From Moraxella sp. FZFQ2102 (lineage in GTDB: Bacteria; Pseudomonadota; Gammaproteobacteria; Pseudomonadales; Moraxellaceae), in contig NZ_CP099960.1 in the NCBI RefSeq assembly GCF_024137865.1, forward strand, positions 1,240,001 to 1,304,000: DNA of 64,000 nt, written 5' to 3'. How positions within the stretch are numbered: the stretch's first letter is position 1; every line of letters starts with the position of its first letter. A program made the position numbers and the translations under genes. Under the pieces are notes generated by a model that worked only from the letters and a program-made list of their open reading frames with translations, did no database searches and was not told where the DNA came from. Shown one piece after another: positions 1-64,000 of this stretch.

Positions 1-1124
1 AGCCCCAATCCACGCCCACGGGCGGACGGTCAAGTTTCTAAGCTACCTATGCGGTAGTGGAGCTCACTGTTTGAGTCCACGATTACAGCCAGTATTTCTA
101 AGCTACCTATGCGGTAGTGAAGCCACCACCAACCCCACAGGGCGAGACATTGGCTTTCTAAGCTACCTATGCGGTAGTGAAGCAGTTAATGACACCAATT
201 CCGCCCCATCGTAATTTCTAAGCTACCTATGCGGTAGTGAAGCACAACCGACCATAACGCCTGCGATACTTCGTTTTCTAAGCTACCTATGCGGTAGTGA
301 AGATGGGGTTGTAGGGGGTTTACCCCATGCCACGTTTCTAAGCTACCTATGCGGTAGTGAAGGAACTTAGGGACACTATCCAAGACATGAACAATTTCTA
401 AGCTACCTATGCGGTAGTGAAGTTCTGCTAATCTGATCCGCTCCAGCTCCAGTTTTTCTAAGCTACCTATGCGGTAGTGAAGCCGACAGCGTTTTGTCAC
501 CGAATGGGTTTTTATTTCTAAGCTACCTATGCGGTAGTGAAGCACAACCGACCATAACGCCTGCGATACTTCGTTTTCTAAGCTACCTATGCGGTAGTGA
601 AGATGGGGTTGTAGGGGGTTTACCCCATGCCACGTTTCTAAGCTACCTATGCGGTAGTGAAGTTTCTCGCTTGCCTTGATTTTCTTGGGCTGACTTTCTA
701 AGCTACCTATGCGGTAGTGAAGGATGGGGCGGACATTGTCGCAGTTGGTGGGGTATTTCTAAGCTACCTATGCGGTAGTGAAGTGTGTTATGGATAGATT
801 TACTTAACAATGATTTTTCTAAGCTACCTATGCGGTAGTGAAGGCAGTTGCCCCATCTGCTCGGGGGTGATTAAATTTCTAAGCTACCTATGCGGTAGTG
901 AAGCCCCAATCCACGCCCACGGGCGGACGGTCAAGTTTCTAAGCTACCTATGCGGTAGTGAAGTTTCGCAGGGTAGTGGCTAGGTTTTTTTGATTTTTCT
1001 AAGCTACCTATGCGGTAGTGAAGTTTAATTTACTTTCCAATTCGTGATGATACTTTTTCTAAGCTACCTATGCGGTAGTGAAGCAAGCAGCATAGGGAAT
1101 AAAAATGGAATTTGTAGTGGTCAA

Positions 1125-1775
1125 CTAATTCAACAGTCCCTGATAAGTTGATTTTGCTGGAACTGGTGCCAGACCTTGATTGTATTGATGTGGACGAATG
1201 TGATTATAATACATCACATAGTCTTTGACATCATTCATTGCACTTTCAACATCACGATAACCGCCTTTTGGCATCCACTCATGTTTAAAACTACGAAACC
1301 ATCGCTCCATTGGGGCATTATCCCAACAATTGCCTCGGCGACTCATGCTTTGGACTAGCTTGTGTCTGTTTACACAAGCTGTAAACTTGTCACTGCCATA
1401 AATACTGCCTTGATCGGAGTGAAAGATCATGTTTGGTGTGTGTTTGATGTTTAGCATGGCATGGTTTAATGCATCAATCACTAAATTTGCATCATGACGA
1501 TTACCAAGCTTCCAGCCCACTACTTGACGATTGGATAAATTAATAACCACTGCCAAATAATGCCACACGCCGTTAACCTTCAGATAGGTTGTATCACCAC
1601 AAAGCACCGTTATATGAGGCTTAGGACTAAACTGTCGCTCCAGAATATTGTCAAATATTTGGCCATTGTCTTTGTCTTGATAACGCCATTTTTGCGGTTG
1701 TTTGCTAAATAAGCCTTGCTGCTTCATAAGCTTACGCACTAAATACAAGCCAACTGTGATACCTTTTGCTTGCAA
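1125..1775 (-). CDS. IS3-family transposase OrfB, DDE catalytic domain (copy a)
   Basis: This is the retroviral-integrase-like catalytic part of the transposase. The DDE residues are recognisable: Asp in GDTTYLKV, Asp in FHSDQGS and Glu in NAPMERW. The 216-residue frame from the first ATG is only the C-terminal part. The same frame stays open upstream to about 2010 and would be reached by a -1 ribosomal frameshift from OrfA at an A-AAA-AAG heptamer (minus strand, 2012-2006). That gives the usual OrfAB fusion. It is transcribed in the same direction as the surrounding CRISPR array. Confidence 0.93.
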   Translation of the reverse strand: MQAKGITVGLYLVRKLMKQQGLFSKQPQKWRYQDKDNGQIFDNILERQFSPKPHITVLCGDTTYLKVNGVWHYLAVVINLSNRQVVGWKLGNRHDANLVIDALNHAMLNIKHTPNMIFHSDQGSIYGSDKFTACVNRHKLVQSMSRRGNCWDNAPMERWFRSFKHEWMPKGGYRDVESAMNDVKDYVMYYNHIRPHQYNQGLAPVPAKSTYQGLLN

Positions 1776-1948
1776 TCGTGCTTTGATACTGCGTTTACCT
1801 GCTGAGCCTCTGCTTTCGTCAAAAATGGCTTTTATGTGAGTGGCGATACCAACATGCTTAGCTGGTTTATTAGCCTGTCGTAACTGGGTATAGTAAGCAC
1901 TTTCACTGACGCCAAATAACTTACATAAACGCTTGATGCCGTGCGATT

Positions 1949-2272
1949 TTAATGTCTTAATTGCTTGGTATTTTTGCTCTCGAGAGATATTAAAATCGCT
2001 GTAGCCTTTTTTAGAATCAGCTTGTCCTCTTCTAGCACTCTGATTCTATCTTCTAGCTCACGAATACGTTGTTGATCAGGACTGATTGGTTTTGAGCCTG
2101 CAAGTACATAGCCTTGATGTTCTGCTTTGACTTGGCTTAACCAGCGTCTAAATGATGTTTCACCAACATCCAATTCCTGACAAGCCTGGGATATGCTGTA
2201 GCCTTTGTCTGTGACTAATTTTACTGCTTCTAATTTAAACTCTGCACTAAAGCTTCGTCTTGGTCGTCTCAT
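1949..2272 (-). CDS. IS3-family transposase OrfA, DNA-binding (copy a)
   Basis: The 107-residue protein has an N-terminal helix-turn-helix that binds the IS ends (residues about 8-50, FSAEFKLEAVKLV then SISQACQELDVGETSFRRW). A short coiled coil with leucine-zipper spacing follows (about 70-90, IRELEDRIRVLEEDKLILKKA). The A-AAA-AAG slip site lies in the Leu-Lys-Lys codons near residue 87, where ribosomes can shift -1 into OrfB. The start is an ATG about 65 bp inside the IS end. Confidence 0.92.
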   Translation of the reverse strand: MRRPRRSFSAEFKLEAVKLVTDKGYSISQACQELDVGETSFRRWLSQVKAEHQGYVLAGSKPISPDQQRIRELEDRIRVLEEDKLILKKATAILISLESKNTKQLRH

Positions 2273-4424
2273 GGTTTATCCTCATTTTTATGATATTGTA
2301 CCACTTATTGAGGACTGCGGGATTAGTGTACCACTACAATTACATTTCTAAGCTACCTATGCGGTAGTGAAGCATCCGTACCCTGTTTGCCCTTTTTACT
2401 GTTCTTTCTAAGCTACCTATGCGGTAGTGAAGGTTCGAGCAAGCATCAGTAAATACAACATCTATTTCTAAGCTACCTATGCGGTAGTGAAGTGGATTGG
2501 GCGAAGATGACTATAACATTCTTTTTTCTAAGCTACCTATGCGGTAGTGAAGGTCGTCGAGCTGGAGTTTACCGATGAAGCAAGGTTTCTAAGCTACCTA
2601 TGCGGTAGTGAAGGAAATAACTTGGCTTAACCATCAACAAAACATTTTCTAAGCTACCTATGCGGTAGTGAAGATCATCTGCTTGTAGTGATGGGTTCTA
2701 AATTGGTTTCTAAGCTACCTATGCGGTAGTGAAGAGAATATCGGATGATTTAGACTGTAATTGATATTTCTAAGCTACCTATGCGGTAGTGAAGCAAATT
2801 AACTTTACGACGGCTGATTTGTACTTTTTCTAAGCTACCTATGCGGTAGTGAAGGAATCAGGGTTCCGAGCATCCACGATTGGCATTTTCTAAGCTACCT
2901 ATGCGGTAGTGAAGGCAGTACAAGCACCCAGTATAATTTTTTCTCTTTTCTAAGCTACCTATGCGGTAGTGAAGCCCAAGACATACCCCACGGAAATCAT
3001 GTCAAGTTTCTAAGCTACCTATGCGGTAGTGAAGTTTTGGAGTGGTACATATAGCGGTGTTGGGTCTTTCTAAGCTACCTATGCGGTAGTGAAGAATCCA
3101 AATGGAACAAAAATTGGATACCATGTTTTTCTAAGCTACCTATGCGGTAGTGAAGGATTTGACATACCCCCGATAAATCATATCAAGTTTCTAAGCTACC
3201 TATGCGGTAGTGAAGGCCTTTTTCGCTCCGCCACGGCTAGGGTCTTTTTTCTAAGCTACCTATGCGGTAGTGAAGTTGCGTTTCGTGGCAACGGGCGGAC
3301 TGCTCAATTTCTAAGCTACCTATGCGGTAGTGAAGATATTTCCGCCAATCCGATTTCAACATCATCGTTTCTAAGCTACCTATGCGGTAGTGAAGTGTGT
3401 TTTTAGCTTTGTTTCGTTCTCTCACTTGTTTCTAAGCTACCTATGCGGTAGTGAAGATCATAAACCATCCCTTCGATCGGACGCTTAATTTCTAAGCTAC
3501 CTATGCGGTAGTGAAGAACTGCGTATATGATTATTAGCAAATTCTACGTTTCTAAGCTACCTATGCGGTAGTGAAGACCCAAGCCAACCGCCAACGCATT
3601 TTGTCGCTTTTCTAAGCTACCTATGCGGTAGTGAAGAAATTTTGGCGCGCGGCTGATGAACACGAAAGTTTCTAAGCTACCTATGCGGTAGTGAAGGGGG
3701 GCTTGTCCCCCTAAGCAAGCCGAAAAGATTTTCTAAGCTACCTATGCGGTAGTGAAGTCATTCTGTGCGTCCTGTGTGTCGTTTTTCTTTTTCTAAGCTA
3801 CCTATGCGGTAGTGAAGCCCTACTTGCCAATGGCGTAGGTCATTAAGATTTTCTAAGCTACCTATGCGGTAGTGAAGTTAGAATGATTGATAGGGTGGTT
3901 TGGGTATTTTTTCTAAGCTACCTATGCGGTAGTGAAGATCAAAATGGCGTGGAAATGTGGATGGGCGTGTTTCTAAGCTACCTATGCGGTAGTGAAGCGA
4001 GAAAGCACTCACGATAGCCAAAAATCGTTTTTCTAAGCTACCTATGCGGTAGTGAAGGTTTTTCAGCGTTAGGGTTAGCAGGATAAAGCTTTCTAAGCTA
4101 CCTATGCGGTAGTGAAGAGGGTACTCTTTGCGTAATTGCTCATATTTCTTTTCTAAGCTACCTATGCGGTAGTGAAGGTCTTGGTTGGTTTCATCGTCTT
4201 TTTGCCATTTTTCTAAGCTACCTATGCGGTAGTGAAGAGGTGAAAAAATAGCTGCGGTGGGAATTGGACTTTCTAAGCTACCTATGCGGTAGTGAAGAGA
4301 ATTTCCCCTTGTTGGCGGTGTTTGCGTTTTTTCTAAGCTACCTATGCGGTAGTGAAGAAAAGAGTACAAAGAGCAGTTTCAGCAATGATTTTCTAAGCTA
4401 CCTATGCGGTAGTGTAGTGGTCAA

Positions 4425-5075
4425 CTAATTCAACAGTCCCTGATAAGTTGATTTTGCTGGAACTGGTGCCAGACCTTGATTGTATTGATGTGGACGAATG
4501 TGATTATAATACATCACATAGTCTTTGACATCATTCATTGCACTTTCAACATCACGATAACCGCCTTTTGGCATCCACTCATGTTTAAAACTACGAAACC
4601 ATCGCTCCATTGGGGCATTATCCCAACAATTGCCTCGGCGACTCATGCTTTGGACTAGCTTGTGTCTGTTTACACAAGCTGTAAACTTGTCACTGCCATA
4701 AATACTGCCTTGATCGGAGTGAAAGATCATGTTTGGTGTGTGTTTGATGTTTAGCATGGCATGGTTTAATGCATCAATCACTAAATTTGCATCATGACGA
4801 TTACCAAGCTTCCAGCCCACTACTTGACGATTGGATAAATTAATAACCACTGCCAAATAATGCCACACGCCGTTAACCTTCAGATAGGTTGTATCACCAC
4901 AAAGCACCGTTATATGAGGCTTAGGACTAAACTGTCGCTCCAGAATATTGTCAAATATTTGGCCATTGTCTTTGTCTTGATAACGCCATTTTTGCGGTTG
5001 TTTGCTAAATAAGCCTTGCTGCTTCATAAGCTTACGCACTAAATACAAGCCAACTGTGATACCTTTTGCTTGCAA
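4425..5075 (-). CDS. IS3-family transposase OrfB (copy b)
   Basis: The translation is identical to OrfB of copy a, with all three DDE motifs intact. It is expressed as the C-terminal half of an OrfAB fusion after a -1 frameshift at about 5306-5312. It is oriented with array transcription. Confidence 0.93.
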   Translation of the reverse strand: MQAKGITVGLYLVRKLMKQQGLFSKQPQKWRYQDKDNGQIFDNILERQFSPKPHITVLCGDTTYLKVNGVWHYLAVVINLSNRQVVGWKLGNRHDANLVIDALNHAMLNIKHTPNMIFHSDQGSIYGSDKFTACVNRHKLVQSMSRRGNCWDNAPMERWFRSFKHEWMPKGGYRDVESAMNDVKDYVMYYNHIRPHQYNQGLAPVPAKSTYQGLLN

Positions 5076-5248
5076 TCGTGCTTTGATACTGCGTTTACCT
5101 GCTGAGCCTCTGCTTTCGTCAAAAATGGCTTTTATGTGAGTGGCGATACCAACATGCTTAGCTGGTTTATTAGCCTGTCGTAACTGGGTATAGTAAGCAC
5201 TTTCACTGACGCCAAATAACTTACATAAACGCTTGATGCCGTGCGATT

Positions 5249-5572
5249 TTAATGTCTTAATTGCTTGGTATTTTTGCTCTCGAGAGATATTAAAATCGCT
5301 GTAGCCTTTTTTAGAATCAGCTTGTCCTCTTCTAGCACTCTGATTCTATCTTCTAGCTCACGAATACGTTGTTGATCAGGACTGATTGGTTTTGAGCCTG
5401 CAAGTACATAGCCTTGATGTTCTGCTTTGACTTGGCTTAACCAGCGTCTAAATGATGTTTCACCAACATCCAATTCCTGACAAGCCTGGGATATGCTGTA
5501 GCCTTTGTCTGTGACTAATTTTACTGCTTCTAATTTAAACTCTGCACTAAAGCTTCGTCTTGGTCGTCTCAT
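5249..5572 (-). CDS. IS3-family transposase OrfA (copy b)
   Basis: The 107 residues are identical to OrfA of copy a: a helix-turn-helix followed by a leucine-zipper-like helix, ending past the A-AAA-AAG slip heptamer. No inactivating change is seen, so the copy looks transposition-competent. Confidence 0.92.
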   Translation of the reverse strand: MRRPRRSFSAEFKLEAVKLVTDKGYSISQACQELDVGETSFRRWLSQVKAEHQGYVLAGSKPISPDQQRIRELEDRIRVLEEDKLILKKATAILISLESKNTKQLRH

Positions 5573-6307
5573 GGTTTATCCTCATTTTTATGATATTGTA
5601 CCACTTATTGAGGACTGCGGGATTAGTGTACCACTACAGTAGTGAAGATGAAAAACCTGCCAAACCTTACAAATGGCTTTTTCTAAGCTACCTATGCGGT
5701 AGTGAAGGCCTATGTCCGAAAGGATATAGATAAGCTGATTTTCTAAGCTACCTATGCGGTAGTGAAGCCAATTACGCATATCGACCTTTTCAGCCGATTT
5801 TTCTAAGCTACCTATGCGGTAGTGAAGAAAGAAAGGTGCGTGAACTGCTTGGGGGAATGTTTCTAAGCTACCTATGCGGTAGTGAAGGAAAAGTCAGATG
5901 ATGAAATTCTACACGAAACTTTCTAAGCTACCTATGCGGTAGTGAAGATGTACACTAAGTTATTTAGGGAATTTGCCAATTTCTAAGCTACCTATGCGGT
6001 AGTGAAGGAGCGAAGTCAAATGGGGTCGTGTCAATGGATTTTCTAAGCTACCTATGCGGTAGTGAAGGTAGTTGATATGAAAAATAGTGAAACATTAAAT
6101 TTCTAAGCTACCTATGCGGTAGTGAAGTTAGGTTAATTTAACGCATCTTATCAGAGTGCTTTCTAAGCTACCTATGCGGTAGTGAAGATGGTCAAACATT
6201 GGTGGGGTACTCCACTGATTTTCTAAGCTACCTATGCGGTAGTGAAGTATTGGGGTCATGAGCGAGCGTGATACAAAATTTTCTAAGCTACCTATGCGGT
6301 AGTGAAG

Positions 6308-6487
6308 AGTAATTATAAACAAAAAAACTAAGAAATAACAGGGGGTTATGATGGTTTTACCCTTTTTACCCAAACAAAAATCCACCTATTATAACTGATT
6401 GATTTTATTAAGTTTTTAAATAGTTATAAAAATAAAGGGTAAAACTTTATTTGTTTGTCATCCAATGATCCAAAGTATAGCATAAAT
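6308..6487 (-). promoter_or_regulatory. CRISPR leader of array 1
   Basis: About 180 AT-rich bases lie between the last repeat and the cas1 promoter. The segment is shared, with a single difference, with the sequence next to array 2 (38756-38935). Both copies end at the same place, which defines the functional leader. On the minus strand there are two TATAAT boxes (6312-6317 and 6388-6393), neither with a good -35, so the array promoter cannot be fixed by eye. A 12-bp inverted repeat, GTTTTACCCTTT (6354-6365) and AAAGGGTAAAAC (6434-6445), brackets the middle. An IHF-type site lies at 6392. Confidence 0.9.
6392..6404 (-). promoter_or_regulatory. Predicted IHF binding site in leader 1
   Basis: On the minus strand the 13-mer AATCAATCAGTTA fits the IHF consensus WATCAANNNNTTR at every defined base. 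It lies about 85 bp from the leader-proximal repeat. IHF bending of the leader is known to guide Cas1 and Cas2-3 integration in type I-E and I-F systems. The same 13-mer is kept in the second leader. Occupancy is inference. Confidence 0.6.
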
Positions 6488-6532
6488 CAAGATAACGGCA
6501 AAAATATAAGCTTATAAAATATCAAAACCGGC

Positions 6533-6561
6533 TTGACAGGGTGTTATTTTGGTGATTAAAT
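6533..6561 (+). promoter_or_regulatory. Predicted cas1-cas2-3 promoter
   Basis: A consensus -35 TTGACA (6533-6538) is followed after 17 bp by TTAAAT (6556-6561), which is preceded by an extended -10 TGA. Transcription would start about 20 bp before the cas1 ribosome-binding site. It diverges from the array leader. Confidence 0.65.
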
Positions 6562-6588
6562 TTGATAGTGATATAAGGAAATTTGCAC

Positions 6589-7533
6589 ATGAACTCCCTC
6601 AAACCCACCGACCTAAAAGCCATTTTACATTCCAAGCGAGCCAATATTTTCTACCTAGAACATTGCCGTGTCATGCAAAAAGACGGTCGAGTGCTATACT
6701 TAACCGAAACTAAATACGAAAATCAATATTATAATATTCCCATTGCCAATACCACTTGCATTTTGCTTGGCACAGGCACTTCCATTACGCAGGCTGCCAT
6801 GCGAATGCTCGCCAGTGCAGGCGTGTTGGTCGGCTTTTGTGGGGGCGGTGCAACGCCACTTTTTTCAGGGGCGGAAATTGAATGGCTTAATCCACAAAGT
6901 GAATATCGCCCAACCGAATATGTACAAGGGTGGCTGTCTTTTTGGTTTGATGAACAAAAACGGCTGACCATCGCCAAAGAATTTCAACAAAAACGCATTG
7001 AATTTATTCAAAAAATTTGGTCAAAGGACAAGGAGTTACACGAAGCAGGATTTGCCATTGATGACCATGATGTTTTGCAAGCTTATACTAGTTTTCAACA
7101 TAAAATTTCTACGGTAAACTGTGTCAATGAGTTGCTATTGGCAGAAGCACAAATGACCAAGCAGTTATATAAATATTCTGCAAATCATTGCGGATTGTCA
7201 TTTGAACGCAATTTTGAAGCGGGAGATTTGGCGAATAATTTTCTCAATCATGGCAATTATTTGGCCTATGGGCTTGGGGCGACAACGCTGTGGGTGCTCG
7301 GCATTCCGCACGGCTTTGCGGTTATGCACGGTAAGACACGGCGTGGGGCGTTGGTGTTTGATGTGGCGGATTTAATCAAAGACGCGATTGTGCTTCCTTG
7401 GGCGTTTGTTTGTGCTAAAGATGATTTTAGTGAACAAGAATTTCGTCAAAAAATCTTGCAAAAATTCACACAACATAAAGCACTCGATTTTATGTTTGAG
7501 CAAGTGAAATCGGCTTCACAATACTTTTCATAG
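6589..7533 (+). CDS. cas1: CRISPR-associated endonuclease Cas1, type I-F
   Basis: This is the integrase subunit that, with the Cas2 part of Cas2-3, inserts new spacers at the leader end of the arrays. I chose ATG 6589 (314 aa) over an upstream TTG because AAGGAA lies 8 nt before it. The length fits Cas1f. The C-terminal block HGFAVMHGKTRRG...FDVADL carries the probable metal ligands His247 and Asp261, and Glu186 in LLLAEAQMTK is the likely third. It is the first gene after the leader, with cas2-3 following across a palindromic repeat. Confidence 0.95.
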   Translation: MNSLKPTDLKAILHSKRANIFYLEHCRVMQKDGRVLYLTETKYENQYYNIPIANTTCILLGTGTSITQAAMRMLASAGVLVGFCGGGATPLFSGAEIEWLNPQSEYRPTEYVQGWLSFWFDEQKRLTIAKEFQQKRIEFIQKIWSKDKELHEAGFAIDDHDVLQAYTSFQHKISTVNCVNELLLAEAQMTKQLYKYSANHCGLSFERNFEAGDLANNFLNHGNYLAYGLGATTLWVLGIPHGFAVMHGKTRRGALVFDVADLIKDAIVLPWAFVCAKDDFSEQEFRQKILQKFTQHKALDFMFEQVKSASQYFS

Positions 7534-7536
7534 TCA

Positions 7537-7625
7537 TTTGATTCAAAACAATACTTCGTTACCAACGCCCTGATGTACTACTTGTACACTGCGGTCGTTG
7601 TCGCCTAGTCTTGTTTTGAATCAAA
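7537..7625. repeat. Small palindromic intergenic repeat between cas1 and cas2-3
   Basis: An 89-bp element bounded by a perfect 15-bp inverted repeat (TTTGATTCAAAACAA and its complement). The interior reads AATACTTCGTT ... CGCCTAGTCTTG. A clearly related element with the same interior landmarks (AATACTGCGTT ... CGCCTAGTCTT) lies after panB at 19891-19971. These look like members of a dispersed small-repeat family. Because it is transcribed between cas1 and cas2-3, its hairpin could affect expression of cas2-3. Confidence 0.75.
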
Positions 7626-7649
7626 AAGCCTATGACCAAGGATATAGAA

Positions 7650-10600
7650 ATGATTGTTACCTTTATTTCTCAATGTGAAAAAAAGGCACTCCCACGCACT
7701 CGGCAGGTATTGGACGCATTTGCCAATCGGATTGGCGATAATACTTGGCAGACGGTCATTACCGAAGATGGCTTGGCGATGGTCAAAAAATTACTTGCTC
7801 GCAGTGCAAGCAAAAGCACGGCGGTCAGTTGTTACCGATTTCATACTCGCAAACACAGCGAATTGGTATGGATTGTCGGCAATCGTCATAAATTTAATGA
7901 ATGGGGCTATGTGCCTGTGAATCGCACCAAACGCAATATTTTGCACAGCGAATGGCAAAATGATTGGCAATATATCAGTGCCATTCAAATTATGGCGACT
8001 TTGTCCGCTTTATTGCACGATTTGGGTAAATCTACACTTGGTTTTCAACACAAACTCACGCACGGCAGTACACAAGGCGACCCTTATCGTCATGAATGGA
8101 TTTCTTTAAAAATTTTGCTGTGGCTTTGTCAAGATTGCCAAACCGATAATGATTGGTTGCAACGCTTTGGGCAAATTGATGAATGGCTTGCCAAGCAAAA
8201 CTTATCGGCATTAAATGCCTATTTACAATCTAATCAAGACCACGCCAATTTAGCTCAATTACCCCCATTGGGACAATGGCTAGCTTGGCTTGTGGTCAGT
8301 CATCATCGCTTGCCTCCTTTGACCGATGTGTTTTTAAAAGAACAAGTTCGCACCCAATTTCAAAAAGATACCTCAATCTTATATCTTGAACGCTCGCTTG
8401 CCAAAATCTATGCAGAGTTTACCGCCAAAGATTATTGGGTCAAAAATCCCAATGTCGTCAATTCTGAAAATTTCTTTAAATTTCAACAATGTGTCATTAA
8501 TAGTAAAACTTGGCAAAACAGCCTAAAACGCTGGGCAAGAAAAACCCTGCAAGACCCTACATTGCAAGCCTTATCCGCCCAAAATCAGCCGATTGATAAC
8601 GCCATTTTGCTGTATTTATCACGGCTGTGCTTGATGGTAGGCGACCATAATTATTCATCATTAAAAGACAATGATCCTCGCCGTGTCGCCACAAAATCCA
8701 CACTTTCTTTACTTGCCAATACTGACCGCAAAACACGCACGCCCAAGCAATTTTTAGATGAACATTTGTTGGGTGTGGCATCATTTACCGCCCATTTTGC
8801 ACGGTATTTGCCAACCATCAGCGAGCAATTACCGACATTACTCAAACATCGCCCTTTGAGCAAAAACACCGAGATTGAGCGATTTTCTTGGCAAAATCAC
8901 GCCTTTAAAATCGCCAAAAGTGTGCAAGCTGACAGTGATACGCATGGCTTTTTTGGGGTGAATATGGCGTCCACAGGCTGTGGTAAAACCATCAGCAACG
9001 CTCGCATTATGTATGGATTATCGGACGAGAAAAAAGGGGCAAGATTGACCATTGCATTAGGTTTGCGAGTTTTGACTTTGCAAACAGGGTTGAGTTTACG
9101 CCAAGATTTGCAGTTAAATGACGAGCAATTAGCGATTTTGGTCGGTGGTGGCGGTGTTCGGCAATTATTTGAAATCAATGAACAAAAAAATCAGGCTGAA
9201 ACAACTTCCGCTTACGGTAGTGAATCGGCAGAGGAATTGGTGGACGGCTTTGTGGACGGTTCGCCTGATTATCATGCGTTGAATGAACTCAATATTGATA
9301 CTTTACTGGCGGATAATAAAGCAAAAGATCTGTTGTTTTCGCCTGTGGTTACTTGCACCATTGACCATCTTATGCAAGCTTGTGAATGCAAACGGGGCGG
9401 TGGTTACATTGCTCCAATGCTTCGTTTATTGAGTAGCGATTTGATTTTGGACGAACCTGATGATTTTGACCACAATGATTTGCCTGCGTTGGCACGACTT
9501 GTGCATTTGGCAGGTGTGTTTGGCTCAAAAGTGTTGTTGTCATCGGCAACGCTACCGCCTGATTTGATTGCAGGCTTATTTGAAAGCTATTTGGCAGGGC
9601 GAAAATTGTTCAATCAAAGCCAAAATAAACCCACACCGCAAGTGGTCTGTGCGTGGTTTGATGAACAAAAAAATGGCTCAACAGTCGCACCTTGTGGAGA
9701 GATGGAAAATTTCAGACAGCAACATCAAGCCTTTGTTAATAAACGCACCAAATTTTTGCACGCCCAGCCCATTCGCCGTAAAGCTGATGTGTTGCCTGTT
9801 AATATTGCCTATCATCAAGATAAACAAGCAAAATTTTATACCGAATTGGGACAAAAAATCATTGATGGAGCAAGCCAATTACATCAATCTTATCATACCG
9901 TTGATGAAAAATCAGGCAAATGCGTGAGTATTGGTTTGGTACGACTTGCCAATATCAAACAACTAACACGCCTTGCGTTTTATTTGCAAAATGCCCAACT
10001 CCCTGCCGATACGCACATTCATGTGGTGTGCTATCACGCAAGACAGCTTTTGATTTTGCGAAACCATGTGGAATATGCTTTGGACAAAATCTTAAAACGC
10101 AATGGCGATGAACAAGCGATTTTTGCTCACGATGAAATCCGTCAAGCGATGGCAAAAAGTCATGCCAAACAGCATATTTTTATGGTGCTGGCAACGCCTG
10201 TGGCGGAAGTGGGACGAGACCATGATTATGATTGGGCGATTGTTGAGCCAAGCTCTATGCGGTCAATCATTCAACTGGCTGGGCGAGTGTGGCGACACCG
10301 TCCGCAAAAGTTAGCAACTTTCCCTAATTTATTGATATGGCAGAAAAATATCCGCCATTTGCAAGGGCAAACGCCTGTTTTTACCAAGCCGGGATTTGAA
10401 GTACCTGAATTGAAATTGCCAAGTTATGAATTTAATGCTTTGATAAATCAAGAATTTTTGGATAAAGTGGATGCTTGTCCAAGAATTGACAAACCGAGTC
10501 CATTAAAGCCGACTTTGGCAGGCTTGGAACATCGTTTGATGACGCATTTATTTTCATCAAAAACAACCAATTATGTCAATGCCTATTGGCGAGACGCAGG

Positions 10601-11003
10601 CGTATCCAATCGGATACACACGCATTTACAGCAAGTTTCGCCTTTTCGCCACAGCACACAGCAAGATGAAGAATGGATACTCATTCCCAAGCAAATTCTT
10701 GATGAGAGCGAAACTGGCTTTGATGTGTATGCAAGCGAAAACATTCGTGAACATGGCTTGCATCATGCGAGTAAACACAATCACTATATTCAAATACTGA
10801 ATTTTGAGTATCAGCACCCACAAATTGATACTTGGCTAGTCGGTGATGTGTATGCGGAAATGGTGCAACTGCACACGCATTTGTCCGAGCAAAGCCTGTC
10901 GTATATTGCCATACAGTTTAGCAAAGTGCGACTGAATAGCAACAAACAACAATGGTATTTTTGCCCATTTTTGGGCGTGGTGTCGGAGCGGTTTAGCTCC
11001 TAG
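7650..11003 (+). CDS. cas3: Cas2-Cas3 fusion nuclease-helicase, type I-F
   Basis: This effector nuclease degrades DNA bound by the Csy complex, and its N-terminal Cas2 part joins Cas1 in adaptation. From ATG 7650 (1117 aa) the order is: Cas2-like domain beginning MIVTFISQC, HD nuclease (LLHDLGK, His123-Asp124), helicase Walker A (STGCGKT, Lys446), DEPDD box near 601, SSATLPP, and QLAGRVWRH near 875. The ATG at 7632 is possible, but 7650 has AAGG upstream and matches the family N-terminus. All catalytic motifs are intact. The gene ends three bases before the degenerate repeat of the mini-array. Confidence 0.96.
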   Translation: MIVTFISQCEKKALPRTRQVLDAFANRIGDNTWQTVITEDGLAMVKKLLARSASKSTAVSCYRFHTRKHSELVWIVGNRHKFNEWGYVPVNRTKRNILHSEWQNDWQYISAIQIMATLSALLHDLGKSTLGFQHKLTHGSTQGDPYRHEWISLKILLWLCQDCQTDNDWLQRFGQIDEWLAKQNLSALNAYLQSNQDHANLAQLPPLGQWLAWLVVSHHRLPPLTDVFLKEQVRTQFQKDTSILYLERSLAKIYAEFTAKDYWVKNPNVVNSENFFKFQQCVINSKTWQNSLKRWARKTLQDPTLQALSAQNQPIDNAILLYLSRLCLMVGDHNYSSLKDNDPRRVATKSTLSLLANTDRKTRTPKQFLDEHLLGVASFTAHFARYLPTISEQLPTLLKHRPLSKNTEIERFSWQNHAFKIAKSVQADSDTHGFFGVNMASTGCGKTISNARIMYGLSDEKKGARLTIALGLRVLTLQTGLSLRQDLQLNDEQLAILVGGGGVRQLFEINEQKNQAETTSAYGSESAEELVDGFVDGSPDYHALNELNIDTLLADNKAKDLLFSPVVTCTIDHLMQACECKRGGGYIAPMLRLLSSDLILDEPDDFDHNDLPALARLVHLAGVFGSKVLLSSATLPPDLIAGLFESYLAGRKLFNQSQNKPTPQVVCAWFDEQKNGSTVAPCGEMENFRQQHQAFVNKRTKFLHAQPIRRKADVLPVNIAYHQDKQAKFYTELGQKIIDGASQLHQSYHTVDEKSGKCVSIGLVRLANIKQLTRLAFYLQNAQLPADTHIHVVCYHARQLLILRNHVEYALDKILKRNGDEQAIFAHDEIRQAMAKSHAKQHIFMVLATPVAEVGRDHDYDWAIVEPSSMRSIIQLAGRVWRHRPQKLATFPNLLIWQKNIRHLQGQTPVFTKPGFEVPELKLPSYEFNALINQEFLDKVDACPRIDKPSPLKPTLAGLEHRLMTHLFSSKTTNYVNAYWRDAGVSNRIHTHLQQVSPFRHSTQQDEEWILIPKQILDESETGFDVYASENIREHGLHHASKHNHYIQILNFEYQHPQIDTWLVGDVYAEMVQLHTHLSEQSLSYIAIQFSKVRLNSNKQQWYFCPFLGVVSERFSS

Positions 11004-11005
11004 CC

Positions 11006-11069
11006 GTATTAAGCAACCTATGCGGTTGAGACATTCAAAACACTATTTTCTAAGCCATCTATGCGATGA
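11006..11069 (-). ncRNA. Predicted CreR-like autoregulatory crRNA (degenerate mini-CRISPR)
   Basis: Two degenerate repeats (11047-11074 and 11006-11033) flank a 13-nt guide (11034-11046). Read on the minus strand, the first repeat has hairpin UCAUC-GCAUA-GAUGG and the exact I-F handle CUUAGAAA. The second has CAACC-GCAUA-GGUUG. Relative to the array hairpin CUACC-GCAUA-GGUAG, three base pairs have changed on both sides and one is now U-G. The five-base loop is unchanged. Such covariation argues for kept Csy4 processing and against simple decay. The guide AUAGUGUUUUGAA pairs with a PAM-flanked site at 11100-11112. Cas-regulating RNAs (CreR) are known from other CRISPR types; assignment here is inference. 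Confidence 0.8.
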
Positions 11070-11075
11070 TTAATT

Positions 11076-11104
11076 ATTGTATCACAACTTTAAATTTTAT
11101 ACAA
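11076..11104 (-). promoter_or_regulatory. Predicted promoter of the mini-CRISPR RNA
   Basis: On the minus strand, -35 TTGTAT (11104-11099), exactly 17 bp, then -10 TACAAT (11081-11076) preceded by an extended -10 TGA. The expected start near 11069 is the first base of the first degenerate hairpin. The -35 overlaps the predicted guide target, so the RNA could also limit its own synthesis. Confidence 0.65.
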
Positions 11105-11114
11105 AATACTATGG
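11100..11114 (-). promoter_or_regulatory. Predicted Csy/mini-crRNA operator with CC PAM
   Basis: The minus strand reads CC (the I-F PAM, 11114-11113) followed by ATAGTATTTTGTA (11112-11100). Against the mini-array guide ATAGTGTTTTGAA only positions 6 and 12 differ. In type I effectors every sixth guide base is flipped out and not read, so these are the tolerated positions. The PAM abuts the csy1 -35 box. Binding would be expected to block transcription without the extended pairing needed for cleavage. Confidence 0.75.
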
Positions 11115-11143
11115 TTGATTTTTGTTTTTAAATATGGTGTAAT
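11115..11143 (+). promoter_or_regulatory. Predicted csy1-csy2-csy3-csy4 promoter
   Basis: -35 TTGATT (11115-11120), 17 bp, then -10 TGTAAT (11138-11143) preceded by an extended -10 TGG. It starts the interference operon separately from cas1-cas2-3. The -35 directly touches the PAM of the predicted operator. A ribosome-binding site AAGGAA lies about 8 nt before the csy1 ATG. Confidence 0.7.
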
Positions 11144-11176
11144 AAAATATCAATAGAAAATAAAAAGGAAGTTTTC

Positions 11177-12550
11177 GTGATGATAACAAACGACCTTGCC
11201 AAAACCGCAGTCAGCCGATTTTTGCAACATCAAATTGACAGCAAGTCAGAAAAATTGCAAAAACAGCTTGCAGTAGCAACAGAAAATGGCGATAAAGCCA
11301 CGATTGCCGATTTAAACAGTCAAATTCAAGAGATTGAGCAAAAATTTGAAAAAACTGCTTGGCTTGATTTGGCGGTGCATAGCATGGCAAAACAGCTCAA
11401 ATTTGGCACACACATTTCCAAAGGCATACACCCCGATGCTAAAGGCGACAATGTCAATTTTATCGCCACCGCCCAACGCCCACACACTTTAATTGGTACG
11501 CACAGTCTTGCCAATCCTGCATTAGATGCCAATGGGAATGCGGCGGCGTTGCCATTGGCTTCATTTTTTGATTTTGATGTGGCGGACGGTGTTAAAGTGC
11601 GTGATTTGATTTTGGCGGATAATGCTGAATTTATTGCGTCTTTGTCTGATAATACAGATACCGCAAGCGAATATCACGCACATTTTAAGCAAATTTTGCA
11701 AAATAACATGGAAAATCCAACCACGCATGAACGCAATAAACAGTTGCTTTGGTATACGAGTGGCGACACGGCGGACGGCTTGGACGCACTTCAATATATG
11801 ACGATTATTCCGCTTTATCCGTCAGCATTAACTTATGAAGTTTATCTAAAAATTAATCAATTAAGATATTCTGATGACAATAAAAAGGCTTTGGAAAATC
11901 GCTTTAAACCCAACGCAGAACATACGCCTTATGTGAGTATGCCCAATTTGGCAACTGTGCAATTAGGCGGCTCAAAACCGCAAAATATCAGCCAACTGAT
12001 GAGCAGACAAGGCGGACGCAATTATTTATTGCCATCACTACCGCCCAAAATTCGCCAAAGTCGTGAATTTGCGTTATCTAAATTTAGCGAAAACTTTTTT
12101 GATAGCAAAACTTTAAAATATCATGTTCAAGATGATTTTAAGTATGTCATTGAAGTAGTTCAAGATATTAGAAATAATATTGATGTGCGAGACAAGCGCA
12201 AAGACGCGATAGACCGCATTTTGCATACTATTTTTGCCATCGCCCATGAATTGCAAGACAGACCAGCAGGTTGGTCAAAAGAATATGCTTTATCTTTACC
12301 GCAAAAATTTTGGCTTGACCCTTATCGTAGCGAACTGGACGGCGAAGAAGAATTTGCCCAAGAAAAAGCCAAAAACGAATGGCAAAAAGTGATTTTAGAT
12401 GATTTTGCGTCATGGTTTAATCATGAATTGCGTACGACTTTTAAAGAACTTAAATTTGATTTTGCCGATGCCGAGTACATTGAATGGAAACGAGAAATTG
12501 ACGATATGCAGAAATTTTATGGGCGTGCAGGCAAAGGGGTATTTTTATGA
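11177..12550 (+). CDS. csy1: Csy1 (Cas8f), large subunit of the type I-F effector
   Basis: This subunit caps the 5' handle of the crRNA and, in the family, reads the CC PAM. The 457-residue length and position (first gene of the csy1-4 operon, before a recognisable csy2) fit Cas8f. The opening (MMITNDLAKT...) begins with a charged helical region, and a VQLGGSKPQNISQL stretch lies mid-protein. The start could be 11177 or the next codon, 11180, both ATG. The gene ends with a 4-bp ATGA overlap with csy2, indicating coupled translation. It is AT-rich like the rest of the cas operon. Confidence 0.92.
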   Translation: MMITNDLAKTAVSRFLQHQIDSKSEKLQKQLAVATENGDKATIADLNSQIQEIEQKFEKTAWLDLAVHSMAKQLKFGTHISKGIHPDAKGDNVNFIATAQRPHTLIGTHSLANPALDANGNAAALPLASFFDFDVADGVKVRDLILADNAEFIASLSDNTDTASEYHAHFKQILQNNMENPTTHERNKQLLWYTSGDTADGLDALQYMTIIPLYPSALTYEVYLKINQLRYSDDNKKALENRFKPNAEHTPYVSMPNLATVQLGGSKPQNISQLMSRQGGRNYLLPSLPPKIRQSREFALSKFSENFFDSKTLKYHVQDDFKYVIEVVQDIRNNIDVRDKRKDAIDRILHTIFAIAHELQDRPAGWSKEYALSLPQKFWLDPYRSELDGEEEFAQEKAKNEWQKVILDDFASWFNHELRTTFKELKFDFADAEYIEWKREIDDMQKFYGRAGKGVFL

Positions 12551-13512
12551 GCAAGCGAGTTGTCGGTTATGCGTTATTGCACAAAGTGGTCATCAATAAT
12601 GCCAATGCTATTTCTAGCCCCATTACTTTTGGCTTTCCTGCGGGTACGGGGTTTACAGGGGCGATTCACGCTTTATCACGCACCATGATGGCAGATGAGC
12701 GATTTGCCAATTTATCTTTGGGCGGTGTGTTGCTCGCGTGTTTTGATTGCACACCCAAAATTTATCGTGAAAGCCCATATCGTGATTACACTTTTAATCA
12801 AACACGCAATCCACTCAAAAAAGATGGCAGTACCGCTTCTATTGTAGAAGAAGGTAAATGCAACTTGGTTATGAGTTTTGTCATTGAAGTGTTAGCAGAC
12901 GATTTACTTTCGCAAGAATTAAGCCAATCATTATGCCAATTTTTATCGCAAGCGATTTTCAGACAGCGTGTGGCAGGCGGAAGTGTGATGGGAATAGGCA
13001 AACGGGGCGTGCAATATATTAGCTCGGTACACAAAGATGAAATCATTGCTTTGCTCATGCCTGCGTTTGTACTCATGGACGCAAGCGATGAATTTGGTCA
13101 ATTGATTGACAACGCCAAAAGCAAAAATCCAAGCGTAACATCGCTTGATGTGTTGCTTGATGTGTGTACATTGCACCATATTCCAGAGTTGGACAAAGAT
13201 GGCAATACCAAATGGCATACCGAATCCATCAAAACAGGGCATGGTTGGCTGGTGCCTATGCCGATAGGTTATCAGGCAATTAGCGAAATTTTTCAGGCAG
13301 GCAAAATGGCAAATGTACGCAATCTGGAATATCCAAGCCAATATGTAGAAGCGATTTATGGCTTGGGCAAATGGGTCTATCCACATCATTTAAAAGACAA
13401 CATTGACACCGCTTTTTGGCGACAAGCATATGACGAAACAGGCTTGTATTTCATTACCCAAGCGAATTTAGACAAACAGCAAAACACCCTTTCTTGGCAA
13501 TTTTTAAAATAA
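12547..13512 (+). CDS. csy2: Csy2 (Cas5f), effector subunit
   Basis: Csy2 pairs with Csy1 at the 5' end of the crRNA in the Csy complex. The 321-residue protein has typical family segments near the N-terminus (FGFPAGTGFTGAIHAL) and the later GYQAISEIFQAG block. It overlaps csy1 by ATGA and is followed after 12 bp by csy3, whose ribosome-binding site CGGAG lies in that gap. No interruption or unusual residue is seen. Confidence 0.93.
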   Translation: MSKRVVGYALLHKVVINNANAISSPITFGFPAGTGFTGAIHALSRTMMADERFANLSLGGVLLACFDCTPKIYRESPYRDYTFNQTRNPLKKDGSTASIVEEGKCNLVMSFVIEVLADDLLSQELSQSLCQFLSQAIFRQRVAGGSVMGIGKRGVQYISSVHKDEIIALLMPAFVLMDASDEFGQLIDNAKSKNPSVTSLDVLLDVCTLHHIPELDKDGNTKWHTESIKTGHGWLVPMPIGYQAISEIFQAGKMANVRNLEYPSQYVEAIYGLGKWVYPHHLKDNIDTAFWRQAYDETGLYFITQANLDKQQNTLSWQFLK

Positions 13513-13524
13513 ACGGAGTATCTT

Positions 13525-14529
13525 ATGAGCAAATTAACCACCGCCAGCGTTTTGGCATTTGAACGCAATTTGGACATTTCTGATGGCTTTATGGCACAAA
13601 AAAATAGCCAAGATGATAACAGCCCAGTTGTGCCTGTGCGTATTCAAGAAAAATCCATTCGTGGCACGATTAGCAATCGTTTGAAAAATGCCATCACCAA
13701 TGACCCTGCCAAATTGGACGCTGAAATTGAAAAAGCCAATTTGCAAAAAGTGGATTCTGCGTCTTTGTTGGAAGAAAATGATACGCTCGTTGTGTCGTGG
13801 ACTTGTAAAGTATTACCCTTTGATGGCAAGCCCAATGTGTGCAATAAGCAAGATTATCAAGCCAAATTATTGGGAGTGGTGCAAGGTTATCTGCAAGAAC
13901 ATGGCGTAAAGACATTGGCACATCGCTATGCAACCAATATCGCCAATGCTCGTTGGTTGTGGCGTAACCGTGTCGGCGCAGAAAAAATCACGGTTAGCGT
14001 AACATGCAAATTAGCCGACAAAGAGCAAACTTTAACCTTTAATGCAAAGGATATTTTGGTACGCAATTTTGAAACAAATAATGATGATTTGGCGACTTTG
14101 GCAAATTGGATTGAACAAGGTCTGACCAATCAAGCCTTTATTATTTTGAATATTAAAGCAGAAGCGATTGTGGGCTTTGGTCAAGAAGTCTATCCATCAC
14201 AAGAATTGATTTTGGATACAGGCAAAACCAAAAGCAAAGAATTGTATAAAATCAATGACAAAGCAGGTATGCACTCGCAAAAAATCGGCAATGCCATTCG
14301 CACGATTGATGATTGGTATCCGAATGCTGAATTTCCGATTGCGGTTGAGCCGTATGGTGCAGTTACAACAATGGGAACAGCATTTCGCCAGCCCAAACAA
14401 AAGCAGGATTTCTACACGCTTTTTGATAATTGGGTATTAAAAGATGAAAAACCAAGCGTTGAAAATCAGCATTATGTGATGGCGGTTTTGATTCGTGGCG
14501 GTGTATTTGGAGCGAGTGGGAAGGAATAA
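13525..14529 (+). CDS. csy3: Csy3 (Cas7f), backbone subunit
   Basis: Six copies of this protein normally form the helical backbone along a 32-nt guide. The 334-residue protein begins MSKLTTASVLAFERNLDISDG and contains RGTISNRLKNA and GAVTTMGTAFRQPK, characteristic of Csy3. CGGAG is the ribosome-binding site. The stop codon overlaps the csy4 start (TAATG). A 13-nt guide, as in the mini-array, would hold only two or three copies, which is compatible with a short binding-only complex (inference). Confidence 0.95.
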   Translation: MSKLTTASVLAFERNLDISDGFMAQKNSQDDNSPVVPVRIQEKSIRGTISNRLKNAITNDPAKLDAEIEKANLQKVDSASLLEENDTLVVSWTCKVLPFDGKPNVCNKQDYQAKLLGVVQGYLQEHGVKTLAHRYATNIANARWLWRNRVGAEKITVSVTCKLADKEQTLTFNAKDILVRNFETNNDDLATLANWIEQGLTNQAFIILNIKAEAIVGFGQEVYPSQELILDTGKTKSKELYKINDKAGMHSQKIGNAIRTIDDWYPNAEFPIAVEPYGAVTTMGTAFRQPKQKQDFYTLFDNWVLKDEKPSVENQHYVMAVLIRGGVFGASGKE

Positions 14530-15128
14530 TGAAATTTTATCAAGAAATGACCTTATTGCCCGATTCGGAAATTAGTCCTTATTTTTTGTGGACAAAGGTT
14601 TATACTCAATTACATATTGCGATTGCCGATGTCAAAAATACGCATGGTGTTCATGCGATTGGCGTAAGTTTTCCCAATTATCGCTATAGCAATGATAATG
14701 GCAAAATCTCAGGCACTTTGGGGCGTAAATTGCGTGTCTTTGCCCAAAGCGAAGATGAATTGGTCAAGCTGGATTTAAGCAAACAGCTTGAACGCTTGAC
14801 AGACTATGTACACATCATCAGTATCAAACCAGTTCCTATCGACAAAATTACAGGTTATGCACAGTATTATCGCGTGATGCCGAAAATGCCACTTGAGCAG
14901 CGCATCGCGCACCAAGCCAAGCGACACGGCGTGTCATTAGAAGAAGCCACCGCGCATCTGAAAAACTACCAAACGCCGCCCACCAGTGAGCCGTTTATCC
15001 GCCTGACTAGCCACAGTACAGGGCATGAGTTTTCGCTGTATATTGGCAAGACTATCACAGATAGCACAGGCGATGGTCATTTTGGTACTTATGGGCTCAG
15101 CCGTAGCGCAGGCGTGCCTGAGTTTTGA
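14529..15128 (+). CDS. csy4: Csy4 (Cas6f), crRNA-processing endoribonuclease
   Basis: Csy4 cuts at the 3' base of each repeat hairpin and stays bound to it. In the 199-residue protein His29 sits exactly where the catalytic histidine of Pseudomonas Csy4 lies (VYTQLH), and the C-terminal TSHSTGHEFSLYI and FGTYGLS match the family. By hand count the first 60 bases have 18 G/C, while 14881-14940 have 35 G/C. The 5' half is as AT-rich as the cas operon, and the 3' half resembles the following housekeeping genes. This suggests a recombination junction within the gene. It is the last cas gene, and no clear terminator follows. Confidence 0.95.
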   Translation: MKFYQEMTLLPDSEISPYFLWTKVYTQLHIAIADVKNTHGVHAIGVSFPNYRYSNDNGKISGTLGRKLRVFAQSEDELVKLDLSKQLERLTDYVHIISIKPVPIDKITGYAQYYRVMPKMPLEQRIAHQAKRHGVSLEEATAHLKNYQTPPTSEPFIRLTSHSTGHEFSLYIGKTITDSTGDGHFGTYGLSRSAGVPEF

Positions 15129-15217
15129 TTGTAAGGTTTAAAAAGCAAATCAGCTTAAAAATACCAAGAAAATGGTGTAAAATTTAGCAGTTATCAAAAC
15201 CCAAAAAAGGACAACAC

Positions 15218-16021
15218 ATGACCCCAAGCCGTGATATTGCTGATTTGCTTGATTTGATGGCGCGCCTTCGTAGCGACTGCCCGTGGGATGCCAAGCAGAC
15301 CAACCAAAGCCTTACGCCTTATGCCATCGAAGAAGCTTATGAGCTTGCCGAAGCGATCGCGCTTGGAGATATGGACGATGTCAAAGGCGAGCTTGGCGAT
15401 GTGCTGTTGCAGGTCGTATTTCACGCGCATCTATATGCCGAGCAGGACAAGTTTGATTTTGGTGATGTGATTTATACCTTGATGGAGAAATTGATCCGCC
15501 GCCATCCCCATGTTTTTGATAAAGAAAATCTAAAAACTGATGAAGATGTCAAACGCCGCTGGGATGAGATCAAAGCCATCGAAAATCAAGGCAAGCCGCC
15601 ACGCCGAGTTCTTGATATCAAAGCAGGCAGCAGTCTGATGCAAGCGCAAGCGGTACAAAAAGCAGCGGTTAAAGTTGGCTTTGATTGGGACGACATCAGT
15701 GGCGCGGTACAAAAGCTGCATGAAGAGATTAGCGAGCTGACCGAGCTGATCTGTGATACAGATGGCAATTATCTGGATAAAAAAGACATTGATAAACAAA
15801 AGGCTAGCGATGAATTGGGCGATTGTTTCTTAAGCCTTGTCAATATCGCGCGCAAGCTTGACATCGACAGCGAGATGGCGGCATTGGGCGCGGTGATGAA
15901 GTTCAAGCGACGCTTTGGCTTTATCGAAGATGAGCTAGCAAAGCGTGGCAAGCGACCCAAAGACAGTGATTTATCCGAGATGGATCGGCTGTGGGATTTG
16001 GCAAAGACGCAGGGCTTGTAA
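15218..16021 (+). CDS. mazG: Nucleoside triphosphate pyrophosphohydrolase MazG
   Basis: Hydrolyses NTPs and dNTPs to monophosphates plus pyrophosphate, a house-cleaning role in the cytoplasm. At 267 residues it is a full two-domain MazG. Each half carries the metal-binding pattern: EEAYELAEA with GELGDVLLQ in the first, and EEISELTEL with DELGDCFLS in the second. ATG 15218 follows AAAAAAGG by 7 nt. The stop overlaps the start of the comEA-like gene (TAATG), so the two are translationally coupled. Confidence 0.95.
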   Translation: MTPSRDIADLLDLMARLRSDCPWDAKQTNQSLTPYAIEEAYELAEAIALGDMDDVKGELGDVLLQVVFHAHLYAEQDKFDFGDVIYTLMEKLIRRHPHVFDKENLKTDEDVKRRWDEIKAIENQGKPPRRVLDIKAGSSLMQAQAVQKAAVKVGFDWDDISGAVQKLHEEISELTELICDTDGNYLDKKDIDKQKASDELGDCFLSLVNIARKLDIDSEMAALGAVMKFKRRFGFIEDELAKRGKRPKDSDLSEMDRLWDLAKTQGL

Positions 16022-16389
16022 TGACTTTGCTGACTGTTTATCGATTTACTATAGGATTATTGTTAATAATTTCTCATCAATCCATCGCACAATCCATCAT
16101 CAAAACCACCGAGCAGACCGCTGCCAAATGCTATCCTGATGTGATGAGCGCGTATCAAGTCTTGGTGCAAAACGAGCGTAAGGCAAGCGCAGGCGTGGTG
16201 AATATCAATACCGCAAGCGTCGCAGACTTGGTGGCTTTGACTGGTATCGGGCATAACAGCGCGGCTGCCATCGTCGAGTACCGTAACAAGCACGGACGAT
16301 TTACTTCAGTGGATGAATTAGCCAAAATCAAAGGCATCGGCAAGGCGACGATTGACAAAAATCGCCACAGACTTGCCGTAATGCACTGA
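16021..16389 (+). CDS. ComEA-like helix-hairpin-helix DNA-binding protein
   Basis: The 122-residue protein starts with a hydrophobic secretion signal (LLTVYRFTIGLLLIISHQSIAQ). A helix-hairpin-helix pair follows (VNINTASVADLVALTGIG, then KIKGIGKATIDKN). This layout is that of ComEA-type periplasmic DNA receptors used in natural transformation, common in Moraxellaceae. The start ATG 16021 overlaps the mazG stop; an in-frame upstream start inside mazG is unlikely. Binding of incoming DNA is inferred from the fold only. Confidence 0.82.
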   Translation: MTLLTVYRFTIGLLLIISHQSIAQSIIKTTEQTAAKCYPDVMSAYQVLVQNERKASAGVVNINTASVADLVALTGIGHNSAAAIVEYRNKHGRFTSVDELAKIKGIGKATIDKNRHRLAVMH

Positions 16390-16595
16390 GTTTCAATGGC
16401 TGATCATTCATCATTTTTTAGCCAAATTTCACCCATTTTCCATCCAGCTTTGATCATCGTCCAAAAATTGTATAAAAAATTTTGCAAATGCCCGACAAAT
16501 CACCTTTTTTATTCGCTTTTTTGGTGCAAACGCGTTAAAATAAAGGGTTTGATAAGAGTTATTAATCAGGGTAAATCCCACCACAAGGAGTAGGC

Positions 16596-18455
16596 ATGGG
16601 CAGATCGCCTAAAAAGCCAAAACAACATAAAATCATCCGCACCACGCATTCGGCGAAATCCTTGCAGCTGCAAAAAGGCAGTCTGCCGCACAGCATCGTC
16701 GAAGTGGTCGGCACACTACAAAAAGCAGGCTTTGAAGCATATATCGTCGGTGGCGGTGTGCGCGATAGCCTGCTTGGGCTTTTGCCCAAAGATTTTGATG
16801 CGGTGACGGACGCGCGCCCCCACGAGATTAAGGCGATTTTTGGGGGTCGCTGCCGTATCATCGGGCGTCGTTTTCAGCTTGCCCATGTTTATTCGGGTCG
16901 TGAGATGATCGAAGTGGCGACTTTTCGTGCGCCGCCGAAGGACGACACACACACCACCGATGAAGGAATGCTGACGCGTGACAATGTCTGGGGGACGATT
17001 GAGCAGGATTTTGCGCGCCGAGATTTTAGTATCAATGCCTTGTATTATCAGCCGCTGAAGGGCGAAGTGATCGACTTTTGTGGCGCACTTGATGATGTGG
17101 AAAATAAGGTGCTGCGTCTGCTTGGCGATGCGCGAGTGCGTATCGAAGAAGACCCTGTGCGCCTACTGCGTGCTTTGCGATTCAAGGCGAAATTGGGCTT
17201 TGAATTTGATCGCGATTTGGCGGCGCAGTTTCACGCGGAGAACTGGGCATTGCTTGAGCAGGTGTCTGCGCATCGACTGTATGATGAGACCCAAAAAATG
17301 TTCGGCGGTGGCTATTTGACGCCATTGCTGCCGCTGTTGTTCGATTCAGGCGCGATGGCAAGTTTGATGACTTATCCGCCTGAAGCGCCGTCGGCACTGA
17401 TGATGGCGGTTGCCAAAAATACCGATCGCCGTATCAATGGCGGCAAAAGTGTCAATCCTGCCTTTGTTTATGCGGTGTTGCTGTGGGGTAATTATCTATA
17501 TCAATTGGCGAAGTTTAAAAAGCGTGGCTTGCCATTTCATGAAGCGCAGCTTAAGGCGGCTGAAAAAACCATCGACACCCAAAGGCTTAAAACCGCGATT
17601 CCAAAATTCGCCGAGCAGTTCATCACCGATATTTGGATGCTGCAGCCTAAGCTTGTCAATCCGCGCATTAAGGACATTGCCAACCTTGAGCGACTGCCGA
17701 AATTTCGCGCGGCATTTGACTTTTTGGTCTTGCGCGAAAGCTTTGATGATCATCCGCTGACCGAGCCAACCAATGGCATGGCGGCATGGTGGCAAACTTA
17801 TCAAGATGCTGGCAGTGGACATCGTGCGATGATGATCGAAGAATTTGGCAATGATGTCAATGCGCCAAAACGCCGCCGTAATCGCGGTAAAGCCAGTCAA
17901 AATCCTGAGCTTGAGCAGCTGCGAGAGCTGTCACTGCGTGATGAAGTCATCACCACGCGCCCTGAGCCGCTGTTTGTGATTGATGATAAATCAGCCAAAG
18001 CCAATAAAGATACGATTCAAAGCACCGAGCGATATGCGCCGCCTGCGCCTGTGTTTGCCACGGTGACTTATAGCGAAGAAGATTTTGCCAAATTGCTTGC
18101 CAATGATGAGCCGTACATTCCGCCATCGCGCCATCGTAAGCGCAAGCCATCGTCAAGCTTATCCTTGGTCGAAAAAGCTGCTGGCATAAGCGAAGAGATG
18201 CTTGAAAATACCGATACGCCCAAGCACCACCGCAAAAGCGCTGCGACAAAGACAGTGACAAAGGCAACGGTAAAGACAGTAGCGAAAGCTGCCGAGATCA
18301 TCGCTGATGCTGCTGAACTGACCGCGCAAGGCGATGTCTTGGCTGCACCCAAAAAACGCAGCAAAAAACAAGCGGTAGAAGAAGCAGCTGACAAGCCCAA
18401 ACGCCGCCGCAGCCGCAAATCCAATGCCAAGCCAAAGGCGGATGATGATGTCTAA
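16596..18455 (+). CDS. pcnB: Poly(A) polymerase I
   Basis: Adds 3' poly(A) tails that promote RNA decay. The class II nucleotidyltransferase core is clear: GGGVRDSLLG followed by KDFDAVTDARP near residues 50-70 gives the metal-binding aspartates, and RRDFSINALYY follows. At 619 residues it is longer than the usual 430-500. The extra C-terminal part (after about 450) is low-complexity and rich in Lys, Arg, Ala and Thr, ending KRRRSRKSNAKPK, probably a flexible RNA-binding tail. AAGGAG precedes ATG 16596. The last 8 bp overlap folK. Confidence 0.93.
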   Translation: MGRSPKKPKQHKIIRTTHSAKSLQLQKGSLPHSIVEVVGTLQKAGFEAYIVGGGVRDSLLGLLPKDFDAVTDARPHEIKAIFGGRCRIIGRRFQLAHVYSGREMIEVATFRAPPKDDTHTTDEGMLTRDNVWGTIEQDFARRDFSINALYYQPLKGEVIDFCGALDDVENKVLRLLGDARVRIEEDPVRLLRALRFKAKLGFEFDRDLAAQFHAENWALLEQVSAHRLYDETQKMFGGGYLTPLLPLLFDSGAMASLMTYPPEAPSALMMAVAKNTDRRINGGKSVNPAFVYAVLLWGNYLYQLAKFKKRGLPFHEAQLKAAEKTIDTQRLKTAIPKFAEQFITDIWMLQPKLVNPRIKDIANLERLPKFRAAFDFLVLRESFDDHPLTEPTNGMAAWWQTYQDAGSGHRAMMIEEFGNDVNAPKRRRNRGKASQNPELEQLRELSLRDEVITTRPEPLFVIDDKSAKANKDTIQSTERYAPPAPVFATVTYSEEDFAKLLANDEPYIPPSRHRKRKPSSSLSLVEKAAGISEEMLENTDTPKHHRKSAATKTVTKATVKTVAKAAEIIADAAELTAQGDVLAAPKKRSKKQAVEEAADKPKRRRSRKSNAKPKADDDV

Positions 18456-18978
18456 AATCACTTGCTTTATCGGCTTGGGTGGTAATATCAGCAATGAGCT
18501 GGGCAGCCCTGTGGATCATATTCGCCATGCGGTGCAAGCTTTTGAAAATGCTGAAGATTTTAGCAATGTCGTCGTATCGTCCCTGTACCGATCAGCGGCG
18601 TATGGCGTGACTGATCAGCCTGATTTTTATAATGCGGTGCTGATGGCGCAGACGACGCTTGAGCCGCTAGCTTTGCTTGATTTTTGTCAAAGTCTTGAGC
18701 AAGGTGCGGGGCGTGTGCGCCTGCGTCATTGGGGAGAGCGCAGCCTAGATGTCGATGTGCTGCTGTATGGTGATCAGCATATTGATACCGAGCGGCTGAC
18801 CGTGCCACATCGTGAGCTGTATCTGCGTAATTTTGTGCTGATTCCACTGCTTGAGATCGCACCCAGTACGCAAATCAATGGCGCGCCACTTGCTGATCTG
18901 CCTGCTGCCAAGGACATGGCAGGGATTGAAATATTGACCGATACCTCCATAAAGGGAATTCATGACGCTGTGATTTGA
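18448..18978 (+). CDS. folK: HPPK, 6-hydroxymethyl-7,8-dihydropterin pyrophosphokinase
   Basis: Transfers pyrophosphate from ATP to the pterin in folate synthesis. The 176-residue protein opens CFIGLGGNISNELG and contains the HPPK signature (RLRHWGERSLDVDVLLYG), with the Mg-binding aspartates in DVDVL. The start is one of three consecutive ATG codons; 18448 overlaps the pcnB stop as ATGTCTAA and gives the family N-terminus. The pcnB-folK-panB order is the usual gammaproteobacterial one. Confidence 0.95.
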   Translation: MSKITCFIGLGGNISNELGSPVDHIRHAVQAFENAEDFSNVVVSSLYRSAAYGVTDQPDFYNAVLMAQTTLEPLALLDFCQSLEQGAGRVRLRHWGERSLDVDVLLYGDQHIDTERLTVPHRELYLRNFVLIPLLEIAPSTQINGAPLADLPAAKDMAGIEILTDTSIKGIHDAVI

Positions 18979-19038
18979 TGCCTTAGGCGTTGTTTCACTG
19001 TGTGGCGACCATCACTCATTTACCCAAGGATACCATCC

Positions 19039-19866
19039 ATGAGCTATCTAGCCGATGCCCCAAAGCCGCCAGTTAATTTATCTACACTAAAAAAACTCAA
19101 AGCCAATGGTGAGAAATTCTCTTGCCTAACTTGCTATGATGCCAGCTTTGCCCATGCGATGAACCAAGCGGGGATTGAGACGATTTTGGTCGGTGATAGC
19201 CTTGGCATGGTGGTGCAAGGACATGATTCTACCTTGCCTGTCAGTGTCGCGGACATGGCGTATCATACCGCGAATATCAAGCGCGCGAACACTTCAGCGC
19301 TGATCTTGTGCGATTTGCCATTTTTAAGCTATTCTACATTAAATGATGCCATCGAGAGCAGCCGTGCGGTAATGCAAGCAGGCGCAAATGTTGTCAAAAT
19401 TGAAGGCGGTCGCGAGCTTGCTGAGACAGTCAAGGTGCTTGCCGCAGCAGGCGTGCCAACTTGTGTGCATCTAGGGCTAACACCACAGCTGGTGAATGTC
19501 TTTGGCGGTTATAAGGTGCAGGGCAAAACCGATGCTGCCGCTGCCAAGCTTTTAGAAGATGTTAAGATCTTGGTCGCGGCAGGCGCAGCGATGGTACTGC
19601 TTGAGTGTGTGCCTGCTGCCCTTGCCAAGCAAGTTACCGAGATGGTTGCTGTGCCTGTGATCGGTATCGGCGCAGGTGTGGATACAGACGGTCAGGTGCT
19701 GGTCATGCATGATATGCTCGGCATTTATACGCGTAAGCCTGCCAAGTTTGTCAAAAATTTCATGACTGACAGCAGTAACCAAACAGGTGACATCACAGGG
19801 GCGTTCGCTGCGTATCATCAAGCGGTGAAAGATAAGCGCTTCCCGAGCGTTGAACACACCTTTTAA
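19039..19866 (+). CDS. panB: 3-methyl-2-oxobutanoate hydroxymethyltransferase
   Basis: First step of pantothenate synthesis: 5,10-methylene-THF plus ketoisovalerate gives ketopantoate. The 275-residue protein has the active-site segments CYDASFAHA, LVGDSLGMVVQGHDSTLPV and KIEGG. I start it at ATG 19039 because AAGGA lies 8 nt upstream and the usual N-terminus follows; the longer frame from 19000 has no such site. Its natural partner panC lies downstream, but the two are now separated by a palindromic repeat and an IS1016-like element. Confidence 0.96.
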   Translation: MSYLADAPKPPVNLSTLKKLKANGEKFSCLTCYDASFAHAMNQAGIETILVGDSLGMVVQGHDSTLPVSVADMAYHTANIKRANTSALILCDLPFLSYSTLNDAIESSRAVMQAGANVVKIEGGRELAETVKVLAAAGVPTCVHLGLTPQLVNVFGGYKVQGKTDAAAAKLLEDVKILVAAGAAMVLLECVPAALAKQVTEMVAVPVIGIGAGVDTDGQVLVMHDMLGIYTRKPAKFVKNFMTDSSNQTGDITGAFAAYHQAVKDKRFPSVEHTF

Positions 19867-19890
19867 TTATTTATTATAACTATAGGGTCT

Positions 19891-19971
19891 ATAAAATTCA
19901 AAATAATACTGCGTTGGCTCGTCTTGCTGTACTAATGTACTATCGTAGGCTTGCCGCCTAGTCTTATTTTG
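19891..19971. repeat. Small palindromic intergenic repeat after panB
   Basis: Related to the element between cas1 and cas2-3: it shares AATACT-GCGTT on the left and CGCCTAGTCTT on the right. The outer arms (ATAAAATTCAAAATAA versus TTATTTTG-TTTTTTAT, reading across the IS target) show that the IS1016-like element landed in its right arm. Confidence 0.65.
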
Positions 19972-19976
19972 TTTTT

Positions 19977-20690
19977 GGGGCTGTACTAGATTAGCAATAA
20001 TGCTATACTAGTTTTATGAAGATAACCCGTTGTAAATTAAGTAAAAAAGTTCAAGTTAAACTGCTTGAATTTTTTGTGCTTGAAGTCACCGCAAGATCAG
20101 CTGCTGATTTGTTAGAGATACATCATAATTCAGCTGCTTTGTTTTATCATAAAATTCGCTTGGTGATTGAATATCGCTTAAACCTTGAAGCTTGTGAATT
20201 ATTTGACGGTGAAGTAGAATTGGATGAAAGCTATTTCGGTGGCATTCGTAAAGGCAAGCGTGGACGGGGTGCTGCTGGCAAAGTTGCCGTATTTGGTCTT
20301 TTAAAACGCAATGGTAAGGTTTATACTGCCTGTGTTAAAGATACCAAAGCTAAGACATTAATGCCTATTATTGCCAGTAAAATCAAACCTGATAGCGTGG
20401 TTTATACAGATAGCTATCGAAGTTATAATGCTTTAGATGTGAGTGATTTTAAACACTTTAGAATTAATCATTCCAAAGAATTTGCAAACAATCATAATCA
20501 CATTAACGGCATTGAAAACTTTTGGTCGCAATCCAAACGCATTCTAAGAAAATATAACGGTATTGACAAAAAGCATTTTCATTTATTTATCAAAGAATGC
20601 GAGTTTAGATTTAACTATGGCACACCATCCAATCAATTAAGATTGTTAAGAAAATGGTGTGGGGTTTAGGGGTTTATCTAGTACAGCCCC
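19977..20690 (+). mobile_element. IS1595-family (IS1016-like) insertion sequence
   Basis: A 714-bp element with perfect 15-bp inverted ends, GGGGCTGTACTAGAT (19977-19991) and its complement (20676-20690). An 8-bp target duplication TTGTTTTT lies on both sides (19969-19976 and 20691-20698), the length expected for this family. It holds one transposase gene. The insertion separates panB from panC. Confidence 0.93.
20016..20669 (+). CDS. IS1016-like (IS1595-family) transposase
   Basis: The 217-residue transposase carries the family core: Asp in VELDESYFGG, Asp in VYTDSYRSY, then NHINGIENFWSQSKR with the Glu that replaces or follows the third ligand. A short N-terminal helix-turn-helix (TARSAADLLEIHHNSA) is present. 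Length is normal for the IS1016 group and no disruption is seen, so it may be active. Confidence 0.92.
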   Translation: MKITRCKLSKKVQVKLLEFFVLEVTARSAADLLEIHHNSAALFYHKIRLVIEYRLNLEACELFDGEVELDESYFGGIRKGKRGRGAAGKVAVFGLLKRNGKVYTACVKDTKAKTLMPIIASKIKPDSVVYTDSYRSYNALDVSDFKHFRINHSKEFANNHNHINGIENFWSQSKRILRKYNGIDKKHFHLFIKECEFRFNYGTPSNQLRLLRKWCGV

Positions 20691-20729
20691 TTGTTTTTTA
20701 TACGACCATAAAATAAACAGGATAGGTTC

Positions 20730-21572
20730 ATGCAAATTTTTCACAGCATTGATAAGCTGCGCCAAGCATTATCTCAAGCATCTGGCAAGATCGCACTTGT
20801 GCCGACGATGGGCAATCTGCACGCAGGTCATTTAAATTTGGTTAAGATTGCCAAGGCGCACGCCGATGTCGTGGTGGTGAGTATTTTTGTCAATCCGACG
20901 CAGTTTGGTGCAGGTGAAGATTTTGACAGTTATCCGCGCACGCTCGATGCTGATGTCACCGCGCTAGAGACGGTGGCGGCTGACTTTGTATTCGCGCCAA
21001 GTGTTGATGAGATGTATCCGACTTATCCGCCGAGTGTGCAGGTTTTATCAGGCGAGATCACCAAGCTGTTGTGCGGTAAATCGCGCCCGACGCACTTTGA
21101 TGGCGTGGGCTTGGTGGTGAGCAAACTGTTTAACATCGTGCGTCCTGACATCGCTGTCTTTGGCAAAAAAGACTATCAGCAGCTTGCCATCATTCGTCAG
21201 CTGAACGATGAGCTGAATTTTGGCATCGACATCATCGGTGCTGAGATCGTCCGTGCTGATGATGGGCTTGCCTTATCATCGCGCAATCAGTATCTGACCG
21301 CCGATGAGCGCGCGGTCGCCCCTGTGTTATCACAAACCTTGCAAGCGGTGGCAAAAGCGCTACAAACTGCCGACATCATGGATTATGATGCTCTGATCGA
21401 TGCCGCCAAAGCCAAGCTGCAAGATGCAGGCTTTGTGGTGGATTATTTAGAAATTTATAACCAATCGCTCAAAACCGTCAGCCAAAGCGATGACAAACTG
21501 GTGATTTTGGCGGCGGCGTGGCTTGGTAAGGCGCGACTTTTGGATAATCTAGAAGTGGTGCTTGCGCGCTGA
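20730..21572 (+). CDS. panC: Pantothenate synthetase
   Basis: Joins pantoate and beta-alanine using ATP. The 280-residue protein has PTMGNLHAGHLNLV (HIGH-like ATP site), FGKKDYQQL and LALSSRNQYL, all diagnostic. The start ATG 20730 is preceded by an AGGATAGG stretch. The upstream operon partner panB lies beyond an IS1016-like element, so transcription must read through the IS or start from an IS-borne or local promoter. Confidence 0.96.
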   Translation: MQIFHSIDKLRQALSQASGKIALVPTMGNLHAGHLNLVKIAKAHADVVVVSIFVNPTQFGAGEDFDSYPRTLDADVTALETVAADFVFAPSVDEMYPTYPPSVQVLSGEITKLLCGKSRPTHFDGVGLVVSKLFNIVRPDIAVFGKKDYQQLAIIRQLNDELNFGIDIIGAEIVRADDGLALSSRNQYLTADERAVAPVLSQTLQAVAKALQTADIMDYDALIDAAKAKLQDAGFVVDYLEIYNQSLKTVSQSDDKLVILAAAWLGKARLLDNLEVVLAR

Positions 21573-21607
21573 TAAGCGATCAAAAACATGAATAAAATTG
21601 GTAAGTT

Positions 21608-22564
21608 ATGGACAATATCAGCACAAACAGCTTCCAAGATGACTTAAATAATACTGCCATCACAGGTTGCGCAGCTCATGCGCCGACATCGATTGTCATT
21701 GTTTCAGGTCGTAGCGGCTCGGGCAAGACATCGGTGCTGAATATTTTAGAAGATTTTGGCTATTATGTGATTGATAATCTGCCATTGTCGCTCGTGGTGG
21801 ATGCTTTTGCGCGTCTAACTTGCGAAAATGGTGTCATCAAAATCGCACTGGGCGTCGATGCGCGCGTACCACAGGCGGATCTGTCCAGCTTCCCAAGCGT
21901 GCATGAGCAGCTGGTGCAAAGCTATGGCGAGCATGTGGTCAAGGTGTTGTACACCACAGCGAGTGAAGCGGTATTGGTTGCGCGCTTTGGGGCGACGCGC
22001 CGTGTGCATCCCTTGGTGATGGCAGGTGTGGCGGGCAATCTGCCTAAGGCGATCCATAGCGAGATTGCGCTGCTTGAGCCGATTGCGCAGTTTGCTGATA
22101 TTAAGATTGACACAAGCCAATTGAACACCCACGAGCTTAAAGAAAAAATCCGCGATCACTTGGGTGTAGATACGGCGGTGACGGTCAATTTATTGTCGTT
22201 TGGCTTTAAATATGGCGCACCGATTGATTCGGACTTTGTGTTTGATGTGCGCATTTTGCCCAATCCGCATTGGGATGAGCATTTGCGCGAGCAGACGGGC
22301 GAAGATGCGGCGGTTCAGGCATTTTTTGCCAAGTATCCACAAGTCGATGCCATGGCAGATGACATTGCCGATTTTCTTGCCAAGTGGCTGCCTGAGTTTG
22401 TGCATAATAATCGCCACAGCGTCACGGTTTCTATCGGCTGCACAGGCGGCAAACACCGCTCAGTCTATGTGCTGCGCGCGGTGGAAGCGCGACTTGCCAC
22501 GCGTCTGCCTGCGACGATGAAGATTAAGGCGAAGCACCGTGAGAAGCGTTTTTGGTGCTGTTAG
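21608..22564 (+). CDS. rapZ: RNase adapter protein RapZ
   Basis: ATP-binding regulator that in enterobacteria directs RNase E to the GlmZ sRNA to control glmS. The 318-residue protein has Walker A (GRSGSGKTSVL), the following NLPLSLV region and the C-terminal GCTGGKHRSVYV motif. The N-terminal 25 residues before the P-loop are longer than in E. coli and may not be translated in full. A glmS gene is present at 46.5 kb, but no GlmZ-like RNA was recognised. Confidence 0.94.
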   Translation: MDNISTNSFQDDLNNTAITGCAAHAPTSIVIVSGRSGSGKTSVLNILEDFGYYVIDNLPLSLVVDAFARLTCENGVIKIALGVDARVPQADLSSFPSVHEQLVQSYGEHVVKVLYTTASEAVLVARFGATRRVHPLVMAGVAGNLPKAIHSEIALLEPIAQFADIKIDTSQLNTHELKEKIRDHLGVDTAVTVNLLSFGFKYGAPIDSDFVFDVRILPNPHWDEHLREQTGEDAAVQAFFAKYPQVDAMADDIADFLAKWLPEFVHNNRHSVTVSIGCTGGKHRSVYVLRAVEARLATRLPATMKIKAKHREKRFWCC

Positions 22565-22623
22565 GTTGTGATGATTATATTTGATAAATTGATGAAAAAT
22601 TAAGATAAACTTTTGAGAAACTT

Positions 22624-23127
22624 ATGATTGACTGGTCAAAAATGGATATGCGAGTCTCTCGCACCGAAATCAAAAAATCCCACGAACGCTTGCAGGCGTT
22701 GGCGCTGCCATTGGCAAATTTGTCAAAAAAACAACAAAAAACCCTGCCAGTGAGCGAATATTTTTTGGATGAATTATCACAATTATCCAGCATCACTGCC
22801 GCTGCCGCAAAAAACCGCCAAATCAAGCGCGTGGGCAAATTGATCGTCGAAGAAGACCGTCACAGCTTGACCGCGGCACTGTTCGCGTGCAAATTCACCC
22901 CAGAGCAGATCGCCAAGATCGAGACTTGGTACAGCCGCCTAAACCTATCGGACGAAGCGACGATCAAGCAGTTTGTCAAGCAGTTTAACGCCAGTGAATT
23001 TAACAGCGTCTATCAGCTGCTATTGTGGATCGAATACGCCAAGCACCTAAACGATGATGAGCTGCTGGAAGAAAGCCTTGCTGATTTTCACAGTTATGTC
23101 AAGGAAGTAGCGATTTTATCGACTTAA
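22624..23127 (+). CDS. darP: Ribosome-associated protein DarP (YjgA, DUF615)
   Basis: DarP helps late assembly of the large ribosomal subunit. The 167-residue protein shows the family features: a charged N-terminal helix (VSRTEIKKSHERLQALALPLANL), KRVGKLIVEEDRHSL and the closing region with FHSYVKEV. It stands alone after rapZ and is followed by a strong terminator. Confidence 0.88.
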   Translation: MIDWSKMDMRVSRTEIKKSHERLQALALPLANLSKKQQKTLPVSEYFLDELSQLSSITAAAAKNRQIKRVGKLIVEEDRHSLTAALFACKFTPEQIAKIETWYSRLNLSDEATIKQFVKQFNASEFNSVYQLLLWIEYAKHLNDDELLEESLADFHSYVKEVAILST

Positions 23128-23145
23128 ACTGTGATGTAGTCACTG

Positions 23146-23178
23146 CCCCGATGCGATGCATTGGGGTTTTTGTTTTTT
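23146..23178 (+). terminator. Rho-independent terminator after darP
   Basis: Stem CCCCGATG paired with CATTGGGG followed by a run of T broken only by single G residues. Confidence 0.8.
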
Positions 23179-23456
23179 TGGGTATATAAATCAAGGATAA
23201 AGCCACAGCCAGCAGCACACAACACAAATCACCCAAAAGGATGTTATAAAATATTACTAAATAATTATAATAAAAAATTATTAGTATAATCGACAGTTAC
23301 ATTGGTGAAAAAATGACTGTAGAGTATTCTTTTTTATTGGATTTTTTAGAAAAAAGTGCTAAGATGACGATATAAGCATTTATTAGTTTATTAAGAAAAT
23401 GTAATTTCATAACAGGCTAAGCCATTTGGCTTAAGCCGATCCGTGTGGGGTGTTCT
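23179..23456 (+). promoter_or_regulatory. Upstream region and candidate promoter of the autotransporter
   Basis: This AT-rich gene-free stretch contains a hairpin-forming AATAATT...AATTATT near 23260-23283. A promoter-like pair follows: TTGGAT (23337-23342), 17 bp, TAAGAT (23360-23365). The -10 is weak, so the call is tentative. Confidence 0.4.
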
Positions 23457-26400
23457 ATGTCCACCAATACTTTTCGATTATCCATTCTGTCTGCTGCCAT
23501 CTGTACGGTCTTTGCGCATACCGCGTACGCATCCATCGTCCCAAACGATATCCCTTACCAAGACTTCCGCGACTTTGCCGAAAATAAGGGCAGATTCACC
23601 GTCGGGGCGACGAACATCCCGATTTATAATACCAACAATGTCTATCTTGGCACAGCGATCAAGAATGCGCCGATGCCTGATTTTAGTGCGATGGCGACCG
23701 ATGGGCGGGCGACACTGGTCAGTGCACAATATGTCGCAGGCGTGGCGCACAACACGCATACCAGTATGAGCTTTGGGCATCATGGGGCAGTGCCGAATTT
23801 CAGCTATAAGATCGTCGCGCGCAATAATCTGGCTGAGCCAATGACCAACACCACTGACTATCACGCACCACGACTGCATAAGCTTGTGACAGAAGTTGCG
23901 CCGATACCGATCCATTATGCAGGCGAGCAGCAGACGGCTTATGAAGATGCCAATCGCTTCAGTGCCTATGCGCGCGCAGGCTCAGGGCGGCAGTACATCG
24001 GTACAGGGGCAGAAGATGACCAAAAGACTGCTATGGCGTGGGCGTACAAATACTTAACAGGTGGCGGCGTGCCGAATTTTAGCCGTAATAAAGGCAATGG
24101 CACGATCGTCTTTGAGCGAAATATAAGCACCGATAATGGTGTCTTGCCGACCATCATCGAACCAGGTGACAGTGGCTCACCACTGTTGGCTTACGATCGT
24201 AACACAGGGCGGTGGGGCATTATTGGCGTGACGCGTGCTTATTCGAGCAATGAGTTTTGGTATGTGACGATGAAGCCTGAGTTCCACACCCAAAAGCTCA
24301 ACAAGTCGCACACAGGTACATTGACCAACAACCAAGCAGGCAGCCAATTGCGATGGACGAAGCAAGGCGATACGAGCAGCCTTGTTGGTAATGGTAAATC
24401 GATCAGTGTACCGCTTAAAGCCAATACTGGCAATGAAATCAATGACTTAGATCACGGCAAATCGGTGCGTATCGACGGGCAAGACAGCACAGTGACGCTT
24501 GGCGAATCACTCGATCAAGGGGCGGGGGCGCTTGAGATCGGGGCGAATGTTACCCTGAAAGGCAGTAATCCAAATACCACTTGGACAGGGGCAGGCGTGG
24601 TGGTCGATGCGGGTAAAGTCGCCACTTGGCAGCTGAAAAATCCTGACAATGATCGCCTATCAAAACTCGGTCAAGGCACGCTATTTGTCAATGGCATTGG
24701 TGTCAATCAAGGCGACATCAGCGTCGGCGATGGGCGTGTGGTGCTAGCGATGCAGCCTGATGCTACGGGCAACAAGCAAGCCTTTGAAAACCTTGAAATT
24801 GTCAGCGGTCGCGGCACGGTGGTACTGAATGATAATGGGCAAATCAAGCCTGAAAATATCCGCTTTGGCTATCGTGGCGGTCGCTTGGATTTGAACGGCA
24901 CGCAGCTTGATACACAGCATTTGTTTGCATTAGACGATGGGGCGAAAATCGTCAATCACGACAGCGGCCGCATCGCCGACATCACTTGGCGTGGACAGGG
25001 CAAGGTCGATCATCGTATCTTTGCCACAGGCACACGCCAAACCCAAGCCGACAAGCTTGGCAGTACGCTGACTTGGGGCAGATGGGGTACGGCAGGGGCG
25101 GACATTTATGAGTATGTGAATCCTTATGCGAATAATCGCAAAGATTATTTTATGCTCAATGATGGCGGCAATGCAGGCAGCTATTTCCCGACCAGCCAAA
25201 GCAGTAACAGCAGTTGGACATTCATCGGCACGGACAAGACCGCCGCCATCGAAACGGCATTTACCCAAAAACAAGCCGACCGCTTGGTGTGGGGCAAGTG
25301 GGGCGTGGCAGGTGCGGATATTTATGAATACATTAACACGCACGCAGGTAACCGCAAGGATTACTTTATCCTAAAAGACGGCGGTAACGCACGCCGCTAT
25401 TTCCCAACGCAGCAGACGGATAATGACAGCTGGATTTATCTTGGCAGTGATAAATTTACCGCCATCAAAAACGCCTTACGCTATTATGATGCCAAGAATT
25501 TAACTTGGGGTGACTGGGGCAAAGCGGGCGCGGATATTTATGAATACATTAACACGCACGCAGGTAACCGCAAAGATTATTTTGTGCTAAAAGACGGCGG
25601 TAATGCCGGTAAATATTTCCCAACCAATCAAACAAGCAATGCCGACTGGGAATATCTGGGTTCGGATAAGAGCCAAGCAGAAAATACCGTACTGGCACGC
25701 TTACAAGCGGTCGGATTGACGACACTTTTTGCAGGGCATTTGGGTGAAGATAATGGCGTCAATGGTGCGATGAATTTTACCTTTAAGCCGACCAATGCTC
25801 AAGATCACTTGGCGCTGACTGGTGGAATGAAATTGGTAGGTGAGTTCAAGGTCAATGATGGCACGGTGCTTTTGACTGGCAAACCTGTGCCTTATGCCTA
25901 CGACCATCTGGGCAAACAAGAAGTCATCAAGGATAACGAATGGATTAACCGCGATTATCGTGCCAATGTTTTTTCGGTCAATCATGATGGCAAGCTGATT
26001 TTTGGGCGAAATGTGGCATTGGCAACGGGCAGTTTTAACGCCGCTCAGCAAGGCTTGCTACAATTTGGCTTTGTGCAAGGTATGACACCAAGCTGCATTC
26101 AGTCGGAGCATACGGGCAAAGTCGGCTGTAGCACACCGACACTGTCGCAAGTGGTCTACGGCAGTATGCCAACCCTGCAAGCCCAAGGCAATATCCGCGC
26201 GCAGCACAATGCCAAGATCCATATCGGTAAAGCGACGCTGACAGGTGCGATCACCGCGGATAACGGCACGCACACCACCATCGAGCAAGACGGCAAATGG
26301 CTGATGACGGGCAATAGCAGCATCGGCTCATTGCAGATGAATGGTGGTGAAGTGGATCTTAATGCCGCGAACAACCACGGTCGTTATCAAAGCCTAACTA

Positions 26401-28082
26401 TTAATGGCAATTTGTCAGGGCAGGGTAAATTTCATTATCTGACCAATGCCGCAGCGCGCACAGGCGATCATGTCACGGTCAATGGCACAGCCCAAGGCAC
26501 ATTCAATCTTGTGATGAATAACACGGGCGCTGAGCCTAATGAAGTCAGCCCGATCAGCTTATTGCGCGTCAAAGGAGCAAATCAAGATCCGAGCAAGCTG
26601 AACTTATCGCTCAATGGTGGCTATGTCGATCTGGGTGCGTATCGTTATATTCTTGCCAATGATCGCAATGATTATCGCCTGTACAGTCCGCTAAGAGATG
26701 TGCAGATTGCGCGTAATTATGAACAGATCCAGACGCTGCTCAATGAAGCGCAGCAGTCAGCGCAGGAATATCAAGCCGAAGTCGATCGCTTGACAAGCAT
26801 GACGATCACGACCTTAGCTGAACAGCAGGGCGTACAAAATTCGCTACTTGCTGCCGAACAAAAAGTCGCTGAACAGCAGGCGTACATTGACAGTTTGTAT
26901 TGGTATCAGTTCTTGACCCGCATTCAGGCGCGCAATCAGCTGACTGAATTGCAGCGACAATTGGCAGGTTATAGCCAATTACAAAGTCAGTTACAAACCA
27001 CCATCGAAGCACTAAACCGTTCGCTTGAACACGCCCAAGATCAGCTTGGCAATGCTCAAGCACAGACTGAAGTGGTGGATTTGATGGTGGCTGATATTTA
27101 TAAACAAGCCGATGCGATTTGCCGTCAGACACAGTCGGCAGAGATTTGTGAAGCGGTGGTGCATAAGGCGTCTGATGAGCTTGTCCTTGACATCGCCCAA
27201 AAAGACGGCATCAGTCGTTATAGCAATGCGGCACTGTCGGAAGTGTCGGCGCAGGTGGCAGATCTGATGCAGATTGACCGCGCGATGCACACAGAGCTGA
27301 CCGATGCCAAGCATGAGCCTGTCTCGGTGTGGGTCAAGTATGACAATCAGCAAAGCCGCAGTGGTTCATCGTGGTATCGCGATTATGCTAAGGACAGTGC
27401 GCTTGTACAGTTTGGCGCAGAAGGTGCGGTGGCTGATGGCGTGCGTGCAGGCGTGGTGCTGTCTGATGTGCAAAGTGATCTGATCGCGGAGCAGGCGCAG
27501 GGCGAAAATCGCCTTAAGACCGCCACAGCTTATGCCAAGCTACAGACACCAGCAGGCTGGGTGGCAAGTGTACAAGCAGGTATCGGACAGGTGGATAATC
27601 AGCTTGTCATCGATGAAAAAACTGCCGATATTGAGCGCACGGTGCGCAGTGTGGGTGCGACTTTGGCGAAGTCTTGGCAAGTGGGCGGCGCGCGCATTCA
27701 GCCATCTGTCGGTATCAAGCATCATCAGCTGACGGGCAGCGCGTATCAGCTGTCAGGTGCGCAGGTGCAGATTCGTCCGCTTGACATCACAAGCTATCAA
27801 GCAGGTGTTAAGCTGTCATATCCACTGCAAATCGGTGCGCTTACGGTCACGCCAAGCGTCACTACCTTATTACAAGATGCCAGCGATAATGCCGTCAAGC
27901 ATGGCGACATCAGCATCAATGGCAAGGTGATGGCACAAAATTTCGACCGTGTGGTATCGCATGAGCTAGGTGTCGATGCTGCTGCCAAGAATTTTTCTTT
28001 GGGTGCAAGCGTCGGTGTCATCGACGGTGAGCAGTCAGGTAAAGAACGCTATGCAGGCGTGAAAGTGGGCTATCGTTGGTAG
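23457..28082 (+). CDS. S6-family serine protease autotransporter (IgA1 protease/Hap-like)
   Basis: A surface-exposed or released protease and adhesin of about 1541 residues, read from ATG 23457. A signal peptide (ending near AYAS) is followed by the S6 protease domain. His98 (VAHN), Asp134 (TDYHAPRL) and Ser239 (EPGDSGSPL) form the triad. A beta-helix passenger follows, with three tandem repeats of about 71 residues (near 537-746), each with WGxWGxAGADIYEYxN and YFP. A long Gln-rich coiled coil (about 1080-1200) precedes a C-terminal 12-strand beta barrel ending VGYRW. A complete triad suggests an active enzyme; the substrate is unknown. It stands alone between terminators. Confidence 0.92.
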   Translation: MSTNTFRLSILSAAICTVFAHTAYASIVPNDIPYQDFRDFAENKGRFTVGATNIPIYNTNNVYLGTAIKNAPMPDFSAMATDGRATLVSAQYVAGVAHNTHTSMSFGHHGAVPNFSYKIVARNNLAEPMTNTTDYHAPRLHKLVTEVAPIPIHYAGEQQTAYEDANRFSAYARAGSGRQYIGTGAEDDQKTAMAWAYKYLTGGGVPNFSRNKGNGTIVFERNISTDNGVLPTIIEPGDSGSPLLAYDRNTGRWGIIGVTRAYSSNEFWYVTMKPEFHTQKLNKSHTGTLTNNQAGSQLRWTKQGDTSSLVGNGKSISVPLKANTGNEINDLDHGKSVRIDGQDSTVTLGESLDQGAGALEIGANVTLKGSNPNTTWTGAGVVVDAGKVATWQLKNPDNDRLSKLGQGTLFVNGIGVNQGDISVGDGRVVLAMQPDATGNKQAFENLEIVSGRGTVVLNDNGQIKPENIRFGYRGGRLDLNGTQLDTQHLFALDDGAKIVNHDSGRIADITWRGQGKVDHRIFATGTRQTQADKLGSTLTWGRWGTAGADIYEYVNPYANNRKDYFMLNDGGNAGSYFPTSQSSNSSWTFIGTDKTAAIETAFTQKQADRLVWGKWGVAGADIYEYINTHAGNRKDYFILKDGGNARRYFPTQQTDNDSWIYLGSDKFTAIKNALRYYDAKNLTWGDWGKAGADIYEYINTHAGNRKDYFVLKDGGNAGKYFPTNQTSNADWEYLGSDKSQAENTVLARLQAVGLTTLFAGHLGEDNGVNGAMNFTFKPTNAQDHLALTGGMKLVGEFKVNDGTVLLTGKPVPYAYDHLGKQEVIKDNEWINRDYRANVFSVNHDGKLIFGRNVALATGSFNAAQQGLLQFGFVQGMTPSCIQSEHTGKVGCSTPTLSQVVYGSMPTLQAQGNIRAQHNAKIHIGKATLTGAITADNGTHTTIEQDGKWLMTGNSSIGSLQMNGGEVDLNAANNHGRYQSLTINGNLSGQGKFHYLTNAAARTGDHVTVNGTAQGTFNLVMNNTGAEPNEVSPISLLRVKGANQDPSKLNLSLNGGYVDLGAYRYILANDRNDYRLYSPLRDVQIARNYEQIQTLLNEAQQSAQEYQAEVDRLTSMTITTLAEQQGVQNSLLAAEQKVAEQQAYIDSLYWYQFLTRIQARNQLTELQRQLAGYSQLQSQLQTTIEALNRSLEHAQDQLGNAQAQTEVVDLMVADIYKQADAICRQTQSAEICEAVVHKASDELVLDIAQKDGISRYSNAALSEVSAQVADLMQIDRAMHTELTDAKHEPVSVWVKYDNQQSRSGSSWYRDYAKDSALVQFGAEGAVADGVRAGVVLSDVQSDLIAEQAQGENRLKTATAYAKLQTPAGWVASVQAGIGQVDNQLVIDEKTADIERTVRSVGATLAKSWQVGGARIQPSVGIKHHQLTGSAYQLSGAQVQIRPLDITSYQAGVKLSYPLQIGALTVTPSVTTLLQDASDNAVKHGDISINGKVMAQNFDRVVSHELGVDAAAKNFSLGASVGVIDGEQSGKERYAGVKVGYRW

Positions 28083-28115
28083 GAATGACTCGTCCGATGG
28101 CCTAAATCAGTGTTC

Positions 28116-28154
28116 AAAATCACCCCAAAGACTGCAAACCTTTGGGGTGATTTT
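28116..28154 (+). terminator. Terminator after the autotransporter gene
   Basis: A 15-bp perfect stem, AAAATCACCCCAAAG with its complement at 28140-28154. A very similar hairpin lies at 39176-39220 beside array 2. Confidence 0.9.
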
Positions 28155-28176
28155 AATCGTAGTAAACTCAAAAATG

Positions 28177-28264
28177 CTTTTAGGTTGATTATGTGGTGGT
28201 GAAGTTGTGCGGTGTAGATGCTAAAGATGGTAAAGCTTTCTAAGCTACCTATACGATAGCAAAG
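28177..28264 (-). CRISPR. Decayed two-repeat I-F CRISPR remnant
   Basis: A repeat-like segment (28177-28204, about 20 of 28 bases matching, hairpin lost), a segment of exactly 32 nt (28205-28236), then a well-kept repeat (28237-28264). The latter starts TTTCTAAGCTACCTAT and keeps a five-pair hairpin (one U-G) and the CTTAGAAA handle. Leader-like sequence follows directly. The exact spacer length and leader make this a true CRISPR relic. Confidence 0.8.
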
Positions 28265-28325
28265 AGCAAATATAAACGAAAACCCAAGCAATAACAAATC
28301 TATGCCCAAACAGACAAAATCACCC
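28265..28325 (-). promoter_or_regulatory. Remnant of a CRISPR leader
   Basis: Directly after the relic repeat, AGCAAATATAAACGAAAA and AAGCAATAACA align with AGTAATTATAAACAAAAA and AAGAAATAACA of the two intact leaders. CCCAAACAGACAAAATCACC aligns further on after a deletion. The IHF-like site is not preserved. Confidence 0.7.
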
Positions 28326-28350
28326 TAACCCATAGCACAGATTCAAAATT

Positions 28351-28917
28351 TCAACCCTTTCTCCACAGCACTTCGCTGCCGCCATCCAGCCGTGCCACAA
28401 TGCGCGCAAGGATAAACAGATAATCCGATAAGCGATTCAGATAGCGCATGGTCGCGTGGCTGATATTACCATCGCGGTCATTGAGACGGACGGTCAGCCG
28501 CTCAGCATCACGGCACACGCTGCGCGCGATGTGTGCCTGTGCTGTCGCGACCGAGCCTGCCGGTAGGATGAATTCTTTTAAATACGGCAAATGCTCATTA
28601 TGCGCATCCGCCCAAGTCTCAAGCACTGCCACATCATCATCGCTGATGGCGATATAGCCGATTTCACGGTGGTTGGGCAGGGCGATCTCACCACCGATAT
28701 TGAATAATTTGTGCTGAATGACGCTGATTTCATCGACCGCTTTGGGTAATTTATCCGCCAAATACGCCTGCAGCAGCCCCATGTGAGCATTCAGCCCATC
28801 GACCACACCCATCGTATCAAAGCGTAAATCCGCCTTGGATAAACGGCTGCCATCGCCAAGCCCTGTCGTGCCATCATCGCCTGTGCGTGTGGTGATTTTT
28901 GATAATCGGTTGCCCAT
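28351..28917 (-). CDS. ATP:cob(I)alamin adenosyltransferase, PduO type
   Basis: Makes adenosylcobalamin from reduced cobalamin and ATP. From ATG 28917 (188 aa) the protein has the N-terminal ATP loop (KITTRTGDDGTTGLGDGSR), GGEIALP and the conserved C-terminal SRSVCRDAERL-type block, here IARSVCRDAERL. The longer frame from 28977 adds residues that do not fit the family. A fragment of this gene's 3' end is duplicated at about 39.1 kb. No cobalamin riboswitch was seen upstream. Confidence 0.92.
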   Translation of the reverse strand: MGNRLSKITTRTGDDGTTGLGDGSRLSKADLRFDTMGVVDGLNAHMGLLQAYLADKLPKAVDEISVIQHKLFNIGGEIALPNHREIGYIAISDDDVAVLETWADAHNEHLPYLKEFILPAGSVATAQAHIARSVCRDAERLTVRLNDRDGNISHATMRYLNRLSDYLFILARIVARLDGGSEVLWRKG

Positions 28918-29050
28918 GATATTTTCCCAAGTCAAATAACTGTTATCATAGCACAAAGCCGTAAACTTCGTGGTCACAAGTTGCGCACATGAGCCGAAAA
29001 TTTGTTATAATCAAACGCATCATTCATTCACCGAGAAATTTGAGAATCTT

Positions 29051-29341
29051 ATGCAAACTTTCAATCCAGCTGATCATATGGTTTTTTGCCGTAAATATAA
29101 AGAAAATCTACCAAAACTGCCAAACCCACCATTCCCAAATGCCAAAGGTCAAGAGATCCAAAATACCGTATCGGCTAAGGCTTGGAATGAGTGGATTGAG
29201 CTTCAGACCATGCTGATTAATGAAAATCACTTAAGTATGATTGATCCAGCTGCCAAAGCATTCATCAATGAGCAGCGCGAGAAGTTTTTGGACAATGCCG
29301 AATACGAAAAGCCACAAGGCTACACTCCGCCAAAGGCTTGA
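29051..29341 (+). CDS. yggX: Probable Fe(II)-trafficking protein YggX
   Basis: Small cytosolic protein linked to iron-sulfur cluster protection from oxidative damage. At 96 residues it has the family length. The single conserved cysteine sits in [14 protein letters not shown], and the C-terminus has [13 protein letters not shown] 29051 is the family start; the frame open upstream overlaps the divergent adenosyltransferase promoter region and is not translated in my reading. The thioesterase gene follows 31 bp later. Confidence 0.93.
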
Positions 29342-29372
29342 TTATTGCATCGAATAACATTAAGGATAATTT

Positions 29373-29852
29373 ATGCTTGCCATCAATAATATCATTGAGC
29401 CGATTCTGACAGGGGATCAGCGTCCAGATGCCCTGAGAGACTTTCCTGTGGTCCATGTGCAGCCTGTGCAATGGGGCGATATGGATAGTTTCAATCATCT
29501 TAATAATGTTGCCTATTATCGCTATGCTGAGTCGGCGCGTATCAGCTATATGCGCGCATTGGGTGTGATGCATGAGCGCGAAGATCTGCTGACGATTTTG
29601 GCAGGATCGAGTATGCAATATCGTCGCCCTGTCACTTATCCAGATACTTTACTGATCGGCGTGCGTATCAAGCATCTAGGCAATACAAGCCTTGTGCAAG
29701 AATACACAGTGTTCAGCTATGAGCAGCAAGCGGCAGTGGCATTCGGTGAAGCGGTAATTGTCCGTACTGATGCCAATATGCAAAAAACGCCGTGGTCGGA
29801 TGAAGAGCGCGCATTGATTGAAGCCTTTGAAGGCCGTAAGTTTGATAAATGA
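29373..29852 (+). CDS. Hotdog-fold acyl-CoA thioesterase (4HBT family)
   Basis: The 159-residue protein carries the 4HBT active-site pattern WGDMDSFNHLNNVAYYRYAE, with the catalytic Asp and the Asn-rich turn, and YRRPVTYPDTL after it. Members hydrolyse acyl-CoA or aryl-CoA thioesters; the substrate cannot be read from the sequence. It lies 31 bp after yggX, probably in one transcript, and is followed by a terminator shared with mpl on the other strand. Confidence 0.85.
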   Translation: MLAINNIIEPILTGDQRPDALRDFPVVHVQPVQWGDMDSFNHLNNVAYYRYAESARISYMRALGVMHEREDLLTILAGSSMQYRRPVTYPDTLLIGVRIKHLGNTSLVQEYTVFSYEQQAAVAFGEAVIVRTDANMQKTPWSDEERALIEAFEGRKFDK

Positions 29853-29876
29853 TCTGAACAATTATTTATGCAAACT

Positions 29877-29905
29877 AAAAAATCCTGCAAGTCAGCAGGA
29901 TTTCT
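29877..29905. terminator. Bidirectional terminator between thioesterase gene and mpl
   Basis: AAATCCTGC and GCAGGATTT form a 9-bp stem with A-rich and T-rich flanks; convergent genes end on both sides. Confidence 0.85.
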
Positions 29906-29922
29906 TATTGACTAAAAACAGC

Positions 29923-31299
29923 TTAAGCTAGCACATCCACAATCTTGCCATGAATGCCTTCAAAGCCGCCATTGGACATGATGATGATCGCATCGCCAGC
30001 TTTGGCGTAGTCTTTGATGTGCTGAATGATACCATCGATACTGTCTAGCACCAGCTGATTTTCGGCATTGCCAATGGCATCGACCAAGCCCCAAGTCAGA
30101 CCCTTTGGCTCATACCAAATCACTTGATCAGCAAGGGCAGCCGATGGCGCTAAGCTGTCGCGATGACTGCCAAGCTTCATGGTATTTGAGCGCGGTTCGA
30201 TGATCGCCCAAATGCGGCGGTCCGCTAGGCGTTTTTTTGCGCCATCTAGGGTGGTAGTGATGGCGGTCGGATGATGCGCAAAATCATCAAATACCAAGAT
30301 GTCATTAACATCGCCGATCAGCTCCATACGGCGTTTGATACCACCAAAGGCAGATAACGCTGCACAAGCCTGCTCAACACTGACACCGATGTGGTGCGCT
30401 GCCGCGATCGCCACTAAGCCATTATTGACATTATGCACGCCGCTCATGCCCCAGTGCACTTCGCCCGTCTTATCGCCAAAACGCACGCCAAACTTCGAGC
30501 CATCTGCCTGAATCAGCGTCGCTTGCCAATCGGCATCGGCATCAATGGCGGTACGCAGCACAGGTGTCCACACGCCTTTATCCAGTGTCTGCTCTAGGCT
30601 GTCGGTATTAGCAGGCATGATGATCTGTCCATCGCTTGGGATCATGCGGATCATGTGGTGAAACTGCGTCTGAATGGCGTTCAAATCTGCAAAAATATCC
30701 GCATGGTCAAATTCTAAGTTATTCAAAATCGCGGTCGTCGGGCGATAATGCACGAATTTTGAGCGCTTATCAAAAAATGCCGAATCATACTCATCCGCTT
30801 CGATGACGAAATACTTCTCACCCAAGTGGCTTGAGTGGGCAAAAGCCTGTTGTAAGCGCGTATCTTCTGTGGAGATCAGTGGCACACCACCGATCAAAAA
30901 GCCTGTATCGATGCCAGCGTGTTGCAAGATCCATGATAGCATAGTGGTCGTGGTGGTCTTGCCATGCGTGCCTGCCACTGCTAGGACATGGCGATTTTTT
31001 AGCACTTCTTCATAAAGAAACTGCGGGCCTGAAGTATAAGGCAGACGCTGTTTAAGCATATATTCCACCGCTTCCATGCCGCGCTTACAGGCATTGCCCA
31101 CCACCACAAGATCAGGCGCAGGGTCTAGATGCTCAGCCTTATAGCCTTCCCAAATCTCAACACCTGCTTGCTCTAGCTGGGTACTCATCGGTGGGTAGAT
31201 ATTGGTATCTGAGCCAGTGACGGTATGACCAAGATCACGGGCAAGCAGGGCAAGAGAACCCATAAAAGTACCGCAGATGCCAAGAATATGAATGTGCAT
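29923..31299 (-). CDS. mpl: UDP-MurNAc:L-Ala-gamma-D-Glu-meso-DAP ligase
   Basis: Recycles the murein tripeptide by linking it to UDP-MurNAc in the cytoplasm. The 458-residue Mur ligase has the N-terminal Rossmann start (HIHILGICGTFMGSLALLA), the ATP loop AGTHGKTTTTTM, the central EADEYDSAF and NNLEFDHADIF segments and the C-terminal FDDFAHHPTAI. These distinguish Mpl from MurC. dsbB follows in the same direction, 34 bp upstream of its start. Confidence 0.96.
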   Translation of the reverse strand: MHIHILGICGTFMGSLALLARDLGHTVTGSDTNIYPPMSTQLEQAGVEIWEGYKAEHLDPAPDLVVVGNACKRGMEAVEYMLKQRLPYTSGPQFLYEEVLKNRHVLAVAGTHGKTTTTTMLSWILQHAGIDTGFLIGGVPLISTEDTRLQQAFAHSSHLGEKYFVIEADEYDSAFFDKRSKFVHYRPTTAILNNLEFDHADIFADLNAIQTQFHHMIRMIPSDGQIIMPANTDSLEQTLDKGVWTPVLRTAIDADADWQATLIQADGSKFGVRFGDKTGEVHWGMSGVHNVNNGLVAIAAAHHIGVSVEQACAALSAFGGIKRRMELIGDVNDILVFDDFAHHPTAITTTLDGAKKRLADRRIWAIIEPRSNTMKLGSHRDSLAPSAALADQVIWYEPKGLTWGLVDAIGNAENQLVLDSIDGIIQHIKDYAKAGDAIIIMSNGGFEGIHGKIVDVLA

Positions 31300-31333
31300 A
31301 ATTTACCTTAATGTATGAAAATAGCGAGTTAAA

Positions 31334-31843
31334 TTAACTTTTATCTTTTAAGATTTTATTTAATAAAACCACTTGGATGACCAAGATGATACTAAATAAA
31401 ATCAATGCTTGTGCTGGGATAGATAAGTCAAATACCGCCCAGTCGATGATGGTGCAGTCACCTTTGGCGAATAACACTTTTGAGAACACATCGCCCATCG
31501 GCATGGTCTCAACCATATAATTTAGCCCCGGCCCACATTCCACCAGCTCTTGTGATGGAAAATAGTGAATCCAAGTATGACGCGCCGCCACACCAAAGCC
31601 CCATAATGCCCCCAAAGTGCCGCACAGCCACAAAATTAGGCGCACGGTCTTGCCTTTAGGATTGAATAATGCTGCCAAAAATGCAAACAGGCCCGAAATC
31701 CATAGCCCAATACGCTGAAAAATACACAGCGGGCAAGGGTCTAGGTACAAATAATGCTGCAAATAAGCAATGACAAAAATGCTCACCACAAGGCTTGCCA
31801 AAGCCACAAAAGCGTTCAAAATGCGATAGCTGAGTGTTTTCAT
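31334..31843 (-). CDS. dsbB: Disulfide bond formation protein B
   Basis: Inner-membrane protein that reoxidises DsbA and passes electrons to quinone. The 169-residue protein has four predicted membrane helices. The first periplasmic loop carries the CPLC redox pair and the second loop carries two more cysteines (VECGPG and GDCTI). I start at ATG 31843, which has AAGGAAAA upstream, not at the earlier in-frame ATG 31888. Confidence 0.94.
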   Translation of the reverse strand: MKTLSYRILNAFVALASLVVSIFVIAYLQHYLYLDPCPLCIFQRIGLWISGLFAFLAALFNPKGKTVRLILWLCGTLGALWGFGVAARHTWIHYFPSQELVECGPGLNYMVETMPMGDVFSKVLFAKGDCTIIDWAVFDLSIPAQALILFSIILVIQVVLLNKILKDKS

Positions 31844-31921
31844 ATACTTTTCCTTTATTGTTGTTATAAAAAGTATTACAAAATTCAAATCCTATTTGTT
31901 AAGCTGTACGACAAACCGCGC

Positions 31922-33478
31922 TTATCGAAATGCTTGTACATACTCATAAAAATCAAGCGTATCGGACGCTTCTAGGCGTGCTTGTTCGGCGACAGAGTCT
32001 GCGGCGATTTGGGCGAATTTGGCTTCATCATCGATACTGAGCGCATGACCCAGTAGCTCGGTTTGGTGTTTTTGCGCAAGCAGCTTGCCCAATGCCCAAG
32101 TGCCGCCAGCACGCTGTGAGTCGGCGATGATTTGAGCAGATAGGGTAAAATCAGGATTGGTGGCTTTGCCCTGCATCATCGCAAGCGCGGTGCGGTAATC
32201 ATTGCCGCCGTGGTGCGCATCAAAGGCGTCAGCGATAACTTGCATACGCGTCAGATGATCGACGATCCAGTCGTGTAGGCAGGCTTGACCTGCGTCTGTC
32301 TCGATGCTGATGCCTTTTTGTCTGCCGTGATTGACCACAGTATCGATGTTGCGATTTAGGCGTTTTTCTTCATCGGGCAGTAGGGCAGGCGAGTCATTGA
32401 GCAGGCAGTACAGTGCCAGCACTTCTAAGAAACAGGCGGTCGAGACTTTGATACCGATGTCTGAATACGGATCAAGGTCAATGGCGCGAAATTCCACATA
32501 AGCGATGCCGCGCGCTGCCAAGGCTTGTGTTGGCGTTTCGCCTGATTTGGTGGTTTGTTTTGGGCGAATTGGGCTGTAGTATTCGTTTTCGATTTGTAGA
32601 ATATGGCTGTTAATCTGAATCGGATTGCCATGATCATCATCGACGCCGATGGCTTCAAAGTCCTTAAACGGCGTGCCGATCGCCTTTCTTAACCCTGCGA
32701 TGTATTCATCCAGATCATTGTAGCGGATGTCTAGGTCTTCTTGCACGCTGTTGGTGTAGCCAAGCTTGCCCATGCGCAGGCTTGTGCCATCAGGCTGATG
32801 ATAGCTGCAGCTGTGCTCAGATAGTGGCACCAAGTGATGCTCACGACCGCTTAAGAAAGTGCCGCAGACCGCAGGACTTGCGCCCAGTAGATACAGCACC
32901 AGTGGTGTTAGGCGTTTGAAATTGCGAATCAGTGCAAGGTATTTGGCATTTTTAAATGCTGCCAAATCGCCTGTGCCATCGGCTGTGTGCCATGCAGAAA
33001 ATAAGTCATCGCCGATGGATAGATTATAGTGCAAGCCTGCGATGGTTTGCATCTTGCGACCATAGCGCACGCCTAGCCCTGAGCGGTACAAGGTCTTAAG
33101 CTTACCGATGTTCGATGAACCATAGTCAGCCAGTGGAATGTCGCTGTCGGTATCAGAGGTCATGCATGGCATGGACATCGGCCACATTAGCTCATCATTT
33201 TCAAGTGAGCGATGCACCAGTACATGCAGGTCGCGCAGCATATCCAAGGCTTGCTTGATGGTGGGCTTGGGTTCGGTAATCAGCTCAAGCAGATTCTCAG
33301 AATAATCGGTGGTGATGTACGGATGGGTCAGCTTTGAGCCCAATTTGGCAGGGTGAAAAGTCTTGGCGGTGTAGCCATCAGGCTGCATTCGCAAACCTTC
33401 TTTTTCGATGCCGCGCTGCATACCAGCGACCAGATTTGGGGTGAACCATGTCGGAAGAGTGAAAGTGGCTTGAGTCAT
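31922..33478 (-). CDS. gshA: Glutamate-cysteine ligase
   Basis: First step of glutathione synthesis. The 518-residue protein (ATG 33478) has the proteobacterial GshA features GIEKEGLRM near the N-terminus, the GRKMQTIAGLHYN region and YVEFRAIDLDPY. The open frame runs 19 codons further upstream, but those residues are not typical of the family. Glutathione-dependent enzymes elsewhere in the window, such as the glutathionyl-hydroquinone reductase, fit with this. Confidence 0.95.
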   Translation of the reverse strand: MTQATFTLPTWFTPNLVAGMQRGIEKEGLRMQPDGYTAKTFHPAKLGSKLTHPYITTDYSENLLELITEPKPTIKQALDMLRDLHVLVHRSLENDELMWPMSMPCMTSDTDSDIPLADYGSSNIGKLKTLYRSGLGVRYGRKMQTIAGLHYNLSIGDDLFSAWHTADGTGDLAAFKNAKYLALIRNFKRLTPLVLYLLGASPAVCGTFLSGREHHLVPLSEHSCSYHQPDGTSLRMGKLGYTNSVQEDLDIRYNDLDEYIAGLRKAIGTPFKDFEAIGVDDDHGNPIQINSHILQIENEYYSPIRPKQTTKSGETPTQALAARGIAYVEFRAIDLDPYSDIGIKVSTACFLEVLALYCLLNDSPALLPDEEKRLNRNIDTVVNHGRQKGISIETDAGQACLHDWIVDHLTRMQVIADAFDAHHGGNDYRTALAMMQGKATNPDFTLSAQIIADSQRAGGTWALGKLLAQKHQTELLGHALSIDDEAKFAQIAADSVAEQARLEASDTLDFYEYVQAFR

Positions 33479-33629
33479 AAGCGAACTACTTGTAATAAGG
33501 CAAGGGCTGAGCGTGATTTTTCTTATTATAAACAAGATGCCGCGCGCTTGGCAAAATAATTTGGGCGTTTGGCGCAGCTTTGTGATGAACGAACAAGGTC
33601 AAATCGGATCACAAAGCCGCACAGATGGA

Positions 33630-33962
33630 TCAGATAGAAAAAGACGAACCACAGCCGCAAGTGGTGGTGGCGTTCGGGTTATTGACGATAAAGCGCGAGC
33701 CTTCGAGTCCTTCGGTGTAGTCGATGGTTGAGCCTGCTAAGTATTGATAGCTTAGGGCATCGACCACCAGTACTTCTGTGCCATTGTCAAATGTGGCGTC
33801 ATCATCGCCCAATTCTTCAGCAAAATCAAACCCATAGCTAAAGCCCGAGCAACCGCCACCCGTCACATACACGCGCAGCATCAGCGCATCATTGCCTTCA
33901 GCGGCTTTGAGTTTGGCAAGTTTGGCAGCAGCATTGTCAGTTAGGGTAAGACCAGTATTCAT
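33630..33962 (-). CDS. erpA: Iron-sulfur cluster insertion protein ErpA
   Basis: A-type carrier that hands 4Fe-4S or 2Fe-2S clusters to target enzymes. The 110-residue protein has the three conserved cysteines in [11 protein letters not shown] and the C-terminal TTCGCGSSF. The FDFAEE segment and overall sequence favour ErpA over IscA. It stands alone with its own upstream region. Confidence 0.93.
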
Positions 33963-34319
33963 AATAACCTGTCAATTATCGTAAATGTGTCAATTTAATA
34001 AGACCGATTGTCAATTATACAAGGTTTTGGCGTGGAAAATAAGTGCTTTGTTGTCACAGGGTGTAAAAATGCCGTTTGATGAATGTTAAACGGTGTTTTC
34101 ACCATCAAGATTACTTGCTTGCTACGGTAAATCGCTTATGCAAATGAGCCTAATTTTCCATATCATCGGCAATCGCAATCGCCTTTTCTCCAGTCAAATG
34201 ATCTTGGTGGAAAGTCAGCTGATTATAATCTGTTTTAAAGCTACTGACTATACTATCTATTGTCAAATATCTATAAAGTGAATTATATAGAAATATATCT
34301 TAAATTATTCAAATTTAAG
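33963..34319. other. Intergenic region upstream of erpA
   Basis: About 360 bases without a credible gene. The part nearest erpA should hold its promoter (minus strand), but no clear -35/-10 pair stands out. The rest becomes progressively AT-rich toward the dgt pseudogene. Short open frames here have no ribosome-binding site or recognisable product. Confidence 0.6.
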
Positions 34320-34348
34320 AAAAAAGGTGTATCATATACACTTTTTTT
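34320..34348. terminator. Terminator after the dgt pseudogene
   Basis: AAAAAAGGTGTAT and ATACACTTTTTT pair around a short loop; A-tract and T-tract allow action in both directions. Confidence 0.75.
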
Positions 34349-34364
34349 ATATGTGAGCTTTGGG

Positions 34365-35701
34365 CTATATCTGAATTCCAGAAAGTTTTTTGTAAAGCTC
34401 AGTGGCATATCCATCGGTCATGCCAGAGATAAAGTCTGTCACCATTAAAATCGCATAATAGCATCCATTGTCTGAGTCTTTGGTAATGGAAGATTCACAA
34501 ACCTTCAATTGTGATTCAGATACCAGACCGATCAGTCGCTGCGATAAAGGGTCCGAGCATTTGCCTTGATTCTCGGCAAAATCGATCGCAGCAGGAATAA
34601 ATCTATCAAGTAAAAATCTAAGCGTGGTATGTCCTGCGATCTAAAGCTCTAGAATGCTCTTATGATTAAAAATATTCTGAATACAGAAATCTTTCAAGAA
34701 TTGATGTAATTTTTCACCAAAAGTTTCTTTGAATAAATCTGCATCGTAGTTGCCTTGCATGATTTGATCGTATTTATGCATAAATCGATAACTGGCACAC
34801 CAAATAAGACTGTCTCTGATTGTTAAGAATAAATAATTGGGTTGACGATTTTCTTCTTTGAGTTTTTTGTAGATAGCGTTGTATGCATTATTTTCTTGCT
34901 CAATATAATTATCCAGTTGTCTTTTAAAGAAATCATAAGTGATGATTTCTTTTTTAATCGCATCTTCAATATCCGCTGTTAGATAGGCGATGTCGTCAGC
35001 CGCCTCTAGAATAAAAGTGAGCGGATATCTATTCTTGTGACATCCAGTAGCGGCAGTGATAGAGTCAAAAATATCTTGCTCGCTATAAAAATACCCTACT
35101 TTTTTATTAACGATTTTACCGTCTTTGGTTTCACTAGAGTTGCGAGTGTATTTGATGATCGTATTTAATGTCGCGCAAGACAAATCCATCCCGTGATCGC
35201 CTGAAAATTGGTGCAGTCGCGTGATGATTCTTAATGCTTGAGCATTGCCTTCGAATTCAAAAAATCGTTTAGCTGCTGTGGTGTAAGCCTTTCTTGAAGC
35301 TCATAGCGCTTCTTATTATCCTTAAACCAAGACCTAATCACCGTTTCACCAAAGTGACCAAATGGTGGATTGCCAATATCATGCAGTAAAGCAGCACATT
35401 CTAAAACGGTTTGAATGTCTAGCAAATTAGATAGCCATTGGTTTTTGTCATCATTTGATAATCGTTTCGCTTCTTTTGATGCTTTGGTTGCGATTGTTTT
35501 GGCGATGGCTGCCACTTCGAGTGAATGGGTTAATCTGGTTCTGACAAAATCACCGCGATTTAGGGGAAATACTTGTGTTTTGTCCTGCAGTCTTCGAAAG
35601 GCAGGGCTAGTAATAATTCTCTTATAATCTGACGATAAATCTATTTCGTGATTTGACAATCGTTTGCTGCTTAATAAAACATTCCAGTTTGTTATTGACA
35701 T
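34365..35701 (-). pseudogene. dgt: Broken dGTP triphosphohydrolase (dgt-like)
   Basis: Translation from ATG 35701 gives the HD-domain dNTPase start (YKRIITSPAFRRLQDKTQVF, RLTHSLEVA, LLHDIGNPPFGHFGE). At 35268-35270 an A-run in the gene appears one base short: the frame then reads into a stop after KAMLKH, while the next frame continues FFEFEGNAQALRII and GDHGMDLS as expected. A second lesion is an in-frame TAG at 34641-34643 after NHKSILEL, beyond which the family C-terminus continues to 34365. Two independent lesions point to a true pseudogene. The length if repaired is about 445 residues, normal for the family. Confidence 0.9.
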
Positions 35702-36385
35702 AGCAAATTCCCTTAAGTGTAAAGTGATAGAGATTGAAAATAGTCCTTTAACTGTGCTATAGCCCATGATAAGCCAATGTATAAGAGCTGTCCTAGATGA
35801 CAATCACCTCCTGATTATTGCTTCAAAATGGACACTTGAGATCTAAACCACCATGATTCATAATAGCATAAATAAATCATATTGAAAATTAATCTTAGAA
35901 AAGATAAAGCAAGCAAAAACCATTTGTCAGGCAAATTTCTAAGCTACCTATGCGGTAGTGAAGAAATATTGTAGTCAGGTATCTAAGCTATCGCTATTTC
36001 TAAGCTACCTATGCGGTAGTGAAGGCAGCGGTGGCAAATTGCTGCTTGCCGTTATTTTTCTAAGCTACCTATGCGGTAGTGAAGTAGAGCCAGCCAAGCC
36101 CAAAAAGGCACAGCTGTTTCTAAGCTACCTATGCGGTAGTGAAGGCCGCCAAATATTTCAGCGAATTGGGGGGTATTTTCTAAGCTACCTATGCGGTAGT
36201 GAAGGCTCAGACACGCAGACGGTTGGACAAATCTTTTTTCTAAGCTACCTATGCGGTAGTGAAGTTCGCAAGTAGGCGTTGGCGTAAGCGTAAGTTTTTC
36301 TAAGCTACCTATGCGGTAGTGTAGTGGTACACTAATCCCGCAGTCCTCAATAAGTGGTACAATATCATAAAAATGAGGATAAACC

Positions 36386-36709
36386 ATGAGACGACCAAGA
36401 CGAAGCTTTAGTGCAGAGTTTAAATTAGAAGCAGTAAAATTAGTCACAGACAAAGGCTACAGCATATCCCAGGCTTGTCAGGAATTGGATGTTGGTGAAA
36501 CATCATTTAGACGCTGGTTAAGCCAAGTCAAAGCAGAACATCAAGGCTATGTACTTGCAGGCTCAAAACCAATCAGTCCTGATCAACAACGTATTCGTGA
36601 GCTAGAAGATAGAATCAGAGTGCTAGAAGAGGACAAGCTGATTCTAAAAAAGGCTACAGCGATTTTAATATCTCTCGAGAGCAAAAATACCAAGCAATTA
36701 AGACATTAA
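36386..36709 (+). CDS. IS3-family transposase OrfA (copy c)
   Basis: The 107 residues are identical to the other two copies. The heptamer A-AAA-AAG at 36646-36652 is in the register needed for a -1 shift (codons CTA AAA AAG), giving fusion to OrfB. Confidence 0.93.
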   Translation: MRRPRRSFSAEFKLEAVKLVTDKGYSISQACQELDVGETSFRRWLSQVKAEHQGYVLAGSKPISPDQQRIRELEDRIRVLEEDKLILKKATAILISLESKNTKQLRH

Positions 36710-36882
36710 AATCGCACGGCATCAAGCGTTTATGTAAGTTATTTGGCGTCAGTGAAAGTGCTTACTATACCCAGTTACGACAGGCTAATAAACCAGCTAA
36801 GCATGTTGGTATCGCCACTCACATAAAAGCCATTTTTGACGAAAGCAGAGGCTCAGCAGGTAAACGCAGTATCAAAGCACGA

Positions 36883-37533
36883 TTGCAAGCAAAAGGTATC
36901 ACAGTTGGCTTGTATTTAGTGCGTAAGCTTATGAAGCAGCAAGGCTTATTTAGCAAACAACCGCAAAAATGGCGTTATCAAGACAAAGACAATGGCCAAA
37001 TATTTGACAATATTCTGGAGCGACAGTTTAGTCCTAAGCCTCATATAACGGTGCTTTGTGGTGATACAACCTATCTGAAGGTTAACGGCGTGTGGCATTA
37101 TTTGGCAGTGGTTATTAATTTATCCAATCGTCAAGTAGTGGGCTGGAAGCTTGGTAATCGTCATGATGCAAATTTAGTGATTGATGCATTAAACCATGCC
37201 ATGCTAAACATCAAACACACACCAAACATGATCTTTCACTCCGATCAAGGCAGTATTTATGGCAGTGACAAGTTTACAGCTTGTGTAAACAGACACAAGC
37301 TAGTCCAAAGCATGAGTCGCCGAGGCAATTGTTGGGATAATGCCCCAATGGAGCGATGGTTTCGTAGTTTTAAACATGAGTGGATGCCAAAAGGCGGTTA
37401 TCGTGATGTTGAAAGTGCAATGAATGATGTCAAAGACTATGTGATGTATTATAATCACATTCGTCCACATCAATACAATCAAGGTCTGGCACCAGTTCCA
37501 GCAAAATCAACTTATCAGGGACTGTTGAATTAG
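36883..37533 (+). CDS. IS3-family transposase OrfB (copy c)
   Basis: Identical to OrfB of copies a and b, with intact DDE residues. The same frame is open from the slip site at about 36652 (reading GYSDFNISREQKYQAIKTL), so the functional product is the OrfAB fusion and not a protein started at 36883. Confidence 0.93.
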   Translation: MQAKGITVGLYLVRKLMKQQGLFSKQPQKWRYQDKDNGQIFDNILERQFSPKPHITVLCGDTTYLKVNGVWHYLAVVINLSNRQVVGWKLGNRHDANLVIDALNHAMLNIKHTPNMIFHSDQGSIYGSDKFTACVNRHKLVQSMSRRGNCWDNAPMERWFRSFKHEWMPKGGYRDVESAMNDVKDYVMYYNHIRPHQYNQGLAPVPAKSTYQGLLN

Positions 37534-38755
37534 TTGACCACTACAGTAGTGAAGGATAAAATTTGGGATAACCACAGATTTCAAGCTTTCTAAGCTACCT
37601 ATGCGGTAGTGAAGTACAAGCTGTGCATCCATACCATGTGGATTGATTTCTAAGCTACCTATGCGGTAGTGAAGTAACTTGGACTTTATCTTTAGGTGCT
37701 TCGGTTTTTCTAAGCTACCTATGCGGTAGTGAAGTTCACCAATGCCATAGCGTTCCTTGAGTTTTGTTTCTAAGCTACCTATGCGGTAGTGAAGTTAATC
37801 ACAATTTAACGCACTTGACGGAGTGCTTTCTAAGCTACCTATGCGGTAGTGAAGCCCCCAAAAACGGATGCCGAAAACGGGCACTTTTTCTAAGCTACCT
37901 ATGCGGTAGTGAAGAAATTTTTTCATCCATCCCCTGCCATTGATGCTTTCTAAGCTACCTATGCGGTAGTGAAGGGCAATGGCTTGTAGCACTTCGGCAC
38001 TGCGTGCTTTCTAAGCTACCTATGCGGTAGTGAAGGATTTGCGGTCAAAGTACGAGCAATGGAAAGCTTTCTAAGCTACCTATGCGGTAGTGAAGATACT
38101 GTTGTTTCGTTCGAGAAAAACGCCAAATTTCTAAGCTACCTATGCGGTAGTGAAGACAAGCTATATTGTCGCCCAAATTAACCATTGTTTCTAAGCTACC
38201 TATGCGGTAGTGAAGTGAGTGTCCCAAACGCTATCACGCTTGGATACTTTCTAAGCTACCTATGCGGTAGTGAAGTTGAGCGTTTCAACCACGCCCGATT
38301 TGATATCTTTCTAAGCTACCTATGCGGTAGTGAAGCTTGGGGCGAATGTTCATGGGGGTGTGGTCATTTTCTAAGCTACCTATGCGGTAGTGAAGAAAAT
38401 GCCTGCGTTCATCTACATTCAGTCAATTTTCTAAGCTACCTATGCGGTAGTGAAGATTTTGATTTGGTTCTAAACCCCCCTGCTGCTTTTCTAAGCTACC
38501 TATGCGGTAGTGAAGTGAATTAATCCCTGCATACCAAAAAGCCAAGGTTTCTAAGCTACCTATGCGGTAGTGAAGAAATTGTACGAGTACCACACAAATG
38601 CGGTTGGTTTCTAAGCTACCTATGCGGTAGTGAAGCAAATTATAGGCATAGGCATGAATGTCTGTAGTTTCTAAGCTACCTATGCGGTAGTGAAGATTTG
38701 CCAATGGCGTGGGCGTAGTCAAAGTGTTTTCTAAGCTACCTATGCGGTAGTGAAG

Positions 38756-38935
38756 AGTAATGATAAACAAAAAAACTAAGAAATAACAGGGGGTTATGAT
38801 GGTTTTACCCTTTTTACCCAAACAAAAATCCACCTATTATAACTGATTGATTTTATTAAGTTTTTAAATAGTTATAAAAATAAAGGGTAAAACTTTATTT
38901 GTTTGTCATCCAATGATCCAAAGTATAGCATAAAT
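38756..38935 (-). promoter_or_regulatory. CRISPR leader of array 2
   Basis: 180 bases differing from leader 1 at one position only, the seventh base (T to G on the plus strand). That base falls in the repeat-proximal TATAAT-like box, changing it to TATCAT on the transcribed strand. The IHF-type 13-mer is kept at 38840-38852, as is the 12-bp inverted repeat. Similarity to leader 1 ends abruptly at 38935. Confidence 0.9.
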
Positions 38936-39076
38936 TAAGATATTGGCGAATAATATCCGATCATCAAAGTATTTGATAAATTCACTGAAATAAGTTTTAA
39001 GTGGGTGAAATTAACTTCTTATAGCATTGATAAACTTGTAGTATTTCTAGATACCGCAAGTTTATTTATTGCCACT

Positions 39077-39136
39077 TTTCTCCATGGCATTTCACTACCA
39101 GCATCCAGTCCTGCCATGACGCGCGCAAGGATAAAA
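39077..39136 (-). pseudogene. Fragment of the cobalamin adenosyltransferase 3' end
   Basis: The minus strand encodes ILARVMAGLDAGSEMPWRK, matching ILARIVARLDGGSEVLWRK at the end of the intact gene at 28351. Only about 20 codons remain. It lies on the leader side of array 2, as the intact gene lies on the leader side of the decayed array. Confidence 0.85.
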
Positions 39137-39175
39137 GGATGACAATGAGCTCAAAAGCCATCTGTGTATCTCGCC

Positions 39176-39220
39176 ATAAAAACCACCCCAAAGACCGCAA
39201 ACCTTTGGGGTGGTTTTTAT
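39176..39220. terminator. Strong terminator beside fabF
   Basis: An 18-bp perfect stem, ATAAAAACCACCCCAAAG and its complement, with loop ACCGCAAAC. Stem and loop resemble the terminator at 28116-28154 (loop ACTGCAAAC). It would end fabF transcription on the minus strand. Confidence 0.9.
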
Positions 39221-39232
39221 GATAAATATCAA

Positions 39233-40558
39233 TCACTCATCCCATTTACGCAGTAGCAGTGAGCCATTGGTGCCGCCAAAGCCAAAGCTGTTAGACAGCG
39301 CGAAATTCACGCCACTCACCTTGCGCGCAGTGTGTGGAATATAGTCAAGCGTGCAGGCGTCATCGACATTGTCTAGGTTAATGGTCGGTGGCAGCAGCTG
39401 ATTTTGTAGTGCCAAGACGGTAAAAATCGCTTCAATCGCCCCTGCAGCGCCCAACAGATGCCCCGTCATTGATTTGGTTGAGCTGACCAAAATGTCCTCA
39501 CCAAATAAACGCTCGATCGCTTGACTTTCGGCGACATCGCCCTGTGGTGTGCTTGTGCCGTGAGCGTTGATATAGCCGACCTGATCTGCGCTGATGCCAG
39601 CATCGGCAAGGGCTGCCGCCATCGCACGCGCCGCACCTTCACCACCTGTCGATGGGCTGGTGATGTGATTGGCGTCATCACTCATGCCAAAGCCGACCAA
39701 TTCTGCCAAGATGGTCGCGCCGCGTGCTTTGGCATGGGCAAGGCTTTCTAGCACCAAAGCGCCTGCGCCATCACCTAGCACAAAGCCATCACGGTCTTTG
39801 TCAAAAGGGCGGCTTGCGCGCGTCGGCTCATCATTGCGCGTCGAGAGTGCGTGCATCGCGCCAAAGCCTGACAGTCCAAGTGGCGTCGATGCTTTCTCGC
39901 TACCACCGACCAAGACCGCATCACAGTCGCCATAGGCAATCAAGCGCGCGCCTAAGCCAATAGCGTGTGTCGAAGTCGTACAAGCTGTCGCAGTGGCAAG
40001 GTTTGCGCCTTTTAGTCCATGACGCATCGCGATCAAGCCTGCCGGCATATTGACAATCGTACCAGGGATGATAAAAGGTGAGACTTTTTTGGCACCGTGA
40101 TCGCGCAAGGTGTCGCGGCTATTTTCGATGGTCTGAATGCCGCCAATGCCCGAGCCCATCACCACACCAAAGCGCGTGCCATCGACATTGACAGGCAGAC
40201 TATCGCCTGTGATGCCATCAATCAAGCCTGCATGATGTAGCGCTTGTGCTGCCGCGACTTGCGCATAATGCACAAAAGTATCAAAGCGGCGCGCTTCTTT
40301 GGGGTTTAGAAATTCTTTGGCATCAAAATTCTTCACAAGCCCTGCGATCTGCGCGCGAAATTCATCAATCGCCACCGTCTTATCATCAAAGCCATCAAGG
40401 CGCGTGATGCCACTGACACCATTAGTCAGATTATCCCAAATCTCATCAAGGCTTGTGCCGACAGGGGTCAATGCACCCATGCCAGTGACGACGACGCGCT
40501 CATGATCAGATTTTGCAAAATAGGCTTTTTTGTGCGGTGGTACGGTACTTGTAGTCAT
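39233..40558 (-). CDS. fabF: Beta-ketoacyl-ACP synthase II
   Basis: Elongates acyl-ACP by condensation with malonyl-ACP in fatty-acid synthesis. The 441-residue protein (ATG 40558) has the Cys-His-His site: Cys in TACTTSTHAIG, His in NAHGTSTPQGD and His in GHLLGAAGAIEA. The glycine-rich FGFGGTNGSLLL closes it. About 25 residues precede the usual VVVTGMGALTPVG start, so the N-terminus is somewhat extended. It is not next to other fab genes in this window. Confidence 0.94.
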   Translation of the reverse strand: MTTSTVPPHKKAYFAKSDHERVVVTGMGALTPVGTSLDEIWDNLTNGVSGITRLDGFDDKTVAIDEFRAQIAGLVKNFDAKEFLNPKEARRFDTFVHYAQVAAAQALHHAGLIDGITGDSLPVNVDGTRFGVVMGSGIGGIQTIENSRDTLRDHGAKKVSPFIIPGTIVNMPAGLIAMRHGLKGANLATATACTTSTHAIGLGARLIAYGDCDAVLVGGSEKASTPLGLSGFGAMHALSTRNDEPTRASRPFDKDRDGFVLGDGAGALVLESLAHAKARGATILAELVGFGMSDDANHITSPSTGGEGAARAMAAALADAGISADQVGYINAHGTSTPQGDVAESQAIERLFGEDILVSSTKSMTGHLLGAAGAIEAIFTVLALQNQLLPPTINLDNVDDACTLDYIPHTARKVSGVNFALSNSFGFGGTNGSLLLRKWDE

Positions 40559-40778
40559 GACAGATCCATTCAATTATAAAAATTTGCTTTATCTTAGCAT
40601 GATTTGTGATGGATTTACAGTTTACAAGTGTAAATTTTTTAAATTATAAAAAATAAATCATACATGAAGATCTGATTGATATGATTGATTAAAACGACTT
40701 ATTTTATCAAAACTGCCGAGCTTGACTTTTGGACAGTGCCTACCTACAATGCCATCAAATCCATTGTCCTGCCAAATC

Positions 40779-41696
40779 ATGACCCACGCCCCAGCAACCC
40801 GAAACGGCATTTCGCCAAGCAAGCTATACTTGCCCAAGATGGCTGTGCAGCCTGAGAGTATTTTTGCTTATATCTGTGGCAAATTCGCCCACATCAGTGC
40901 GGATGAGTGGCGCGCACGCTTTGATGATGGCTTGGTGGTGGCGACAGATGGCGCGGTGCTTGGCGTGGATGCACCTTATCAGCATGGCATGACGATTTAT
41001 TATTATCGTGCGCTGCCTAGTGAGACTGTCGTGCCTTTTGTACATCGGATTGTTTTTGAAAATGATGATTTGCTTGTGGTGGATAAGCCGCATTTTCTCA
41101 CTGTCGCACCTGCAGGAAACTATGTGGTGCAGACGCTGCTGACGCGGCTTAAGTGCCAATTTGACAATGATGTGATCTCGCCCATTCATCGGCTGGATCG
41201 TGAGACGGCAGGGCTTATCATGTTTGCCAAGACGCATAAGGCGCGCCAAGCTTACCAAAGCTTATTTGCCACGCGTGATGTTCATAAAGTATATCATGCC
41301 ATCGCACCTGTTAGCACAAGTTTACAATTTCCCTTAGAACTAAGCCTGTATCTTGAGCGGGGTGAGCCATTTTATACCATGCAAGTCGGCAATCACACGC
41401 CCAATACACATACCAAGATCGATGTGCTTGAATATCGTGATGATGGGCGATTTGCCAAATACGAACTGCATCCAAGTACGGGTAAACTGCACCAATTGCG
41501 CGTCCATATGAATCATCTTGGCATCGCGATCGTCAATGACAGCTTTTATCCTACTGTATCGCATAAGTCCGATGATGATTTTAGCCATCCTTTACAATTA
41601 CTGGCAAAAAGACTGTCCTTTATTGATCCATTGACAGGTGAGATGATGGCGTTTGAATCAGGATTTGAGCTGGATTTGGCGGCTGTGCCAAGCTGA
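40779..41696 (+). CDS. RluA-family RNA pseudouridine synthase
   Basis: Converts uridine to pseudouridine in rRNA or tRNA. The catalytic Asp lies in HRLDRETAGL, preceded by ENDDLLVVDKPH, both diagnostic of the RluA family. I start at ATG 40779 (305 aa); 40722 and 40749 are other options and no clear ribosome-binding site decides. An N-terminal segment before the catalytic domain could be a degenerate S4-like region. The exact RNA target cannot be told. Confidence 0.88.
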   Translation: MTHAPATRNGISPSKLYLPKMAVQPESIFAYICGKFAHISADEWRARFDDGLVVATDGAVLGVDAPYQHGMTIYYYRALPSETVVPFVHRIVFENDDLLVVDKPHFLTVAPAGNYVVQTLLTRLKCQFDNDVISPIHRLDRETAGLIMFAKTHKARQAYQSLFATRDVHKVYHAIAPVSTSLQFPLELSLYLERGEPFYTMQVGNHTPNTHTKIDVLEYRDDGRFAKYELHPSTGKLHQLRVHMNHLGIAIVNDSFYPTVSHKSDDDFSHPLQLLAKRLSFIDPLTGEMMAFESGFELDLAAVPS

Positions 41697-41804
41697 TGTG
41701 CGGCTATTTTTTGACAAAATTATGCTTATAAATTGACAAGGTTTTTGATACATTGTACAGTGAAAACTCTACAAATCTACAAACCTAAAACAAGGAGTGG
41801 TGTG

Positions 41805-42305
41805 ATGGTGCAATTTGTCACTTGCGATTTATTGGATGATCAAGGCGATAAAGTCACAGGCGTGGTGTCGCCGTATATCGATGGCAAGAGTTTTCGTAAT
41901 TTTGGCGGGCGCACAAGCTTTGGCGGGCAGGTGGTGACGGTCAAGTGCTTTGAAGATAATTCGCGCGTCAAAGAGCTGCTTGCCACCGATGGTGCAGGGC
42001 GTGTGCTGGTCGTCGATGGCGGCGGCTCGATGCGCTGTGCGCTATTGGGTGATATGATCGCAGAGTCGGCGGTCAAGCACGGTTGGACAGGCGTGATCGT
42101 CTATGGCTGCGTGCGCGATGTCGATGCGATGGCGACGATGGAGTTGGGCGTGCAGGCACTGGCGAGCATTCCCCAAAAATCCACGCGCAAAGGCGTCGGC
42201 GAAGTGGGTCTGACGCTTCAGTTTGGCGGTGTGACTATCTGCGATGGCGATTATATTTATGCAGATAATAATGGCATTATTGTCGCGTCTGAGCCGTTGG
42301 TGTGA
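41805..42305 (+). CDS. rraA: RraA-family protein (RNase E regulator or HMG aldolase-like)
   Basis: 166 residues from ATG 41805, with AAGGAG about 9 nt upstream. Family hallmarks are FGGRTSFGGQVVTVKC, GAGRVLVVDGGGSMRCALLG and GWTGVIVYGCVRDVD. The RD pair is shared with the aldolase members of the family. In E. coli RraA inhibits RNase E, while other homologues cleave 4-hydroxy-4-methyl-2-oxoglutarate. Which role applies here is open. Confidence 0.9.
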   Translation: MVQFVTCDLLDDQGDKVTGVVSPYIDGKSFRNFGGRTSFGGQVVTVKCFEDNSRVKELLATDGAGRVLVVDGGGSMRCALLGDMIAESAVKHGWTGVIVYGCVRDVDAMATMELGVQALASIPQKSTRKGVGEVGLTLQFGGVTICDGDYIYADNNGIIVASEPLV

Positions 42306-42337
42306 GTAAATTTTCACCAAATTTTTGTCATTCATCG

Positions 42338-42368
42338 AAAAAGCTTGTCAGTTTGACAGGCTTTTTTT
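42338..42368 (+). terminator. Terminator after rraA
   Basis: AAGCTTGTCA and TGACAGGCTT pair around GTT, followed by seven T. Confidence 0.9.
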
Positions 42369-42516
42369 GTGAAAGCGCACACATATCGCACTGCAATCAC
42401 CATCATTTTGCAAGAATTGTGCAACAAATTACAGATTTTATCGCCAAAAAGTGGTATAGTACACCTATTTTACAAGTAACTTTTGTCAGTGACGCTTGGC
42501 GTTATTAGGAGTCTGT

Positions 42517-43728
42517 ATGCGTTCGATCGTGGATGCTTATTTGAAAGTGGGCTTGGTGCCGATGATTGTGTTGGCGCTGATTGTCGGTACATTGATCGGG
42601 GTGTTTGCCCCTGCAGCAGGATTGAGCCTTGGGATTTTGGGGTCGATTTTTGTTGGTGCGTTAAAGGCAGTTGCCCCTGTATTGGTCTTTGTGCTGGTGC
42701 TTGCAGCGGTCTCTGGGCATAAAGTGGGCAGCGATGTGCGCATCAAGCCGATTTTTGTGCTGTATCTGATCGGCACTTTTTCGGCGGCATTGGTGGCAGT
42801 GGGTGCAAGCTTCTTGTTCCCAACTGAGCTTGCCCTTGCCAATATGCAAGCAGTCGAACAAGCGGCACCACAAAGCCTGCGTGAAGTTTTGACCAATCTT
42901 TTGATGAACTTGGTGGCAAACCCTGTCAAGTCTTTGGCAGAAGCCAACTACATGGGCATTTTGACTTGGGCGGTGCTGATCGGTCTTGCACTGCGTCATG
43001 TGGCTGAGACCACACGCCAAGTCGTTGCCGATCTGGGCACAGCGGTCACGAGCGTGGTTAAGTGGATCATTGCACTTGCGCCATTTGGTATTTTGGGTCT
43101 TGTGGCGAGTACCGTTGCTGAGACGGGTGTCGAAGCTTTGGTTGGCTATGCACGCCTATTGCTGGTACTGGTCGGCTCGATGCTGTTTATCGCATTGGTG
43201 GTGAACCCGATCATCGTCTTTGCCATGACGCGCAAAAACCCATATCCGCTGGTATTCACCTGCTTGCGTGAGTCAGGCGTGACGGCGTTCTTTACCCGTT
43301 CATCAGCGGCGAACATCCCTGTGAACATGAACCTTGCGCGCAAATTGGGCTTGAGCGAAGACACCTATTCGATGACCATTCCACTGGGTGCGGCCATCAA
43401 CATGGCAGGCGCGGCGATCACTATTAATGTACTGACCTTGGCAGCGGCGCACACACTTGGCATTGAAGTCAGCTTCGGCTCAGCGCTGCTACTTGCCATC
43501 GTCGGCTCGCTATCGGCGTGCGGTGCATCAGGCGTGGCAGGTGGCTCATTGCTACTGATTCCATTGGCGTGTAGTCTATTTAACATCCCAAATGACATCG
43601 CCATGCAAGTGGTCGCCATCGGCTTTATCATCGGTGTGATCCAAGACTCAGCCGAGACTGCGCTGAACTCATCGACCGATGTGCTGTTCACCGCAGCGGC
43701 AGATCCGAAGTTCGCTCATAAGGGCTAA
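42517..43728 (+). CDS. sstT: Serine/threonine:Na+ symporter
   Basis: Inner-membrane carrier of the dicarboxylate/amino-acid:cation symporter family. The 403-residue protein has about eight to nine hydrophobic segments, the serine-rich [14 protein letters not shown] re-entrant loop, and the [11 protein letters not shown] and [15 protein letters not shown] motifs typical of SstT. ATG 42517 follows AGGAG. It forms a single-gene unit with a terminator 16 bp after the stop. Confidence 0.95.
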
Positions 43729-43743
43729 ATTTCATCAATACAC

Positions 43744-43771
43744 AAAAAACCTGTCACTTGGCAGGTTTTTT
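43744..43771 (+). terminator. Terminator after sstT
   Basis: AAAAAACCTG and CAGGTTTTTT form a stem with loop TCACTTGG and a T-run. Confidence 0.9.
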
Positions 43772-43931
43772 CTATGATAAATCAAAAACTTGACAGAAAA
43801 TTGATAAAAAATTCTCTGTCAAATGTCTGCCTTAAGCTTAATTTAAGCTTGGTGTGGTGTAATACACACATCGGCAGGGCAAGATAAGCTTTGCCAAAGA
43901 AAACCTAAGTTTATCATTTCAGGAGTTTTTT

Positions 43932-44267
43932 ATGAAATCATTCGCTAAGCTATCGACCGCGTTACTTGCCGCTGCTGTATTGGTCTCAGGTGCAGCGCAC
44001 GCACAGGCCACCCAAGTCATCACCGCTGCCACCGCCAAAAATCTAAGCGATGAGATGCCAGTCACCATCAAAGGCAAAATCATCCGTAAGCTTGCCAAAG
44101 AAAGCTATGAGCTACAAGACGCCAGTGGCAAAGTGCGCGTCGATATCGATGATGACGAAACGCGTGGCAGCAACATCATCGGCAAGACTGTGACCATCAC
44201 AGGCGAACTGGACAAAAAACGCGATGGCAGCGTCGAGATTGAGACCGATTATCTGCAGATTCATTGA
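43932..44267 (+). CDS. BOF-family (YgiW/YdeI-like) periplasmic OB-fold protein
   Basis: The 111-residue protein has a classic signal peptide (KLSTALLAAAVLVSGAAHAQA). A bacterial OB-fold domain follows, with the pattern VTIKGKIIRKLAKESYELQD, VRVDIDDDE and VTITGELDKKRDGSVEIE. YgiW and YdeI relatives are stress-induced periplasmic proteins; ligand and role here are unknown. The ribosome-binding site is CAGGAG. Monocistronic, with terminators on both sides. Confidence 0.88.
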   Translation: MKSFAKLSTALLAAAVLVSGAAHAQATQVITAATAKNLSDEMPVTIKGKIIRKLAKESYELQDASGKVRVDIDDDETRGSNIIGKTVTITGELDKKRDGSVEIETDYLQIH

Positions 44268-44285
44268 TGGTTAATCATTATAGAT

Positions 44286-44310
44286 AACCCGCCCATGTGG
44301 TGGGTTTTTC
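44286..44310 (+). terminator. Terminator after the BOF-family gene
   Basis: AACCCGCC and GGTGGGTT pair (one G-T) before TTTTCTTTTTTT. Confidence 0.85.
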
Positions 44311-44333
44311 TTTTTTTCATTTTGGATGCTCAA

Positions 44334-44358
44334 CAAAAAAGCCATCAATGATGGCTTT
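44334..44358 (-). terminator. Terminator after def
   Basis: AAAGCCATCA and TGATGGCTTT pair; on the minus strand the stem is followed by a T-run. Confidence 0.85.
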
Positions 44359-44367
44359 AGATGGTAA

Positions 44368-44892
44368 TCACGCTGATTGTTTTTCGCGTGCTTTTAGTAC
44401 TTTTTTGACTTTATCGCGCGCGCGGCTTTGCTTGAGCGTCGAGAGATAATCGACGAACAATTTACCGTTTAGATGATCCATCTCATGCTGAATGCACACC
44501 GCCAACAGCCCGTCGGCATCAATGCTGAACGCCTTGCCATCACGATCCAGCGCATCAATATGCACGCGGCTTGGGCGTTCGACATCATCATATACTTCAG
44601 GTACAGACAGGCAGCCTTCTTGATATGGCTTAAGTTCATCGGTCAGCGGCGTCACCACAGGATTGATGAACACTTGCGGCGCAGGCTCTTCGCCATCACG
44701 CGCCAAATCCATCACGATCAGCTGCACATGGCGATCGACTTGCGTGGCGGCAAGCCCGATGCCGTTGGCGTGATACATGGTTTCAAACATATCATCGATT
44801 AAAGTTTTGATCGTGTCATCCACAGCAGCCACAGGCGCAGCGATGGTGCGCAGACGCGGATCAGGATAAGCCAAAATTGGTAATAATGCCAT
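44368..44892 (-). CDS. def: Peptide deformylase
   Basis: Removes the N-formyl group from new proteins. The 174-residue protein contains all three metal/catalytic motifs: [17 protein letters not shown] and HEMDHLNG. A lysine-rich C-terminus ([14 protein letters not shown]) follows. No fmt gene is adjacent in this window. The 276-bp stretch between it and hisB contains AT-rich sequence and a G-rich patch but no gene. Confidence 0.96.
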
Positions 44893-45168
44893 AATTTACC
44901 CTTAAAAATTTTTAAACATATATCATCTGTCCAAACAGATGAATTGATCATAAGATGGGGACGGATGCCAAATTTTTAAATCATGCATGGTGGATTTTGG
45001 CGGCAAATTGCCCAAAAGCGAATAAATTTGCCATTATACCCCAATTAGCAGTTGGCAAGGGGTGTATTTTATGTAAAAATATCAAAATTATCGTCGTAAG
45101 ATGCAATACAAGATAAATGTCAGCGATTGCCATTGCGACCTAAATTGATTCATTTGCAAGGATTTACC

Positions 45169-45762
45169 ATGACCGCACGCACTGCCACCATCACTCGCAA
45201 CACCGCCGAGACGCAAATCAGCGTCAGCATCAACCTTGACGGCACAGGTCAAGGCGTCCTAGATACGGGCGTGCCGTTTTTGGATCATATGCTTGATCAG
45301 ATTAAGCGCCACGGCTTGATTGATCTGGATGTCAAATGTGTCGGCGATACGCACATTGATGATCATCACAGCGTCGAAGATGTCGGCATCGCCATCGGTC
45401 AGGCGCTAAAAGCTGCCCTAGGCGATAAAAAAGGCATCCGCCGCTATGGGCATTTTTACGCGCCACTGGATGAGAGCCTAAGTCGCGTGGTGGTAGACAT
45501 TTCGGGTCGTCCGGGCTTGCACATGGACATTCCGTTTACGCGCTCACACATTGGCAAGATGGATGTCGATCTGTTTTCTGAGTTTTTCTATGGCTTGGTC
45601 AATCATGCTTTCATCACTTTACACATTGATAATTTAAAAGGCAAAAACAGCCACCATCAGATCGAAAGTGTGTTTAAAGCCTTGGCAAGAGCCTTACGCA
45701 TGGCAGTCGAATACGATGAGCGCGCGCTGAATCAGCTGCCATCGACCAAAGAAATGCTATAA
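45169..45762 (+). CDS. hisB: Imidazoleglycerol-phosphate dehydratase
   Basis: Seventh histidine-synthesis enzyme. The 197-residue monofunctional form has the duplicated metal-binding histidine motifs [14 protein letters not shown] and [20 protein letters not shown] 45169 follows AAGGA; the longer frame from 45127 does not resemble the family. hisH follows after 10 bp, so the two form an operon. Confidence 0.96.
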
Positions 45763-45772
45763 GGGGATGACG

Positions 45773-46405
45773 ATGACTGCCCCAAAAATTGCACTGCTTG
45801 ATTATGGCGTGGGTAATCTGTATTCTGTGGCAAATGCCCTGAGTGTCGCTGGTGGTGATGTTGTCATCACAAGCGATCCAAAAGTCATCCAGTCAGCGGA
45901 TAAAGTCATGCTCCCTGGTGTTGGTGCGATGCGTGATGCGATGGCAAATATGGTCGCACATGGCATTGATATCGCGGTCAAGGATGCACTAGCAAATAAG
46001 CCTGTGATGGCCATCTGTGTCGGTATGCAGGCGATGTTTGATTATTCTGAAGAAGGGGATGTGCCATGTCTTGGTATCATTAAAGGGGCGGTGCGTCTGT
46101 TTGATGAGACTTGGGTCGAGAATGGCCATCCGATCAAAATCCCCCATGTCGGCTGGAATCGTGTCGATGCTGACACTGATCATGAGTTGTGGGATGGCTG
46201 CAATCATGAGCATTTTTATTTCACGCACAGCTACTACTGCGACCCTGTGGCAGATGACAATCTGATCATCGCCACCACCGAATATGGCGAGAAATTCTGC
46301 TCAAGCATTATCCGTGACAACCTGTTCATCACGCAGTTTCACCCAGAAAAAAGCCATGACGCAGGATTAAAACTATTGTCAAACTTTATCAAATGGCAGC
46401 CTTAA
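45773..46405 (+). CDS. hisH: Imidazole glycerol phosphate synthase, glutaminase subunit
   Basis: Supplies ammonia from glutamine to HisF. The 210-residue class I amidotransferase has the nucleophile in MAICVGMQAMFD and the His-Glu pair in QFHPEKSH. Two ATG codons lie in frame; 45773 is preferred because AAGGGG sits 6 nt before it, while 45767 would be too close. No hisF or hisA follows; the operon ends at a terminator. Confidence 0.95.
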   Translation: MTAPKIALLDYGVGNLYSVANALSVAGGDVVITSDPKVIQSADKVMLPGVGAMRDAMANMVAHGIDIAVKDALANKPVMAICVGMQAMFDYSEEGDVPCLGIIKGAVRLFDETWVENGHPIKIPHVGWNRVDADTDHELWDGCNHEHFYFTHSYYCDPVADDNLIIATTEYGEKFCSSIIRDNLFITQFHPEKSHDAGLKLLSNFIKWQP

Positions 46406-46422
46406 GCATCCATTCAGCCAAG

Positions 46423-46457
46423 AAAAATCCAGCGAACAGATCATTCGCTGGATTTTT
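46423..46457. terminator. Bidirectional terminator between hisH and glmS
   Basis: A 14-bp perfect stem, AAAAATCCAGCGAA and complement, serving two convergent genes. Confidence 0.93.
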
Positions 46458-46476
46458 GTTTTGTTCAGAGAGCGGC

Positions 46477-48315
46477 TTATTCCACCGTCACCGACTTAGC
46501 TAGGTTACGAGGTTTATCGACATCGGTGCCACGCACCAAGGCAACATGATATGACAACAGCTGCACACCGATGGTGTGGACGATTGGCGATAGTACGCCG
46601 ACATGACGCGGTGTGCGGATGACATGAATGCCTTCACCTGCCGTGAAGTCACTATCAAGATCAGATAGCACAAACAGCTCACCGCCACGCGCCGACACTT
46701 CTTGCATATTGGCCTTGACTTTGTCCAATAGACCATCGTTTGGTGAGATGACGACCACAGGCATATTCTCATCGACCAAGGCAAGCGGACCATGCTTAAG
46801 CTCACCAGCTGGATAGGCTTCAGCGTGGATGTAGGTCAGCTCTTTTAATTTCAATGCACCTTCTAGTGCGATCGGGTAGTGGATACCGCGACCTAGGAAC
46901 AGTGCCGATGGCTTGGCTGAGAATTTTTGTGCCCATGCACCAAGCTGTGGTTCAAGGTTTAGTGCGTGCTGAATGCTGCCTGGTAGTAGGCGCAAGTCTT
47001 CGGCATAGTTTTCGGCAGTCTCATCATTGACAAAGCCGCGAATTTTACCCAAAGTCACCGCCAGACCAAACAGCACAACCAACTGCGTGGTAAATGCCTT
47101 GGTCGATGCCACGCCAATCTCCGCGCCTGCGCGCGTGTAGATGGCAAGCGTTGAATTGCGCGGTAGGGCAGATTCCATGACATTACAGATCGATAGGCTG
47201 TATTTATGCCCCTGAGTCATGGCAAATTTTAGCGCTTCCATGGTGTCAAGTGTCTCACCCGACTGACTGATGGTAACGATCAGCTCATTTTCATCACCGA
47301 TGACATCGCGATAGCGATATTCGCTCGCGATCTCGACATCACAGCGGATCTTGGCGATGCTTTCAAGCCAGTATTTACCTGTCAAAGCGGCATAATACGA
47401 AGTACCGCAGGCAAGGATTTTGATGCTGTTGATTTTATTGAAAATCTCACTTGCGCCATCGCCGAAGTTTTCTGCGATAAAGCCACCTTCTAAGAAAATC
47501 TCAGCGGTGTCAGACACGGCGCGCGGCTGCTCGTAGATTTCTTTTTGCATAAAGTGGCTGTATGGGCCAAGCTCAAGCGATGCCAAAGACAGCTCAGAGG
47601 TCTTGACAATACGCGTCGCTTCCACGCCATCTTTGTCTAGTAGCTTATCAATGCCACCTGCTGACAGTAGAGCAATGTCGCCATCTTCTAGGTAAGTCAC
47701 GCGGCGTGTAAAGGCAATCACCGCTGAGACATCAGATGCGATGAATACTTCATCATCACCAAAGGCGACCAGCAGTGGGCAGCCCATGCGCGCAACCACC
47801 ATTTGATTCGGCTTGTCATTGGCGATCACGGCGATGGCATACGCTCCGTGAAAACGCGCGGTCGCAGCTTGTACGGCGGTGTACAGATCATGGCCATTAT
47901 TGACATATTCGTGGTGCACACTGTGGGCGATGACTTCGGTGTCGGTCTGTGATTCGAACACATAACCCAGCGCTTCTAGGCGGACGCGCTCAGCTTCGAA
48001 GTTTTCGATGATGCCGTTATGCACCACCGAGATCAGACCTGCTGAGATGTGTGGATGTGCGTTCGGCTCAGTCACGCCACCGTGCGTTGCCCAGCGCGTA
48101 TGACCGATGCCGGTATGACCATAAATTTCCTTATTCTTGGCAGCTTCTTCCATCAGTGCCACGCGACCGACACGGCGCACTCGGCGAATGCCTGTCTCGG
48201 TCTGCACCGCGATGCCTGATGAGTCATAGCCGCGATATTCCAGACGCTTTAGACCGTCTGTCAAAAAATCAACCACATTATGATGCGCACGAATTGCGCC
48301 AACGATACCGCACAT
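46477..48315 (-). CDS. glmS: Glutamine-fructose-6-phosphate aminotransferase (isomerizing)
   Basis: Makes glucosamine-6-phosphate for peptidoglycan and LPS. The 612-residue protein starts MCGIVGAI with the catalytic Cys2. The glutaminase domain has RWATHGG and HNGIIENF. Two SIS sugar-isomerase domains follow ([28 protein letters not shown]), ending [12 protein letters not shown]. Normal full length. RapZ, a regulator of glmS in enterobacteria, is encoded at 21.6 kb. Confidence 0.97.
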
Positions 48316-48639
48316 AGCTTGTTCCTTAGTATCACAGTAGAAAAAATATCAAAGTAAAAAGTGTAAAAACTTTGCTTGCAGCCACCCCAAATCGTTAGGC
48401 GGTGCAACTGTGTGATTATATCACGGTGATTGGGGGTGAGAGTGTAAAATTTTATATCACAGCTTTGATCAATTGTATCCAATTACCCAAACCATCGCCA
48501 TTGTCCCAAAGTAGCATCTTAAGATTAATTCAAATCCATTCACCAAACTAAACCCTTGGAAAAACCATCTGCCACGCCCTAGAAATTTCACCAAGCATCC
48601 CCATTAATGAGCCAATCATCTCTTATTTTGGAAAATTTT

Positions 48640-49569
48640 ATGACTACTGATGTAAACAACTACCGTCAGCGTTTTTTTATTGATAATTCGGTGGTGCGTG
48701 GCGATGTCGTGCGTCTGACGGATGCTTATCAAACTGTCATCGCTCAAAAGGCATATCCTGCTGCGATCAAAGCACTGCTTGGCGAGATGTTGGTCTCGGC
48801 AAGTCTGCTTATTGGCACGCTAAAAATCGACGGCAAGCTGTCGATTCAGCTACAGACTTCAGACGATAACGCGCGCCTAAATTGGGCGATGGCAGAGTGC
48901 GATCACACAGGCGCAGTGCGTGCATTGGCAAGCTTTGATGCTCAAAGTGAAGACGATCAGAAGCTTTGGGCAAGTCTTGTCAGCAGCGATGATGCCTTTG
49001 CGCAATTGGGCGCAGGCGTGCTATTTATTAGCATTCATCCTGATAAGGGCGAAGCGTACCAAGGCATCGTGGAGCGAGTGAGTGATAATCTGGGCGAGTG
49101 CTTGGCGCATTATCAAAAACAATCAGCACAAATCCCAACCATCATCAAGCTTGCCACCAATGATGTCGCAGCAGGTGGTGTGTTGGTGCAGCTGCTGCCA
49201 CAAAGCGATGAAGATAAAGAAAACGACCCTGATCTGTGGGATCGCTTGAGCGTCTTGACCAATACGCTAAAAGCCGATGAGATCACCGATTTACCAGCCG
49301 ATGAGATCTTGTACCGCTTGTATCACGAAGAAGAAGTGGCGTTGCCTGAGAGTACACCGCTACATTTTGCGTGTACTTGTTCTCAGGAAAAATCCGAAGG
49401 GGCAATTGTGCAATTGGGTCTGGATGATGCTAAGCAAATGCTTGTCGCGCATGATGGCGCACTTGTGCTTGATTGCGGTTTTTGTGGTAAAGAATACCGC
49501 TTTGATGCCAAGGCGATCGATCAGCTGTTTGGCATCGATGATGCGCCTGTGAGCGAGACGGTGCAATAA
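48640..49569 (+). CDS. hslO: Redox-regulated chaperone Hsp33
   Basis: Cytosolic holdase activated by oxidation. The 309-residue protein has the C-terminal zinc-binding cysteines as CTCS ... CGFC, the redox switch of the family. ATG 48640 gives the usual start (NNYRQRFFIDNSVVRGDVVRL); an in-frame ATG at 48607 adds 11 residues and cannot be excluded. It is divergent from glmS across about 300 bases that show no other gene. Confidence 0.94.
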   Translation: MTTDVNNYRQRFFIDNSVVRGDVVRLTDAYQTVIAQKAYPAAIKALLGEMLVSASLLIGTLKIDGKLSIQLQTSDDNARLNWAMAECDHTGAVRALASFDAQSEDDQKLWASLVSSDDAFAQLGAGVLFISIHPDKGEAYQGIVERVSDNLGECLAHYQKQSAQIPTIIKLATNDVAAGGVLVQLLPQSDEDKENDPDLWDRLSVLTNTLKADEITDLPADEILYRLYHEEEVALPESTPLHFACTCSQEKSEGAIVQLGLDDAKQMLVAHDGALVLDCGFCGKEYRFDAKAIDQLFGIDDAPVSETVQ

Positions 49570-49620
49570 TCAGCTTTATACTTTGCCATTCAAATAGGTT
49601 TCATGTGAAACATCGGCAAT

Positions 49621-49656
49621 AAAAACACCGTATGATCAGATGCCATGCGGTGTTTT
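49621..49656. terminator. Bidirectional terminator between hslO and the reductase gene
   Basis: AAAACACCGTATG and CATGCGGTGTTTT pair with one mismatch; convergent genes flank it. Confidence 0.85.
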
Positions 49657-49668
49657 CTTATCCAAAAA

Positions 49669-50619
49669 TCAGTACAGCACATCAGGACCAATCGGCACAA
49701 CGCCTGTTGGATTGATGGTGGTGTGGCTTTGGTAATAATGATGCTTGATGTGGTGTATATTGATGGTCTCGGCGAACTCAGGCATCTGCATTAGGCGATC
49801 AACATAGCGATGCAAGGCAGGATAGTCGCGGATGTGTTTTTTATTGCATTTAAAATGCCCATAATACACCGCATCGAAGCGGATCAGCGTGGTGAATAGG
49901 CGAATGTCCGCTTCGGTCGGCTGATTGCCCACCAGATAGTCTGTAGAGCTTAAGTGTTCATCCAGCCAATCTAGGGTCTCAAATAAAGGGTGAAACGCTT
50001 CTTCATAGGCTTCTTGGGTGGTGGCAAAACCGCAGCGATACACGCCGTTATTGACCGTCGGATAAATGCGCTCATTCATCGCATCGATCTCATCACGCAG
50101 ATGAATGGGGTAGTAATCACCTGCCTTTGCGCCCAGATCATCAAATGCCGTGTTAAACATACGAATGATCTCGCTGGATTCATTACTGACGATGCGATTT
50201 TCTTGTAAATCCCACAGTACAGGCACGGTTACACGACCTGTCATGTCAGGGCGCGCTTTGGTATAAAGCTCGTGCAGATATTTGGCGTTCATCACAGGAT
50301 CTGCGATCACGCCTTCACCTTCTTGGAAAGTCCAACCATGCTCGCGCATCAGCCAATGCACGACCGATACCGATACCAGATCTTCCAATCCTTTAAGCTT
50401 ACGGACAATCAGCGTGCGGTTCGCCCATGGACAGGCTAGACTGACATACAGATGATAGCGACCTTTTGCGGCAGGGACGGCAGCTTCACCATTGGGACCG
50501 GGTTCGCCATTTTTGGTCAGCCAATCACGGAATCCAGATTGTTCGCGCACGAAGCGACCTTTGGTTTTGCCAGTTTCATACCAAGTGTCATGCCAGACAC
50601 CATTGACTAAAAGTCCCAT
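49669..50619 (-). CDS. Glutathionyl-hydroquinone reductase (YqjG/Xi-class GST)
   Basis: Reduces glutathionyl-hydroquinones using glutathione. The 316-residue protein has the Xi-class thioredoxin-fold active site in SLACPWANRTLIVRKLKGL and the C-terminal helical domain with YLVGNQPTEADIRLFTTLIRFD. The N-terminus GLLVNGVW is typical. It is a single gene with its own upstream region. Confidence 0.93.
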   Translation of the reverse strand: MGLLVNGVWHDTWYETGKTKGRFVREQSGFRDWLTKNGEPGPNGEAAVPAAKGRYHLYVSLACPWANRTLIVRKLKGLEDLVSVSVVHWLMREHGWTFQEGEGVIADPVMNAKYLHELYTKARPDMTGRVTVPVLWDLQENRIVSNESSEIIRMFNTAFDDLGAKAGDYYPIHLRDEIDAMNERIYPTVNNGVYRCGFATTQEAYEEAFHPLFETLDWLDEHLSSTDYLVGNQPTEADIRLFTTLIRFDAVYYGHFKCNKKHIRDYPALHRYVDRLMQMPEFAETINIHHIKHHYYQSHTTINPTGVVPIGPDVLY

Positions 50620-50815
50620 ATCGTTTCCTTATTATTGTTATAAAAATTACCTTACCGCAGGCGCACCAATGAACGCGATGGATAAGTTTGATTGAGTGAA
50701 TAATAATGTGCTGTGGATGGGGCGGGTGGTTCATTGTTATTATCAAGATCTAGTCTATCACGCCAATCGGCGTATGACAAGTTTGGGTATTTAAACCAAG
50801 CAATCATCAGCCAAT

Positions 50816-50851
50816 AAAAAACTTGCCGATCATGACGATGGGCAAGTTTTT
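50816..50851 (-). terminator. Terminator after the amino-acid ABC transporter operon
   Basis: AAAAACTTGCC and GGCAAGTTTTT pair around a 13-base loop just past the last permease gene. Confidence 0.88.
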
Positions 50852-50869
50852 ATGAGTGTCAATCGAACA

Positions 50870-51592
50870 TCACGCCGAGACTTGGGTTTGGCTTGGTGGT
50901 ACATAACGCTTATGGCGGTTGATGTGGCGTTCAAATTGACGGAAGATAAATAAGAAAATCCAGCTGATCACTAGGTAGATCACACCTGCCGCGAAGAACA
51001 TCTCAAGGTTTAGATAAGTCACTGCGATGATGTCGCGCGCCTTGTGCGTCAGTTCAACAACCGTGATCGATGCTGCCAAGGCACTGCCTTTTAGCATAAA
51101 AATCACTTCATTGCTATAAGCAGGAATCATGATACCAAAAGCACGCGGCAGGGTGATGCGGCGCAGTTTTTGTACCCATGACATACCGATGGCATCAGCG
51201 GCTTCAAGCTCGCCCTTTGGCACAGCTTGGATCGCGCCACGAACGATCTCACCGATGTAGGCAGAAGTGTTCAGCGTAAAGGCGATGATCGCACACCAAA
51301 ACGGCACACTAAATACAGGCTTCCACAGTGCTGATTCGCGCACCGCATCAAACTGACCCAAGCCATAATAAATCAAGAAAATCTGTACCAATAGCGGCGT
51401 GCCACGGAAAAAGAAAATATACGCCGCAGGAATGGCGCGCAGCCAAGCAATCGGTGATAATCGCCATAAGCCAAGCAGTACGCCAAAGACCAAGCCTAAA
51501 GCACACGACAGCACCACAAGCTCAATGGTGGTGATCGATGCCTTGAGTAGATCGGGGAAATATTGGATGATCGCTTGCCAGTTCCAGTTCAT
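50870..51592 (-). CDS. Polar amino-acid ABC transporter permease (HisM/ArtM-like)
   Basis: The 240-residue inner-membrane subunit of a basic or polar amino-acid importer has about five membrane helices. The permease EAA-type loop is ELEAADAIGMSWVQKLRRITLPRA, and FFRGTPLLVQIF near the N-terminus is typical of this class. It overlaps the preceding permease gene by 4 bp (ATGA) and is the last gene of the six-gene operon. Confidence 0.92.
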   Translation of the reverse strand: MNWNWQAIIQYFPDLLKASITTIELVVLSCALGLVFGVLLGLWRLSPIAWLRAIPAAYIFFFRGTPLLVQIFLIYYGLGQFDAVRESALWKPVFSVPFWCAIIAFTLNTSAYIGEIVRGAIQAVPKGELEAADAIGMSWVQKLRRITLPRAFGIMIPAYSNEVIFMLKGSALAASITVVELTHKARDIIAVTYLNLEMFFAAGVIYLVISWIFLFIFRQFERHINRHKRYVPPSQTQVSA

Positions 51593-52308
51593 GATCTACC
51601 CCCTAGCTTACGAAGTTTTTTGGCGTAGCGCGCAGCAGGATTGGCACGATCTTCAGACCACATCATAAACAGGGTGATCACCGAAGTCAGCACCAGATAA
51701 ATCAAGGCGGCTGTCAAGAAAAAGGTAAATGGCTGCTGTGTCGATTGCGCAGCACGCTGTGAAAAATACATCAAATCATGCAAACCGATCAGCGAGACCA
51801 GTGCCGTGTCTTTTAATAAGACCAGTGCCAAGTTACCAAGCCCTGGTAGCGCCACCATCCACATCTGTGGCAAGATGATACGAAAAAAGGTCTGTGTCGG
51901 ACGCATACCGATACTTTGTGCCGACTCCCATTGTCCTTTTGGGATATCTTGGATCGCCATGCGAAATACTTCGGTGGCATAAGCGCCGAACATGATCGAT
52001 AACGCGGCAACACCTGCCCAAAACTGGCTGATGTCCACGCGTCCAGAATAGCCAAGCTGCTTAGCAATCATTGCTAAGATAATGCCACCGCCAAAGAAGA
52101 TGAAAAATACCATCAACAGCTCAGGGATGCCGCGCACCACAGTGGTGTACAGATTGGCAAGTTTTTCCAAAATCCAAATGCCTGATAATTTGGCCAAAGC
52201 ACCCAACAAGCCAAACAACAGCCCAAAGACTAGGCTTGTTAAGCCAAGCTTAATGGTCAGCAGTGTGCCCTGTAATAAAATCGGGCCATAACCTTGTAAA
52301 TCAAACAC
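51589..52308 (-). CDS. Polar amino-acid ABC transporter permease (HisQ/ArtQ-like)
   Basis: The 239-residue second permease subunit has the EAA-loop QWESAQSIGMRPTQTFFRIILPQ and VVRGIPELLMVFFIFFGG, typical of HisQ-type subunits. The C-terminus ends in a basic stretch (ARYAKKLRKLGGRS). It pairs with the overlapping downstream permease as a heterodimer. Confidence 0.92.
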   Translation of the reverse strand: MFDLQGYGPILLQGTLLTIKLGLTSLVFGLLFGLLGALAKLSGIWILEKLANLYTTVVRGIPELLMVFFIFFGGGIILAMIAKQLGYSGRVDISQFWAGVAALSIMFGAYATEVFRMAIQDIPKGQWESAQSIGMRPTQTFFRIILPQMWMVALPGLGNLALVLLKDTALVSLIGLHDLMYFSQRAAQSTQQPFTFFLTAALIYLVLTSVITLFMMWSEDRANPAARYAKKLRKLGGRS

Positions 52309-52469
52309 TGAAATACCTTATTTAAATGGTAAAAAATTAAAAATAGTCAATTATAATTCTTGTAAAAATGACGCACACCGTCTGCAATCCATGAGATGGC
52401 GTGCCAAGTTTTTACAAGCATTGACTGCTATCACATCCTTGTTTAGCCAATCACGCTTGATGAGCAAGA

Positions 52470-53273
52470 TTACTCCATGCCAGCAGGCATGCCTTCTTCA
52501 CCAAAGTGCTTGACGACGATTTGCTTATAAGTGCCGTCGGCTTTGATCGCAGCAAGTGCATCATCGATTTTGGTCAATAGCTCGGTATTGCCTTTATCGA
52601 CAGCTACCGCGATCTTGTCATCGATATCGATGTCATCGCCTTTGATACTAAAGCCTTGACCTAGGTCGGATTTTAGCCAAGTCAATGCAGGCAGCTTATC
52701 AGAGATCATCGCATCAGCGCGACCATTGCCCAGATCGATGAAGGCATTATCCAAGGTGTCATACAGCTGTGGTTTGCTGTTTGGATAAGTGGCGGTCAGC
52801 CATTGGCTTGAGATGGTCGAACGCTGAGCGACGATCTTGGCAGCTTCGATGGCGGCGGCTGATGTTGGGTCAAAAGTTGAGTCATTTTTCGCCAAAAATA
52901 CCAAGGTATTGACATAGTATGGTTTACTAAAATCGACCTGCTCGCTGCGCTCAGGCGTTACCGACATCGCTGAGACGATGGCGTCAAATTTGCCGGTCTT
53001 CAGTGCAGGAATGATACCGTCCCAATCTTGCGCACCGATTTCACATTTGACTCGCATCTTATCGCATAGGGCATTGGCGATATCGACATCAAAGCCGCCG
53101 ACGCTGCCGTCTGGATTGGTGAAGTTAAATGGTGCATAAGCACCTTCGGTTGCGATGCGTAGCACTTCGCCGCCTTCAGCAGCTGCTTTATCGCCGCTGT
53201 TGCCGCCGCACGCGGTCAAAGTCATCGCACTGATCACAGCAGCTGCGATACCAAATTTATTGAATTTCATCAT
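52470..53273 (-). CDS. Amino-acid ABC transporter substrate-binding lipoprotein, paralogue 1
   Basis: Periplasmic or lipid-anchored binding protein of 267 residues. It has a lipobox (MTLTACGG) and then the family-3 binding-protein fold: EGAYAPFNFTNPDGSVGGFDVDIANAL, QDWDGIIPALKTGKFDAIVSAMSVTPER and VDFSKPYY. It is one of three tandem paralogues between the ATPase and permease genes. The conserved Arg of TPER that binds the ligand carboxylate is present. Confidence 0.93.
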   Translation of the reverse strand: MMKFNKFGIAAAVISAMTLTACGGNSGDKAAAEGGEVLRIATEGAYAPFNFTNPDGSVGGFDVDIANALCDKMRVKCEIGAQDWDGIIPALKTGKFDAIVSAMSVTPERSEQVDFSKPYYVNTLVFLAKNDSTFDPTSAAAIEAAKIVAQRSTISSQWLTATYPNSKPQLYDTLDNAFIDLGNGRADAMISDKLPALTWLKSDLGQGFSIKGDDIDIDDKIAVAVDKGNTELLTKIDDALAAIKADGTYKQIVVKHFGEEGMPAGME

Positions 53274-53329
53274 CTTCTCCTTGATTGAATGGTAACAAAG
53301 ATGTTCAACTCATCTTTGTCTTTGTAAAT

Positions 53330-54127
53330 TTATTGTACTTTTACGGTGTCGCCCAGATGCTTGGCGGCGATCTCGGCATATTTACCGTTGGTTTTTAGGC
53401 TTGCTAAGGCAGCGTCAAATTCAGCTTTTAGCGCATCTCCTTTGCGCACTGCGATACCGACTTTATCATCGATATCGATGGCATCGCCTTTGATCTCGTA
53501 GCCTTGACCTTGTTCAGTGGTCAGCCAGTCACTGACAGGCATGATGTCAGACATCATCGCATCAGCACGACCAGCGGTCAAATCCAGATAGGCATTGTCT
53601 TGCTTATCATAAGTTTTGACGATGGCATCTGGATAGTTCTTGGCAAGGTATTCGGCTGATACGGTGGCTTGTTGGGTGGCGATGGTTTTGCCTGCGATGG
53701 TGTCAAGCGAAATGTCGTCGCCTTTTTTACCGATCAAGACCAGTTTATTATCAAAATATGGCTCGCTAAAGTCCACGACATTTAGGCGATCTGGGGTGAT
53801 AGACATACCCGCCATGATGGCGTCTGCTTGATTGGCTTGCAGGCTTGGGATTAAGCTGTCCCAATCTTGGCTGACGATGTCGCATTTGGCTTTCATCTCT
53901 TCGCACAGCGCATTGGCAAGGTCAATCTCAAAGCCGACGACATTGCCTTGGACATCCAGATAACTAAACGGCTTGAAGTTCGACTCAGTGACGATACGAA
54001 TGTGCTTTTGTTCGCCTTCGGTAGCAGCAGGGGCGGCAGCTTGTTCAGGCTCAGCAGGTTTTTCATTGCTGCAAGCAGACAAGGCAGTGGCGGCGAACAC
54101 AGCGCCGGCGATATAACTTAATTTCAT
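53330..54127 (-). CDS. Amino-acid ABC transporter substrate-binding lipoprotein, paralogue 2
   Basis: 265 residues from ATG 54127, with lipobox ALSACSN. Core motifs NFKPFSYLDVQGNVVGFEIDL, QDWDSLIPSLQANQADAIMAGMSITPDR and VDFSEPYF place it in binding-protein family 3. It differs from paralogue 1 throughout, so it probably prefers another ligand. The frame open upstream to 54163 lacks a signal-peptide start. Confidence 0.93.
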   Translation of the reverse strand: MKLSYIAGAVFAATALSACSNEKPAEPEQAAAPAATEGEQKHIRIVTESNFKPFSYLDVQGNVVGFEIDLANALCEEMKAKCDIVSQDWDSLIPSLQANQADAIMAGMSITPDRLNVVDFSEPYFDNKLVLIGKKGDDISLDTIAGKTIATQQATVSAEYLAKNYPDAIVKTYDKQDNAYLDLTAGRADAMMSDIMPVSDWLTTEQGQGYEIKGDAIDIDDKVGIAVRKGDALKAEFDAALASLKTNGKYAEIAAKHLGDTVKVQ

Positions 54128-54237
54128 GACAGTATCCTTAACGGTCAGCGCAAATGCGCTCAATGGGTAAAAGGGCAGTCAAAATATGACATGATGACTG
54201 CCGTTTTATGAACAACAAAAGTCAAATCTATGACAGA

Positions 54238-54999
54238 TTAAAAATAAGCTTTTTCGATTTCAGCAAGTTTGCCTGATTCTTTTAGCTTAGCCAAAGCAGA
54301 GTTCAGCTCGTCTTTTAGTGCATCGCCTTTACGCACAGCGATACCTAGGTTGTCATCATTATCGATCTCATCACCGACCAAGCCGAACGCTTCATTGCCT
54401 TCTTGTTTTAGCCAGTCAGATGCTGATGCTTTTTCTGCCATGACTGCAGCGTTACGACCTGCTTTCATGTCAAGATAAGCATTGGTATAGGTGTCGTACA
54501 GCTGTACGGTGTTGCCGTCTTTGCCATCATATTTTTCGGTGATGTAGGCAGCACCTGTGGTAGAACGCTGACCGCCCAGCACTAGGTTTTTGATGTTATT
54601 TGGGTCAAAGCTGCCGTCTTTTTTGGCAAGCCAAACGATGGTGTTAGAAAAATATGGCTCGCTAAAATCCACCTGTGCTTGACGCTCTGGGGTGATTGAC
54701 ATGCCTGCGATGATGGCATCGTATTTATTGGCAAGCAGACCTGGAATCAGACCGTCCCAATCTTGTGCGACGATTTCGCATTTGGCTTTCATCTCAGCGC
54801 AGGCGGCGTTGATCACATCGACATCAAAGCCGACGATTTTGCCACTGGCATCCGTGTCGTTGAATGGAGGGTAAGCCGCTTCTGTTGCGATCACGATGGT
54901 GCGAACTGCGGTGCTGTCAGCAGCAGTGTCGGCAGGTTTTTGGTTACAACCGACCAAAGCAATGGTACTGATGGCGGCAAGTGCAGTAAGTTTGTGCAT
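54238..54999 (-). CDS. Amino-acid ABC transporter substrate-binding lipoprotein, paralogue 3
   Basis: 253 residues from ATG 54999, with lipobox IALVGCNQ. The family motifs EAAYPPFNDTDASGKIVGFDV, QDWDGLIPGLLANKYDAIIAGMSITPER and VDFSEPYF are clear. It is the binding-protein gene nearest the ATPase, separated from it by about 36 bp. Confidence 0.93.
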   Translation of the reverse strand: MHKLTALAAISTIALVGCNQKPADTAADSTAVRTIVIATEAAYPPFNDTDASGKIVGFDVDVINAACAEMKAKCEIVAQDWDGLIPGLLANKYDAIIAGMSITPERQAQVDFSEPYFSNTIVWLAKKDGSFDPNNIKNLVLGGQRSTTGAAYITEKYDGKDGNTVQLYDTYTNAYLDMKAGRNAAVMAEKASASDWLKQEGNEAFGLVGDEIDNDDNLGIAVRKGDALKDELNSALAKLKESGKLAEIEKAYF

Positions 55000-55035
55000 G
55001 GTAATGTCCTTAATAAATGATGGGCAAATTAACAA

Positions 55036-55809
55036 TTAACGATGCGATGCCATAAATTCACGCACGCGCTCTGATTTTGGACGATCGAAGACCTCTTCGG
55101 GTGTGCCGATCTCTTCGATGCGACCTTGATGTAGAAATACGACCTTGCTAGATACTTCACGAGCAAAGCGCATTTCATGAGTGACGATCAGCATGGTGCG
55201 ACCTTCGGCAGCAAGTTCACGCATGACTGCCAACACTTCATTGACCAGCTCAGGGTCCAATGCAGATGTCGGTTCATCGAACAGCAGCACTTGCGGCTTC
55301 ATGGCAAGTGCGCGAGCGATGGCGACGCGCTGACGCTGACCGCCTGACAGATTGTCAGGGTAGGCATCTTTTTTGTCCAACAGACCAACCTTGGTCAATA
55401 AACGCTCAGCATCCTTGATCGCGTCTTCTTTGCTTAGACCCAATACTTGGGTTGGGCCTTCGATGATGTTTTGTAAAATGGTTTTGTGCGGCCATAGGTT
55501 GAAGCTTTGGAATACAAAGCCAATCTTTGAACGCAGTTTCTCAAGCTGACGACGGTCGGCGGCGATCAGCTCACCGTTTTTGCTTTTGAGTTTCAGCTCT
55601 TCTTGACCGACGATGATTTTGCCTGAAGTTGGGTTTTCAAGTAGGTTAATGCAGCGAAGTAGGGTTGATTTGCCTGAACCTGACGAACCTAAAATGCTGA
55701 TGACATCACCATCATGGGCGGTCAGGGAAACACCTCTTAGTACATCCAAAGAGCCATAGCTCTTGTGAATGTCCTGTAAGTCCAGAGCAATTGGTCGTAA
55801 GCCGGTCAT
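55036..55809 (-). CDS. Polar amino-acid ABC transporter ATP-binding protein (ArtP/HisP-like)
   Basis: The 257-residue ATPase powers import. It has Walker [11 protein letters not shown]-loop [13 protein letters not shown], signature [15 protein letters not shown], Walker [13 protein letters not shown] and switch His in IVTHEMRFA. It is first in the minus-strand operon: ATPase, three binding proteins, two permeases. The substrate (Arg, Lys, His or another polar amino acid) cannot be fixed. Confidence 0.95.
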
Positions 55810-56138
55810 AAATCTTCCTGTCTTGTTTAATCTGTAAATAAAGCTTGTGACGATAACGCATCCTGCTGGTCACAAAAAACGAAGTTGTAATAGCATATTT
55901 TTACCCAAAACTAAAATAAAGGCAAATATTTTTCACAATTTTTTGCTGTATTTTTCATCAAAGCGGATAAAAAGCATATAAAATCGCTATTTTTATGAAT
56001 AATCTGCATTTTTCTATGAAAAATTTGATGGGTATTTGTTGGTGATGATTGAATTTTATACAAATTTTCTTAGATAAAAATGGCGAGTGTGGGTGCGCTA
56101 GTTTGACAAATCGCAGTCGTGTTCGTAGTGCGGATTGC
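55810..56138. other. Divergent intergenic region between ABC operon and proA
   Basis: A gene-free AT-rich stretch that must hold the ABC operon promoter on the minus strand. No convincing -35/-10 pair could be fixed. Near proA there is an imperfect direct repeat: TTGACAAATCGCAG at 56103 and TTGCCAAATCGGAG at 56139, 36 bp apart. Confidence 0.5.
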
Positions 56139-56167
56139 TTGCCAAATCGGAGCTGTGGTGCTATAGT
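56139..56167 (+). promoter_or_regulatory. Predicted proA promoter
   Basis: TTGCCA (56139-56144), exactly 17 bp, TATAGT (56162-56167), placed 35 bp before the proA start. Confidence 0.6.
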
Positions 56168-56201
56168 CTTATCAATTTAAAATTAAAAAACAGGACACGC
56201 C

Positions 56202-57482
56202 ATGAGCATCACCGACATCACAAGCTATATGAATCAAGTGGGTACAGCTGCCAAAGCCGCCGCTGCTCACCTTGCCGCCGCCGACACGAAGACCAAAAAC
56301 CACGCCCTAAGCTGTATCAAGCAGGCTTTGATAGAGCAAAAACAAGCGGTGCTTGATGCCAATACCATCGATGTCAAAGCAGGGCAAGATAATGGGCTTG
56401 AGGCATCGCTCTTGGATCGCTTGGTGCTTAATGAAACGCGTTTTGATGGCATGATCGCATCGCTCGATGATGTGATCGCTTTGCCTGATCCTGTGGGTGA
56501 GATCAGTCACATGACCTATCGCCCATCAGGCATTCAGCTGGGCAAAATGCGTGTACCGCTTGGTGTTGTCGGTATGATCTATGAATCCCGTCCAAATGTC
56601 ACCATTGAGGCGGCAAGTCTTGCCATCAAATCGGGCAATGCCATCATCTTGCGTGGTGGTTCTGAGGCGTATCATTCCAACCAAGCCATCGCTGCCTGTA
56701 TCCATGCAGGGCTGACTATGGCAGGCCTGCCGCAGGATGTGGTGCAGGTGTTAGCGACCACAGATCGCTCGGCGGTGGATAGCCTAATCACTATGAAAGA
56801 GTCGGTCGATGTGATTATTCCCCGTGGTGGCAAGGGGCTGATTGAGCGAATCAGCCATGGTGCAACGGTGCCAGTGATTAAGCATTTGGATGGTAATTGC
56901 CACACTTTTATTGATAAAGATGCCAACCTTGAGATGGCGATTCAAGTCGCTACCAATGCCAAAACTTCTCGCTATGGCACCTGTAACACCATGGAGACGC
57001 TACTGGTACATGAAGCTATCGCAGAACAGCTGTTGCCTACCATCACACAGGCGATGATGGATGCAGACAGTGCCATGCAGTTTCGCTTATGCCCAGTCAG
57101 TCAAGGCATACTTGGGCAGAGTGATGCTTATCAGGCGGCAACTGAAGATGACTGGTACACAGAGTATCTGGCACCAATCTTGGCGATCAAGGTGGTAGGC
57201 AGTCTCGATGATGCCATCAGTCATATCAATCACTACGGCAGCCATCATACCGATGTCATCATCACTGAGAACTATACCACTGCCAATGCCTTTATCCGCC
57301 GTGTCGATTCGTCAAGTGTGATGGTCAATGCCTCTAGCCGATTTGCCGATGGCTTTGAATATGGCTTGGGTGCTGAAATCGGCATCTCAACGGATAAGAT
57401 TCACGCTCGTGGCCCTGTGGGTCTGCATGGACTGACTTCCGAAAAATGGGTGGTCTTTGGGCATGGGGAAGTGCGAAGCTAA
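56202..57482 (+). CDS. proA: Gamma-glutamyl phosphate reductase
   Basis: Second step of proline synthesis, reducing glutamyl phosphate with NADPH. The 426-residue aldehyde-dehydrogenase-fold protein has [21 protein letters not shown], the catalytic Cys in [13 protein letters not shown] and the closing [14 protein letters not shown]. proB is not adjacent. The next gene starts 31 bp later and may be co-transcribed. Confidence 0.96.
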
Positions 57483-57513
57483 TTAATCATCAGCATTTTA
57501 AGGAGAAATATGA

Positions 57514-57900
57514 ATGGATAATAACCCAACCTACCAAAACGGCATCACCGTACGCAAGCAAGTGATGGGGGATGCGCATGTCGAGCGTTCTATGGGGCAG
57601 GTGACGCCATTTACCGCACCGCTACAAGACTGGATCAATGAACACGCTTGGGGTTCGACTTGGCAACGCGATGGCATCGATCGTAAAACCCGTTCATTAA
57701 TTACCATGGCGTTCTTGATCGCCCAAAAAAGTCCAACCGAACTCAAAGGGCATATTCGTGGGGCGATCAATAATGGTGCAACCGTTGCAGAAATCCAAGA
57801 AGTACTGCTACACAGCTTACCCTACTGCGGCGCACCTGCGACCCAAGAAGCCTACCGTGCTGCCGTCGATGTACTGACCGAGATGGGATTGTTGCCTTAA
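57514..57900 (+). CDS. Carboxymuconolactone decarboxylase (CMD) family protein
   Basis: The 128-residue protein has the PcaC-type layout: WQRDGIDRKTRSLITMAFLIAQ, then LKGHIRGAINNGATVAEIQEVLLHSLPYCGAPA. These match the CMD domain, which includes 4-carboxymuconolactone decarboxylase. The AhpD-type CxxC is absent, so a peroxidase-reductase role is unlikely. No other protocatechuate-pathway gene is nearby, so the reaction remains unassigned. Confidence 0.82.
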   Translation: MDNNPTYQNGITVRKQVMGDAHVERSMGQVTPFTAPLQDWINEHAWGSTWQRDGIDRKTRSLITMAFLIAQKSPTELKGHIRGAINNGATVAEIQEVLLHSLPYCGAPATQEAYRAAVDVLTEMGLLP

Positions 57901-57927
57901 CGCCATCACCACCAAACGATAAGCTTG

Positions 57928-57963
57928 ACACCGCTTTTGCCATGAGCTGAAGCGGTGTTTTTT
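57928..57963 (+). terminator. Terminator after the CMD-family gene
   Basis: ACACCGCTT and AAGCGGTGT pair, followed by six T. Confidence 0.9.
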
Positions 57964-57972
57964 GCATCACAA

Positions 57973-58008
57973 AAAAATTTCCCCAAGCGATCACTTGGGG
58001 AAATTTTT
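57973..58008 (-). terminator. Terminator after gltA
   Basis: AAAAATTTCCCCAAG pairs perfectly with CTTGGGGAAATTTTT around a 6-base loop. Confidence 0.92.
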
Positions 58009-58032
58009 ATAGTAAATCCGTTATGAATCGGA

Positions 58033-59310
58033 TTATTTACGCTTGTCCACAGGTACGAACTCACGGTGTGTCTCGCCAGTGTAGCGTTGGCGTGGACGAC
58101 CGATTTTGAACGGCTCTGAGTGCATTTCAGTCCAGTGGCTGATCCAGCCCACAGTACGCGCTAGAGCGAAGATTACGGTAAACATTGAGGTTGGGATACC
58201 GATTGCTTTTAGGATGATACCTGAGTAGAAGTCAACGTTTGGATATAGTTTACGCTCTACAAAGTATGGGTCTTCTAGGGCGATTTTTTCAAGTTTCATT
58301 GCAAGCTCAAGCTTCGGATCGTTGATGCCTAGCGCGCCTAGTACTTCATCACAAGTCTCTTTCATCACTTTGGCACGTGGGTCAAAGTTACGATAGACGC
58401 GGTGACCGAAGCCCATCAGCTTCACTTCTTTCTTCTTCACTTTTTCCATGAATTCTTCGACGTGCTCGACTGAGCCGATTTCGTCTAGCATCTGTAGGAC
58501 AGCTTCGTTTGCACCGCCGTGTGATGGACCCCATAGTGCCACGATACCTGCTGCGATACACGCATATGGGTTGGCACCAGTTGAGCCAGCCAAACGCACG
58601 GTAGAAGTTGATGCGTTTTGTTCGTGGTCAGCGTGCAGGGTGAAGATCTTGTCCATTGCTTTGACCAGCACTGGATTGACTTTGTAGTCAGGCTCACCTG
58701 GGGTTGCAAACATCATGTATAGGAAGTTTTCAGCATAGCTGAAGTCCTTGCGTGGGTACATGAACGGTTCGCCGATTGAGTACTTGTAGCTCATCGCAGC
58801 TAGGGTTGGTACTTTTGCAATCAGATCAACCGCAGTGTTGTCACGATGCGCAGGATCAGAGATGTCTAGGTGGTTGTGGTAGAAGGCTGATAGCGCACCG
58901 ACGACACCGACCATGATTGCCATTGGGTGAGCGTCACGACGGAAACCTTCGAAGAATTTACGCAGCTGGTCATGCACTGACATATGATCAGATACACGCG
59001 CGTAGAATTTTTCTTTTTCTTCGGCAGTTGGCAGGTCGCCGTATAGTAGCGCATAGCAGACTTCTAGGTAGTCAGCGTTTGACGCCAAATCATCGATCGC
59101 ATAGCCACGGTGTAGCAGCTCGCCTTTTTCGCCATCAATATAAGTGATTTTTGATTCAACTGGAGCAGTCGCCATAAAGCCTGGGTCATAAGTCCATAGA
59201 CCTGCTTTTGCCACCGCACTTACATCCAACACAGGGCGACCTAGCGTGCTTTCTAGCACTGGCATATCATATTCGACACCATCAACGGTCAGGGTAACTT
59301 TCTTTGACAT
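58033..59310 (-). CDS. gltA: Citrate synthase
   Basis: Entry enzyme of the TCA cycle. The 425-residue type II (hexameric, NADH-sensitive) form has the catalytic motifs [26 protein letters not shown] and the ADHEQNAS segment. I start at ATG 59310 ([11 protein letters not shown]), the normal family start. The open frame extends 27 codons upstream into the promoter region and is not supported. It is divergent from sdhCDAB, a common arrangement in this bacterial group. Confidence 0.96.
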
Positions 59311-60091
59311 AAAATGAACCTCGTTTCGATTGGGTTGCGTCCGAAACCTTGTATCGTACTGGCAACAGCCACCACTTCCTTGTAGCGCCAAGGTGTTTTG
59401 AACTTTTATATTTACAAGTTAAAAAGCCTTGTAAAAACTTCCAGTGGTATAAAAGTACAACACGCCCTCTGCAAGCACTCATACAATCGGACGAAATCAT
59501 TCACACTCACTCGGCTAAGCCCTTAGCCAATTTTAAGTGTGGCTTCCTTGTTTTGCTTATTAAATTAAACATCTGTGAACAGATGCACTCAGCAGGAGTA
59601 TTTTGGATAATACAAAAACTTTGGCAAACTTACAAGCATTATTTGCAAAATTTACCCAAATTTTAGTAAACAACCATCTACTGCTTAATCGTGATTTTAG
59701 GGCGAAGTTGGTCACTTGGCAAGCGCTTTTACCGCTGTGTTATGTTTTGTAACAATTAAATTGACTGATTTTTGGTGATTTTTTGGATATTTTTTAAAAA
59801 AATCACGGGAATTTTACCCAAAATGTAGGAATTTGTTTGTAATTATCGCCCAAGCGTTTTATAATTTAAATTATTTATCCTCGCATTTTCTTAAATGATA
59901 ATCACTTGCATTTTTAAGACCTATGCTTTTTAAGTACAGTTTGAATGATATGTGATGTCGAAAATGTTTATTTTTAGTGGTGCTCGCTGTCTTGCTCAAG
60001 TTGGGCGAGTCGTGGGCGATGTTTGGGTTTGTCCTTACATTGCCTTTTTAGCCAGCTCTGATTGCCACTTTTCGGCGTAAATTAGATAAGG
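59311..60091. other. Long divergent regulatory region between gltA and sdhC
   Basis: About 780 bases without a credible gene, AT-rich with T and A runs. It includes the palindrome ATAATTTAAATTAT near 59861-59874, a Fur-like motif just after it, and a purine-rich stretch before sdhC. Length and position suggest several control sites for both TCA operons. Short open frames here have no ribosome-binding site and resemble nothing. Confidence 0.6.
59893..59911. promoter_or_regulatory. Possible Fur box upstream of sdhC
   Basis: AAATGATAATCACTTGCAT keeps the ATGATAATCA core and a partial second arm of the 19-bp Fur consensus. Sdh is iron-rich and iron-regulated in many proteobacteria, which makes the site plausible. 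The match is partial. Confidence 0.35.
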
Positions 60092-60481
60092 ATGCCCGCT
60101 GTGAAAAGCAACCGACCGATTAACCTACCGTTAAGCCAAGTAATCGCGGTGAACTCAAAATCACCGATTGCGATGGCGTCTATTTTGCATCGTATTTCTG
60201 GGATTGTACTATTTTTGCTTGTCCCTGTGATGCTGTGCATTCTGCAAACTTCATTGTCATCAGCAGAAGGTTTTGCTGCTGTATTTGAAAATGCCGCCGT
60301 GCGTTTTGTTGCCTGGATTTTCGTGGCAGCGACTGCATATCACTTCGTGATGGGTATCAAGCACTTGCTTGCTGACCTTGGCATGAACGAAGAGTTCAAC
60401 TCAGGCCGTACCGCTGCTGTGATCAGCTTTGTCATTGCTGCTGTACTGATTGTCGCATCGTTTGTATGGGTGATGTTCTAA
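60092..60481 (+). CDS. sdhC: Succinate dehydrogenase cytochrome b556 subunit
   Basis: Membrane anchor of complex II that binds haem b and quinone. The 129-residue protein has NRPINLPLSQV, the SILHRISGIVLF helix with the conserved His-Arg and Ser, and the haem-ligand region AYHFVMGIKHLLADLG. It has three membrane helices. ATG 60092 lies right against AAGG; the GTG at 60101 has better spacing and may be the true start. The stop overlaps sdhD as TAATG. Confidence 0.93.
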   Translation: MPAVKSNRPINLPLSQVIAVNSKSPIAMASILHRISGIVLFLLVPVMLCILQTSLSSAEGFAAVFENAAVRFVAWIFVAATAYHFVMGIKHLLADLGMNEEFNSGRTAAVISFVIAAVLIVASFVWVMF

Positions 60482-60834
60482 TGAGAAATAATTCTGGTAT
60501 TAAAAGTGCGACTGGCCTAACAGGTTCAGGTTCTCGCGATTGGATCTTGCAGCGTATCAGTGCTGTGGTTTTGGCGGTTTATAGCGTTGTGATGGTAGGA
60601 TTTTTCCTATTTAACGATGTGACTTTTGAAGCTTGGCAAGGTTTTATGCTAAGCCTACCAATGAAACTATTTAGCCTAGTTGCGGTGCTGTCTTTGGTAT
60701 TCCACGCATGGGTGGGTATGTGGACAGTTTTGACGGACTATGTCAAATCATCAGGCCTGCGTTTGGTGATTCAGTCATTGGTGATCATCGCTGTTTTGGT
60801 GTATTTGTTCTGGGGTGTGATGATTTTTTGGTAA
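60481..60834 (+). CDS. sdhD: Succinate dehydrogenase membrane anchor subunit
   Basis: Second membrane anchor, 117 residues, three helices. GSRDWILQRISAVVLAVYSVVM and FHAWVGMWTVLTDYVK hold the conserved Asp-Tyr quinone-site region and the histidine haem ligand. The start overlaps the sdhC stop. It is followed after about 108 bp by sdhA. Confidence 0.92.
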   Translation: MRNNSGIKSATGLTGSGSRDWILQRISAVVLAVYSVVMVGFFLFNDVTFEAWQGFMLSLPMKLFSLVAVLSLVFHAWVGMWTVLTDYVKSSGLRLVIQSLVIIAVLVYLFWGVMIFW

Positions 60835-60942
60835 TTGATGGTCTGTGATGATGTTTTATTGTCACGCATTTTAAGTATATTATCAAAATCAGGCGCTAAG
60901 CCAACCCATTAACACCAAATAAAACAATATTTAGGAACTAAC

Positions 60943-62790
60943 ATGGCAACACAAGATACTGTAATCAATAACATCCCTACGCTAAACTTTGACGCGGTCA
61001 TCGTTGGCGGCGGTGGTTCTGGTATGCGTGCTTCTCTGCAGCTGGTCAATGGCGGTATGAAAGTCGCAGTCATCACCAAAGTATTCCCAACTCGTTCGCA
61101 CACTGTCGCTGCCCAAGGTGGTATCGGTGCATCATTGGGCAATATGAGCAATGACAACTGGCATTTCCATTTTTATGACACCGTAAAAGGTTCTGACTGG
61201 CTGGGCGACCAAGACGCCATCGAATATATGTGCCGCGAAGCACCAAAAGTGGTGTATGAGCTTGAGCATATGGGTATGCCATTTGACCGTAACGCCGATG
61301 GTACGATCTATCAGCGTCCATTCGGTGGTCACAGCTCGAACTATGGCGAAAAAGCAGTGCCACGCGCGTGTGCAGCAGCTGACCGTACAGGCCATGCGCT
61401 ACTACATACGCTGTACCAAAAGAACCTTGAAAAAGGCACGCAATTTTTCGTTGAATGGATCGCACTTGATCTGATCAAAGACGAAGAAGGCAACATCAAC
61501 GGCGTCATCGCACTAGAACAAGAAACAGGCAATGTCTCTGTATTCCAAGCACACACTACCGTACTAGCTACAGGTGGTGCAGGTCGTATCTTCAAGGCAT
61601 CGACCAATGCTTATATCAACACAGGTGACGGTCTAGGTATGGCGGTGCGTGCTGGCATTCCACTACAAGACATGGAATTTTGGCAATTCCACCCAACGGG
61701 TGTTGCAGGCGCGGGCGTACTATTGACCGAAGGCTGCCGTGGTGAAGGTGCGATCTTGCGTAACAAGCATGGCGAAGCATTCATGGAACGCTATGCACCG
61801 ACGCTAAAAGACCTTGCACCGCGTGACTTCGTTTCTCGCTCAATGGACCAAGAAATCAAAGAAGGTCGCGGCTGTGGTCCAAATGGCGACTACATCGTGA
61901 TGGATATGACTCACCTAGGCCATGACTCAATCATGAAGCGTCTGCCTTCAGTATTCGAAATCAGCCGTAACTTCGGTAATGTGGACATCACCAAAGAGCC
62001 AGTACCAGTTGTCCCAACCATTCACTACATGATGGGCGGTATCCCAACCAATATCCACGGTCAAGTCACTGTACCAAACCTAGAAGGCCCAGTGGATGAG
62101 CAAGGTCTATACACCGAAGGTAAAGTCGTCAAAGGTCTATATGCAATCGGCGAATGTGCGTGCGTATCTGTACACGGTGCGAACCGCCTAGGTACGAACT
62201 CACTGCTTGACCTAGTGGTATTCGGTCGCGCTGCAGGTCAGCACATCATCGATGAATTCCATCAAACTGAGCACAAGTACAAGCCACTAAGCCCACAAGT
62301 ACTAGACTTTACGCTAGGTCGCTTGAACAAGCTACAAGAATCTACCGATGGCTTTAATGCACAAGAAGTGGGCGACGAAATCCGCCAAATCATGCAAGAC
62401 CATGCAGGTGTATTCCGTACTCAAGAGCTGATGGACAAAGGCGTGGAGCGTATCTTGGCACTAGAGTCGAAGATCAACCAAATCCACCTAGCGGACAAAT
62501 CTCAAGTCTTCAATACCGCTCGTATCGAAGCTCTAGAAGTGGCGAATCTATACGAAGTGGCAAAAGCAACCATGATCTCAGCGTCTCTTCGTCATGAGTG
62601 CCGTGGTGCACACATGGTTGTTGATTATGAACACCCAGCGGACTACGAGCCAGCACCACTTGGCCGTAATGACCGTGAGTGGATGAAGCATACACTATGG
62701 TACTCAGAAGGCAATAAAGTCGTGTACAAGCCAGTACGCAAAAAGCCACTGACTGTAGATTATTGCGAACCACGCGTGCGTACTTTCTAA
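60943..62790 (+). CDS. sdhA: Succinate dehydrogenase flavoprotein subunit
   Basis: Oxidises succinate to fumarate on covalently bound FAD. The 615-residue protein has the FAD loop VGGGGSGMRASLQL, the flavinylated His in RSHTVAAQGGIGA, substrate-site QFHPTGVAG and the C-terminal CRGAHMVVDYEHP. Full length and uninterrupted, with strong codon adaptation compared with the cas genes. Confidence 0.97.
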   Translation: MATQDTVINNIPTLNFDAVIVGGGGSGMRASLQLVNGGMKVAVITKVFPTRSHTVAAQGGIGASLGNMSNDNWHFHFYDTVKGSDWLGDQDAIEYMCREAPKVVYELEHMGMPFDRNADGTIYQRPFGGHSSNYGEKAVPRACAAADRTGHALLHTLYQKNLEKGTQFFVEWIALDLIKDEEGNINGVIALEQETGNVSVFQAHTTVLATGGAGRIFKASTNAYINTGDGLGMAVRAGIPLQDMEFWQFHPTGVAGAGVLLTEGCRGEGAILRNKHGEAFMERYAPTLKDLAPRDFVSRSMDQEIKEGRGCGPNGDYIVMDMTHLGHDSIMKRLPSVFEISRNFGNVDITKEPVPVVPTIHYMMGGIPTNIHGQVTVPNLEGPVDEQGLYTEGKVVKGLYAIGECACVSVHGANRLGTNSLLDLVVFGRAAGQHIIDEFHQTEHKYKPLSPQVLDFTLGRLNKLQESTDGFNAQEVGDEIRQIMQDHAGVFRTQELMDKGVERILALESKINQIHLADKSQVFNTARIEALEVANLYEVAKATMISASLRHECRGAHMVVDYEHPADYEPAPLGRNDREWMKHTLWYSEGNKVVYKPVRKKPLTVDYCEPRVRTF

Positions 62791-62860
62791 TCAACCCATT
62801 GACAAGATAAAGGATGGCTGGTGATATGCCAGCCAGACACAAAATTACTGGAGAAATACA

Positions 62861-63571
62861 ATGAGTCGAGGCACCCGCATCGTAGAGATCTACCGCTACG
62901 ATCCAGACAAAGACAAAGCCCCATACATGCAGACATACACCGTTGAGCTATTGGACTCAGACCGTATGCTACTGGATGTGCTATTGCGCCTAAAGCGTGA
63001 AGACGAGACCCTGACTTTCCGCCGCTCATGCCGTGAAGGTATCTGTGGTTCTGATGGTATGAACATCAATGGCAAAAACGGTCTTGCTTGCTTGATCAAC
63101 ATGAACACTCTGCCAAACAAGATCACCATCCGCCCGCTACCGGGCCTGCCTGTGATCAAAGATTTGGTCGTGGACATGAACCAATTCTACGCACAGTACG
63201 AAAAAGTTCATCCATATTTGATCAACAATCAACCAGCGCCACCAAAAGAGCGCCTACAATCACCAGAAGATCGCGAGAAGCTAAATGGTCTGTATGAGTG
63301 TATCCTATGTGCGTGCTGCTCAACTTCATGCCCATCATTCTGGTGGAACCCAGACAAGTTCCTAGGTCCATCAGCGCTGCTAAATGGCTATCGTTTCATT
63401 ATCGACAGCCGTGACAGTGACACCCAAGCGCGCTTGGCTCGTCTGGATGACCCATTCAGCCTATTCCGCTGCCGTGGCATCATGAACTGCGTATCGGTAT
63501 GTCCAAAAGGTCTAAACCCAACCAAAGCAATCGGTCATATCCGCAGTATGCTACTTGACCAAGCGGGTTGA
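62861..63571 (+). CDS. sdhB: Succinate dehydrogenase iron-sulfur subunit
   Basis: Carries electrons from FAD to quinone through three clusters. The 236-residue protein has the 2Fe-2S cysteines in [19 protein letters not shown], the 4Fe-4S motif [12 protein letters not shown] and the 3Fe-4[22 protein letters not shown] lies before ATG 62861. A terminator follows, and sucA, often next in related bacteria, is not present here. Confidence 0.97.
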
Positions 63572-63585
63572 TATCAGTATGATAC

Positions 63586-63617
63586 ACAAAACCACATCAC
63601 TATTGGTGTGGTTTTGT
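63586..63617 (+). terminator. Terminator after sdhB
   Basis: ACAAAACCACA and TGTGGTTTTGT form an 11-bp perfect stem. Confidence 0.9.
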
Positions 63618-63633
63618 TGTCTTTGGAGTAATT

Positions 63634-64000
63634 ATGCAAACTTTAGTCAAGCCTGTCACGCTCAAACTGCACGGCGTACGCCTAGAGCCATTGTGCTATT
63701 CACACGCCGATGGTCTGATAGCAGCTGTAGAAGATGGTAAGTTGTGGGAGATTATTGTCACTAGTGCGCCGACGCCTGAAACAATTGTTCCTTATATCCA
63801 GCAGGCTTTGGTCAATCCTGTGCGTTTTGCTTTTGCTGTCATTGATGATGCGACAAATAAAGTGCTTGGCACGACCAGTTATCATGACATTATGGAAGAC
63901 ATTCGCCGTGTTGAAATTGGTTGGACTTGGTATGCCAAATCGGCTCAGCGCACCCATGTGAATACAGCGTGTAAAATTATGCTTTTGACACATGCTTTTG
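63634..64000 (+). CDS. GNAT-family N-acetyltransferase (RimJ/RimL-like), partial
   Basis: Starts at ATG 63634 after TTGGAGTA and runs off the right edge with 122 codons in view. Sequence such as LHGVRLEPLCYSHADGL, FAFAVIDDATNKVLGTTSYHDI and RRVEIGWTWYAKSAQRTHVN matches the N-terminal half of RimJ/RimL-type acetyltransferases, which modify protein N-termini or small molecules. The acetyl-CoA loop would lie just at or past the edge. Confidence 0.85.
   Translation, partial: MQTLVKPVTLKLHGVRLEPLCYSHADGLIAAVEDGKLWEIIVTSAPTPETIVPYIQQALVNPVRFAFAVIDDATNKVLGTTSYHDIMEDIRRVEIGWTWYAKSAQRTHVNTACKIMLLTHAF

Follow-up and report, generated by a model that had tools for sequence, protein, structure and literature searches.

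The 64,000-nucleotide stretch of Moraxella sp. FZFQ2102 DNA analysed here (the window) carries a type I-F CRISPR-Cas locus on its plus strand, in which cas1f (6583..7533) and cas2-3 (cas3f; 7632..11003) precede the effector genes csy1 (cas8f; 11177..12550, with the ATG at 11180 as the likelier start), csy2 (cas5f; 12547..13512), csy3 (cas7f; 13525..14529) and csy4 (cas6f; 14529..15128). Canonical I-F arrays lie on the minus strand at 35..6307, with a second stretch at 35936-38755, and the 86 ordinary spacers of the window are 32-33 nt long. At 1125-2272 and 4425-5572 the CRISPR array is broken by identical copies of an insertion sequence (IS) that encodes integrase-core and HTH_Tnp_1 proteins, and a gap in the second array (36325-37586) probably contains a third copy of that IS, judging from a shared motif. 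Elsewhere in the window, an IS1595-type transposase gene lies at 20016-20669 and a gene for an IgA1-protease-like autotransporter (Peptidase_S6, Pertactin) at 23445-28082.

The 173-bp gap between cas2-3 and csy1 contains a far smaller array on the minus strand, in which two degenerate repeats, psi-R1 (11047..11074) and psi-R2 (11006..11033), both placed in repeat family D2/D3 and both picked up by the unit detector, flank a 13-nt guide (ATAGTGTTTTGAA, 11034..11046). The last 8 nt of psi-R1, CTTAGAAA (11054-11047), constitute the crRNA 5' handle and are unaltered despite the degeneration of the repeat; the guide follows directly on its 3' side (read 11046-11034), and psi-R2 likely provides the Csy4 hairpin at the 3' end of the RNA. 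The canonical stem CTACC/GGTAG has become TCATC/GATGG in psi-R1 and CAACC/GGTTG in psi-R2 with pairing retained in both, and because the stem changes are paired, this suggests that the hairpins have been preserved for Csy4 processing. Their folding energies are -4.0 kcal/mol for psi-R1 and -5.6 kcal/mol for psi-R2, against -6.6 kcal/mol for the canonical repeat (z-scores -1.37, -1.83 and -2.35). With the mapped I-F CreA RNA (PMC10097628) as a model, the mature mini-crRNA is predicted to consist of 8 + 13 + 20 nt (11014..11054), and its predicted fold contains a hairpin, with a whole-RNA z-score of only -0.50. Given its 13-nt guide and degenerate repeats, this is not an ordinary I-F immunity array, in which spacers are 32-33 nt long and repeats near-identical.

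A preliminary description of the locus had proposed that the guide matches a PAM-flanked site close by, and inspection of the letters bears this out. The minus strand reads a CC PAM (11114-11113; GG on the csy1 strand) and then the target site ATAGTATTTTGTA (11112-11100), which matches the guide at 11 of 13 bases; the mismatches fall only at positions 6 and 12 (bases 11107 and 11101), the bases flipped out of the heteroduplex, position 14 matches as well, and all 11 non-flipped positions are thus paired. The distance between guide and site, previously given as about 40 bp, is corrected to 53 bp. The claim that such a match exceeds chance also stands: the pattern CCATAGTNTTTTGNA was found once in the 2.34-Mb genome with both strands searched (reversed-pattern control, 0), so that the guide has no second site there. 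Shuffling the 280-bp region 3000 times with dinucleotides preserved never gave 11/11 non-flipped matches, and nine shuffles gave 10. When 84 distinct ordinary spacers from the canonical I-F arrays of the window were used as guides against the same 280-bp region, the best scores were 9 (one spacer) and 8 (two spacers), with the other 81 at 7 or fewer. Only the full pattern is informative, since its 3-mismatch form is as common in the window as expected by chance (33 found versus 26.1 expected). Against the region upstream of cas1 (6301-6600) the guide scored 6/11 at best, and a search of viral contigs for the handle plus guide returned 0 matches.

The likely csy1 promoter, recognised by comparative alignment, comprises TTGATT (11115-11120) and TGTAAT (11138-11143) separated by 17 nt (11115..11143, plus strand), and the PAM abuts TTGATT, its likely -35 box. 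The site was previously placed in the csy1 promoter, and it does lie directly upstream of this box, in a promoter that is itself inferred from the alignment. In a hand-made list of 23 loci from relatives, 10 have TTGA right after the GG, with the best -10 element at 17 nt, and the promoter is not recognisable in a few (L155, L027 and L073). In the opposite direction, a possible mini-array promoter can be read by eye as TTGTAT (11104-11099), 17 nt and TACAAT (11081-11076) on the minus strand (11076..11104), and its first hexamer lies within or adjoins the target site. A scan for strict consensus promoters listed none here on either strand.

Comparable arrays recur among relatives with other letters. 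In the genus Moraxella, csy1 is present in 9 of 22 genomes, and seven of these nine carry such an array with a site before csy1. The guides differ, being ATTATGTATGTTAAATACAC in three genomes (G002, G005 and G018), TATTTATAGTTAAGTT in G017, ATTATTTTATTTTTATACAA in G009 and 12 nt long in G020, and each fits the site of its own genome; in G009, the only positions among the first 18 that fail to match are 6, 12 and 18. The wider search found csy1 matches in 76 of 348 genomes of the family (63 over the cut-off), in 34 of 369 of the class and, in further groups, in 1/1, 26/196, 2/19, 11/32, 5/11 and 6/38. The resulting scan covered 147 csy1 upstream stretches, leaving aside seven weak places in the family (G054 twice, G105, G186, G097, G101 and G050) and five in the class without a locus. 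Units were called by a fixed rule allowing at most one mismatch in the handle, which replaced an early pass of 29 loci hand-picked from 47 flagged by a loose detector among 73. The rule returned 49 units in 46 loci, and for 46 units, in 45 of these loci, the locus itself contains a CC-PAM site that the guide matches at 8/10 or more of the seed. Of the three that fail, two are ordinary 32-nt spacers next to a regulatory unit (L022 and L026) and one is a spurious-looking unit on the other strand (L115). In L022 (G239) and L026 (G337), a 20-nt regulatory guide adjoins ordinary 32-nt spacers in a longer array, and arrays of this kind may still be gaining spacers; the regulatory guide of L022 lies 827 nt from its own csy1 site.

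Co-variation is fairly tested by swapping guides among whole regions, with the best CC-PAM site in the entire region taken symmetrically across 102 stretches. At a threshold of at least 9/10 seed matches, 34 of 38 guides found a site in their own locus versus 45 of 3838 combinations with other loci, and at 8/10 or more the figures were 36/38 versus 424/3838. Different guides share a mean seed identity of 3.4/10, compared with 9.7/10 between a guide and its own site, a value obtained after pairs below 8 had been dropped. Treated as single sites, 31 non-redundant pairs gave 31/31 own matches at 8 or more versus 3/930 with others, where the former figure is true by construction, because the three failing units were dropped before the pairs were made; this is the less fair comparison. 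Independent variation of guide and promoter site, which the preliminary description named as evidence against its reading, was not seen across species in the swap test, and by comparison of sequences, guide and site evolve together.

The same 31 non-redundant pairs indicate that the remark on every sixth base was not peculiar to one locus. Positions 1-5 match in 31/31 pairs and positions 7-11 in 28-30/31, versus 8/31 at position 6, 9/31 at position 12 and 8/26 at position 18. Pooled, bases 6, 12 and 18 match in 25 of 88 cases, near the 27.6 expected were guide and site independent there, and the other positions within 1-17 in 417 of 450 (p = 4e-37). Since the mismatches pool at 6, 12 and 18, their location on the flipped bases is a general property of these pairs; when sites were selected by total identity instead, including the flipped bases, 30 of the 31 pairs kept the same site. 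The flipped positions are also biased in composition, with A:T of 58:18 in the site versus 169:230 at other positions (p = 4e-8); the excess of A belongs to the site and is absent from the guide, it includes window base 11107 (position 6), and bases 25-34 of the same strand have no skew (116:114). Because the loci are related and the 31 pairs therefore lack phylogenetic independence, the p-values for both the match and the A-skew are too optimistic.

The match between guide and site, the observation on which all else builds, is real, and the sequence supports the array with its hairpins and guide, a PAM-flanked site that occurs only once in the genome, the co-variation across genera and the freedom of positions 6, 12 and 18. 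Since the guide-site match recurs with different letters in many bacteria, it likely reflects self-limitation of the defence complex. The autorepression proposed in the preliminary description is supported as the best available explanation, repression itself being predicted: the mini-array is most probably a type I-F, CreR-like autorepressor, which would load on Csy and repress csy1-4 without Cas2-3 cleavage. Csy4 would process the mini-array transcript, and a Csy complex with the truncated guide would bind the site, such that its PAM-reading subunit Csy1 sits beside or on the -35 box and RNA polymerase is blocked at the csy1 promoter. The R-loop would be too short for Cas2-3 recruitment, and no cleavage would follow. 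Because the site overlaps the possible -35 hexamer of the mini-array promoter, the complex probably limits its own guide RNA as well. Once ordinary crRNAs or an anti-CRISPR occupied Csy, csy1-4 would be released from repression and their expression would increase.

Binding without cleavage would fit the type I-F1 biochemistry of Tuminauskaite et al. 2020 (PMC7296934), where spacer length and Cas7f number are related as L = 6N - 4, truncated complexes form R-loops and the loss of 6 nt of spacer already abolishes Cas2/3 degradation. The same paper reports that phage restraint in vivo is lost once the spacer is shortened by at least 18 nt (14 nt or fewer left). Wang et al. 2023 (PMC10097628) showed that in Acinetobacter the corresponding gap holds an array for an I-F CreA RNA (8 + 20 + 20 nt), which directs Csy to a CC-PAM site and thereby reduces transcript levels from the creT promoter about 7-fold; the antitoxin action of this RNA requires Csy and not Cas1 or Cas3. 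At 13 nt, the Moraxella sp. FZFQ2102 guide is short for Csy binding. Guide lengths among the relatives fit the L = 6N - 4 series in part, as 25 of the 45 loci have a member of it (20 nt in 21 of the 45), and 13 nt falls outside.

CreR, a cas-regulating RNA, was reportedly described by Liu et al. in Cell Host Microbe in 2023. Reviews present CreR as autorepression (PMC12948488), for types I-B, I-E and V-A (PMC13131331) or, more broadly, for type I and V-A (PMC12737573). The present locus resembles CreR, as outlined in those reviews, in that a mini-CRISPR with one or two repeat-like units adjoins cas genes and carries a guide with a partial match to a PAM-flanked target in the promoter of the cognate cas genes, the promoter here being inferred, and effector repression is the action that the reviews assign to it. 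No toxin gene accompanies the array: the csy1 ATG follows the PAM at a distance of 67 nt, with no mini-ORF and no second genomic site. It differs from CreR, as reported there, in its subtype (I-F), in its truncated guide (13 nt here, commonly 20 nt in relatives) and in the mismatch at every sixth base. A literature search did not find an I-F CreR, and the supplement of the primary CreR paper may list I-F cases. A mismatch at flipped position 12 also occurs in an I-F3 transposon (CAST) guide, for which the authors state that Cascade binding was unaffected (PMC12774636); that guide serves transposon homing rather than cas gene regulation.

Since the cas3-csy1 gap is also the place of the published I-F CreTA, we weighed seriously whether the array is the CreA half of such a module, its guide repressing a toxic small RNA at the same promoter with csy1 merely downstream. 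According to PMC10097628, the Acinetobacter I-F CreTA is the same array type in the same gap, with two degenerate repeats, a short guide, a CC PAM and Csy-dependent transcriptional repression, the very action predicted here, and our locus shares with it the mini-array and CC-PAM site in that gap. Among our 45 loci, 10 have a 33-nt mini-ORF of that published type between site and csy1, a count from which L015 and L108, also flagged by the regular expression, are set apart as unlike creT, and L082 may hold a missed variant. In that source, the gap measures about 400 bp and the repressed gene is creT, a toxin RNA gene containing a 33-bp mini-ORF, whereas the present gap is 173 bp and csy1 comes directly after the promoter. 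A toxin gene has no room here because the PAM stands only 67 nt before the csy1 ATG, a span that holds the promoter and ribosome site; no creT mini-ORF was found downstream of the site in the window, and the genome contains no other site for the guide. CreTA is therefore highly unlikely in Moraxella sp. FZFQ2102 and was rejected there, and it is kept for the 10 comparison loci.

There is likewise only a slim chance that the bound complex, instead of repressing csy1, acts chiefly as a brake on the divergent mini-array promoter or as an activator of csy1. The overlap of the site with the possible -35 of the mini-array promoter would favour the former, yet across relatives it is the csy1 -35 that adjoins the PAM with greater regularity, as seen in the 10 of 23 hand-listed loci with TTGA after GG; activation is at odds with the repression exerted by the related I-F CreA (PMC10097628). 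A decayed array remnant whose guide matches by accident, which degenerate repeats, a 13-nt guide and an AT-rich region might bring to mind, has a negligible probability and was rejected in view of the genome-wide uniqueness, the shuffles, the ordinary spacers used as guides and the co-variation across loci in the cross-species swaps.

Type I-F has been studied extensively, and many anti-CRISPRs act against this CRISPR subtype. If autorepression holds, type I-F would carry a built-in thermostat in many bacteria, by which csy1-4 rise with a growing crRNA load or with an anti-CRISPR that disables Csy. The 31 natural pairs would then amount to an evolutionary mutagenesis experiment on the positions that Csy uses for stable, non-cleaving binding, and natural guide-site pairs could be useful for I-F gene silencing tools. 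Similar arrays would serve self-control in some lineages and a toxin in others.

What stands behind the site varies among the loci. In 23 of 45 loci, the script-chosen csy1 start follows the PAM at a distance of 14-88 nt, the window among them with 67 nt, and by eye more loci have it close to csy1, such as L011 and L018, since the script-chosen start is wrong by eye in at least these two. From the layout of the locus, the array of Moraxella sp. FZFQ2102 is wired to csy1. As csy1, a mini-ORF or another small gene may follow the site, one array type appears to be wired to different outputs. Our results raise the tentative possibility, which we would not yet call probable, that the gap before csy1 in type I-F loci is a swappable RNA-guided control port, in which an array with a truncated guide co-evolves with the adjoining promoter and has as its output effector autorepression, a toxic RNA or further small cargo genes, under a flipped-base rule whereby positions 6, 12 and 18 need no pairing and the target is selected for A; an A in the site would place T on the bound strand and could ease base flipping. 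In L012 and L016, a DUF2188 gene lies between the guide's site and csy1, and in L097, L108 and L125 the same interval encodes proteins that are 58-74 aa long, begin alike (M-x-K-[RK]-Y-V) and fall into no Pfam family; the small genes of these five loci may be further cargo of the arrays.
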